DNA of 40,356 nt from Gammaproteobacteria bacterium. Its GTDB lineage: Bacteria > Pseudomonadota > Gammaproteobacteria > UBA6429 > Thiohalophilaceae. Positions 1 to 40,356 of the stretch are shown piece by piece. The DNA lies in the NCBI GenBank assembly GCA_024641475.1, contig JAHECZ010000024.1, positions 1-40,356 of the forward strand. Direction: 5' to 3'. Below the pieces are notes generated by a model that saw only the letters and a list, made by a program, of their open reading frames with translations, was not told the origin of the DNA and did not search any database. Position 1 is the first letter of the stretch, and the number at the start of each line of letters is the position of its first letter. Both the position numbers and the translations under genes were made by a program.

Positions 1-2390
1 TGACCGATGCGCGCCGCCAATGGCCGGTATTGCAGGCCATAAAACATTTCCAGATAGCGGCGCGTTTCGGTGCGTTCCAGATTGGTGACGTATTTCCAGA
101 AACCGTAAATACGCGACAAGGTCATCATGCGGCGCGCATATAACCGCCAGGTATAATTTTGTTCCACACGCTGTACCGAGCCATGTGAGATCGATTGCCA
201 GTAATCCGGTTCGGCAGCACAGCGCTTAAAAAATTCCGCCATGCGCTGCGCTGCCTGATCGCCGTGATTGGGATCGATATGAAAACCGCTGACACCATCG
301 ACAATGATCTCCAGCGGACCACCATAACAGGTCGCAAACGTCGGCAAGCCACTGACCATCGATTCGATTACCGTTAAGCCAAAGGCTTCGAACAAGGCCG
401 GTTGCGCGAAGGCGCCACCCTGATCCGCAACATAACGATACAATTCCCCCGCCAGATTTTTATCGAGGTGTACGCCTAGCCAGCGCACCTGGCCGTCGAG
501 TTGATATTGATCCATTAATGCATGCATCTTGCCGATCTGGGCTTGTTCTTCCCGATCAGCGGATTTCCCAGCATCCACATGTCCGGCGATCACCAGCAGA
601 TTGGCGGCCTTACGCAATTCGGGACAGGTTGCATACCATTCCACCAGCCCGGTGATGTTCTTGATGTGATCCAGGCGCGCCATGGTGAACAATATCGGCT
701 TGCGCTTGTCCTGCAACACTCCGCGTGCAGTTGCACTGGCCTCGCCATATATCATCGCGGCAATTTCTGCGTGCAGACCGTTCAGTCGCCGCGTGGTTTC
801 GTGATAAGGGAAATACACATTCTCATCCGCACCGGGCGAAACAATATTGAATTTCGGATCGAACACATCGATGCCCTGCACCACCCGGTACAATTCCGGC
901 ATTGTATAGCTTTGATAACTTTCATATTGTCCGACGCTGCCTTCACGACCGGCAATTTCCTGATAGGTGCTGGTGATAATGAAATCGGCGGCATTCATTG
1001 CAATGAGATCCGCCGTGAATTGCGTGGCGAAGTGATACTGCGCATCATTCTCGCGCCAATACAAATCTGAAAATAAATATTTGGTTTTTTCCAACGCGTG
1101 GGCAATGTTACATTGCGTGACACCCAGTCGATTCGCCAACATGGTGGCCACCAAATTGCCATCGGAATAATTACCGACAATCAGATCTGGTCTGCCGTGT
1201 CCTTCGGCGAGCAACTCCTTGCCGACATCGATGGCAAAACGTTCCAGATAGGGCCATACTTCAAAACGGGATATCCATTGCGGAATTACTTCGCCCTGCG
1301 CATTACGAAACGGGACACGCAGGATACGCGCATGATCGGTCCCGACGATTTTCTCGATCCGCTCATTACAGGTAGTATGGCCGGCTTCGGGAATCAATCG
1401 AGTGATCACCACGATCTGTGGCGTGATATCCAATCCCTGTTCTGCGATGCGCTGACGCATTTCTTTTTCCAGTGCCCGGACCTGATCGAGAATGTAGACG
1501 ACCTGGCCGCCGGTATCCGGCAATCCCAACACATTGGCTTGTCCAAAATAACCATGCGGCGATAATATGGCGATATTGAAAATCATCGGCACCCGATCCA
1601 GAAAGCGTTCCAGATTACCGGGTTCGGGTGCTTCCAGAATATCGCTCAGCAGATGCAGCGTTTCACGCATGCGCGTGACGCTATTACCCCAGCCGGGTTC
1701 AAAACCCAATTCCTGCATATATGAGCGCACCTTGTCCCAATTGGCATTGGCCGGTTGGCCACTGAGATAATCTTCGGCATTGCGAATTGCCTGCTGTAAA
1801 GCAAACAGACTGTCAATGCGTGCATTGAGCATCAATTGTTTGCCCTGATGTTGATGAACGCGCAAAAATTCCAGTAATTTACGATCGCCGCGCCCAAGTT
1901 CCTGGAACAGTTGACTGGACAAGCGCCGGTTCAGAAATTCCACGCCGCGACCAATCGAACGGGCTTCCTGCAGTTTGGGAAAGTCACGATTAAACGGCGC
2001 CAGATCCACTTCCAGTGTCCAGGGTGTATCACCACCTGGATGCGGCGCCACCTGCCGTTCCTTGAAGGCCAGATATTCCGAGGCGCTGATCTGTTCCACT
2101 GCCATCGCCTCGCTGTTGATGCGTATATAACTCCAGCGCGCTACCCGTGGGCGTAATGCCAGATAGATCCACGGCGTGTTGATCACTGCTTCTTGCGCGA
2201 CCCCGATAGCTTTAGCCAATTCCCCTTCGCATACCGGGATAGCGTGTTGTTGCAAACAAAACTTATCCAGCTCATCAAGCAAATCTGAGCGGAGCAGAAA
2301 TGTGCGTTTTAGTGCGATGTAATGGCGTAACAACAACAACGCGGTGTCACGTGAATGTTGTAAATACTCATTTAACGCTGACACCTGCAT
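1..2390 (-). CDS. susA: Sucrose synthase (3' end cut by window edge)
   Basis: Reversible sucrose + (A/U)DP = fructose + NDP-glucose; a cytoplasmic GT-B glycosyltransferase. The reading frame is open from 2390 to the window edge, 796 codons without a stop. Bacterial sucrose synthases are about 790-810 residues, so only the last few residues are missing. The N-terminal third is the SUS regulatory region. The GT-B core follows, with [20 protein letters not shown] near residue 285 and the nucleotide-sugar E-x7-E motif in [10 protein letters not shown] near residue 675. The start at 2390 was chosen because GGAG lies about 6 nt upstream; an in-frame ATG at 2402 has no ribosome binding site. It begins 18 nt after the stop of the sucrose-phosphate synthase gene, so the two are probably one operon. 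Confidence 0.95.
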
Positions 2391-2408
2391 TGCTATCTCC
2401 ATAAGTGA

Positions 2409-4568
2409 TTAGACTTGTTCTGCTGGCAAGGCTATCTTGCCAAAAAAATCATAGTGGTCAATACCTTCTAGAATTCCCCAGGCATATTGCGCCGAAGCAA
2501 AGTAGACACGTGGTACGCCGCGCAGATGTTCCAGCTCGGGACTGTAATTACCCACAACCACGCCCAGGGTGTTACCGTTCAGCATTTCCTCATCATTGCC
2601 CGAGTCGCCTGCGACCAACAAGTGCTCAGTAGGGATATTCCAGCGCATCGCCAGGTAACGGATCGCCAAACCCTTGGAGGCGCGTACTGGTAAAAAATCC
2701 AGAAAGGTTTCATGGGAAAAGATCAACTTGGCATGCAAATCCTGTTGGCGTAACAGTCGATAGATCTCGCGCATCGGCGGTGCTTTCTTCGGATCGACAT
2801 AGTAACTGAGTTTAAAACTGCGCTGTTCGGATTTGGGTTGCAGACTCAGCCCCGGCACATTATCCAATACAGCACGCATCGCGTCGGGTTTCCAACGATA
2901 ATTGATATGTTGCCCATAGGAAAGATCCTCGACCATACCATTGCCATAATGAATTTCACTGCCCACTGCGGTGATAAAAATATCCGGCGTTGGCACATCC
3001 CATTCCTTGAGGATTTTCACAGCGCTGTCCAGACGCCGGCCGGTGGCCACCGCAAAACCAACCCGCTTGGGCAAATTACGCAGCTTGTTGATCAGGAGTT
3101 GCAATCCTTCTGCATCACCCAGCAAGGTGTTGTCGATATCACTCACCAATAACCGATCCACGCTGGGTAAGCGGCTCTTTGCTACGCGCAACTGCTTGCG
3201 TCCCTGCCGCAGTGTCTGAATACGTTCCACTTCACGAATATATTTACGCACATGTCCATCCCATGAGTAATGTTCCTTCGCACCATGCAAGCCATTCGTT
3301 GACCACTGACGCCAGCGCCGTTGATTCGATACAGCAGCCAGCAACGCGTCACCAATTTCTACCGAGTTTAATGGATCGATCAATACACCATTCTTGCAAT
3401 GCCGCAAAATATCGGTTGGGCCACCGTCATGCGTGGCCACTATGGGTAAGCCCGACGCGGCGGCTTCAATCAGGGTTAGTCCAAAAGGTTCGGTCAACGC
3501 CGGATTCACAAAAACACCGTGATGTTTGGCAGCCAGTCGATATAGATCAGGTACATCATCCGCTGCATGATGCTTGGGAAAAGCCACTTGACCATAAAGA
3601 TCATAACGATCAATTAAAAATAATATTTCCTGCAATACCTCACGTGTTCCTTTGTCCATCATGGCAATATCGTTGCGATTACCGGCAATGATTACCAGAT
3701 TCGCCGCTTCACGTAGCGCTGCATTTTCTGCGTAAGCAATCAATAGAGTCTGAATATTTTTTCGTGGATCGGCCCGTGACAATGCCAATATCATGGGTTT
3801 ATCCGGATCGTGCAGGAAGCGATGCAGTGCTTGCTCGATCGGTGGATGATAGCGTCCACGTGGTGCGGCATGAAAACGGGTGAGATCCACCCCCGGTGGA
3901 ATGACGCGCATGCGTTTGGGATGATAGTTTTCGTATTGCTGATATTGTTCTTCTACTTCTTGTGAAGTACTGGTGATGACCAGCGAGGCATTACCCAGTG
4001 TAATTTCTTCGGCCTCGATCCGTCGCGTCAAATTGTAATGGCGCTCGATATTTTCGTCTGTTTGACCCGCCTCACGCAAACGCCGACGCTTGATCCGTCC
4101 CAGCGAATGGCCCGTATGAATCAACGGCACACCCAATAATTGCGCCAGCCGTGCACCGACAAACCCGGCATCGGCATAATGACTATGAATCACATCAGGC
4201 GTGCGGCCCACCCGGCGGATATGCACGATGGCATTATCAATAAATTGATTCAGATACGGCCATAACACTTCTTTGCGTAAATACCGACGCGGTCCACACG
4301 GCAAGCGAACGATGCGCGCTTTCTCGGCGATCCGTTCTTCGGCCTGGGCGTAATCTTCATCGACTTTGGGATCAATGATCTGTCGTGTTAATACATCAAC
4401 CCGCTCCACTTGCGGATGCTGTGCCAGAGCATGCGCCAACTCCACCACGTATTTGATTTGTCCGCCGGTATCCGCATCGCGACCCAATTCATGATTCTGC
4501 CCACGCACCAGCCCATGGACACTGATCAGCACCAGATACAATCCCGATGATGAATGTTTCCTGGTCAT
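2409..4568 (-). CDS. spsA: Two-domain sucrose-phosphate synthase / sucrose-phosphate phosphatase
   Basis: Makes sucrose-6-phosphate from NDP-glucose and fructose-6-phosphate, and probably dephosphorylates it. 719 residues from the chosen start. Residues 1-460 are the GT-B synthase, with GRDADTGGQIKYVVELAHAL near the N-terminus and the E-x7-E motif in TEPFGLTLIE. Residues 470-719 are a HAD-type phosphatase domain in which the catalytic motifs look intact: DIDNT at about 477, ATGR, a lysine in ASKG, and GDSGNDEE near the end. In some cyanobacterial SPS proteins this domain has lost its catalytic residues, so retention here suggests a bifunctional enzyme. The start at 4568 overlaps the stop of the upstream 66-residue ORF as ATGA, suggesting translational coupling. 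An in-frame extension to 4625 is possible but adds an unlikely N-terminus. Confidence 0.94.
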   Translation of the reverse strand: MTRKHSSSGLYLVLISVHGLVRGQNHELGRDADTGGQIKYVVELAHALAQHPQVERVDVLTRQIIDPKVDEDYAQAEERIAEKARIVRLPCGPRRYLRKEVLWPYLNQFIDNAIVHIRRVGRTPDVIHSHYADAGFVGARLAQLLGVPLIHTGHSLGRIKRRRLREAGQTDENIERHYNLTRRIEAEEITLGNASLVITSTSQEVEEQYQQYENYHPKRMRVIPPGVDLTRFHAAPRGRYHPPIEQALHRFLHDPDKPMILALSRADPRKNIQTLLIAYAENAALREAANLVIIAGNRNDIAMMDKGTREVLQEILFLIDRYDLYGQVAFPKHHAADDVPDLYRLAAKHHGVFVNPALTEPFGLTLIEAAASGLPIVATHDGGPTDILRHCKNGVLIDPLNSVEIGDALLAAVSNQRRWRQWSTNGLHGAKEHYSWDGHVRKYIREVERIQTLRQGRKQLRVAKSRLPSVDRLLVSDIDNTLLGDAEGLQLLINKLRNLPKRVGFAVATGRRLDSAVKILKEWDVPTPDIFITAVGSEIHYGNGMVEDLSYGQHINYRWKPDAMRAVLDNVPGLSLQPKSEQRSFKLSYYVDPKKAPPMREIYRLLRQQDLHAKLIFSHETFLDFLPVRASKGLAIRYLAMRWNIPTEHLLVAGDSGNDEEMLNGNTLGVVVGNYSPELEHLRGVPRVYFASAQYAWGILEGIDHYDFFGKIALPAEQV

Positions 4569-4765
4569 TGCAAGGTAGTGTCGACTTGATACACAAACAC
4601 GTCGGAATAACAGCGATAGCCGCACAAGTCAGGCTCGCGCAGATACCACGCCGGATTAATCTGTGCGCTGTTTAGAACCTCGACTCTTGCGGGAAATTTC
4701 TCAGCAAGGATTTTCCCAAACACAATTGAGCCGCGCACGAAGTGAGTGTCGGCAGCATAATTCAT
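4565..4765 (-). CDS. Small hypothetical protein, first ORF of the sucrose operon
   Basis: 66 residues, no recognised domain, no signal peptide or membrane segment. The C-terminal half is aromatic and has two cysteines (CGYRC). The main support for a real gene is position: it has the same direction as the sucrose genes and its stop codon overlaps the sucrose-phosphate synthase start as ATGA. The ribosome binding site is poor (only AAAGA just before the ATG). It could be a conserved small protein or simply a translated leader. Function unknown. Confidence 0.45.
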   Translation of the reverse strand: MNYAADTHFVRGSIVFGKILAEKFPARVEVLNSAQINPAWYLREPDLCGYRCYSDVFVYQVDTTLQ

Positions 4766-4837
4766 TCTTTACAGGGTACACAATTATTGCAGTGATGCCT
4801 ACCCCTGACAGGGAATTACTCTGCACTGGCTTCTGCG

Positions 4838-5029
4838 TTAATTATTGTCCGCGTTGCCTTCAGGCAAATCACTTTGCTCAGCGTCCCACTTTGAGTAGCA
4901 TTCGATCCCGCAGAAATACTGCACATACTCAACGCCTTCCTGGCTAATCGCTAAATCGTGAGGGATTTCCTTAAGGCAAATTTCGCAGGCAATCAGATTA
5001 GTTCTGGAAAGAGAAGCTACCGGTAACAT
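4838..5029 (-). CDS. DUF3330-type small metal-binding protein
   Basis: 63 residues. It has a treble-clef-like cysteine pattern: CEIC near residue 15, then YFCGIECYSKW near residues 38-48, giving two CxxC-type pairs that probably bind zinc. This matches the DUF3330 family as I know it, short proteins of unknown role. The start is well supported by GGAGG eight nucleotides upstream of the ATG at 5029. It lies upstream of the sucrose genes on the same strand, with a gap of about 70 nt to the next ORF, so it may share their promoter. No catalytic function can be assigned. Confidence 0.8.
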   Translation of the reverse strand: MLPVASLSRTNLIACEICLKEIPHDLAISQEGVEYVQYFCGIECYSKWDAEQSDLPEGNADNN

Positions 5030-5172
5030 GGCACGATCCTCCGTATGTATTTATATACAGTATAGACCCTTATAATTATACCGTCGAAGATCCACGTAAA
5101 ATATACGAGTTTTCTTGATAATTATGTCCGTAATACTTCATACAAATAACCTGTGCTAGCTATAAATTTATT

Positions 5173-6144
5173 TTAACTCGCAGCTCGATCGGAGGATACC
5201 AGACTGGCAGTCCCCAGCCAAAATGAAATATCTTTTTGCAGAAACTCACTCACCGGCATGTAATGTGTGCCATCACATGAGAAGGTCAATCCGATCATAT
5301 TGTTCATAATGTTTAAAGATGCAGAACGCAAATACAGATTGTCATCTGCCAGACGTAATACTTTGAAATACCGTAATACCACATCGATTTCTGCTTCGCT
5401 TACTTGTGCGGTTGCAGGATAAGGTGTGGCGGCATAGGCCAGACACACATTGGCGTTCATGAACTCTTCAACTCCGTGCAGACGATAATTATACGGATCA
5501 TTCAGACACCAGAAGGTGGCGCGAGAACTGGAAAAATGCAGTTTGATATGAAATATCCCATGACGGCGCACTAACGCACTGATGACATTGCATGCTTCAT
5601 CAATATATTCATCCATGAGGCTGAACACCCGTTGCTGTTGAAACACCATTCCACGTATTGCGGGATCGCCTTTGAATTGCCGCCAGGCACGTGGTACACA
5701 GGATCGATTTGTATCCAGTTGCAATGCATGCATACTGAAGTCTGCCAGCACAAATCCCAGCAATTCATCGGCATTGCTGATTGCATGTATGGCCGTGATA
5801 CACGGCGCCATATCTTCGCGTGACAAATAGGCATCGGTCAGACACATGCCCTTGAACGGAAGTGTCCCGGCTAAATTGGCTTCCCTGGATAAATCGCGCT
5901 GACGTGCGGTGCAGTCAACACTCGCTGGCATCACCGTTGATGAGTGTTGGTGATTGTGACGATCAACAACATAGATGCGCCCACAAGTTGGCATTGCCGT
6001 CAGATGTTTTTGTAGCAGAGCATCCAGCTGATCGATCTCATGCCATTTCTGCACACACTGGCCGGCTAATTCGGCAAGTGGTTCCTCTACTTGCAGCGAT
6101 AATCCACGCTTCTTATCCGAAATGATTTCCTTGAAGGTATTCAT
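5173..6144 (-). CDS. Soluble Cache/PDC sensor-domain protein
   Basis: 323 residues from the chosen start. Residues of roughly 60-190 have the pattern of a Cache/PDC ligand-binding domain: IYVVDRHNHQ, then RDLSRE, CLTDAYLSREDMAPCITAIH and LLGFVLADF. These correspond to the strand and binding-loop motifs seen in extracellular Cache sensors. The C-terminal half matches no signalling output domain that I recognise. Unusually, no signal peptide or transmembrane segment is visible, so the protein appears cytoplasmic. The start at 6144 was preferred over 6216 because GGGTGGGA lies just upstream and the extension is not protein-like. Ligand and role unknown. Confidence 0.75.
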   Translation of the reverse strand: MNTFKEIISDKKRGLSLQVEEPLAELAGQCVQKWHEIDQLDALLQKHLTAMPTCGRIYVVDRHNHQHSSTVMPASVDCTARQRDLSREANLAGTLPFKGMCLTDAYLSREDMAPCITAIHAISNADELLGFVLADFSMHALQLDTNRSCVPRAWRQFKGDPAIRGMVFQQQRVFSLMDEYIDEACNVISALVRRHGIFHIKLHFSSSRATFWCLNDPYNYRLHGVEEFMNANVCLAYAATPYPATAQVSEAEIDVVLRYFKVLRLADDNLYLRSASLNIMNNMIGLTFSCDGTHYMPVSEFLQKDISFWLGTASLVSSDRAAS

Positions 6145-6423
6145 TATTCCCACCCAAAATGTCCCACTTGACACGTATATCGGTATGGCTTGATAACTCT
6201 TGAGTTGTGTCACCAAAAATTCACATTAAAAATGAATGGCCTAGGCTACTTTGCGGCACACCTTATATTTCTGCATCAAAATTGTTCAATCACGCAACAC
6301 ATGCACCATTAGTTCGTCCATTTCAGTGCGTATCTTGCTTTTTCCAACCTTTAACAGGAATATTGTGAACAGACGTATTTCTGTGCTGGTGCTGATTACT
6401 GACGATACGGATATACAAAGCGA

Positions 6424-7521
6424 CTAAAATTGTACAGTGCTGCGTATACCGTACACCCAGCCATGTGCCGTGATACCGGTTGCCAGCGAATCCTGTACAA
6501 ATTGCAGATCGGCGCTCAAGGCAACACGTTCCGTCATCACCCAACGGTAATAACTCTCGGCAATTTGAGTATGCCGCACAGTGCTATTGCCCCCATGTAA
6601 ATAAGCATAACCGATGCCGATGTTATCATCGGGTCGTTGCCAGCCTTTACCATTGAGATTGATGCCACCGGAATAGATCGCGTCGTGTTGCAGTGCTGCT
6701 GCCACATGCTCTCTGCCTAAGCGTAAAAACCAGCCCAGTGTTGCGCTGATGGCATAATCGATAGAAAGCAACGCACCGTAACGTCGTTCAGCATTGTCGG
6801 CAGCGGGATTTAAAAAATCCCGGCTGGTTTGCGTCAGTACTAGCCGATAGTGATTATCACCAGCCGGATGCTTCGCGGTATAGGCCAGCTGCACCCCGGC
6901 GAAATCATAGGTATGACCATCGTCATTGGCACCAACATTCATGACAACGCCGTGGATCGACCAGGGCTCAGCTTGCCAATTCAGCGCTATCCCGCGATCA
7001 AAGGATGGTAAAAACACATTTGGGCCGTTGGTCAGTGCCGAATTCATAAACTGGGTATAGCCATCATTGGCGTATGCATTCTTGTCCAGGTATTCCGTCG
7101 CATCGATAAGACCAACCACGGCTTTTAGCTTGTGTCCCTCTTCTAATATATAGGTATGCTCATAGCCGGCCAGCAACAGATGATCCCGACCTCGGCCATT
7201 GATGTTCTTAAGGTCATCCTTCATGTCGGCGGCCCAGGGTGACTCACTGAAGGGCCATACTGTATTTATTCCATTGCTGACATTGAATCCCAGTTTGAAA
7301 AATACTTCATCATCAGGTGTGAGGTGCCATTCAGCCATCGGCTGCAATGGCAATGCCCCGCGGCAGAGGTTTGCTCCACCACTGTTAGCGGAAACACGCT
7401 GGCATTGATATGCACCTGCAAGCATACCTTCCAGGGTTAAGTTCGAATTTGTCTCCTGTGCACAAAGCCGCGTCGGAGCTAGCATGACAACTAAAACTAA
7501 ACCAAGCGATCGCTTCTGCAT
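6424..7521 (-). CDS. OprB-type carbohydrate-selective outer-membrane porin
   Basis: 365 residues from the chosen start. A Sec signal peptide (MQKRSLGLVLVVMLAPTRLCAQ) is followed by a beta-rich body ending in phenylalanine (TVQF), the usual C-terminus of an outer-membrane barrel. The internal pattern FDRGIALNWQ and, later, a GIGYAYLHGGN segment fit the carbohydrate porin OprB family. GGAGA lies just upstream; ATG 7530 (three residues longer) is an equally possible start. It is divergent from sat and upstream of the Cache-like gene on the same strand. The sucrose operon is nearby, but nothing in the sequence links this porin to sucrose. Substrate unknown. Confidence 0.8.
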   Translation of the reverse strand: MQKRSLGLVLVVMLAPTRLCAQETNSNLTLEGMLAGAYQCQRVSANSGGANLCRGALPLQPMAEWHLTPDDEVFFKLGFNVSNGINTVWPFSESPWAADMKDDLKNINGRGRDHLLLAGYEHTYILEEGHKLKAVVGLIDATEYLDKNAYANDGYTQFMNSALTNGPNVFLPSFDRGIALNWQAEPWSIHGVVMNVGANDDGHTYDFAGVQLAYTAKHPAGDNHYRLVLTQTSRDFLNPAADNAERRYGALLSIDYAISATLGWFLRLGREHVAAALQHDAIYSGGINLNGKGWQRPDDNIGIGYAYLHGGNSTVRHTQIAESYYRWVMTERVALSADLQFVQDSLATGITAHGWVYGIRSTVQF

Positions 7522-7667
7522 AAAAACCATTCTCTCCAATAAATAGCGCCAAAAATTCATTACTACATAGTCGTCGATCGTTAAATTTCCTTTAATACAG
7601 AACTTCCGGTTTGCATTACTGAGTAAATAAGTAACTCTTATGCCCACCAATGTAAATCTATTGTTTT

Positions 7668-7688
7668 ATAAAGAGAAATTCGCTTTAT
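7668..7688. promoter_or_regulatory. Inverted repeat in the sat/porin divergent promoter region
   Basis: ATAAAG (7668-7673) and CTTTAT (7683-7688) are perfect inverted copies separated by nine bases, between two divergent genes. This is the size of a dimeric-regulator operator. AT-rich sequence can produce such repeats by chance. Confidence 0.3.
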
Positions 7689-7706
7689 TTTGCACCTGAA
7701 AATCGC

Positions 7707-7775
7707 TAAGTTATGGACCCCTTGGTGCATATCGCTCGCATCAGGCAAGAAAAATGATGAATACCCCATAACTTA
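7707..7775 (+). promoter_or_regulatory. Long inverted repeat in the sat leader
   Basis: TAAGTTATGG (7707-7716) and CCATAACTTA (7766-7775) are perfect 10-base inverted copies enclosing 49 bases. The 3' arm ends 25 nt before the sat start codon, close to the ribosome binding site. In RNA the arms would close a stem-loop in the sat-aprMBA 5' UTR; in DNA they could be paired half-sites. Confidence 0.4.
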
Positions 7776-7800
7776 TTGATTTCAATAAAAAGGTGACCGA

Positions 7801-9012
7801 ATGAGTAAGCTTGTTAATCCACACGGTGGTGGCCCGCTCAAGCCGCTTTTATTGGAAGGCGCCGCGCTGAAGGCCGAACAGACCAAAGCTGCGACCCTGC
7901 CAAAGATTAATGTCAGCTCCCGCGACGCTGGCGACATCATCATGTTTGGCATTGGCGGCTTTACCCCGCTTGAAGGTTTTATGACCAAAGCCGACTGGCA
8001 AGGCGTCTGCGACGGCATGAAAATGGCCAGCGGTTTGTTCTGGCCCATCCCCATTACCTTATCGACGGATAAAGCCACCGCTGACAAGCTCAAAGTCGGT
8101 CAGGAAGTGGCGTTGTTCGATGCCGATCGCAACATGATTCTGGCCACCATGAAGCTCTCCGAGAAATACGCTATCGACAAAGCGCATGAGTGCATGACGG
8201 TCTATAAGACCACCGACCTGGAACACCCGGGCGTGAAAATGGTCATGGAGCAGGGCGATGTGAATCTCGCTGGCTCAATTAAAGTCCTGACCATGGCTGA
8301 GTTCCCCGAAGAATACGGCGACCAGTTCATGACCCCGGCCCAGACCCGTGCCCTGTTCGAAAAAATGGGCTGGTCCAAAATCGCGGCATTCCAGACCCGT
8401 AATCCGATGCATCGCTCGCATGAATACCTGGCGAAGATCGCCATCGAAACCATGGATGGCGTATTGATCCATTCGCTGCTCGGCAAACTCAAACCGGGCG
8501 ATATTCCGGCCGAAGTCCGCTCCGAAGCCATCAGCGTCCTTACCAAAAATTATTTTGCGCCAAATACTGCGATTCAAGCTGGCTACCCGCTCGACATGCG
8601 TTATGCCGGTCCACGCGAAGCCCTGCTGCATGCACTGTTCCGTCAGAACTATGGCTGTTCGCACCTGATCGTTGGTCGTGACCACGCTGGCGTGGGCGAT
8701 TATTACGGTGCGTTCGACGCGCAGAAGATCTTTGAGCAAATTCCAAAAGACGCGCTTGAAACCAAGAACCTCAATATTGACTGGACCTTCTGGTGCAACA
8801 AATGTGGCGGCATGGCCTCGCAGCGCACCTGCCCACACACCAAGGAAGATCGCATTCTGCTGTCCGGTACCAAGGTTCGCGCCATGTTGTCGGAAGGCAA
8901 AGACCTGCCGGTGGAATTCAGCCGTCCGGAAGTGGCCAAGGTTCTGCAGAAATACTATGCCGGTCTCACCGAAAAGGTTGAAATCAAGCTTTCCGGGCAT
9001 TCTGCCCAGTAG
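7801..9012 (+). CDS. sat: Dissimilatory ATP sulfurylase
   Basis: 403 residues, the normal length for prokaryotic Sat. In sulfur oxidisers it runs in the ATP-forming direction: APS + PPi = ATP + sulfate. The nucleotide-binding and catalytic motifs are present: [13 protein letters not shown] (Q-x-R-N-P-x-H-x-x-H) near residue 198 and [12 protein letters not shown] near residue 297. The C-terminal third carries the [15 protein letters not shown] zinc-binding segment typical of this Sat type. AAGGTGA lies about seven bases upstream of the ATG. It is the first gene of the sat-aprM-aprB-aprA operon, whose gene content supports a dissimilatory role. Confidence 0.98.
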
Positions 9013-9069
9013 TAGAATTTTGCAGCACAAAAACTGATTTTTTATAATCGACTAAGAGGAAAATTATAT

Positions 9070-9921
9070 ATGTTCACGAGCAATCCCTTTGCCGAACTTT
9101 CGGCATATATACCCGTTAATGTCATGCAAGGGTATATCGTTTTGATGGTCGCGTTTGTGGTCATTGGAACGATACTCGACATGATGCACAAGAAGAGCGC
9201 GAAATACTTTTTCCTGAATGCGGAAAAAGCCAAGAAGAGCGCAAAACGTGAAGTTGGCGCGGGTGATAAAATTGCCATTGCCGCCACGGTGCTGGTGGTC
9301 GAAGTAGCGACATCCGGCGAGTTCAAAAATGTAAAGCGCCGGCTTTCCCACCTGCTGACCATGTGGGGCACCGTTATTCTTGTTGCGACAACCGCGATCC
9401 TCATCTTCGGTTATCCAACCGCGGCAACGCCGGCACCTGCCATCCTGCCGAAACTCTGGCATATCGGCGCAGCCATGCTTGCCTTGGGTGGCTACTGGTT
9501 CTGGTTCTTCATCCGTGTGGACGTGTCGGCAGAAGGCCTGCCCTTCTGGCGCTTTGAACGCGCCGACCTGTTCATCCTGTCCCTGCTCGCGACCGCCACC
9601 TTCGCCCTGCTCTGGTCCTATACCCAGTTCAATGGTATCGCTGGCTGGTCAACCTTGTTCCTAATATTGTTTGCTGCCTCCGGTGTTGCACTGTTTGGTG
9701 GGGTGTACTGGTCCAAGTTCGCGCACATGTTCTTCAAGCCGGCCGCCGCTTTCCAAAAGCGCGTAACCGTTGCCGATGGCTCACGCGAAAACTTACCCCC
9801 TGACTATGATCTGTCGAGCCCCGAAGTTCACAAACTGTTTCCGGACGTTCCGATGTACATGGGCAAGAATCCGCCCAACATGGGGCCCGGTATCCGGCGC
9901 GAACCCGCTAAACACTACTAG
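9070..9921 (+). CDS. aprM: APS reductase membrane anchor AprM
   Basis: 283 residues. About five hydrophobic membrane-spanning segments are visible (roughly residues 17-38, 95-113, 128-148, 166-185 and 193-213), with a soluble C-terminal tail. AprM is known from Allochromatium-type sulfur oxidisers, where it anchors AprBA to the cytoplasmic membrane and probably passes electrons onward. This is the expected position between sat and aprB. GAGGA lies nine bases upstream of the ATG. It starts 57 bases after sat, with no terminator between them. Confidence 0.93.
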   Translation: MFTSNPFAELSAYIPVNVMQGYIVLMVAFVVIGTILDMMHKKSAKYFFLNAEKAKKSAKREVGAGDKIAIAATVLVVEVATSGEFKNVKRRLSHLLTMWGTVILVATTAILIFGYPTAATPAPAILPKLWHIGAAMLALGGYWFWFFIRVDVSAEGLPFWRFERADLFILSLLATATFALLWSYTQFNGIAGWSTLFLILFAASGVALFGGVYWSKFAHMFFKPAAAFQKRVTVADGSRENLPPDYDLSSPEVHKLFPDVPMYMGKNPPNMGPGIRREPAKHY

Positions 9922-9960
9922 ACCCATTTCACCATTATCTAAAATTAGAGAGAAAACACT

Positions 9961-10443
9961 ATGCCAACATTTGTATATATGACTCGTTGTGATGGTTGCG
10001 GGCAGTGCGTGGATATCTGCCCATCAGACATCATGCACATCGACAAATCACTTCGTCGTGCTTACAACATCGAACCCAGCATGTGCTGGGAATGCTATTC
10101 CTGCGTAAAGGCCTGCCCACATCATGCGATTGACGTACGTGGTTATGCCGACTTTGCACCACTGGGTCACTCAGTGCGTGTACACCGTGACGAGGAAAAA
10201 GGTGTTATTGCATGGCGCATCAAATTCCGTAACGGCAAGAAAGACATGGACCTGCTGGCGCCTATCACGACCAAGCCTTGGGGCACAGCGATTCCACAAT
10301 TATCGAATGCAGCCGCGCCGGGTAAAGACATGGTTAACAGCCAACTGTTGTTTAATGAGCCGAAATATGTACGTATGGATACAGGTGGTTTAAATACCCT
10401 GGAATCCAACGGCTTGTCACTTAAAGAAGGGGTGTACTACTAA
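9961..10443 (+). CDS. aprB: Adenylylsulfate reductase beta subunit
   Basis: 160 residues. Two [4Fe-4S] ligand sets are visible in the N-terminal third: CDGCGQCVDICP and CWECYSCVKACP. They relay electrons between the AprA flavin and the partner acceptor. The C-terminal extension wraps AprA in known structures and is present here at normal length. Its stop overlaps the aprA start by one base (TAATG), so the two subunits are probably translationally coupled. Confidence 0.98.
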   Translation: MPTFVYMTRCDGCGQCVDICPSDIMHIDKSLRRAYNIEPSMCWECYSCVKACPHHAIDVRGYADFAPLGHSVRVHRDEEKGVIAWRIKFRNGKKDMDLLAPITTKPWGTAIPQLSNAAAPGKDMVNSQLLFNEPKYVRMDTGGLNTLESNGLSLKEGVYY

Positions 10444-12350
10444 TGGGCCACAAAACAATTATTGAAGACAATATCGATATCCTCGTTGCAGGCGCGGGCC
10501 TTGGTGGTACCGGTGCAGCATTCGAAGCCAGATATTGGGGCAAAAACAAGAAAATCGTTATTGCCGAAAAAGCCAACATCGACCGTTCGGGTGCAGTAGC
10601 CCAGGGGCTGTACGCCATCAATTGCTACATGGGTACCCGTTTCGGCGAGAACAAGCCGGAAGATCACGTGCGCTATGCACGTATCGATCTGATGGGCATG
10701 GTGCGTGAAGACTTGGCATTTGACATGGCGCGTCACGTTGACTCCGCAGTACACCAGTTCGAAGAATGGGGTCTGCCGATCATGCGTAACGAGAAGACCG
10801 GCGCTTACTTACGTGAAGGTCGCTGGCAGATCATGATTCATGGTGAATCCTACAAGCCAATCGTTGCTGAAGCCGCCAAGAAGTCAGCCGACAAGGTCTA
10901 TAACCGCGTATGTGTTACCCATCTGTTGATGGACGAATCCAAGGAAAACCGCGTCGCGGGTGCCGTGGGTTTTAACGTCCGTACCGGTAACTACCACGTA
11001 TTCAAGGCCAAGACCGTTATCTGCGGTGCAGGTGGTGCCTCTAACATCTTCAAACCGCGTTCCGTCGGTGAAGGTTCAGGTCGTGTATGGTACGCACCGT
11101 GGTCATCAGGTTCTGCTTACGGTCTGATGATCGGCGCAGGCGCGAAAATGACCCAAATGGAAAACCGTATCGTACTGGCTCGTTTCAAGGATGGTTACGG
11201 TCCGGTCGGTGCCTACTTCCTGCACTTGAAGACCTATACCCAGAATGCCTACGGTGAAGAGTACGAATCCAAGTGGTTCCCTGATCTGCAGAAGATGGTA
11301 GGCAAGGAATATCTGGATCCAGAAGTTTCTCACAGCACTCACCGTCCGATTCCGACCTGCCTGCGTAACCACGCGATTATCAGCGAGGTGAATGCCGGTC
11401 GTGGTCCGATATACATGGTGACGATGGAAGCCTTCCAGGATCCGCATCTGGAAGAAATCGGCTGGCACAACTTCCTGGGTATGACCGTCGGTCAGGCCGT
11501 ACTGTGGGCCGCTACGGACGTCAATCCAAAATACGAAAACCCGGAACTAACCACTTCTGAGCCTTATGTCATGGGTTCACATGCGACCGGTTGTGGCGCA
11601 TGGGTATCAGGACCGGAAGACATTTCTCCGCCGGAATACTTCTGGGGCTATAACCGCATGACGACCGTAGAAGGTCTGTTCGGTTGCGGTGACGCTGCAG
11701 GTGGTACGCCACACGCGTTCTCATCTGGCTCATTCACAGAAGGTCGTCTGGCTGCCAAAGCTGCCTGTAAGTATATTGATGATGGCAAAGCGGAAGGTAT
11801 TCGCGTGTCTGAAACCCAGATCCAGCGGCGTAAGGAAGATATCTATAAGCCGCTCGAAACCTACCGCGTGTACAGCAACGAAGTCGTTGCCGGTACCGTC
11901 AACCCGAACTTCATCAATCCACGGCAGGGTTTGGATCGTCTGCAGAAGCTGATGGATGAGTATTGTGGTGGTTTCGGTGTGAACTACATGACCAATGACA
12001 AGCTACTGAACATCGGTCTTAAGAAGATGGCGATTCTGGGTGAAGACCTGGATAAAGTGGCTGCTTCCGATATCCATGAACTGTTACGTGCATGGGAACT
12101 GAAGCATCGCTTCCTGACTTCTGAAGCCGTATTCCAGCACACCTTGTTCCGTAAGGAGACGCGTTGGCCTGGTTACTACTACCGTGGTGACGCCATGAAG
12201 CTGGATGATCAGAACTGGCACGTACTGACAGTGTCTCGTCGTGATCCGAAGACTGGTGAATACACAATGGAGAAAGCTCCACTGTATCACTTGGTCGGTG
12301 ACCTCGAGGACAAAGACCTGGCTAAACTGAAAGCAGAAGGGCATCACTAA
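10443..12350 (+). CDS. aprA: Adenylylsulfate reductase alpha subunit
   Basis: 635 residues. FAD-binding catalytic subunit of dissimilatory APS reductase; in sulfur oxidisers it forms APS from sulfite and AMP in the cytoplasm. A Rossmann-type FAD motif (VAGAGLGGTGAAFEARYWGK) starts at about residue 14. It is followed by the fumarate-reductase/succinate-dehydrogenase-like fold and the conserved region GCGDAAGGTPHAFSSGSFTE near residue 418. Length matches AprA of sulfur oxidisers. It overlaps aprB by one base and is the last gene before a strong terminator. Codon usage is strongly biased, as expected for a highly expressed enzyme. Confidence 0.98.
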   Translation: MGHKTIIEDNIDILVAGAGLGGTGAAFEARYWGKNKKIVIAEKANIDRSGAVAQGLYAINCYMGTRFGENKPEDHVRYARIDLMGMVREDLAFDMARHVDSAVHQFEEWGLPIMRNEKTGAYLREGRWQIMIHGESYKPIVAEAAKKSADKVYNRVCVTHLLMDESKENRVAGAVGFNVRTGNYHVFKAKTVICGAGGASNIFKPRSVGEGSGRVWYAPWSSGSAYGLMIGAGAKMTQMENRIVLARFKDGYGPVGAYFLHLKTYTQNAYGEEYESKWFPDLQKMVGKEYLDPEVSHSTHRPIPTCLRNHAIISEVNAGRGPIYMVTMEAFQDPHLEEIGWHNFLGMTVGQAVLWAATDVNPKYENPELTTSEPYVMGSHATGCGAWVSGPEDISPPEYFWGYNRMTTVEGLFGCGDAAGGTPHAFSSGSFTEGRLAAKAACKYIDDGKAEGIRVSETQIQRRKEDIYKPLETYRVYSNEVVAGTVNPNFINPRQGLDRLQKLMDEYCGGFGVNYMTNDKLLNIGLKKMAILGEDLDKVAASDIHELLRAWELKHRFLTSEAVFQHTLFRKETRWPGYYYRGDAMKLDDQNWHVLTVSRRDPKTGEYTMEKAPLYHLVGDLEDKDLAKLKAEGHH

Positions 12351-12399
12351 GCAAGTAGTAGCTTGGCTTTTTTAAAAGCCAGGAAAATATTTGCGAGAA

Positions 12400-12436
12400 A
12401 AAAGGACTGACATCAAGGTGTTGGTCCTTTTTTTTT
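12400..12436 (+). terminator. Rho-independent terminator of sat-aprMBA
   Basis: AAAGGAC is paired with GTCCTTT across the loop and followed by a run of nine T. A short extra hairpin (GGCTTT/AAAGCC, 12365-12380) lies just upstream. Confidence 0.88.
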
Positions 12437-12501
12437 CCAATCATCGCGATGCATGACCGCGTAAGAAAAGCGGTAGAAACAATTTGTATGTGAGATTTTT
12501 T

Positions 12502-12852
12502 ATGAACATTCTTGAAAAAACGGACGAAGAGATTTTAGCGATAGCCAATCCAATGTGGGTTGATCTCATCAAATACTCGAATGAAGGAAACTACGGTGCG
12601 TTTACCCGCAATTTTTCCTCTTCGTTTATCAAAGGCGCGAATGAAATTGAAATGGGCAAGCAGTTCGCCAGAAGCGACCTGGCGAAAAACCTGTCAGAAA
12701 GTTATCAACATCTTGGCATGATACGCCGTGGTGAATATATCACCGTTTTATATAAAGTGATTAATAAAAAAGATAACGGTGAATGGCTCGGCAGACTGGT
12801 GCTGGGATATGAAAAGGATAAGGTGAGAATTTTTGGTGCCACCTTGTTCTAG
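12502..12852 (+). CDS. Hypothetical protein, possibly NTF2-like
   Basis: 116 residues from the ATG at 12502; upstream GTG/TTG starts in frame are less likely. No signal peptide or membrane segment. Length, an N-terminal helical part and C-terminal strands are compatible with an NTF2-like/SnoaL-type fold, but no diagnostic motif is visible, so this is a weak inference. It begins about 65 bases after the apr terminator and is followed 35 bases later by a FKBP gene on the same strand, suggesting a separate small operon with the FKBP and TPR genes. Confidence 0.65.
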   Translation: MNILEKTDEEILAIANPMWVDLIKYSNEGNYGAFTRNFSSSFIKGANEIEMGKQFARSDLAKNLSESYQHLGMIRRGEYITVLYKVINKKDNGEWLGRLVLGYEKDKVRIFGATLF

Positions 12853-12887
12853 CGGCTGCCTGAACAAAAGAAACAGGAATATTTGCA

Positions 12888-13397
12888 ATGTCAGATACCA
12901 TTGAAAACGAAAAATTCGTTGAACTGAATTACAAGGTCATCGATACCAAATCCGGTAACATACTTGTAACCGTGGATTACCCGTTGGGTTATGTGCATGG
13001 TGTGAATGATGTGATGTCTAAAGCAGTGACCAAGGAACTGTATGGCAAAAAAGTCGGTGACATCATCGAAGTGCCCATTGATACGACACTGTTATACGGC
13101 GAGAGAGATGAATCACTGGTATTTACCGATCGAATAGAACATGTCCCGGAGGAATACCGGGAGATCGGCACGACCATCACCATGGAAAATGAAAAAGGTG
13201 AGATGAAGAATTTTATCGTGACCCGGTTTGATGACAAGACGTTAACGGTTGACGGGAATAACCCGCTTTGCGGCAGAGAAGTCACCTTTGTGCTGGAAGT
13301 GCTGTCGATACGTGACGCCACCGATGAGGAAATCGAGCTTGGTGGTGCGATTGACGCAAATCCTGATTTGAACGAAATTCTTTCACGCGCAGAATGA
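12888..13397 (+). CDS. SlyD-like FKBP-type peptidyl-prolyl isomerase
   Basis: 169 residues. An FKBP fold interrupted by an insert-in-flap chaperone domain, the SlyD arrangement. Key segments are LGYVHGVNDVM (about residues 31-41), the insert at about 75-120, and DGNNPLCGREVTFVLEVLSI near the C-terminus. The acidic tail lacks the histidine/cysteine-rich metal-binding tail of E. coli SlyD. Expected role: prolyl isomerisation and folding help in the cytoplasm. AGGA lies about nine bases upstream of the start. Its stop overlaps the next start as ATGA. Confidence 0.88.
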   Translation: MSDTIENEKFVELNYKVIDTKSGNILVTVDYPLGYVHGVNDVMSKAVTKELYGKKVGDIIEVPIDTTLLYGERDESLVFTDRIEHVPEEYREIGTTITMENEKGEMKNFIVTRFDDKTLTVDGNNPLCGREVTFVLEVLSIRDATDEEIELGGAIDANPDLNEILSRAE

Positions 13398-14422
13398 AAT
13401 ACTCAAATATTTACATTTTATATCCTGTCAACAGGGCACTGGAGAACGCAATAGGCGAATCGCTGGGCCTGTGCAGCGACGATTTGATCGATGCGGCGGC
13501 CCCGGATAACAGTGTCACCGTTGCGGATATATTTTTTCACACGCGGGGTAATTATGAGCAGCGCAGTTTCAGCTCCAATATTCTTGAACCACTGCACGAT
13601 GTGCTGGAACACATACTGACAGATGAATTCCACCAACAGGACCCTTTGGCCTGGGCGGATGTTCAAAATCGCCTGGGAAATATTCTTGCCGCACTGGGAC
13701 AACGCCAGGCAGATGTGCAATGCTACGAAAAGGCCATTGCCTGTTTTGCTCAGGCAATGCAGGAATTTACTCAGGAGAAATATCCGCTTAAATGGGCTGC
13801 CGCGCAGGCAAATTTAGGTACGGCGTTGCAAGCATTGGGCCGACAAGAGGCGGAACCAAAATTATTGAATAAAGCGGTTGAAGCTTATACTGCTGCGCTA
13901 CTGGTTTATTCAAAGCAAGAAACACCGGAAGAATGGATGCTGGTGATGCATCAACTGGGTGCGGCGCTGCATTCACACGGTACGTTACTCAAGGGCAACC
14001 GCACTTTGCAGAAATCTGTGGTTGCCTATAAAAATGCACTGGCACTGCTTGATGCGGACAATTACGCCTTCGAGTTAACCGCTACGCATAATAACCGCGG
14101 TGCCGTGTTACAGCATCTTGCTGAATCAGAAGATAACCCGGAGCGAATCAAGGAAGCGCTTCATTCCTATGAAAAAGCACTCACCGTCTGCATGGAGCAG
14201 CAATTGCCTTTCCATCTGGCGCTTATTATTCGCGTGAACAAGGCGACAGCGCAAAATGTGCTGGCAGAATTAACCAGCGATGCCGTACTTGCTATGGACG
14301 TCGCCGATGAATTTGAATTGATTCTGGAATGTTTCCCGCATGCCTTACAGCCACTTTGTGTAAAGCATTGTGAGGCGCAACTGCATCAGGCACGCAAGCT
14401 GGCGGGGGCTTCGGCCGCATAG
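13394..14422 (+). CDS. TPR-repeat protein
   Basis: 342 residues. From about residue 75 to 310 the protein is made of helical pairs with the TPR pattern, for example RLGNILAALGQ with YEKAIACFAQ, and NRGAVLQHLAE with SYEKALTVC. The N-terminal 70 residues match nothing I recognise. No signal peptide; probably a cytoplasmic scaffold. ATGA overlap with the FKBP gene indicates translational coupling and suggests that the two work together, perhaps as a folding or assembly pair. The client is unknown. Confidence 0.8.
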   Translation: MKYSNIYILYPVNRALENAIGESLGLCSDDLIDAAAPDNSVTVADIFFHTRGNYEQRSFSSNILEPLHDVLEHILTDEFHQQDPLAWADVQNRLGNILAALGQRQADVQCYEKAIACFAQAMQEFTQEKYPLKWAAAQANLGTALQALGRQEAEPKLLNKAVEAYTAALLVYSKQETPEEWMLVMHQLGAALHSHGTLLKGNRTLQKSVVAYKNALALLDADNYAFELTATHNNRGAVLQHLAESEDNPERIKEALHSYEKALTVCMEQQLPFHLALIIRVNKATAQNVLAELTSDAVLAMDVADEFELILECFPHALQPLCVKHCEAQLHQARKLAGASAA

Positions 14423-14426
14423 CAAA

Positions 14427-14855
14427 TCAAACGCGTGCTGAGAGCTTGTAGTCGATATTGATAAAGGCACCGATCTCGGCACATAATTTGATGATACGGG
14501 CGCCAAAACCGACATCGGGTGTCGTTTCATCCTTATCAATCGACAAAATTAGCTCTACACTGATTCGTGGCGACAAGTTATGGCTTTTACAGATCTCGAT
14601 AATTTTGTCCTTGATAGGTTCAATCTTTTTAAGAATTTCATTATCGATGAGTTTGTAAATATCTAGCTCCTGGGTATCCGAAGTGATGGTGCGTGTGGAA
14701 AATTCCCATGAACTGATGACTGGTTTTTCCAGACTGCCGCGTGTGCCGGCATCGTTTACGGATGTTGGTTCCAGGCCGAGTATTCTGGTGACATCATTTG
14801 GGTCGAAGTGATAACCAGAGAGTCCGAAGTATGCTCGCCCTTTGTTAGCTGCCAA
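14427..14855 (-). CDS. DUF4279-type protein
   Basis: 142 residues. The pattern FGLSGYHFDPNDVTRILGLEP, followed by SSWEFSTR and a helix and strand region, fits the DUF4279 family of unknown function. The likely start is TTG at 14855: GAGG lies eight bases upstream and no in-frame ATG is available nearby. It converges on the TPR gene with four bases between the stops. Confidence 0.75.
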   Translation of the reverse strand: MAANKGRAYFGLSGYHFDPNDVTRILGLEPTSVNDAGTRGSLEKPVISSWEFSTRTITSDTQELDIYKLIDNEILKKIEPIKDKIIEICKSHNLSPRISVELILSIDKDETTPDVGFGARIIKLCAEIGAFINIDYKLSARV

Positions 14856-15001
14856 AATTGATACCTCGTTAATAAATTGTCGAATGGATAGCGCATTATA
14901 ACCTACACGCAGATACGCAGCGGTGCCCGTTACATAAATTACAGAAATGCCAGACTAAAATAATGTTATGGAGTAACCCGGTCGAATTGATGCTGCAAAA
15001 T

Positions 15002-15047
15002 CACTAATGGTGGTAAAATCCATGGGCAATTTTAACAGCCATTAGTG
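15002..15047 (+). promoter_or_regulatory. Long hairpin upstream of the HIT gene
   Basis: CACTAATGG (15002-15010) pairs with CCATTAGTG (15039-15047). Inside it TAAAAT (15014-15019) pairs with ATTTTA (15029-15034), giving 15 base pairs with one small internal loop. It ends about 30 bases before the HIT start and has no T tract, so it is a leader structure or operator rather than a terminator. Confidence 0.5.
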
Positions 15048-15079
15048 GCAAGCTAGTTTGATCAAGGGTATTGAGTTTC

Positions 15080-15490
15080 GTGTCTGAAGCAAAACCGGAA
15101 AAAAAGCGCGACCCCAACAACCCCTGCCTGTTTTGCAAAGATCCACGCGGTATATCTCTGCAACGTGAACTAGCGTACAGTGCCCGTGACACCTATGCGG
15201 TGAGCCCGGGGCATACCCTGGTCATGCCGAAGCGGCATGTCGCCAGCTTTTTTGAGCTGTCACTGGATGAGGTGGCAGCTTGTATGGACCTGATAAGCGA
15301 GGAGAAAAAACGCATCGACGCGGAATTTAACCCGGATGGCTATAATATCGGGGTTAACGTAGGCCCAGCTGCCGGGCAGAGTATTTTCCATGTCCATATT
15401 CACATCATTCCCCGCTATAAGGGGGATGTCGAAAACCCCCAGGGGGGCATACGGCATGTGATTCCCAGGAATGCACATTACCAGAGATAG
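15080..15490 (+). CDS. HIT-family nucleotide hydrolase/transferase
   Basis: 136 residues from GTG 15080; TTG 15071 is an alternative start. The histidine-triad motif HVHIHIIPR (H-x-H-x-H) is near the C-terminus, and the family's CLFC pair is near residue 16. HIT proteins hydrolyse nucleotide phosphoramidates or diadenosine polyphosphates in the cytoplasm. Some sulfur metabolisers have HIT enzymes acting on adenylyl sulfate, but nothing here proves that. A weak GGG/GAG-containing leader precedes the start. Confidence 0.9.
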   Translation: MSEAKPEKKRDPNNPCLFCKDPRGISLQRELAYSARDTYAVSPGHTLVMPKRHVASFFELSLDEVAACMDLISEEKKRIDAEFNPDGYNIGVNVGPAAGQSIFHVHIHIIPRYKGDVENPQGGIRHVIPRNAHYQR

Positions 15491-15494
15491 ATAG

Positions 15495-15500
15495 TATAAT
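15495..15500 (+). promoter_or_regulatory. Possible -10 box
   Basis: A perfect TATAAT lies 32 bases upstream of the small leader ORF. No good -35 box is seen at normal spacing. Confidence 0.3.
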
Positions 15501-15531
15501 TCCGTCAGTTTTATGTGGGAGGGCTGACAAT

Positions 15532-15576
15532 ATGTTGAAATTCCTCCCCGCCGTTTTAACTATTGAGGAGCAATGA
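15532..15576 (+). CDS. Putative 14-residue leader peptide
   Basis: ATG to TGA encodes MLKFLPAVLTIEEQ. GGAGGG lies eight bases upstream of the ATG, an excellent ribosome binding site for such a short ORF. The ribosome binding site of the next gene (GAGGAG) lies inside the last codons and the stop lies two bases before the next ATG, so its translation would control access to that gene. No run of codons for a single amino acid is present, so classical attenuation is unlikely. Confidence 0.4.
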   Translation: MLKFLPAVLTIEEQ

Positions 15577-15578
15577 TC

Positions 15579-15746
15579 ATGAGTGAGAAGCCGGTATTTA
15601 CCAGACCCAAGATTCCTGCGGGCAAGACAGAGTATGTGACGACTACCCAGAAAGAAATCACACCAGGAAAATTCTTTGTTGGCTATGAGACCACCTGGAA
15701 AGCTTTCCAGAAAGAAGTCCCCTACCAAACACCAAAGAAGCCCTAA
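15579..15746 (+). CDS. Small hypothetical protein (55 residues)
   Basis: Soluble, lysine- and proline-rich, no signal peptide or membrane segment, no recognised domain. GAGGAG lies eight bases upstream of the ATG at 15579; an in-frame ATG six bases earlier is too close to that site. A strong terminator follows about 50 bases after the stop. The clean ribosome binding site and terminator argue for a real gene. Function unknown. Confidence 0.65.
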   Translation: MSEKPVFTRPKIPAGKTEYVTTTQKEITPGKFFVGYETTWKAFQKEVPYQTPKKP

Positions 15747-15794
15747 GATAAATTGAGATATTCCGCCCGACCTTTAACTGGTCGTCTATGCAAT

Positions 15795-15820
15795 AAAAAA
15801 GGGCCGTCAGGCCCTTTTTT
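15795..15820. terminator. Bidirectional terminator
   Basis: AAAAAA, then GGGCC, loop GTCA, GGCCC, then TTTTTT. It serves the 55-residue gene on the plus strand and the PstS-like gene on the minus strand. Confidence 0.88.
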
Positions 15821-15838
15821 ATTATTTCGACAGATAAA

Positions 15839-16777
15839 TTATTTTCCCTTGGCTGCTGTCCCAAACAATCCACGTTCGGTAGCCTTGTCGTATTGCTCAA
15901 CCTGCTTCATCACCAGCCCCATCGCTTCGGAATACGGTACGGTACCGGTTTTACGGATAATCGCCTGGCCGTCGCGGCTCAATGCAAAGGTGATGAAATC
16001 TTTCACACGCGGGTCTGCACCTGTTCCATTACTTACCAGATATAGCGGTCGGTACATCAGATATTGTCCGGATTTAATATTGTCAAACGACGCTTCCTTG
16101 CCATTGAGTTTCAGAATCTTGACTTTCCCTTCCTTGGCACGTTTTTGTGCACTGCTGACACCTGTTGCCCCGATACCATTGGGGTTCGACACTACGCCTT
16201 CTTCCAATGGTGTAGTAGAGGCAACCACGAACTTGGCTGCTGGAAATTCCTGATCATAATTAGAAAACAGTAATTCCCGCAGCGTACGTCCCACCCCGGA
16301 TATTTTGCCCCGGCGTATATACAACTCAATGGGATCGTTTTTACCACCCACTTGCGACCAATTGGTGATCTTACCTGTGTAAATATCCCTGGCCTGCTGG
16401 GTGGTCAGTGTATCGACAGGGTTGCTCGGATGAACCATAAATACGATTGCATCCCAGGCTACCGGCACCTGATAGGCATTACGTTCTTCCACTGCACCTT
16501 CCAGATTTGCCCGACATGACGCGCCAATATCCACCTGACCATCGGTAACCTGGCGAATTCCCGCAGTTGCACCGCCACCTTTCAGATCAATTTTGACGCC
16601 GGTTTTTTTCTCATAGGCTTTGGATAGTTCCGCCATGAAGGCAAGCTTGCTGATGCCACAGCCTGCCCATTTCAATGTATTACCCGCCACTGGCGCTGGA
16701 TTAGAAGCAGCCGCTGCAAAATAACCGATGCTACAACCAATAAGAACTAACTGTATCGATACAATAAACTGGCGCAT
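15839..16777 (-). CDS. PstS-like periplasmic binding protein, copy 1
   Basis: 312 residues with an N-terminal signal sequence (residues 1-24; a cysteine at 15 could make it a lipoprotein, but the context is a weak lipobox). The rest is a type II periplasmic binding protein of the PstS family: GGGATAGIRQV is an anion-binding loop, followed by GASCRANL and later SGVGRTLREL. In phosphate-binding PstS the equivalent of GASC is usually GASD, so ligand specificity may differ. GAGG lies seven bases before the start. No permease or ATPase genes are nearby. Strongly similar to copy 2 at 16988-17899. Confidence 0.88.
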   Translation of the reverse strand: MRQFIVSIQLVLIGCSIGYFAAAASNPAPVAGNTLKWAGCGISKLAFMAELSKAYEKKTGVKIDLKGGGATAGIRQVTDGQVDIGASCRANLEGAVEERNAYQVPVAWDAIVFMVHPSNPVDTLTTQQARDIYTGKITNWSQVGGKNDPIELYIRRGKISGVGRTLRELLFSNYDQEFPAAKFVVASTTPLEEGVVSNPNGIGATGVSSAQKRAKEGKVKILKLNGKEASFDNIKSGQYLMYRPLYLVSNGTGADPRVKDFITFALSRDGQAIIRKTGTVPYSEAMGLVMKQVEQYDKATERGLFGTAAKGK

Positions 16778-16933
16778 GTGAACCTCACGTGTGACGCATT
16801 GTTACTTAGTATCGGCTACCACATTATAAATGTTAACAACAAACCCTGAATTTATGTATGATATATTGTGCGCATAAGCAGATTAGAATATTTTAAAATA
16901 CAAATAATACATTACCTACTTACTGTATTTCAT

Positions 16934-16958
16934 AAAAAAACGGGCCGATGTCGGCCCG
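16934..16958 (-). terminator. Terminator of PstS-like copy 2
   Basis: CGGGCCG and CGGCCCG form a 7-bp stem with a 4-base loop. On the minus strand it is followed by seven T. It lies 30 bases after the stop of copy 2. Confidence 0.85.
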
Positions 16959-16987
16959 CTATATCGTAATGCAGCGATTGATAATAC

Positions 16988-17899
16988 TTACTGGGATTTT
17001 GCCTGCGTCGTATAAAGACCACGCTCGGTTGCACGATCATATTGTTCAATCGTCTTCATGACCAAGCCCATCGCATCTGAGTAAGGCACAGTGCCAGTCT
17101 GGCGTATGATTTCCTGCCCTTGCCGACTCAATGCAAAACTGATGAATTCCTTCACGCGGGGATCGGCATTGGCGCCTTTACTGACCAGATATAAAGGCCG
17201 GTACATCTGGTATTGCCCTGAGACAATATTGTCAATATTCGCCTCCTTGCCATTGAGTTTGAGAATTTTGACTTTACGACGATGGGCGCTAGCTACTCCG
17301 GTAGCGCCAACCGCATTGGGAATCTTTTCTATGCCTTCTTCCAAGGGCGTAGTTGAAGCGACAATATTATTAGCGCCTGGAAAATCCTGATCGTAATTGG
17401 CGAACATCAATTCCCGTAGTGTACGGCCCACACCGGATATTTTGCCACGTCGTGCAAATAACTCGATCGGTTGGTCCTTACCACCAACCTGTTTCCAGTT
17501 TTTAATTTTCCCCGTATAAATATCTCGAACCTGCTGGTTAGTCAGATTATCGACTGGATTGGTCGGGTGCACGATCATCACAATAGCGTCCCACGCCACA
17601 GGGACTTCATAAGCGTTACGCTCTTCAGCCATATTTTCAAGATTTGCGCGACATGATGCGCCGATATCCACTTCACCGCTGGTCGCTTGTCGAATCCCGG
17701 CAGTGGCACCGCCACCTTGCAGTTTAATTTTCACACCACTCTTTTTTTCATAGGCTTTGGCTAATTCCGCCATAAAAGCATACTTGGTAATACCACACCC
17801 GGCCCAGGTAAGGGTGTCGGAATTCGCGGCATAGCTAATAATTGGAAACACCAGCGCAACAATGAATCCACTGGCAACAGTTTTGATGCTTTGTTTCAT
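16988..17899 (-). CDS. PstS-like periplasmic binding protein, copy 2
   Basis: 303 residues from ATG 17899, chosen because GGAGGAG lies two to four bases upstream; ATG/GTG forms upstream add only five residues. Signal peptide of about 24 residues ending ISYAA. Same architecture as copy 1: WAGCGI, GGGATAGIRQ, GASCRANL, SGVGRTLREL, STTPLEEG. Most residues are shared with copy 1, so this is a tandem duplication. It has its own terminator, so the two copies are independent transcription units. Ligand not proven; phosphate is the family default. Confidence 0.88.
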   Translation of the reverse strand: MKQSIKTVASGFIVALVFPIISYAANSDTLTWAGCGITKYAFMAELAKAYEKKSGVKIKLQGGGATAGIRQATSGEVDIGASCRANLENMAEERNAYEVPVAWDAIVMIVHPTNPVDNLTNQQVRDIYTGKIKNWKQVGGKDQPIELFARRGKISGVGRTLRELMFANYDQDFPGANNIVASTTPLEEGIEKIPNAVGATGVASAHRRKVKILKLNGKEANIDNIVSGQYQMYRPLYLVSKGANADPRVKEFISFALSRQGQEIIRQTGTVPYSDAMGLVMKTIEQYDRATERGLYTTQAKSQ

Positions 17900-18026
17900 C
17901 TCTCCTCCTCGCACGTATTTATAATACGGCTATGTATCGAACTATATATATTTATATTATTGTCTTAGGACTATATCGCATCATCGAACTGAAACAATCT
18001 CTGTCAGCCATGAATATTTTTATGCC

Positions 18027-18058
18027 AAAAAAAAAGCCCTCAGCAAGAGGGCTTTTTT
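18027..18058. terminator. Orphan bidirectional terminator between divergent genes
   Basis: A run of A, GCCCTC, loop AGCAA, GAGGGC, then TTTTTT. It sits in the 334-base gap between two divergent genes, where no convergent transcript is expected. The rest of the gap (17900-18233) is AT-rich, without an ORF that I can support. Confidence 0.8.
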
Positions 18059-18233
18059 AATATTTAATTCGAAAAAACCCATCTCGCTCACTGACTAGTA
18101 CGAATCATCCCCTACCTATTTTGCCTGCCATCAATATACGGTATTTAACCCATTATCTAAATAAGGATTACATGGTCTAATTTTCTCCACAGTTCACTGT
18201 ACGTGTATCGACCCGCTTTAAAGGTAACCCCCC

Positions 18234-20018
18234 ATGGCACGACTGCAACACATTGTTTTAATTACGATTTCATTAACATTCGCGCTGCTGCTCACTGGCT
18301 GTGGCTGCGATGCCGAAACCGGCAGCGGCTGTGATGCGCCCCCCGCTGGCGGCACCCCGGTAATAGACACAACGGTTAAAACTGGCCGGTTTATTGATAG
18401 CCCGGTGGAAGGCTTGTCATATTCGACTCCAAGTCAGGCTGGCGTGACCAATGCCAATGGTGAGTTCACGTATCTCAGTGGTGAAACCGTCATTTTCAAG
18501 CTCGGTAATATTCTGGTCGGCCAGGCCACTGGCGCCAGCGAGCTAACTCCGTTTAGCTTGAGCGGCATGACCAAACCGACCACCCAGAAAGAAATGGAGC
18601 ACTTGATCAACGTGATCGCCAATGGTGGCTTATCGTCTTTCAGTGCCGCAATCAACCGCGCTACCTTCCTGCAATCGTTGGATTCCGATAGCAATCCCGA
18701 TAATGGCATTACCCTGCCAGCCGGTTTGCAAACTGCGCTCGCTGATTCCAATTTACATCTGAATTTTTCACAAAACTTTACCGATTTCCGGTTTGACCTC
18801 AATGTCAAAGTTTTGCGCGCTGCAACGCGGGCGAATGTATACCCTCAATTACGTAAATCAGTACCGAGTAATTACGCCGCAGCCAAACTGTTCGCCGGCT
18901 TGGGTTTATCGCCCAAGATTTCGCAACCCAGTTCGTACCTGCACAAGGATCTGAAAAATAACAATGTCATCATTGCAAAAGTGTCAACAACCTATGATGC
19001 TAATGGCAACCCAAAATTCTACAGCCGTGACGATAACGATGATGGCAGCATTAATTACAGCGACACCACGACCTATGACAGCTATGGCAATCTCACTTCC
19101 GAGGTGCAAGATTCCAACGGCGTGGGTGCAGGTGGTATCAATTATCGATTAAATGCCACCTTCTCAAATGGACTGCAAACCTTGCTATTAACTGATCATG
19201 ACGGCGATGGACCCAATTCTTCGGCTCGTTCGTACTTCGATCAGCTTGGTAACGTAACCATCTACGAACTCGACACGAATGGCGATGGCGCCAACGGAAT
19301 CAATTTTCGTCATTCCTATAGCTATTATCCCGACGGGAATGTGCAGAGCGACGACACCGATCTGAATGCGGATGGCAGTATCGACACACAAAACACCTAC
19401 AGTTATGACTATGACGCGCACGGCAACATTACTGGAAAATACGTAGTCAATGTCACTAATGGTACGAGTAGCACATATTTTAATACTTATGATGCCAATG
19501 ATAATTTACGCACTGAAGAATATCCTGATGGCGGCAGCAATATTAAGATTCTCGAGACCTATACCTACGACACGAATGATAATTTACTCACGGACGAAAA
19601 ATATGATGTGATCAATGGCGCCAGAAAAAACTTCAAGCGTTATACCTATGACAGCAACGGCAACATCACCAAATATGAAGAAGACACCGACGGTGTCGGC
19701 AGCATCGATTACATTGAAACATATAGCTATGATACCAATGGCAACATACTCAAATACGAAGAAGACGATGGCGCTAATGGCAGCATCAACTATCGTGAAA
19801 CCTACTCCTACGATGCGGCAGTTAATCTCCAGTCATATAAAAAGGACAGTGATGGCGATGGTCTCAATGACTATATCGAAACCTATACCAACGATGCCAA
19901 CGGCGCACGTATTCGTACCGACATTGACATAGATGGTGATGGCGCCAATGATCAAGTCAAGGGATTCATTAATGTCGTCATTCCAGTGGGCTGGTCATTC
20001 TTCAACGACATTTACTAG
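18234..20018 (+). CDS. Lipoprotein with YD-like tandem repeats
   Basis: 594 residues. The lipoprotein signal ends in LLTGC (cysteine at about residue 23), followed by a short cysteine-rich stretch. Residues of about 50-110 form a beta domain with the pattern GRFIDSPVEGLSYSTPSQAG. From about residue 255 to 575 there are roughly eleven imperfect 25-28-residue repeats of the form TYDxxGN...(E/D)xDxxxDGxINY, which resemble RHS/YD repeats and are rich in aspartate like calcium-binding loops. AAAGG lies about ten bases upstream. Expected location: the outer membrane or cell surface. No toxin or RHS core domain is seen. Function unknown. Confidence 0.85.
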   Translation: MARLQHIVLITISLTFALLLTGCGCDAETGSGCDAPPAGGTPVIDTTVKTGRFIDSPVEGLSYSTPSQAGVTNANGEFTYLSGETVIFKLGNILVGQATGASELTPFSLSGMTKPTTQKEMEHLINVIANGGLSSFSAAINRATFLQSLDSDSNPDNGITLPAGLQTALADSNLHLNFSQNFTDFRFDLNVKVLRAATRANVYPQLRKSVPSNYAAAKLFAGLGLSPKISQPSSYLHKDLKNNNVIIAKVSTTYDANGNPKFYSRDDNDDGSINYSDTTTYDSYGNLTSEVQDSNGVGAGGINYRLNATFSNGLQTLLLTDHDGDGPNSSARSYFDQLGNVTIYELDTNGDGANGINFRHSYSYYPDGNVQSDDTDLNADGSIDTQNTYSYDYDAHGNITGKYVVNVTNGTSSTYFNTYDANDNLRTEEYPDGGSNIKILETYTYDTNDNLLTDEKYDVINGARKNFKRYTYDSNGNITKYEEDTDGVGSIDYIETYSYDTNGNILKYEEDDGANGSINYRETYSYDAAVNLQSYKKDSDGDGLNDYIETYTNDANGARIRTDIDIDGDGANDQVKGFINVVIPVGWSFFNDIY

Positions 20019-20043
20019 TCAGTCAAATTGATCCATTCGATCT

Positions 20044-20072
20044 AAAAGGCCCCTTGCGGGGCCTTTTCTTTT
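20044..20072. terminator. Bidirectional terminator
   Basis: AAAAGGCCCC, loop TTGC, GGGGCCTTTT. It ends the repeat lipoprotein gene on the plus strand and the convergent regulator gene on the minus strand. Confidence 0.9.
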
Positions 20073-20100
20073 ACAACCACAGCTCAATTATTTTCACACA

Positions 20101-21105
20101 CTAATGCACCATCACCCGCTTAAACATTTTTTCCACCGCGGGTGTCATGTGTATCGGTACCAATTCGGTGGCAGGATGGGCTTGCTGAAAGACTCGGAAG
20201 ACCTCATCCGCAAAGGCCTGTCCAATTTCAGCTACGCCGTCGAAGTCCAGCACCACGGTTTGAAATCGTTCAAACCGCTGTGTCAGTCGTTTGGCTTGCG
20301 AGCGCGACACTAATTTCTCGCCTTCGTGTTGTGCCAGTCGTACCGGTACAATTGTTTTGGCAAAGGTATATTCTTCCGGCGCAGCAAACGCATTGAACAC
20401 TTCCTGCAACGTGCGTGTACTGTCGTTCGCCAAACGCATCAGCACCAGCGTACCCGGCGCTGTGGCGGATCGTTCCAGCAGGATATCCTCGCCCCATTCA
20501 TCGTGCATGAAGTGCAAATTCCCCGAGCGAATATCGTAGGCATCCATCACCTTTGAGGAGAAAAATATCCCCTCACCGGTATGATTGTCCGGATCGGTGG
20601 TCAGCTTGCCCTTGGCTAGCTCCAGTATTGCCTCGCGCGGATCATATAAATTCAATGCACGCTGAATTTTCAGAAATATGCCTTCACCTTCGTCAGCAAT
20701 ATACACCGTGGTATTCATCGCATCGCGCAGCAACTCCACGATGATCATTGCTGATCCGGAATGATCGATAGCATTATTGACCATCTCGGTTACTGCGTAA
20801 TGCCAGATATCGCGCACATTCTCCGAAAGATCGCGCAAAGCGGGGGCAATGGTTTCGCGCCACACCCGATCTTCGTGCAACCCGGCAAGCGCATAACTTT
20901 GATGTATTTGGTTTTGTCTCACCAGGTGATAACTGACTCCTCGCCCCACACCCGTCGCGGCGATGAGTCCTTCATCTTTTAGCTTGGCTAGCCAGGCACT
21001 GGCCGATTGGCGTGACACCCCCTGTTGCTTCGCTATGCGTGCCGCCACATTACGGCTATCTTGCACAATAGCAACGAGAATGCTGTGGCGAAGCTTAGGT
21101 GTCAT
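20101..21105 (-). CDS. Winged-helix / histidine-kinase-like ATPase / STAS-like DUF4325 regulator
   Basis: 334 residues with three parts. Residues 1-62 are a winged-helix DNA-binding domain (RIAKQQGVSRQSASAWLAKL). Residues of about 90-205 are a GHKL ATPase: N-box EMVNNAIDHS, G1 box DEGEGI, G2 box HTGEGI. No phospho-accepting histidine domain is seen. Residues of about 250-334 are a STAS-like DUF4325 domain (VVLDFDGVAEIGQAFADEVF). The combination recalls anti-sigma/anti-anti-sigma partner switching joined to a DNA-binding head. It is divergent from the soeABC leader and has direct repeats directly upstream, which suggests autoregulation. Confidence 0.85.
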   Translation of the reverse strand: MTPKLRHSILVAIVQDSRNVAARIAKQQGVSRQSASAWLAKLKDEGLIAATGVGRGVSYHLVRQNQIHQSYALAGLHEDRVWRETIAPALRDLSENVRDIWHYAVTEMVNNAIDHSGSAMIIVELLRDAMNTTVYIADEGEGIFLKIQRALNLYDPREAILELAKGKLTTDPDNHTGEGIFFSSKVMDAYDIRSGNLHFMHDEWGEDILLERSATAPGTLVLMRLANDSTRTLQEVFNAFAAPEEYTFAKTIVPVRLAQHEGEKLVSRSQAKRLTQRFERFQTVVLDFDGVAEIGQAFADEVFRVFQQAHPATELVPIHMTPAVEKMFKRVMVH

Positions 21106-21109
21106 TGAT

Positions 21110-21188
21110 AATAAACGTAAAGGGAAACGAACTTAATTGTAAAGTATTTTGACAATAAACGTAAAGCTGTGATTCTGCTTCCGTTTAT
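21110..21188. promoter_or_regulatory. Direct repeats upstream of the wHTH-ATPase-STAS regulator
   Basis: AATAAACGTAAAG occurs exactly at 21110-21122 and again at 21154-21166, a 44-base offset or about four helical turns. A shorter inverted copy (CGTTTAT) lies at 21182-21188. The first copy is five bases from the regulator start codon, so a bound protein would block that gene. Confidence 0.6.
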
Positions 21189-21260
21189 CTATGTTGTTGT
21201 TTTATAGCCCCCTAAATCCCACAAATATATTCATTTATTAGTATTTTCTTATATATGCTT

Positions 21261-21369
21261 CCGGCCTATCGTTACCTGCAATCTGTACTTAACTATAAGC
21301 ACGTTCATGTGAGTGGGGTGCTTTTGTTTGCGTTAGGCCGGTAGCCTATGTGAGTGGGCTGCCTACTGG
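21261..21369 (+). promoter_or_regulatory. Structured leader of soeABC with duplicated hairpin loops
   Basis: Stem 1 joins CCGGCCTA (21261-21268) to TAGGCCGG (21334-21341). Inside it hairpin A is AAGCAC (21297-21302) with GTGCTT (21318-21323). Directly after it hairpin B is GGTAGCC (21340-21346) with GGCTGCC (21357-21363). Both hairpin loops contain ATGTGAGTG although the stems differ. Hairpin B competes with stem 1 for two bases, and with an alternative pairing CCGGTAG (21338-21344) with CTACTGG (21363-21369). This fills most of the 309-base gap between the regulator and soeA. Confidence 0.55.
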
Positions 21370-21414
21370 TGCTCGATAAACTGAATTCCTGAATTGGCTA
21401 AGGGGTTGTTTCAA

Positions 21415-24318
21415 ATGACCGTTGTGCATAATCCGATCACGGCCCCGGCAGGCCGTATTGAGGTGAAGAACACCACTTGTTACATGTGCGCGTGTCGTTG
21501 TGGTATCCGTGTGACACTGCGTGATGGCGAAGTTCGTTATATCCAGGGCAACCCGGATCATCCCTTAAATAAAGGCATCATCTGCGCCAAGGGCGCCTCG
21601 GGAATCATGAAGCAATACTCCCCTGCCCGACTGACCCAACCGCTGAAACGCAAGGCAGGCGCCGACCGCGGCGATGCGCAGTTCGAGCCGATCTCCTGGG
21701 ACGAGGCCTTCGACACCATCGCCACTCGGCTGAAAAAGCTGCGTGAAACCGATCCAAAGAAATTCGCGCTGTTCACTGGCCGCGATCAGATGCAAGCACT
21801 CACTGGCTTGTTTGCCAAGCAATTCGGCACCCCCAATTATGCGGCCCATGGCGGCTTCTGCTCGGTCAACATGGCCACCGGCATGATCTACACCATCGGT
21901 GGTTCCTTCTGGGAATTCGGTGGCCCGGACCTGGATCGCGCCCGCTTGTTCGTGATGATCGGCACCGCCGAAGACCATCACTCCAACCCGATGAAAATGG
22001 CGCTGTCGACATTCAAACGCAACGGCGGCCGGTTTATCTCCATCAATCCGATCCGTACCGGTTACTCGGCAATTGCCGATGAATGGGTGCCGATCAAACC
22101 CGGCACCGATGGCGCGCTGATCCTCGCACTAATCCACGAATTGATCCGCACCGGTTTGTACGACCGCGAATTTTTAGTGCAATACAGCAATGCCGCTGAA
22201 CTGGTCAGTGTCGATCAGGCCTCCGATGATTTTGGTTTGCTGGTGCGCACCGATCTACCGCAGGAACCGGATTGTTATGATCCACAGGATCGCGTCTGGT
22301 GGGATCGCGCCACGGAAAAACCGGTACCGGCACGCAAGGAAGGGGTTGATCCCTTTATGCTCGGCGAATTTGCGATGCCCGACGGCCGCAAGGTCAAACC
22401 GTCCTTCCAGTTATTAAAAGAACGCGTCGCCAGTTACACACCGGAATGGGCCAGCGAAGTCACCGGTATCCCGGTCGAGACGATCAAACGTCTTGCGTAT
22501 GAAATGGGTATCACTGCCCGCGATGAAAAGATCGAATTACCGATCGCCTGGACCGATGCCTGGGGCAAAGACCACGACACGATCACCGGTAACCCGGTGG
22601 CGTTTCACGCAATGCGTGGTCTCGCCGCGCATTCCAATGGCTTTCAAACCATTCGCGCGTTATCCATTTTAATGAGCATCCTGGGCACGATCGATCGCCC
22701 CGGTGGTTTTCGTCACAAGGCACCGTTCCCGCGTCCGATTCCACCCTGCGCCAAGCCACCCAAGACGCCGAACGATGTGCGACCCAATCATGTTTTGGGT
22801 GGCATGCCGTTAGGTTGGCCAGCCGACCCCGATGATCTGTTCATCGATGACGATGGCAAACCCGTGCGCATCGACAAGGCCTTCTCATGGGAATATCCGC
22901 TCGCCGCGCATGGCCTGATGCACAACGTCATCACCAATGCGTGGCGCGGTGATCCGTATCGCATCGACACCCTGTTAATCTTCATGGCCAACATGGCATG
23001 GAACTCGACAATGAACACCGCCAATGTACGGCAGATGCTCAACGATAAAGATGACAATGGCGAATACAAAATCCCCTTCTTGATCGTCTGCGATGCGTTC
23101 CAATCCGAAATGACCGCCTATGCCGATATCGTGTTGCCGGATACCACCTATCTGGAACGTCACGATGTGATGAGCATGCTGGATCGCCCGATCTCCGAAT
23201 TCGATGGCCCGGTGGATTCGGTGCGTATTCCGGTCGTGCCGCCCAAGGGCGAGTGCAAGCCGTTTCAAGAAGTATTAATTGAACTGGGTTCACGCTTGAA
23301 ATTACCGGCCTTCACCACCGCCGATGGCAAGCGCAAGTATCGTGACTATCCGGACTTCATCGTCAATTACGAAACCGATGCAGGATCAGGCATTGGATTC
23401 CTCGCCGGTTGGCGGGGTAAAGGTGGCGAGAAATTCATGAAGGGCGAGCCTAACCCTAATCAATGGGAAATGTACGCCAAGAACAATTGTGTATTCCATT
23501 ATGAAATGCCCAAGTCGTATCAATACATGCGCAACTGGAATCGCGGTTATCTGAAGTGGGCACAGGAACATCGCCTGACGCGTTATGCCGAGCCGATCAA
23601 TATACATATTTATTCCGAAGTGTTAATGAACTTCCGCCGCGCCGCGCAAGGTAAATGGGAAGGTCGCATGCCACCGGCGCATTTACGCCAACGCATCGAA
23701 ACGCATTTTGATCCACTGCCGTTTTATTCCGAGCCATTGGAAAGCGCGTTGACGGATAAACACAAGTATCCGCTCAACGCAGTAACGCAACGGCCGATGG
23801 CAATGTATCATTCGTGGGATTCGCAGAACGCCTGGTTGCGCCAGATCCATACTTATAATTTCCTGTATGTACATCCGACCACGGCACTAACGGCAGGTAT
23901 CACTGACGGCAGTTGGATGTGGGTGGAATCGATGCACGGCAAGGTGCGTTGCCTGTGTCGTTACTCCGAAGCGGTCGAACCCGGCACCGTATGGACCTGG
24001 AATGCGATCGGTAAATCCAAAGGCGCGTGGCGCCTGGATAACGATGCCAATGAGTCCACGCAAGGTTTCTTATTGAATCATGTGATCAGTGAAGAACTTC
24101 CCGCCAGCGACGTTGGTGCGCATGTCTCGAATTCCGATCCGGTGACAGGTCAGGCGGGTTGGTACGATGTGCGCGTACGCATATATCCGACGGGTGCCGA
24201 TGAAGCGCACGAGACCGCGCCGCAATTCACCGCGATGCCGGCGTTGCCGGGTACGGGTAAGACGCGCAAGTGGCAGGGATTTTTTGCCGGCATATTCACC
24301 AAGAAGCAGGCAGGATAA
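21415..24318 (+). CDS. soeA: Sulfite dehydrogenase molybdopterin subunit SoeA
   Basis: 967 residues from ATG 21415; AGGGG lies about ten bases upstream. Catalytic subunit of the cytoplasmic sulfite:quinone oxidoreductase. An N-terminal [4Fe-4S] motif (CYMCACRCGIRV, with a further cysteine in IICAKG) is followed by molybdopterin oxidoreductase domains and a C-terminal molydopterin dinucleotide-binding domain starting at about residue 800. There is no twin-arginine signal, so the protein stays in the cytoplasm as SoeA does. The order A-B-C with an iron-sulfur subunit and a DmsC-like anchor is the soe arrangement. Related polysulfide/thiosulfate reductases usually have a Tat signal, which argues against those. 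Confidence 0.93.
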   Translation: MTVVHNPITAPAGRIEVKNTTCYMCACRCGIRVTLRDGEVRYIQGNPDHPLNKGIICAKGASGIMKQYSPARLTQPLKRKAGADRGDAQFEPISWDEAFDTIATRLKKLRETDPKKFALFTGRDQMQALTGLFAKQFGTPNYAAHGGFCSVNMATGMIYTIGGSFWEFGGPDLDRARLFVMIGTAEDHHSNPMKMALSTFKRNGGRFISINPIRTGYSAIADEWVPIKPGTDGALILALIHELIRTGLYDREFLVQYSNAAELVSVDQASDDFGLLVRTDLPQEPDCYDPQDRVWWDRATEKPVPARKEGVDPFMLGEFAMPDGRKVKPSFQLLKERVASYTPEWASEVTGIPVETIKRLAYEMGITARDEKIELPIAWTDAWGKDHDTITGNPVAFHAMRGLAAHSNGFQTIRALSILMSILGTIDRPGGFRHKAPFPRPIPPCAKPPKTPNDVRPNHVLGGMPLGWPADPDDLFIDDDGKPVRIDKAFSWEYPLAAHGLMHNVITNAWRGDPYRIDTLLIFMANMAWNSTMNTANVRQMLNDKDDNGEYKIPFLIVCDAFQSEMTAYADIVLPDTTYLERHDVMSMLDRPISEFDGPVDSVRIPVVPPKGECKPFQEVLIELGSRLKLPAFTTADGKRKYRDYPDFIVNYETDAGSGIGFLAGWRGKGGEKFMKGEPNPNQWEMYAKNNCVFHYEMPKSYQYMRNWNRGYLKWAQEHRLTRYAEPINIHIYSEVLMNFRRAAQGKWEGRMPPAHLRQRIETHFDPLPFYSEPLESALTDKHKYPLNAVTQRPMAMYHSWDSQNAWLRQIHTYNFLYVHPTTALTAGITDGSWMWVESMHGKVRCLCRYSEAVEPGTVWTWNAIGKSKGAWRLDNDANESTQGFLLNHVISEELPASDVGAHVSNSDPVTGQAGWYDVRVRIYPTGADEAHETAPQFTAMPALPGTGKTRKWQGFFAGIFTKKQAG

Positions 24319-24323
24319 CTCCC

Positions 24324-25055
24324 ATGACCCAATTAGCCTTAGTCATCGATTTGAATGTCTGCGTCGGTTGTCACGCCTGCGTGACCTCGTGCAAGGAATG
24401 GAACACCTCCGGCCCGGCCGGTTTTATGACGGATGAAAATCCGTACGGCAAGGATCCGACCGGTACGTTCTTCAATCGCGTCCAGACCTATGAGATCGGT
24501 GAATTCCCCAATACCGAAACGCTGCACTTCCCGAAGAGTTGTTTGCACTGCGAAGATCCGCCCTGTGTGCCGGTGTGTCCGACCGGCGCCAGTTACAAAC
24601 GCAAGGAAGACGGCATCGTGCTGGTGGATTATGACAAATGCATCGGTTGTCGTTATTGTTCGTGGGCCTGTCCCTATGGCGCGCGCGAGATCGACGAGAA
24701 GCAACAGGTCATGAAGAAATGCACCTTGTGTGTCGATCGCATTTACGACCTGACGCTACCCGTGACTGAACGCAAACCCGCTTGCGTATTGGCGTGTCCG
24801 ACCAACGCACGCTTGTTCGGTGATGTGCGTAATCCGGATTCGGATGTGTCGGTGGCGATTCGCGAGAATGGCGGTTATCAATTGATGCCGGAATGGGGCA
24901 CGCAACCGGCCAATCATTATTTACCGCGTCGCAAGATGCGCAAAGTCATTCATGCAGATGAATTACTGCGCGCGGATAATCCACTCAAGAAAGAACAACG
25001 CGGCCCGAGCAAACCGATCAGTGAACCGACGTTGGACGACAGCACGTCCTGGTAA
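24324..25055 (+). CDS. soeB: Sulfite dehydrogenase iron-sulfur subunit SoeB
   Basis: 243 residues. Four [4Fe-4S] cluster ligand sets of the DmsB/PsrB type are visible: CVGCHACVTSC, CLHCEDPPCVPVC, CIGCRYCSWAC and CTLC with CVLACP. They carry electrons from SoeA to the membrane subunit. The start at 24324 lies five bases after the soeA stop and has almost no ribosome binding site of its own, so coupled translation is likely. Confidence 0.93.
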   Translation: MTQLALVIDLNVCVGCHACVTSCKEWNTSGPAGFMTDENPYGKDPTGTFFNRVQTYEIGEFPNTETLHFPKSCLHCEDPPCVPVCPTGASYKRKEDGIVLVDYDKCIGCRYCSWACPYGAREIDEKQQVMKKCTLCVDRIYDLTLPVTERKPACVLACPTNARLFGDVRNPDSDVSVAIRENGGYQLMPEWGTQPANHYLPRRKMRKVIHADELLRADNPLKKEQRGPSKPISEPTLDDSTSW

Positions 25056-25079
25056 TTTAAACTTGTTGAGGCGTTAACC

Positions 25080-26057
25080 ATGAATCCAGCTTTCTCGGTC
25101 ATTTTTTTAACCACCTTGATCGGCGTCGGTCAGGGCATGTTCCTGGCGTTGTTCAGCGGCCAGACGTATTCCGCACTGGAACTACTGCCTACGTCGAATA
25201 GCACGCAATTTTACGCACTGGGCGCATTCATCGCGTTGCTGTTTTTAATCGGCGGCTTGATCGCGTCATTCTTTCATCTCGGCCATCCCGAACGCGCCTG
25301 GCGTGCCGCCACCCAATGGCGTACCTCCTGGTTATCGCGTGAGGTGATCGCCCTGCCATTGATGATGGGTCTGGTGTTGGTTTACGCGGTGATGCATTAC
25401 TTTGAATGGGATACGGTGTTATTCACCAACGCCAAAGGTGCACGTTTACAATTAACGCTGGTGATTGCGACACTCGGTATGCTGGCGACATTTACGTTAT
25501 TCATCTGCACCGGCATGATCTACGCCTGTCTGAAGTTTTTACAGGAATGGCATAGTCCGCTCACGGTGATCAATTACATCCTGCTCGGCACCGCCTCGGG
25601 CTTTGCGTTGACCACTGCGTTCGCCAGCGTCAATGCACCGGAACTGACGCGCTTCTACGGCATCTGGACCATCATCATCACTGTCGCGGCGTTAATCAGT
25701 CGCGTTGCATCACTAATACGCAATGCAGGATTAAAATCCAAATCCACGTTGCAAACCGCGCTGGGCGTGCGCCACAGCAAGATTCAGCAAAAATCCATGG
25801 GCTTTATGGGTGGCTCGGTCAACACACGCGACTTCTTCCATCACCAAACCTTAAAACTATTAAAATCCATCAAATGGATTTTTCTGCTGACCGTCTTTGT
25901 AATCCCGTTGGTGTTACTGATTATGGGTTTGAAAAATCAACAAACCGGTACGCTGCTGGCGGCATTCATTGTGCAATATATCGGGCTGTTGTTTGAACGC
26001 TGGTTCTTCTTCGCCCAGGCCAATCATCCGCAGAATCTGTATTACCAGACCGTGTAG
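25080..26057 (+). CDS. soeC: Sulfite dehydrogenase membrane subunit SoeC (DmsC family)
   Basis: 325 residues with about eight hydrophobic segments, in the DmsC/NrfD-like anchor class. The segment FHLGHPERAWRAATQWRTSWLSREV near residue 65-90 is the DmsC family signature. It anchors SoeAB and passes electrons to quinone. GAGG lies nine bases upstream of the start, 24 bases after soeB. No clear terminator follows. Confidence 0.92.
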   Translation: MNPAFSVIFLTTLIGVGQGMFLALFSGQTYSALELLPTSNSTQFYALGAFIALLFLIGGLIASFFHLGHPERAWRAATQWRTSWLSREVIALPLMMGLVLVYAVMHYFEWDTVLFTNAKGARLQLTLVIATLGMLATFTLFICTGMIYACLKFLQEWHSPLTVINYILLGTASGFALTTAFASVNAPELTRFYGIWTIIITVAALISRVASLIRNAGLKSKSTLQTALGVRHSKIQQKSMGFMGGSVNTRDFFHHQTLKLLKSIKWIFLLTVFVIPLVLLIMGLKNQQTGTLLAAFIVQYIGLLFERWFFFAQANHPQNLYYQTV

Positions 26058-26094
26058 CCTGCCAGGGCAATATCCCGCACTGTCCATGTGAAAA

Positions 26095-26152
26095 TGTCAC
26101 AGCGCTAAATCAGCGTCTTTGGTCAAATATCCCCATCGCCACATTGTGTGGC
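26095..26152 (+). promoter_or_regulatory. Probable regulatory region of the small-peptide cluster
   Basis: TGTCACAGCGC at 26095-26105 recurs exactly at 32066-32076 upstream of the GGDEF gene, at a similar distance from the start codon (about 80 and 75 bases). A hairpin GCCACA/TGTGGC with a 3-base loop follows at 26138-26152. No good -35/-10 pair was identified. Confidence 0.35.
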
Positions 26153-26185
26153 TTGTCAAACACTTTTTAATACCTGGGGGTATTT

Positions 26186-26455
26186 ATGAAATCCGTACTT
26201 GCAAGTGTCATTACCATCGCCTTAACCGTACTGGCTTATCAGGCCAAAGCGGAATGTCCATCATCCTTGAATGCTGAGCAAATGCAGGAATGCATTGTCA
26301 CTGAAAATGCCGGTTATTATTATTCGCCGCAAGCTGCCTCAGGTAGCATTGAAGAACAAGTCATTGCACCTGCCACCACCGCCACATCAGCCAATCAATC
26401 CACTGTTGATAACAAAACCATCGTCACAGCGCATGGCAATTTAATGAATAATTAA
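26186..26455 (+). CDS. Small secreted CX11C protein, copy 1
   Basis: 89 residues. A Sec signal peptide of 22 residues is cut after AKA. The mature protein (about 67 residues) starts with a block shared with copies 2 and 3: ECPSSLNAEQMQECIVTE, with two cysteines 12 positions apart. It continues with NAGYYYSP, also found in copy 2, and ends in a polar, low-complexity tail. GGGGG lies about six bases before the ATG. A strong hairpin starts ten bases after the stop. I do not recognise the family. The two cysteines probably form a disulfide in the periplasm. Confidence 0.85.
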   Translation: MKSVLASVITIALTVLAYQAKAECPSSLNAEQMQECIVTENAGYYYSPQAASGSIEEQVIAPATTATSANQSTVDNKTIVTAHGNLMNN

Positions 26456-26465
26456 TTATACATTT

Positions 26466-26503
26466 CACCGTGTCTGGCATGGTGTTATTGCACAGACACG
26501 GTG
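26466..26503 (+). repeat. Hairpin after copy 1
   Basis: CACCGTGTCTG (26466-26476) and CAGACACGGTG (26493-26503) form a perfect 11-bp stem. No T tract follows. The same arm sequence starts the hairpin after copy 3. The remaining gap to copy 2 (26504-26700) is AT-rich and holds nothing else that I can support. Confidence 0.75.
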
Positions 26504-26709
26504 ATATCAATAGTCGGACAAATACTTTTATATTCATATCTGCCATATCTCGATCAGCAATAATTCTTATCCCACACTTAATATCAATACAAAATTCCAA
26601 TCATTCTAGCCATGATTATTTATCACGTTGTTGCACACCCTTAACTATGATTGAATGAAACAAAATTATGTCATTACACAGCGCCCAACCTAATTCACAC
26701 GGAGGTTAT

Positions 26710-26970
26710 ATGAAATTCAATTTACAATTGGTTACTTTTCTTACAAGTATCGTTTTGATGCAGCACGCCATGGCTGAGTGCCCAAAGAACTTGACAGCAG
26801 AACAGATGCAGGATTGCATTGTCACTGAAGATTCCGGTTACTACTACTCGCCGCGCGGTAAAATCAACGCTACCGACGAGCAAACTAACGAACCCGTCAC
26901 CGCAAATGAAGATGACTCGAGCGACAGCAAAAACGAGGTTGCCGCAACCAGGGATAACACCGCCAAATAA
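26710..26970 (+). CDS. Small secreted CX11C protein, copy 2
   Basis: 86 residues. Signal peptide cut after AMA, then ECPKNLTAEQMQDCIVTEDS and GYYYSP as in copy 1, then an acidic tail with many Asp, Glu, Asn and Thr. GGAGG lies five bases before the ATG, within the sequence GGAGGTTATATG shared exactly with copy 3. The tails of the three copies have diverged completely, while the CX11C block is kept, so selection appears to act on that block. An in-frame upstream ATG at 26668 is unlikely. Function unknown. Confidence 0.85.
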   Translation: MKFNLQLVTFLTSIVLMQHAMAECPKNLTAEQMQDCIVTEDSGYYYSPRGKINATDEQTNEPVTANEDDSSDSKNEVAATRDNTAK

Positions 26971-26986
26971 ACCATCATGTGGCTTG

Positions 26987-27022
26987 CCATGTCCGTGTAG
27001 TTGTTATAACTACCGGGCATGG
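26987..27022 (+). repeat. Hairpin after copy 2
   Basis: Nine pairs (26987-26995 with 27014-27022, including one T-G), a bulged T, then GTAGTT with AACTAC around a GTTAT loop. The sequence is unlike the hairpins after copies 1 and 3, but the position and strength are the same. No T tract follows. Confidence 0.65.
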
Positions 27023-27186
27023 TTGACGATAACGCTGTCATTTTGTAATTCTTTCACGATATCACACGGTCATTTTCACTATTGCAATGCGTAATTGTTG
27101 CGTTGCCACCGGCACACCATTTTGCTTTACTTTAATCACACCGCGCACAGGTATACCGTGATCAACCCGCGGCACATGGAGGTTAT

Positions 27187-27432
27187 ATGAAACGCATGAC
27201 ACAGTTATTTACTGCTTTGTTTTTTATTGTTCTGGCACATGCTGCCCTGGCAGCTTGTCCGTCGAATCTGACTGCTGAGCAAATGATTGATTGCATCATT
27301 GCCGAAGCTGATTGTCAGCAGGCAAGATTCTTTCGTCAGGATGTGGCATCTGCATCAGCTCCAGATGATGTGACTATGCCAGCCACATCCAAATTGACCA
27401 CCATTGCATCGAAGCACATGGATAGTAAGTAA
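27187..27432 (+). CDS. Small secreted CX11C protein, copy 3
   Basis: 81 residues. Signal peptide cut after ALA, then ACPSNLTAEQMIDCIIAE. This copy has lost the YYYSP segment and gained a third cysteine (EADCQQ), so it could form an intermolecular disulfide. GGAGG lies five bases before the ATG. A perfect 14-bp hairpin starts eight bases after the stop. Same unknown family as copies 1 and 2. Confidence 0.82.
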   Translation: MKRMTQLFTALFFIVLAHAALAACPSNLTAEQMIDCIIAEADCQQARFFRQDVASASAPDDVTMPATSKLTTIASKHMDSK

Positions 27433-27440
27433 ACGATACG

Positions 27441-27479
27441 CACCGTGTCTGTGTTTTGGCAACTGACACAGACACGGTG
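27441..27479 (+). repeat. Hairpin after copy 3
   Basis: CACCGTGTCTGTGT (27441-27454) and ACACAGACACGGTG (27466-27479) form a perfect 14-bp stem with an 11-base loop. The outer 11 bases of each arm are identical to the hairpin after copy 1. No T tract follows. Confidence 0.8.
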
Positions 27480-27601
27480 ATTGCCAACACGTTTCTCGCT
27501 CTGAATTATTTTAGATATCCCTGTTTGATCTGCTGAGTTCTTGATCTGTACCTCTGGTGACCCATATACATTTGTTGTATGGTTACGCAGAGGTTTTATC
27601 C

Positions 27602-28753
27602 ATGCATGTCACACCATTGCAACGCCGTTTACTCATTGTTGCCGGAATCATTTTAATACTGGCGGCAATCTATCTGGCTGTCTCGCATCAGGCTCCCATC
27701 AAGGTCGCCGTTAAACCGGTCGAGATCGGTATGGTCCAGGCCACGGTGGCCAATACCCGCACCGGTACCGTAAAAACCTGCCAGCGCGCGCAGATGTCGC
27801 CTTCCATCGGCGGCAAGATTGCCAAATTGCCAGTCAAGGAAGGCGACAAGGTTAAAACCGGGCAAATTTTGTTGGAACTATGGAATGACGATTTACAGGC
27901 TGAGTTGCAGCAAACCGAACGGGATATCACGGCTGCCATTGCGCGTTCCCAGGAAGCTTGCGTGATGGCCGATGTGGCGGCACACGAAGCTGAACGTTCC
28001 AAACAATTACACGCCAAAGGCCTGATAGCAGAGGAACCCACAGATCGCGCTATCGGTGACGCCCGTGCGCGCCGTGCCAGTTGCGATGCCAGCAAAGCGA
28101 CAATTGAATCAGCGCGCTCGCGTGTCGATGTGATCCGCGCACAACTCGAACGCACCCGTTTACGTGCGCCATTTGCCGGCACCGTCGCCGAGATCAATGG
28201 CGAGCTCGGCGAGTTTGTTACACCCTCACCTGTCGGCATACCTACATTACCGACGGTCGATTTGATCGATTCACAATGCTTGTATGTGCTGGCGCCGATC
28301 GATGAAGTTGATGCCCCCAAAATCAAAGCCACGATGCAGGCCAATATCATTATCGACGCCTTTGCCAAGCAACGCTTTCCCGCCAGAATCCGCCGCATCG
28401 CCAATTATGTACTGGATCGTGAGAAACAGGCGCGTACCGTCGATATCGAAGTCGAATTTCTACATGCCGACACCTTGCCGAATATGTTGCCGGGCTACAG
28501 CGCCGACGTTGAAATCATTCTGGCCGAACATAATCAGGTGTTGCGTATCCCCACCGAAGCGTTGCAGGAAGGCAAATACGTCTATGTATTACCTGCGGAT
28601 AACGACATCTTGCAGAAACGTGAAATTAAAATCGGCCTGAGCAATTGGCAATACACCGAGATACTGGCTGGCCTTAACCAAAATGAATTGGTCGTTACCT
28701 CAGCTGAACGCGAAGGCGTCAAAGCAGGCGCACGCGTCGTCGCGGAAAAATAA
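27602..28753 (+). CDS. MacA/HlyD-type periplasmic adaptor protein
   Basis: 383 residues. One N-terminal membrane anchor (about residues 8-28), then a lipoyl half-domain (SPSIGGKIAKLPVKEGDKVKTGQILLEL), a coiled-coil hairpin at about 95-185, the second lipoyl half (RLRAPFAGTVAEINGELGEFV) and beta-barrel/membrane-proximal domains. This is the membrane-fusion protein of a tripartite efflux or export system; it would link the inner-membrane ABC exporter to an outer-membrane TolC, which is not in the window. It carries four cysteines in the hairpin region or near it, unusual for a MacA. Start 27602 has AGAGG eight bases upstream. First gene of a four-gene cluster. Confidence 0.9.
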   Translation: MHVTPLQRRLLIVAGIILILAAIYLAVSHQAPIKVAVKPVEIGMVQATVANTRTGTVKTCQRAQMSPSIGGKIAKLPVKEGDKVKTGQILLELWNDDLQAELQQTERDITAAIARSQEACVMADVAAHEAERSKQLHAKGLIAEEPTDRAIGDARARRASCDASKATIESARSRVDVIRAQLERTRLRAPFAGTVAEINGELGEFVTPSPVGIPTLPTVDLIDSQCLYVLAPIDEVDAPKIKATMQANIIIDAFAKQRFPARIRRIANYVLDREKQARTVDIEVEFLHADTLPNMLPGYSADVEIILAEHNQVLRIPTEALQEGKYVYVLPADNDILQKREIKIGLSNWQYTEILAGLNQNELVVTSAEREGVKAGARVVAEK

Positions 28754-28756
28754 CCC

Positions 28757-29428
28757 ATGATCGAACTCATCGATGTGCATCGTGATTTTCAAGTTGGCGA
28801 CACGGTAGTACACGCGCTCGATGATATTTCCCTGACGATGACACGCGGCGAATATGTGTCGATTATGGGACCGTCGGGTTCGGGTAAATCCACCCTGTTA
28901 AATGTTCTGGGTTTACTCGATCAGCCCAGCTCGGGTGAATATCGTTTGAATCAGCGCAATGTCACCACACTCAACGATATCGAACAAGCCACGGTGCGAC
29001 GTGAACAGATTGGTTTTGTATTCCAATCCTTTCATTTGATCCCCCGTCTCACTGCGGCAGAAAATATCGAGTTACCAATGATGTTGGCCGGTATCGCGCC
29101 GTTAGAACGACAACGCCGTGTGCGTGATGCCTTGCAACGCGTCACTCTGACCGATCGCGCTGAGCACCGGCCCGATCAATTATCGGGTGGACAACGGCAA
29201 CGTACCGCGATCGCCCGCGCGATCATCATGCAACCGTCAATCATGCTTGCGGATGAACCAACCGGTAATCTGGACCGGCACTCGGGCATGGACGTGATGG
29301 AGATTCTCGAAGCATTGAACCAATCCGGCATCATTCTGATCGTCGTCACTCACGATCAGGATTTGGGCGAACGCGCCCGCCGCAAGATCAAAATGATCGA
29401 CGGCAAAATTGTCAGTGACGGCCCATGA
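28757..29428 (+). CDS. MacB/LolD-type ABC transporter ATPase
   Basis: 223 residues, a stand-alone nucleotide-binding domain. Walker A GPSGSGKST near residue 39, Q-loop VFQSFHLIPR, signature LSGGQRQR near residue 140, Walker B IMLADEPTGNLD near 160, switch histidine in VVTHD. It powers the two FtsX-type permeases that follow. It starts three bases after the adaptor stop and overlaps the first permease as ATGA, so the first three genes are closely coupled. Confidence 0.95.
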   Translation: MIELIDVHRDFQVGDTVVHALDDISLTMTRGEYVSIMGPSGSGKSTLLNVLGLLDQPSSGEYRLNQRNVTTLNDIEQATVRREQIGFVFQSFHLIPRLTAAENIELPMMLAGIAPLERQRRVRDALQRVTLTDRAEHRPDQLSGGQRQRTAIARAIIMQPSIMLADEPTGNLDRHSGMDVMEILEALNQSGIILIVVTHDQDLGERARRKIKMIDGKIVSDGP

Positions 29429-30639
29429 GCATGCCGACCGCAGATTATCTCCGCTTCGCCACCGTGGCGTTGCGTTCCTATACCACACGCACCGTGCTGA
29501 TCGTGTTGGCGATGGCATTGGGCGTCGCCTCGGTGATTGCGCTTACCGCCCTAGGTGAAGGCGCCCGTCTCTATATTAATAATCAGTTCGCCACTCTCGG
29601 TACCAACTTACTCATTGTACTACCCGGGCGTTCGGAAACCACCGGCATGAATCCCGCCGCAATGATGGGCGAAACACCGCGCGATTTAACGCTGGATGAT
29701 GCCGAGGCCTTGTTACGCAGCCCGTATGTACGACGCATAGCGCCATTAATGGTCGGGAGTGTTCCGATATCCTTCAGCGGGCGCGAACGTGAAGCCGTGG
29801 TACTGGGCACCACCAGTGAGATGCAACCGATCCGCCGCTATACGCTGGCGCAAGGTCAATTTCTCGAAGCGGGGGATGCCTCGCGCAGCGGTTCGGGTTG
29901 TGTCATCGGCAGTAAACTGCGCGATGAATTATTCGGCCCGAACAATGCGCTGGGTGAATGGGTGCGTGTCGGCGCCTGGCGCTTTCGCGTGATCGGAATT
30001 CTGGCGCAACAGGGGCAGACGCTCGGCATGAATACCGATGAGATCATTATGATCCCGGTAGCCTCGGCACAGGCCCTGTTTAATTCACCCTCATTGTTCC
30101 GAATTTTTGTCGAGGCCAAATCGCATGAAGTGATCGATAAAACCCGCGCCGAGGTCCGCAGTATTCTCACGCAACGTCATCAGGGTGAAGAAGACATTAC
30201 GGTTATCACACAAGATGCGGTGCTCGCGACGTTTAATAAAATCATCGGGGCACTCACGCTCGCCATCGGCGGTATCGCCGCCATCAGTTTGATCGTGGCG
30301 GGAATTTTGATCATGAACGTGATGCTGGTCGCGGTGACCCAGCGCACTGCGGAGATCGGTTTACTTAAAGCCGTCGGCGCCCCCGGCAAACAAATTTTAC
30401 AACTGTTCATGGTCGAGGCCTTGCTGTTATCGTTATTGGGTTGTGTCATCGGCATTATTGTCGGCGTCGTCGGTACGGCGATACTGCGCGGTGCCTTTCC
30501 GGATTTCCCGGCACAAACACCAACCTGGGCATATGCTATGGCGGTGCTCACGGCAGTGGGAACCGCGCTGCTATTTAGTTATATCCCGTCACGCCGTGCC
30601 GCAGCATTAAATGCGGTGGTGGCGTTGGCGCGACATTGA
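29425..30639 (+). CDS. MacB-type ABC permease, copy 1
   Basis: 404 residues. One membrane segment near the N-terminus (about 20-40), a periplasmic MacB core domain (about 45-270, with TLGTNLLIVLPG and TLDDAEALLRS), and three C-terminal membrane segments of the FtsX fold. The ATPase is a separate gene, as in many Gram-negative MacB-like systems. Such mechanotransmission transporters do not move substrate through the membrane themselves but drive export from the periplasm. Clearly paralogous to the second permease. Overlaps the ATPase gene by four bases. Confidence 0.93.
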   Translation: MSMPTADYLRFATVALRSYTTRTVLIVLAMALGVASVIALTALGEGARLYINNQFATLGTNLLIVLPGRSETTGMNPAAMMGETPRDLTLDDAEALLRSPYVRRIAPLMVGSVPISFSGREREAVVLGTTSEMQPIRRYTLAQGQFLEAGDASRSGSGCVIGSKLRDELFGPNNALGEWVRVGAWRFRVIGILAQQGQTLGMNTDEIIMIPVASAQALFNSPSLFRIFVEAKSHEVIDKTRAEVRSILTQRHQGEEDITVITQDAVLATFNKIIGALTLAIGGIAAISLIVAGILIMNVMLVAVTQRTAEIGLLKAVGAPGKQILQLFMVEALLLSLLGCVIGIIVGVVGTAILRGAFPDFPAQTPTWAYAMAVLTAVGTALLFSYIPSRRAAALNAVVALARH

Positions 30640-30652
30640 ATTATATATCAGT

Positions 30653-30778
30653 TGTGATTTTCGGGTGATTGGGATTCGATGAGTGACAGCGCAACAGGGA
30701 AGTTGCGCGCGCATCGGTATCACAGGGATGTGATGTCGATGCGATAAACGAGTGAATCCCAATCGCATGAAAATCACA
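30653..30778 (+). ncRNA. Large structured element between the two permease genes
   Basis: The outer stem pairs TGTGATTTTC (30653-30662) with GAAAATCACA (30769-30778), then a 4x4 internal loop, then GATTGGGATTC (30667-30677) with GAATCCCAATC (30754-30764). Inside are two hairpins: GCGCAAC/GTTGCGC (30689-30695, 30702-30708), and CGCATCG/CGATGCG (30710-30716, 30737-30743) capped by ATCACA/TGTGAT (30719-30724, 30729-30734). The result is a three-way junction that fills nearly the whole 171-base gap in the operon. It could be a folded RNA, a processing site or a mobile palindromic element. Confidence 0.6.
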
Positions 30779-30810
30779 GCATCGACTTTGATGATACCGT
30801 TGAGGTATAA

Positions 30811-32010
30811 ATGCGCATCACCGATCTATTTCGTCTGACCACTCGCGCAGTCTATTTACAGAGACTGCGCAGCAGTCTGACGATCCTCGGCATCGGAATT
30901 GGGATTGCCGCTGTGGTGTTATTAACGTCGATCGGTGAAGGCCTGCATCAATTTGTATTAGCTGAATTCTCCCAGTTCGGTACCAATTTATTAGGGGTGA
31001 ATCCCGGTAAAACTACTACGCACGGTGCGTCGGTCGGTGTGTTTGGCACCGTACGACCATTAACACTGGATGATGCCGAGGCCTTGCGCCACGCACATTC
31101 CATTGAAGCCATTGTGCCGGTGGTGATGGGCAATGCTGAAGTAAAATCCGCCAATCGCGCCCGGCGCGTGACGATTTACGGCGTCGGTCCGGAATTGCCA
31201 CGCGCGTTTCGCATGCAGGTGCGATCGGGACGTTTTTTACCTGAGGATGATCCGACTGCCGCACGCAACTTTGTCGTGCTCGGCAGCAAGGTTCGGGAAC
31301 AGTTATTTGGCAATACCAATCCTCTGGGTGAATCGCTGCGCTTGAGCGGTAGTCGCTTTCGTATTATTGGCACGATGGAATCCAAGGGACAGATCCTTGG
31401 ATTCGATATGGATGATACCGTGTATATCCCGGTCAGCCGTGCGATGGAGATCTTTAATCGTGATGGCTTGTTCGAGATTGATGTGTTGTATCGCGAAGGC
31501 AGCAACGAAGCGCGCGTTGTTGCTGATGTTAAAACCATTTTAGAGGCGCGTCACGGTCGCGAAGATTTCACGATTACCACACAGCAACAGATGCTCGATA
31601 CGCTGAGCTCGGTGCTAAACGTATTAACCTTTGCGGTCGCTGCCATTGGCGGTATTTCATTATTGGTTGGCGGCATCGGCATTCTTACGATCATGACCAT
31701 TTCGGTAAAGGAACGCACCGTCGAGATTGGTTTGCTACGTGCATTGGGTGCCACGCGTAAACATGTATTGAATCTGTTTCTGGGTGAATCGATCCTGCTG
31801 GCCACCACTGGCGGTATCATCGGCCTGAGCGTAGGTTTTGTCGGTGCACAATTACTGCATGCCGCCGTGCCCGCGTTACCGGTGCATACACCCTGGCCGT
31901 ATGCGATTGCGGCGGTGGTATTGTCGATGCTCATCGGCTTATTGGCTGGCGTTGTGCCCTCGCAACATGCGGCACGGCTGGATCCGATTGAAGCCTTACG
32001 GGCTGAATAA
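30811..32010 (+). CDS. MacB-type ABC permease, copy 2
   Basis: 399 residues with the same layout as copy 1: N-terminal membrane segment, periplasmic MacB core (FGTNLLGVNPGKTTTHG, TLDDAEALRHA, NFVVLGSKVREQLFGNTNPLG), three C-terminal membrane segments including ERTVEIGLLRALGATRKHVL. The pair could form a heterodimer around the single ATPase, or each could form a homodimer. GAGG lies eight bases before the start. Separated from copy 1 by the structured element, so the two may be expressed at different levels. Confidence 0.93.
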   Translation: MRITDLFRLTTRAVYLQRLRSSLTILGIGIGIAAVVLLTSIGEGLHQFVLAEFSQFGTNLLGVNPGKTTTHGASVGVFGTVRPLTLDDAEALRHAHSIEAIVPVVMGNAEVKSANRARRVTIYGVGPELPRAFRMQVRSGRFLPEDDPTAARNFVVLGSKVREQLFGNTNPLGESLRLSGSRFRIIGTMESKGQILGFDMDDTVYIPVSRAMEIFNRDGLFEIDVLYREGSNEARVVADVKTILEARHGREDFTITTQQQMLDTLSSVLNVLTFAVAAIGGISLLVGGIGILTIMTISVKERTVEIGLLRALGATRKHVLNLFLGESILLATTGGIIGLSVGFVGAQLLHAAVPALPVHTPWPYAIAAVVLSMLIGLLAGVVPSQHAARLDPIEALRAE

Positions 32011-32150
32011 CCCTCAGATAAGTGTGAATCTCTGCCGGTAAAATCCCGTCAGCGCATTGTTAATTTGTCACAGCGCGATTTTCTGGAAACTGCTGAAATT
32101 ACCCTAACGCTAACACGTCACACGTAAACAGTTTTATGCCAGGGGGAAAT

Positions 32151-33065
32151 ATGGATGCCGCGCCAACAACCACCGATCATTGCCACGACTGCGTCGAACT
32201 GCTCCGTACCCATACGGATGCCATACTGGTACTTGATGCGCAGGGATTAATTTTATATGCCAACATCAGCGCACGCCGGTTATTGTGCCGGTTGCCAGCC
32301 GGGCACGATACCATTCCTGCAGCACTGCGATTTGCCGATACGGATGAAAGTGCACAAATTTATCTAAAAGACATTCATGATCAGGATGTGATCCTCGATG
32401 CGCAGGTCAAAACGATTCAATGGCAATCCCATTCGGCACAAAGCCTGCGGCTGCGTGAGGTAACCGATCAGGTTAAATACCTGCATAAGCTGGAACAACA
32501 AGTCTATCGCGATCATCTGACCGGTTTGTACAACCGTCGTGGTCTGGAACACGCTTTGCAAATCTGTAACAACTCAGCCGCGATACTCCGCCAGCCAGTC
32601 AGCGTTCTGTATATCGATATTAACGGCTTGAAAACCATTAACGATCGGTATGGTCATGCACAGGGTGATGCACTGATTCAGGAAGCAGCCAATGTATTGG
32701 CCCAGGTATTTCATCTCACCGACATCAAGGCACGCATCGGTGGCGATGAATTCGTGGTGCTGCTCAAACACCGCCACGCTGATGAAATGCAGCAGCGACT
32801 GAATCAATTGCAAGCTGAATTAAGGCGCCGCAACACCGTAGCCGGGCGGGCCACGAAATTGTCGCTGAGCATCGGCAGCGTGGTGTACCCGGCCTGGCAA
32901 CCGCTGGTTTTGGAGAGGATATTGGCGGAAGCCGATCAACGCATGTATGTTGCCAAACACAGTAACCGTCAAAGCGATTTACGCTATTTCAGCGACAGCG
33001 ACACGGCGCATAAACTATTGCATCAACAATCCAGGCACGCTGCGATCACGCGTTTGCAGGCGTGA
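32151..33065 (+). CDS. PAS-GGDEF diguanylate cyclase
   Basis: 304 residues from ATG 32151, chosen because AGGGGG lies four bases upstream; ATG 32136 has no such site. Residues of about 10-110 are a PAS-like domain (DAILVLDAQGLILYANISARRLL). Residues of about 125-290 are a GGDEF domain with DHLTGLYNRRGLE, DINGLKTINDRYGHAQGD and an intact RIGGDEF active site, so cyclic-di-GMP synthesis is expected. No RxxD inhibitory site precedes GGDEF at the usual five-residue distance, so product inhibition may be absent. No membrane segment. Its stop lies six bases from the stop of the convergent crp-like gene. Confidence 0.92.
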   Translation: MDAAPTTTDHCHDCVELLRTHTDAILVLDAQGLILYANISARRLLCRLPAGHDTIPAALRFADTDESAQIYLKDIHDQDVILDAQVKTIQWQSHSAQSLRLREVTDQVKYLHKLEQQVYRDHLTGLYNRRGLEHALQICNNSAAILRQPVSVLYIDINGLKTINDRYGHAQGDALIQEAANVLAQVFHLTDIKARIGGDEFVVLLKHRHADEMQQRLNQLQAELRRRNTVAGRATKLSLSIGSVVYPAWQPLVLERILAEADQRMYVAKHSNRQSDLRYFSDSDTAHKLLHQQSRHAAITRLQA

Positions 33066-33071
33066 GCAGAT

Positions 33072-33716
33072 TTACCAGCCAGAAGGAAGTTTATCGTTAA
33101 TGACGATCTGATTTTTACAGACAGTGATATAACCACCGGTGCTCAGATCCTTGAGAATACGACTGACCATTTCACGCGAGGATCCGACCATACTGGCGAT
33201 ATCCTGATGAGTGAGTTTCTGTTCGATGATCTGTTTACCATCTTTATCCTTGGCCAGGTCCAATAATGTGTGCGCCACACGGCCATAGACATCCATCAGC
33301 GACAGATTTTTTACGCTATCGGTGAGCGAACGTACTTGTTGGATAAGTGACTTGATCAGGTTATAGGCCAAATCCGGATTGCTACTGAGGCAACGTTTGA
33401 AATCACTCTTGGTGATGATCATCACTTTGGTCGGCACCAGGGTCATCACTGAGGCTGAGCGCGGTGAATCATCCAGCAGCGCCAGTTCGCCGAAATACTC
33501 ACCGGGACCCATGAGATTCAGTATCGCTTCTTTCCCATTTTCGTCGCTGACAAATACCTTCACCTCGCCTTCCAGAATCACATACAGCGAATCGCTGCGA
33601 TCCCCTTCGGTGATCAGCACCGTATTGGCGGGATAACTCCGGGTGGTGCTATGGTCGGTTAATACCGCCGATTCATTTGTTGCAAGGTTACTAAACAAGT
33701 GTATTTGCTGGAGCAT
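33072..33716 (-). CDS. Crp-family transcription factor, probably cAMP-binding
   Basis: 214 residues. The N-terminal cyclic-nucleotide domain has the phosphate-binding cassette GEYFGELALLDDSPRSASV, in which the glutamate, arginine and serine that bind cAMP in E. coli Crp are all present. The C-terminal helix-turn-helix is THQDIASMVGSSREMVSRIL. No iron-sulfur cysteines of the Fnr type. GAGG lies six bases before the start. It is divergent from an adenylate cyclase gene 177 bases away, a neighbour that could supply its ligand. Confidence 0.93.
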   Translation of the reverse strand: MLQQIHLFSNLATNESAVLTDHSTTRSYPANTVLITEGDRSDSLYVILEGEVKVFVSDENGKEAILNLMGPGEYFGELALLDDSPRSASVMTLVPTKVMIITKSDFKRCLSSNPDLAYNLIKSLIQQVRSLTDSVKNLSLMDVYGRVAHTLLDLAKDKDGKQIIEQKLTHQDIASMVGSSREMVSRILKDLSTGGYITVCKNQIVINDKLPSGW

Positions 33717-33740
33717 GGCTAGCCTCTTGTTCTAGTTGCG

Positions 33741-33769
33741 TAGCGACGGTCAACACGTCGTTGTCGCTA
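33741..33769. promoter_or_regulatory. Inverted repeat between crp-like and cyclase genes
   Basis: TAGCGAC (33741-33747) and GTCGCTA (33763-33769), perfect 7-base arms around 15 bases, in the divergent promoter region close to the crp-like start. A possible operator. It does not match the E. coli Crp consensus. Confidence 0.35.
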
Positions 33770-33893
33770 ACCGATCCCGCCGCGCAACCAAATCACGGGC
33801 TTACCCATTGTTTGAGTGTTTCGCGCTACGTGGGGGTCCGTCAGCACTGTTATCCGATATATTATAGGAACAATACCATAAAAGAGTACAACC

Positions 33894-36116
33894 ATGAGTT
33901 GGCGGCGCGGGATTGTGTTGGGTATCGGGATTGGATTGGCGGGTATCGTGCTGGCGATCAGCCCTGCCGGTCACTGGCTGGAGGAAGAATTGGGCCTCAG
34001 CTGGCTGTTCCAGTTGCGCGGACCGATCCCGCCTCCGGCGGACGTCGTGGTCGTCAGCATTGATCTGGCCTCATCCAGACAACTCAACCTGCCGAACAAA
34101 CCCCGTCTTTGGCCACGGTCATTACATGCTGAATTGCTGAATCGTCTGCAGCAACAAGGTGCTGCCGCAATATTCTTTGATGTGATCTTTGAGGAGCCGC
34201 GTGACCCAGGTGACAACCAATTGTTTGCCACCGCTTTGCGAAACGCCAATAACGTGGTGTTGTTTCAATATCTGCATCGCGAGATTCTGCCGCTGGGTCA
34301 AGCGGGTACGGCCACGACGGAAGCGGCAATCGAGAAATTAACCTCGCCATTACCCGTGTTGCGCGAGGCCGCATTTGGGCTGGCACCGTTTCCGCTGCCG
34401 AAAGTCCCCGCCAAGGTCAATCATTTTGTGTTATTCAAAAGTGAGTTAGGCAATGCGCCAACGGTGCCCGTCACGATGCTGCAAACCCATGCACTGCCAG
34501 TGTACGATACATTCCTGACATTATTGCGCACGCAATTATCTACATTACCTGCGAACCTGCCAGCCACTGCGCAACAGCTTCGTCAACAGGGCAACGTGCA
34601 ACACACCGTCACACAATTGCGCGAACTGTTTCTGGCGCAACCGCAACTGGCTGTTTCACTGTCTGCAAAAATCCGGCAACAGACACATCTCAGTGTGGCA
34701 CAACGGCAGCAACTGCTCGCCTTACTGGCAATGTATTGCGAACGTGACAGTGCTTTTCTAAATTTTTATGGCCCACCACGATCGATCACCACGGTACCGT
34801 ATTATCAGGTGTTGCAAGCTACCTCGACCGTGAATCTTTCCGGCAAAGCAGTGTTTGTCGGATTCTCGGAAGAATTCCAGCCTGAACAAAAAGACGGTTT
34901 CTACACCGTCTTCACCAATGAGCGCAGTGGTCTCGATATCAGCGGCGTCGAAGTGGGTGCCACCGCCTTCGCGAATTTATTGCAACAGCGCAGCGTCACC
35001 GTATTGAGCCCCTGGTACGATATCCTGCTGTTCATGCTGTGGGGTTTACTGTTGGGTATTGGCTTGCAGCGCAGTAACGGCATCTCACAATTCGTGGTGA
35101 GCGTTACCTGTGCCGTCATCTATATGAGTCTGGCATATTTTGCCTTCGCCAAATTCGATTTGTGGTTACCACTGGTGATACCGTTACTTTGGCAATTACC
35201 ATTGGCCAGCGTAATGACCTTGTCTCTGCAATATCGTGACGCACAGCGTGAAAGACGCAATATCCGTCAAGCCTTTGGCCATCACTTGCCCTTGCCCGTG
35301 GTGGATCAATTGGCGCGCGGCATTCATCATCTGACCGATACCGGTAAATCGGTATTTGGAATAGTCTTGGCCACCGATGCGGAAAGATACACTGCGCTTT
35401 CGGAGACACTGCCACCCGCACAACTGCATACCGTGTTAAATCGTTACTACGAAGCCCTGTTTCCACAAATTCGCTCCGCCGATGGGGTGATCTCCGATGT
35501 GATCGGGGATGCAGTATTGGCACTATGGGCAACACCACAGGATGACATAGCCGTGCGCACGCGTGCCTGTCACGCGGCGCTGGCGGTACGCAAGGCCGTC
35601 GATCAATTTAATCAATCACAATCAGCACATTCCCTGCCGACTCGCATCGGTCTGCATTGTGGTGACATCGTCATGGGTCATGTTGGTGCTGCGGATCATT
35701 ATGAATACCGTGCGGTTGGCGATATTGTGAATACCGCCACGCGCATTGAAGGACTGAACAAATTACTCGGCACGCGCATTCTGGTCTCCTCCGACACACT
35801 GGTGGGTATCGATGCGTTTGTCACGCGCGAGATGGGGACCTTTTTACTGGCGGGTAAACGTCATCCCACCACGGTACATGAGCTGATTTGCACACAATCA
35901 GAACACATCACCGCACAAAACTTAAACTCGGCTTTTGCTGATGCACTGTTTTTGTTTCGTGGAGGTGCATGGCAGCAAGCGGAACAGGCGTTTGCACAAA
36001 TTTTGCTCCATCATCGCGACGATGGGCCCAGCCAATACTATGTATCGTTATGCACTGAATATCTGCAGCAACCTCCGACAGGGTGGGATAGCGTCATTCA
36101 TTTGACGAAAAAATGA
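33894..36116 (+). CDS. CHASE2-domain class III adenylate/guanylate cyclase
   Basis: 740 residues. N-terminal membrane segment (about 6-24), extracytoplasmic CHASE2 sensor (about 30-365), three membrane segments (about 375-450), cyclase domain (about 480-660) and a short helical tail. Metal-binding aspartates D495 and D539 and the transition-state pair N613 and R617 are present, so the enzyme is probably active. The two base-selecting positions are unusual: the Lys of the DKxxGD motif is D535, and the usual Asp/Thr is R606. The nucleotide made therefore cannot be read from the standard rule; cAMP is suggested by the adjacent Crp. It is followed by the FecR chimera on the same strand. Confidence 0.88.
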   Translation: MSWRRGIVLGIGIGLAGIVLAISPAGHWLEEELGLSWLFQLRGPIPPPADVVVVSIDLASSRQLNLPNKPRLWPRSLHAELLNRLQQQGAAAIFFDVIFEEPRDPGDNQLFATALRNANNVVLFQYLHREILPLGQAGTATTEAAIEKLTSPLPVLREAAFGLAPFPLPKVPAKVNHFVLFKSELGNAPTVPVTMLQTHALPVYDTFLTLLRTQLSTLPANLPATAQQLRQQGNVQHTVTQLRELFLAQPQLAVSLSAKIRQQTHLSVAQRQQLLALLAMYCERDSAFLNFYGPPRSITTVPYYQVLQATSTVNLSGKAVFVGFSEEFQPEQKDGFYTVFTNERSGLDISGVEVGATAFANLLQQRSVTVLSPWYDILLFMLWGLLLGIGLQRSNGISQFVVSVTCAVIYMSLAYFAFAKFDLWLPLVIPLLWQLPLASVMTLSLQYRDAQRERRNIRQAFGHHLPLPVVDQLARGIHHLTDTGKSVFGIVLATDAERYTALSETLPPAQLHTVLNRYYEALFPQIRSADGVISDVIGDAVLALWATPQDDIAVRTRACHAALAVRKAVDQFNQSQSAHSLPTRIGLHCGDIVMGHVGAADHYEYRAVGDIVNTATRIEGLNKLLGTRILVSSDTLVGIDAFVTREMGTFLLAGKRHPTTVHELICTQSEHITAQNLNSAFADALFLFRGGAWQQAEQAFAQILLHHRDDGPSQYYVSLCTEYLQQPPTGWDSVIHLTKK

Positions 36117-36175
36117 CTGTAAAAATACCACACGCAATCTGTAAAAAATTCCCACAACATTTGCAATGATGTGGT

Positions 36176-36181
36176 TATAAT
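36176..36181 (+). promoter_or_regulatory. Possible -10 box of the FecR-TPR-barrel gene
   Basis: A perfect TATAAT, 88 bases before the start codon; no convincing -35 box at normal spacing. A small dyad CCCGTT/AACGGG follows at about 36209-36230. Confidence 0.25.
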
Positions 36182-36268
36182 CGCATCGTTCCTTGGGGAA
36201 GGAGCAACCCGTTACACTAATTGAACGGGAAATAATGGATAAAAAAACAAAGAGGGAGTTGCTGCGAA

Positions 36269-39200
36269 ATGCGCAACACAGTAATCCGGATCGCGTTCGT
36301 ATGTTTAGGCTGGACGACAGTCGCGTCTGCTGCCGAATCCACTGCGTGCGATCCATGGGCAGCCAAAGTGGTCTCGATTCAGGGTACGGTTGAAGCCCGG
36401 CATACCACTACCGATAGCTGGCAAGCCGTTAAGCTCAATGCTGTCTATTGCAGCGGTGACAGCCTGCGTGTTGCGGAGCAAAGCCGCGCGGCCGTGGTAT
36501 TAGCCAACCAAACCCTGTTGCGCCTGGATCAAAATTCCAGCATTACGCTCACTGCGATCAAAGCCGATTCACCCTCATTACTCGAGATTCTCACCGGCTG
36601 GGTACATTTCATCAGCCGTGTGCCGCGCAGCCTGCAAGTCACGACACCCTATGTGAACGCCGCGATCGAAGGCACCGAATTCGTCGTCGCTGTCGATAAA
36701 GATCATGGCAGCGTCACGGTGTTCGAAGGCAAGGTACGCGCCAGTAATACCGCCGGTGAAGTGAGTATTACTCACAACGAAACCGCCATTGCAAAACAGG
36801 GCGAAGCGCCGCAAAAAATGTTGCGCGTCAAACCTCGTGATATGGTGCAATGGGCGCTGTACTACCCGCCAATCTTCGTCCCCGGTGATCCGCTCGCGCC
36901 CGCGGCCGATCTGCTCTATCACGGTCGCGTCGAAGCAGCGCGCGCAGCACTTGCCCCCTTTGCTGGCACCCCGGACAATGCCAAGGCAAAAGCACTGGTG
37001 GCAATTATCGATGTAGTCAACAACGATACGGTACATGCCTTACAACTGGCCAAGGATGCCGTAACCCAGGAACCGAATGTTGCCGCGACGCACATGGCGC
37101 TGTCGTATGCACAACAAGCCACATTTGATCTCGATGCGGCGTTAAGCAGCGCCCAACAGGCCGTGACGGCAGAACCCAACAATGCCCTGGCCTATGCGCG
37201 CTTGGCCGAATTGCAATTGTCGGTTGGCTATCTGCATGCTGCATTGGAGTCCGCACAACACGCCGTACAACTTGATAGCATACAGGCCCGCGCGCATACG
37301 ATTTTAGGTTTTGCCTATTTGACACAGATCCACATCGACGCGGCAGTGCAAACCTTCAATACCGCGATCGAACTGGATCAAGCCGATCCGCTACCACGTC
37401 TGGGTTTGGGCCTGGCGAAGATCCGCAAGAATGACCTGGCCGATGGCCGCCGCGAAATCGAAATCGCCGCGCTGCTCGATCCCAACAACGCACTGATCCG
37501 CAGTTACCTCGGTAAAGCCTACTTCGAAGAAAAACGCGCCCGCATCGACGCCGATCAATTCGCCATGGCCAAAGAACTGGACCCGAATGATCCGACACCG
37601 TGGTTCTATGATGCGATCCGCAAACAGACTGAGAATCGTCCGGTGGAAGCGCTGCAGGACTTACAGAAATCGATTGAGCTGAATGATAACCGCGCAGTGT
37701 ATCGGTCGCGGTTGCAATTGGATCAGGATGAGGCGGCGAGGGGCATTAGCCTCGCGCGAATCTATACGGATTTAGGATTGGATCATCTGGCATTGCTAGA
37801 GAGTTATAAATCCGTAAATTCCGATCCAAGCAATTATTCAGCACATCGCTTCCTATCAGATAGTTACGCGAAATTGTCGAGATTCGAAATAGCACGAATC
37901 AGCGAATTATTGCAAGCACAATTGTTACAACCAGTAAACACCAATTCTTTACAACCTCAGTTAGCCGAAAAAAATCTTAATACTATCGAAAATTTCGGAT
38001 CTGTTAATTCGAATGAGTTTGATTCTATATTCAATAGAAATAGCATCGGTTTACAACTGTATGGTATCAGTGGTGGTAATAGCACGTCAGGTAGTGATGT
38101 GATTGTTTCTGGAATCCAGAACTCTACATCCTACAGTTTCGGCGAGTATAACTACACAACTGAAGGATTTCGTCCAAATAATGACATAAACGACACTATT
38201 CAAGATTTTTTTGTACAGCACTCATTTGCACCTTCATTTAGTGTTCAGGCGGAACACAGGAAGCGGAATACCAAAGCTGGAGATCTATTATTACAATTTG
38301 ATCCAAATATTTATGACAGCACCTTAAGAAACACTATTGATACTGAAAGCGATCGTCTGGGAATGCATTACATGCCAACCCAAAAAGACGATGTCTTATT
38401 CTCCATAATCAAAGGGAGCAATAACGAGAACAAATATAATTCAGAAGTAATCTCAAATGCTCTTGGTGCTGGTCTAGATGCGTTTGGCGAGAAAGTTGTC
38501 GACATTAATAGCAAATCGACTACCAGTGAGATCCAATACATCTATCACCCCAATAAATTTAAAATAATTATTGGTGCAGGTAGTGTCAAAATAAACCGTA
38601 CTGATTTAACCACTACTAAAGCTACAGCATTACCACCATTATCGCCTACAGTTGTATATTACAGCCAAACAAGTTTAAACCTTGATACTGAGCATAATAA
38701 CGCGTACACATACTTAAGCTACCAGCCGTCACAATATTTTATAATTAACGCCGGGTTTGCCTATGATGATTTTCGCCGAATTGATTTTCATACCTCAAAA
38801 TTAAGTCCAAAACTAGGGGTGATATATGAATTATCACAGAACACACTTCTGCGAGCAGCATCATTTAGATCATTTAAGCGGCCATTATTCACTAGCCAAA
38901 CGCTTGAACCAACACAAATATCAGGCTTCAACCAATTTTATGATGATATTGATGCAACCGAAATAACAATCAATGGTGCTGCTCTAGAACATACATTTAC
39001 TGATAAAATACATGCGGGCATCACGGCTTCATCACGCTCTCTTAGCGTGCCAACTATTGATACGACAAATAATAGCGTCACATATGACAAACAGCACGAA
39101 TTCAATCGACATACATATCTATATTGGATTTTATCGAATACTAATATTATTGCTGCTGATTATTTCTACGAAAAATTCACCAGCAAAAATCCTCTCCCTG

Positions 39201-39517
39201 ATACTTTGATCACGCATCGCTTTCCAATCAGCATTACTTCAGCCATATCAAAAAATGTGTCAAGCAAAATAGTTGCCAGCTATATCAATCAGGATCTCGA
39301 TAAATCAAATAATATTCAAAATGCCCGCTTTTGGCTTACCGATCTATCCGCCTCTTTTCGATTACCGAAACGTGCTGGTTTCGTAACTCTAGGAGGTAAG
39401 AATATATTTAATAAAAAATTTAATTATTATAATCTTGAGTTTACTGGCGAACCTCGTAACCCACTTTTTCAGCCTGGACAATTTTGGTATTGTGAGCTCT
39501 CGTTTACACTTAATTAA
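36269..39517 (+). CDS. FecR-TPR-outer-membrane beta-barrel chimera
   Basis: 1082 residues. Signal peptide (1-21, ending ASAA); FecR domain (about 35-190, with RVAEQSRAAVVLANQTLLRL and TPYVNAAIEGTEFVVAVD); TPR repeats (about 205-545); then a beta-rich C-terminal 530 residues with features of a TonB-dependent-receptor barrel, including ASFRSFKRPLFTSQ, and GGKNIFNKKFNYYNLEF before the final LSFTLN. No plug domain or TonB box is visible. GC content falls from about 55% to under 40% at about 37800 (residue 511), just ahead of the barrel. GGAG lies nine bases before the start. FecR domains normally act as anti-sigma or surface polysaccharide-like modules; here the role is unknown. Could be an outer-membrane assembly or uptake channel with a periplasmic TPR. 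Confidence 0.85.
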   Translation: MRNTVIRIAFVCLGWTTVASAAESTACDPWAAKVVSIQGTVEARHTTTDSWQAVKLNAVYCSGDSLRVAEQSRAAVVLANQTLLRLDQNSSITLTAIKADSPSLLEILTGWVHFISRVPRSLQVTTPYVNAAIEGTEFVVAVDKDHGSVTVFEGKVRASNTAGEVSITHNETAIAKQGEAPQKMLRVKPRDMVQWALYYPPIFVPGDPLAPAADLLYHGRVEAARAALAPFAGTPDNAKAKALVAIIDVVNNDTVHALQLAKDAVTQEPNVAATHMALSYAQQATFDLDAALSSAQQAVTAEPNNALAYARLAELQLSVGYLHAALESAQHAVQLDSIQARAHTILGFAYLTQIHIDAAVQTFNTAIELDQADPLPRLGLGLAKIRKNDLADGRREIEIAALLDPNNALIRSYLGKAYFEEKRARIDADQFAMAKELDPNDPTPWFYDAIRKQTENRPVEALQDLQKSIELNDNRAVYRSRLQLDQDEAARGISLARIYTDLGLDHLALLESYKSVNSDPSNYSAHRFLSDSYAKLSRFEIARISELLQAQLLQPVNTNSLQPQLAEKNLNTIENFGSVNSNEFDSIFNRNSIGLQLYGISGGNSTSGSDVIVSGIQNSTSYSFGEYNYTTEGFRPNNDINDTIQDFFVQHSFAPSFSVQAEHRKRNTKAGDLLLQFDPNIYDSTLRNTIDTESDRLGMHYMPTQKDDVLFSIIKGSNNENKYNSEVISNALGAGLDAFGEKVVDINSKSTTSEIQYIYHPNKFKIIIGAGSVKINRTDLTTTKATALPPLSPTVVYYSQTSLNLDTEHNNAYTYLSYQPSQYFIINAGFAYDDFRRIDFHTSKLSPKLGVIYELSQNTLLRAASFRSFKRPLFTSQTLEPTQISGFNQFYDDIDATEITINGAALEHTFTDKIHAGITASSRSLSVPTIDTTNNSVTYDKQHEFNRHTYLYWILSNTNIIAADYFYEKFTSKNPLPDTLITHRFPISITSAISKNVSSKIVASYINQDLDKSNNIQNARFWLTDLSASFRLPKRAGFVTLGGKNIFNKKFNYYNLEFTGEPRNPLFQPGQFWYCELSFTLN

Positions 39518-39562
39518 ATTAGCAGAAGTACATTCATATCAACAACCAACTGGAGGATTCAA

Positions 39563-39733
39563 ATGAAAATACCATATATATTAATATTTATACTAACTAC
39601 CAGCACGATATTATTAGGTTGTGCAGATTGTAAAACTTATTCAACCGATGGTGGCGTTCGAAAATGTACAGCAACCCCATCAACGATACTCGGAACCTGC
39701 CCGCCCCCCTCAGAACCTGGTAAATGTCCGTAG
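39563..39733 (+). CDS. Small cysteine-rich lipoprotein
   Basis: 56 residues. Lipoprotein signal with the lipobox LLGC at about residues 17-20, followed by a short mature part with five more cysteines and many prolines. GGAGG lies eight bases before the ATG. It starts 45 bases after the barrel gene and has the same AT-rich composition, and is followed by a terminator, so it probably belongs to the same transcript. Family not recognised. Confidence 0.75.
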   Translation: MKIPYILIFILTTSTILLGCADCKTYSTDGGVRKCTATPSTILGTCPPPSEPGKCP

Positions 39734-39765
39734 TATTAATTTTTACAAATTATCATTTTAGCAAC

Positions 39766-39790
39766 AACCGGCCCTCGGGCCGGTTTTTTT
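39766..39790 (+). terminator. Rho-independent terminator
   Basis: AACCGGCCC, a 2-base centre, GGGCCGGTT, then a T run. It ends the barrel-lipoprotein transcript. Confidence 0.9.
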
Positions 39791-39955
39791 ATTCCCCGAT
39801 TTATCCAGGTAATATTTCACAAACTTCTCCGGTCTTATTCCACTGCGGCGAATTAAGCCGCTACGTACACTTCATCTCAACAAGGATGTGGGGGCGCCAC
39901 GGATGGCCTTTTCTTGGTCGGCTGGCATGCTTCTGCGTAACAACAGGACAAGACA

Positions 39956-40147
39956 ATGTATAACGTGAAGAAATCCGATATTTATCGTAGTAACGCCCGC
40001 ACGGCACCGCGGCGGGCGCGGCGTGAGGAAATGTATTACAACCGTACCCGTGGCCGTCATCTGCGCTCGGGTAACGTCCTGGTTCGTCTCACCACAATGG
40101 CCGCATTAGTGGGGCTCATCAGCCTCGTGCTGTGGTCCATTGGCTAA
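39956..40147 (+). CDS. Small membrane protein (63 residues)
   Basis: A very basic, arginine-rich N-terminal 40 residues is followed by one membrane segment at the C-terminus (VLVRLTTMAALVGLISLVLW). This suggests a tail-anchored inner-membrane protein facing the cytoplasm. AGGA lies eight bases before the ATG. Two hairpins, the second a good terminator, follow directly. GC content is back to the window average. Family not recognised. Confidence 0.7.
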   Translation: MYNVKKSDIYRSNARTAPRRARREEMYYNRTRGRHLRSGNVLVRLTTMAALVGLISLVLWSIG

Positions 40148-40221
40148 CCGGTCGGCAACAGCCGGTTAGCGACTCTCCTCCTGGTGAGGTTTTATCCCAC
40201 CGTCCCCCGGTGGGTTTTTTT
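40143..40221 (+). terminator. Double hairpin with terminator
   Basis: GCTAACCGG (40143-40151) with CCGGTTAGC (40162-40170) overlaps the stop codon of the small membrane protein. A second stem CCCACCG (40196-40202) with CGGTGGG (40208-40214) is followed by seven T. Confidence 0.85.
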
Positions 40222-40356
40222 ACTGCGGCTTTAGCGGTTGTACATCCATAACCCACGGTTCCAGACGTTGACCATAAGCTAATGTAACGCTGTAACGCGG
40301 CTTTGCATGCAGACAATCTGTATTGGGTTTGCACTCCCGGAATGGTTCGAGCACTT
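40220..40356 (-). CDS. 3' end of an unidentified gene (cut by window edge)
   Basis: The last 45 codons of an open minus-strand frame that ends with TAA at 40220-40222, within the T tract of the opposite terminator. The sequence (FRECKPNTDCLHAKPRYSV, ending DVQPLKPQ) is protein-like and not low complexity, with two cysteines. The competing minus-strand frame of 71 codons runs through the terminator hairpins and is less plausible. Too short to identify. Confidence 0.45.
   Translation of the reverse strand, partial: VLEPFRECKPNTDCLHAKPRYSVTLAYGQRLEPWVMDVQPLKPQ

Follow-up and report, generated by a model that had tools for sequence, protein, structure and literature searches.

An undescribed family of small, apparently exported two-cysteine proteins with a patchy distribution among Gammaproteobacteria

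Background

A 40,356-nt stretch of DNA from a gammaproteobacterium of the Thiohalophilaceae (contig JAHECZ010000024.1), hereafter called the window, carries three short consecutive genes located between soeABC-type sulfite dehydrogenase genes and a MacAB-type exporter (Table 1). Their position raises the question of what these genes encode, how far similar genes are distributed, and whether either neighbor accounts for their function. An earlier note, written from the sequence of the window, had described them as secreted peptides of a family that it did not recognise, sharing a two-cysteine start and lying in a sulfur-oxidation neighborhood.

Results and discussion

Three tandem genes and their downstream hairpins

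All three genes were recovered as open reading frames, and alignment confirmed the common two-cysteine start of their predicted secreted products. Judged by eye, each copy begins with a signal peptide, in which M-K is followed by hydrophobic residues and then by an A-x-A site. In the alignment the mature start reads (E/A)CPxxLxAEQMx(E/D)CI(V/I)xE, with the two cysteines 12 positions apart, and M-K, A-x-A-(E/A)-C-P, L, A-E-Q-M, C-I and E are invariant across the copies. The loss of GYYYSP and the gain of a third cysteine in copy 3, also described earlier, were found again in this alignment. Copies 1 and 2 share 76% DNA identity over 91 nt around the block. When copy 1 was used as a query against its own genome, copy 2 (E 1.9e-15) and copy 3 (E 1.2e-7) were the sole family matches, with no further hit up to E 10. 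A tree of the short family sequences grouped copies 1 and 2 (support 0.84) and joined them with the member from genome G006 (0.93), copy 3 being placed apart without firm support. The starts of copies 2 and 3 are preceded by GGAGG and that of copy 1 by GGGGG. Sigma-70 and T-tailed terminator scans gave about the same counts as in shuffled sequences, and an Rfam scan of the three-gene array yielded 4 matches, all under the gathering score.

Table 1. Positions of the peptide genes, hairpins and flanking genes in the window
Feature	Positions	Strand	Remarks
soeABC-type sulfite dehydrogenase genes	21394-26057	+	upstream context, outside the peptide family
Copy 1	26186-26455	+	89 aa; Sec-like signal peptide (residues 1-22, by eye), C-x11-C block, GYYYSP, tail rich in Thr, Ala and Asn
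Hairpin closely following copy 1	26465-26504	+	stem CACCGTGTCTG/CAGACACGGTG, without T run; z -4.5
Copy 2	26710-26970	+	86 aa; signal peptide, C-x11-C block, GYYYSP, acidic tail
Hairpin closely following copy 2	26986-27023	+	sequence unlike the other two; z -3.7
Copy 3	27187-27432	+	81 aa; signal peptide, C-x11-C block, third Cys, without GYYYSP
Hairpin closely following copy 3	27441-27479	+	z -4.1
MacAB-type exporter	27602-32010	+	downstream context
MacAB adaptor	27602-28753	+	
MacAB ATPase	28757-29428	+	
MacB/FtsX permease	29425-30639	+	one of two
MacB/FtsX permease	30811-32010	+	one of two

The hairpins after copies 1 and 3 have a perfect 13-nt stem in common, which has no other occurrence within the window at up to 1 mismatch, and they could be a repeated element. 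Termination at the window hairpins is not certain because they lack a T run. Across the family, structures with z <= -3 were found in the 80 nt after the stop codon in 18 of 27 members versus 16 of 174 control ORFs (p 2e-10), part of this contrast reflecting that family genes end transcription units, since the controls include operon-internal genes. The count was 17/27 with dinucleotide and 18/27 with single-base shuffling; the members of G793 and G794 are outside these 27, and the control set aside 11 ORFs at ends as well as L057 (same place as L089).

Extent of the family

Homologues do exist in other genomes: the family counts 29 intact genes, spread over 24 genomes or records. One further copy (C5 of G036) is interrupted by an in-frame stop and was excluded from the family counts. 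All carriers belong to the class of the window or are labelled Gammaproteobacteria. The gene was present in 10 of 40 genomes of the window's order, all of them Thiohalophilaceae, and an even draw of 369 genomes from the class gave 13 matches, 12 of which were accepted as carriers. The match in G063 was rejected because it proved to be the end of a long, transporter-like frame that lacks the first cysteine. Searches at order level added G784 (2 of 11 genomes of its order carry the gene) as well as G793 and G794 (3 of 23 in theirs), and three other small order searches (carriers 2/2, 1/1 and 2/3) gave no new carrier. Of six hits obtained by a pattern scan of genome contigs, four were true, one of them new (JAADHQ); L056 (without signal peptide) and L058 (without open frame) were judged false.

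A draw of 398 genomes from the phylum listed 17 matches, those outside the window's own genome having E values of 6.7e-5 or weaker, and gave no convincing member beyond that genome. One frame was doubtful: in G740, from another class, a 132-aa minus-strand frame at position 1167 of L075 has at its end a C-x11-C stretch that closely resembles the block. It scored about 1e-3 with a block-only profile, has no signal peptide, and was judged a probable chance resemblance; the remaining matches of this draw displayed no such block on reading. At E 0.1 a block-only profile trained on Thiohalophilaceae picked out the correct gene in all 15 loci from outside that family, with no additional hit among 3,246 ORFs, although it missed the second tandem copy in L081. 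The reverse profile matched 9 of 10 loci (L020 was missed). None of 2,694 control ORFs was matched, but the test is partly circular because its loci were originally found with related profiles.

That the family was unrecognised was confirmed by the curated collections. Searches with 27 members returned five Pfam families (one member each, best E 0.012), six NCBIfam families (at most two members each, best E 0.027) and seven PHROGs, all of unknown function (one member each, best E 9.3e-4), none of them meaningful. Neither Pfam nor NCBIfam holds a model that fits the three copies of the window, and a PDB profile search gave 0 matches at E up to 10. The PtrA N-terminal family NF041599 matched 2 of the 27 members without significance (best E 0.056), probably because of signal-peptide likeness. 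A plasmid or viral origin of the copies was rejected: copy 2 had no match among plasmids, and in viral contigs a pattern search gave 0 hits while a search with copy 2 gave 4 pattern stretches, none of which was confirmed. The family was not described among the best matches listed in literature searches on small proteins of soeABC, small secreted proteins of sulfur oxidisers, MacAB peptides and DsrC.

Tandem copies recurred once more, in G040 (two adjacent genes and one elsewhere), but the other carriers lack them. In the same genome one protein (L081, 4075-4365) repeats the CP...C block in a looser form behind the first one. The member of G073 consists of a signal peptide and the block and nothing more, so the head can stand alone. 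Altogether this is an undescribed family of small two-cysteine proteins with a patchy spread, and its sequences support the view that it is duplicated, diverging and putatively exported.

Conserved block and variable tails

Over the 29 members the full consensus is C-P-x2-[LM]-x4-[LM]-x-[DE]-C-I-V-x-E-G-x-G-x2-Y. The conserved block is therefore longer than first noted and extends to E-G-x-G-x-x-Y, which the window displays in the form GYYY. Both cysteines and the E/D after the second one are invariant (29/29); near-invariant are I and the D/E before the second cysteine (26/29 each) and L/M at the fifth position (27/29), the looser sites being P (18/29), the first G (21/29), the second G (17/29) and Y (17/29). 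Two members, from G084 and G224, display a C-x12-C spacing. A third cysteine occurs at one shared column in copy 3 and one G040 member, and near the end of the G164 protein.

The earlier note held that the disulfide block alone is under strong selection. Pairwise NG86 omega of the block could be calculated for six of nine pairs but not for the other three. It was 0.11-0.22, values that are rough because most block dS values exceed 1. The signal peptides gave 0.19-0.48. Tail omega was 0.13-0.52 for four pairs; in the other five the tail dS was saturated and dN was 0.78-1.20. These values support a constraint concentrated in the block. The tail value of 0.13 was obtained for the pair G084/G224, both Trp-type (with a Trp after the block), which indicates that tails are not free in all members, and in the pair G033/G036 the block (14/20 identical) is not conserved better than the signal peptide (19/26). 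The tails, described as unrelated, are indeed different in the three copies of the window, but in 10 of 27 members of the family a Trp follows the block. On the whole, the comparisons support constraint on the block, most tails appearing much less constrained.

Bacterial lipoproteins carry a lipobox, [LVI][ASTVI][GAS]C. The residue before the first cysteine is not Ala, Gly or Ser in 23 of 29 members and is Ala in the other 6, and by eye the motif fits 2/29 only, copy 3 (LAAC) and the G197 member (IAAC). A lipoprotein nature of the family was consequently rejected, these two being possible exceptions. An EF-hand-like reading of EGNGEISYREW in G004 was also discarded by eye, since the first ligand position is not acidic and other members differ.

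Genomic context and the link with sulfur oxidation

Recurrence next to soe genes was limited to a few genomes. In the window and in G039 the order is soeABC, peptide gene(s), Crp, CHASE2 cyclase and FecR-TPR. The association is looser in G006, where the peptide gene lies beside GGDEF, Crp, CHASE2 and FecR genes with soeABC about 6 kb away, and in G031, which has the same Crp/CHASE2/FecR regulator block and soeC at about 15 kb. None of 20 further soe stretches (4.0-11.5 kb, some ended by contig ends) holds a member, and seven of these belong to genomes carrying the peptide elsewhere. Recurrence next to MacB permease genes was not seen among the loci compared: a MacB permease lies beside the peptide in the window, and no match to it was found in 24 other member loci, some of which have short flanks. 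Distant matches to the window's adaptor occur in L020 and L081, and a fragment match to its ATPase in L087. Clustering of neighbors across loci returned response regulators, kinases and clade-specific blocks, not weighed against genome-wide frequencies, but no family-wide neighbor, and a shared operon partner was rejected. The soeABC and MacAB links are local, not family-wide.

Several other features were observed in these loci. The block of a Crp-type regulator, a CHASE2 cyclase and a FecR-TPR protein occurs in four genomes (window 33072-39517, L016, L017 and L019), within about 15 kb of soeABC; in G030 and G032, too, soeC is followed by a CHASE2-cyclase relative. On the minus strand of the window, positions 15839-17914 encode two adjacent, similar PstS-like phosphate-binding proteins (named by eye). 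Positions 18234-20018 of the window encode a lipoprotein-like protein of 594 aa in which numerous YDxNGN-type repeats were seen by eye. In L088 (G328), an exporter-like trio of HlyD-M50 peptidase, GAF-HlyD protein and HlyD adaptor lies at 9788-14480, on the opposite strand near the peptide gene.

The gene aprA marks sulfur oxidation in this class. It was found in 110 of the 369 class genomes, namely in 10 of 12 carriers versus 100 of 357 others (Fisher p 1.5e-4; 10/13 if G063 is counted as a carrier); the test counts related genomes separately and the carriers include related pairs, so the true enrichment is less strong, and lineage may lie behind the bias. In two of the carriers, G040 and G256, aprA was not detected, whereas G137, of the same genus as G256, has a hit. 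Since 100 of the 110 aprA genomes of the class draw have no member, the peptide is dispensable. The proposed sulfur-oxidation link therefore persists as an enrichment of aprA among carriers, but soeABC adjacency is limited to a few genomes.

Possible functions

Our best explanation, which we consider evenly poised between right and wrong, is a small Sec-exported family with a disulfide-pinned binding head, periplasmic or released, and a variable tail. The peptide would be exported by Sec to the periplasm (or be released), where DsbA-type oxidation would close a Cys2-Cys14 bond. A straight helix does not allow a bond between cysteines 12 positions apart, so that Cys2 must fold back on the helix, which fits the Pro-containing extended start. 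The bond would pin this extended start to a short helix terminated by the E-G-x-G turn, and the pinned head would dock on a conserved envelope partner, the tail serving as a spacer or, in Trp-type members, as a second helix. In the window the head would have been duplicated and joined to different tails, so that dose or partner could vary. Structure models, both weak, were mostly unstructured with a helix at 8-13 for copy 2 (pLDDT 52.9, pTM 0.14), and showed a helix at 8-14, a turn and a helix at 21-47 for the Trp-type G024 member (pLDDT 61.2, pTM 0.31). The invariant cysteines, the low block omegas, the 23 members without Ala, Gly or Ser before the first cysteine, the stand-alone head of G073, the doubled block in G040, the hairpins, the aprA bias and the two helices of the Trp-type model count for the pinned head; the weak models, the missing conserved neighbor, the third cysteine of some members, the lipobox fit of copy 3 and G197, the poorly kept block of the G033/G036 pair and the many aprA genomes without the gene count against it.

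Another possible explanation can be based on the neighboring exporter. The products could be signal or competition peptides that reach the periplasm by Sec, have their bond closed by Dsb and are ejected by the adjacent MacAB-type pump, the tails diverging as carriers of specificity. The three copies lie directly ahead of adaptor, ATPase and two MacB permeases, HlyD-type adaptors occur near members in G040 and G328, and G004 has a distant adaptor match. This reading is nevertheless improbable given the 24 other loci without a MacB match, G006 and G039 having the peptide without adjoining MacAB, and the hairpin and 169 bp separating copy 3 from macA. By description, the peptides resemble the STII-type Sec/Dsb peptides that PMC5985334 presents as exported by MacAB-TolC: they are small, have a Sec signal, and their cysteines probably serve a disulfide. 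However, two disulfides are found there versus two cysteines here, and adjacent MacAB genes, a likeness confined to the window, were not seen with other family members. That the copies are chance open reading frames, as their very short length and their place outside curated families could suggest, is practically negligible in view of homologues with constrained codons, the GGAGG ahead of copies 2 and 3 and the hairpins.

The peptide gene comes directly after soeC in the window and in G039, as would be expected of an accessory subunit or maturation factor of SoeABC. This role is highly improbable, since SoeC occurs in 37 of 40 Thiohalophilaceae genomes versus 10 for the peptide, the 20 other soe stretches hold no member, and SoeABC is called cytoplasmic in PMC6397845, whereas the peptide looks exported. 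A rather unlikely alternative is a two-cysteine thiol or sulfane-sulfur carrier, cycling between disulfide, thiol and persulfide or trisulfide on reactive sulfur and working like the unrelated SoxY and DsrC. The two invariant cysteines, the bias to aprA genomes and the soeABC genes alongside in a small clade favor such a carrier; the searches found neither a carrier fold nor a partner gene, the peptide went undetected in 30 of 40 Thiohalophilaceae genomes (SoeC is in 37 of the 40), and G040 and G256 carry it without an aprA hit. The likeness to DsrC and SoxY lies in key cysteines and a sulfur-oxidation setting; DsrC, however, is a folded cytoplasmic protein with cysteines in its C-terminal arm, in contrast with the N-terminal cysteines and predicted export found here. 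Sulfur globule proteins, which are Gly/Tyr-rich and structural, are likewise small exported proteins of sulfur oxidisers but are not known to have this cysteine block. A bolder proposal, which we regard as unlikely, is that the family is periplasmic and serves sulfur-oxidising Gammaproteobacteria as a minimal, nearly foldless carrier or buffer of reactive or sulfane sulfur, with a conserved head and a species-tuned tail.

Conclusion

Small exported proteins are easily missed by annotation. The present family is marked by a clear signature and is met again in distant lineages in which sulfur oxidisers abound, and its members are separate genes that would be easy to remove or tag. If their cysteines touch sulfur chemistry, they would represent a periplasmic player absent from current schemes of sulfur oxidation.
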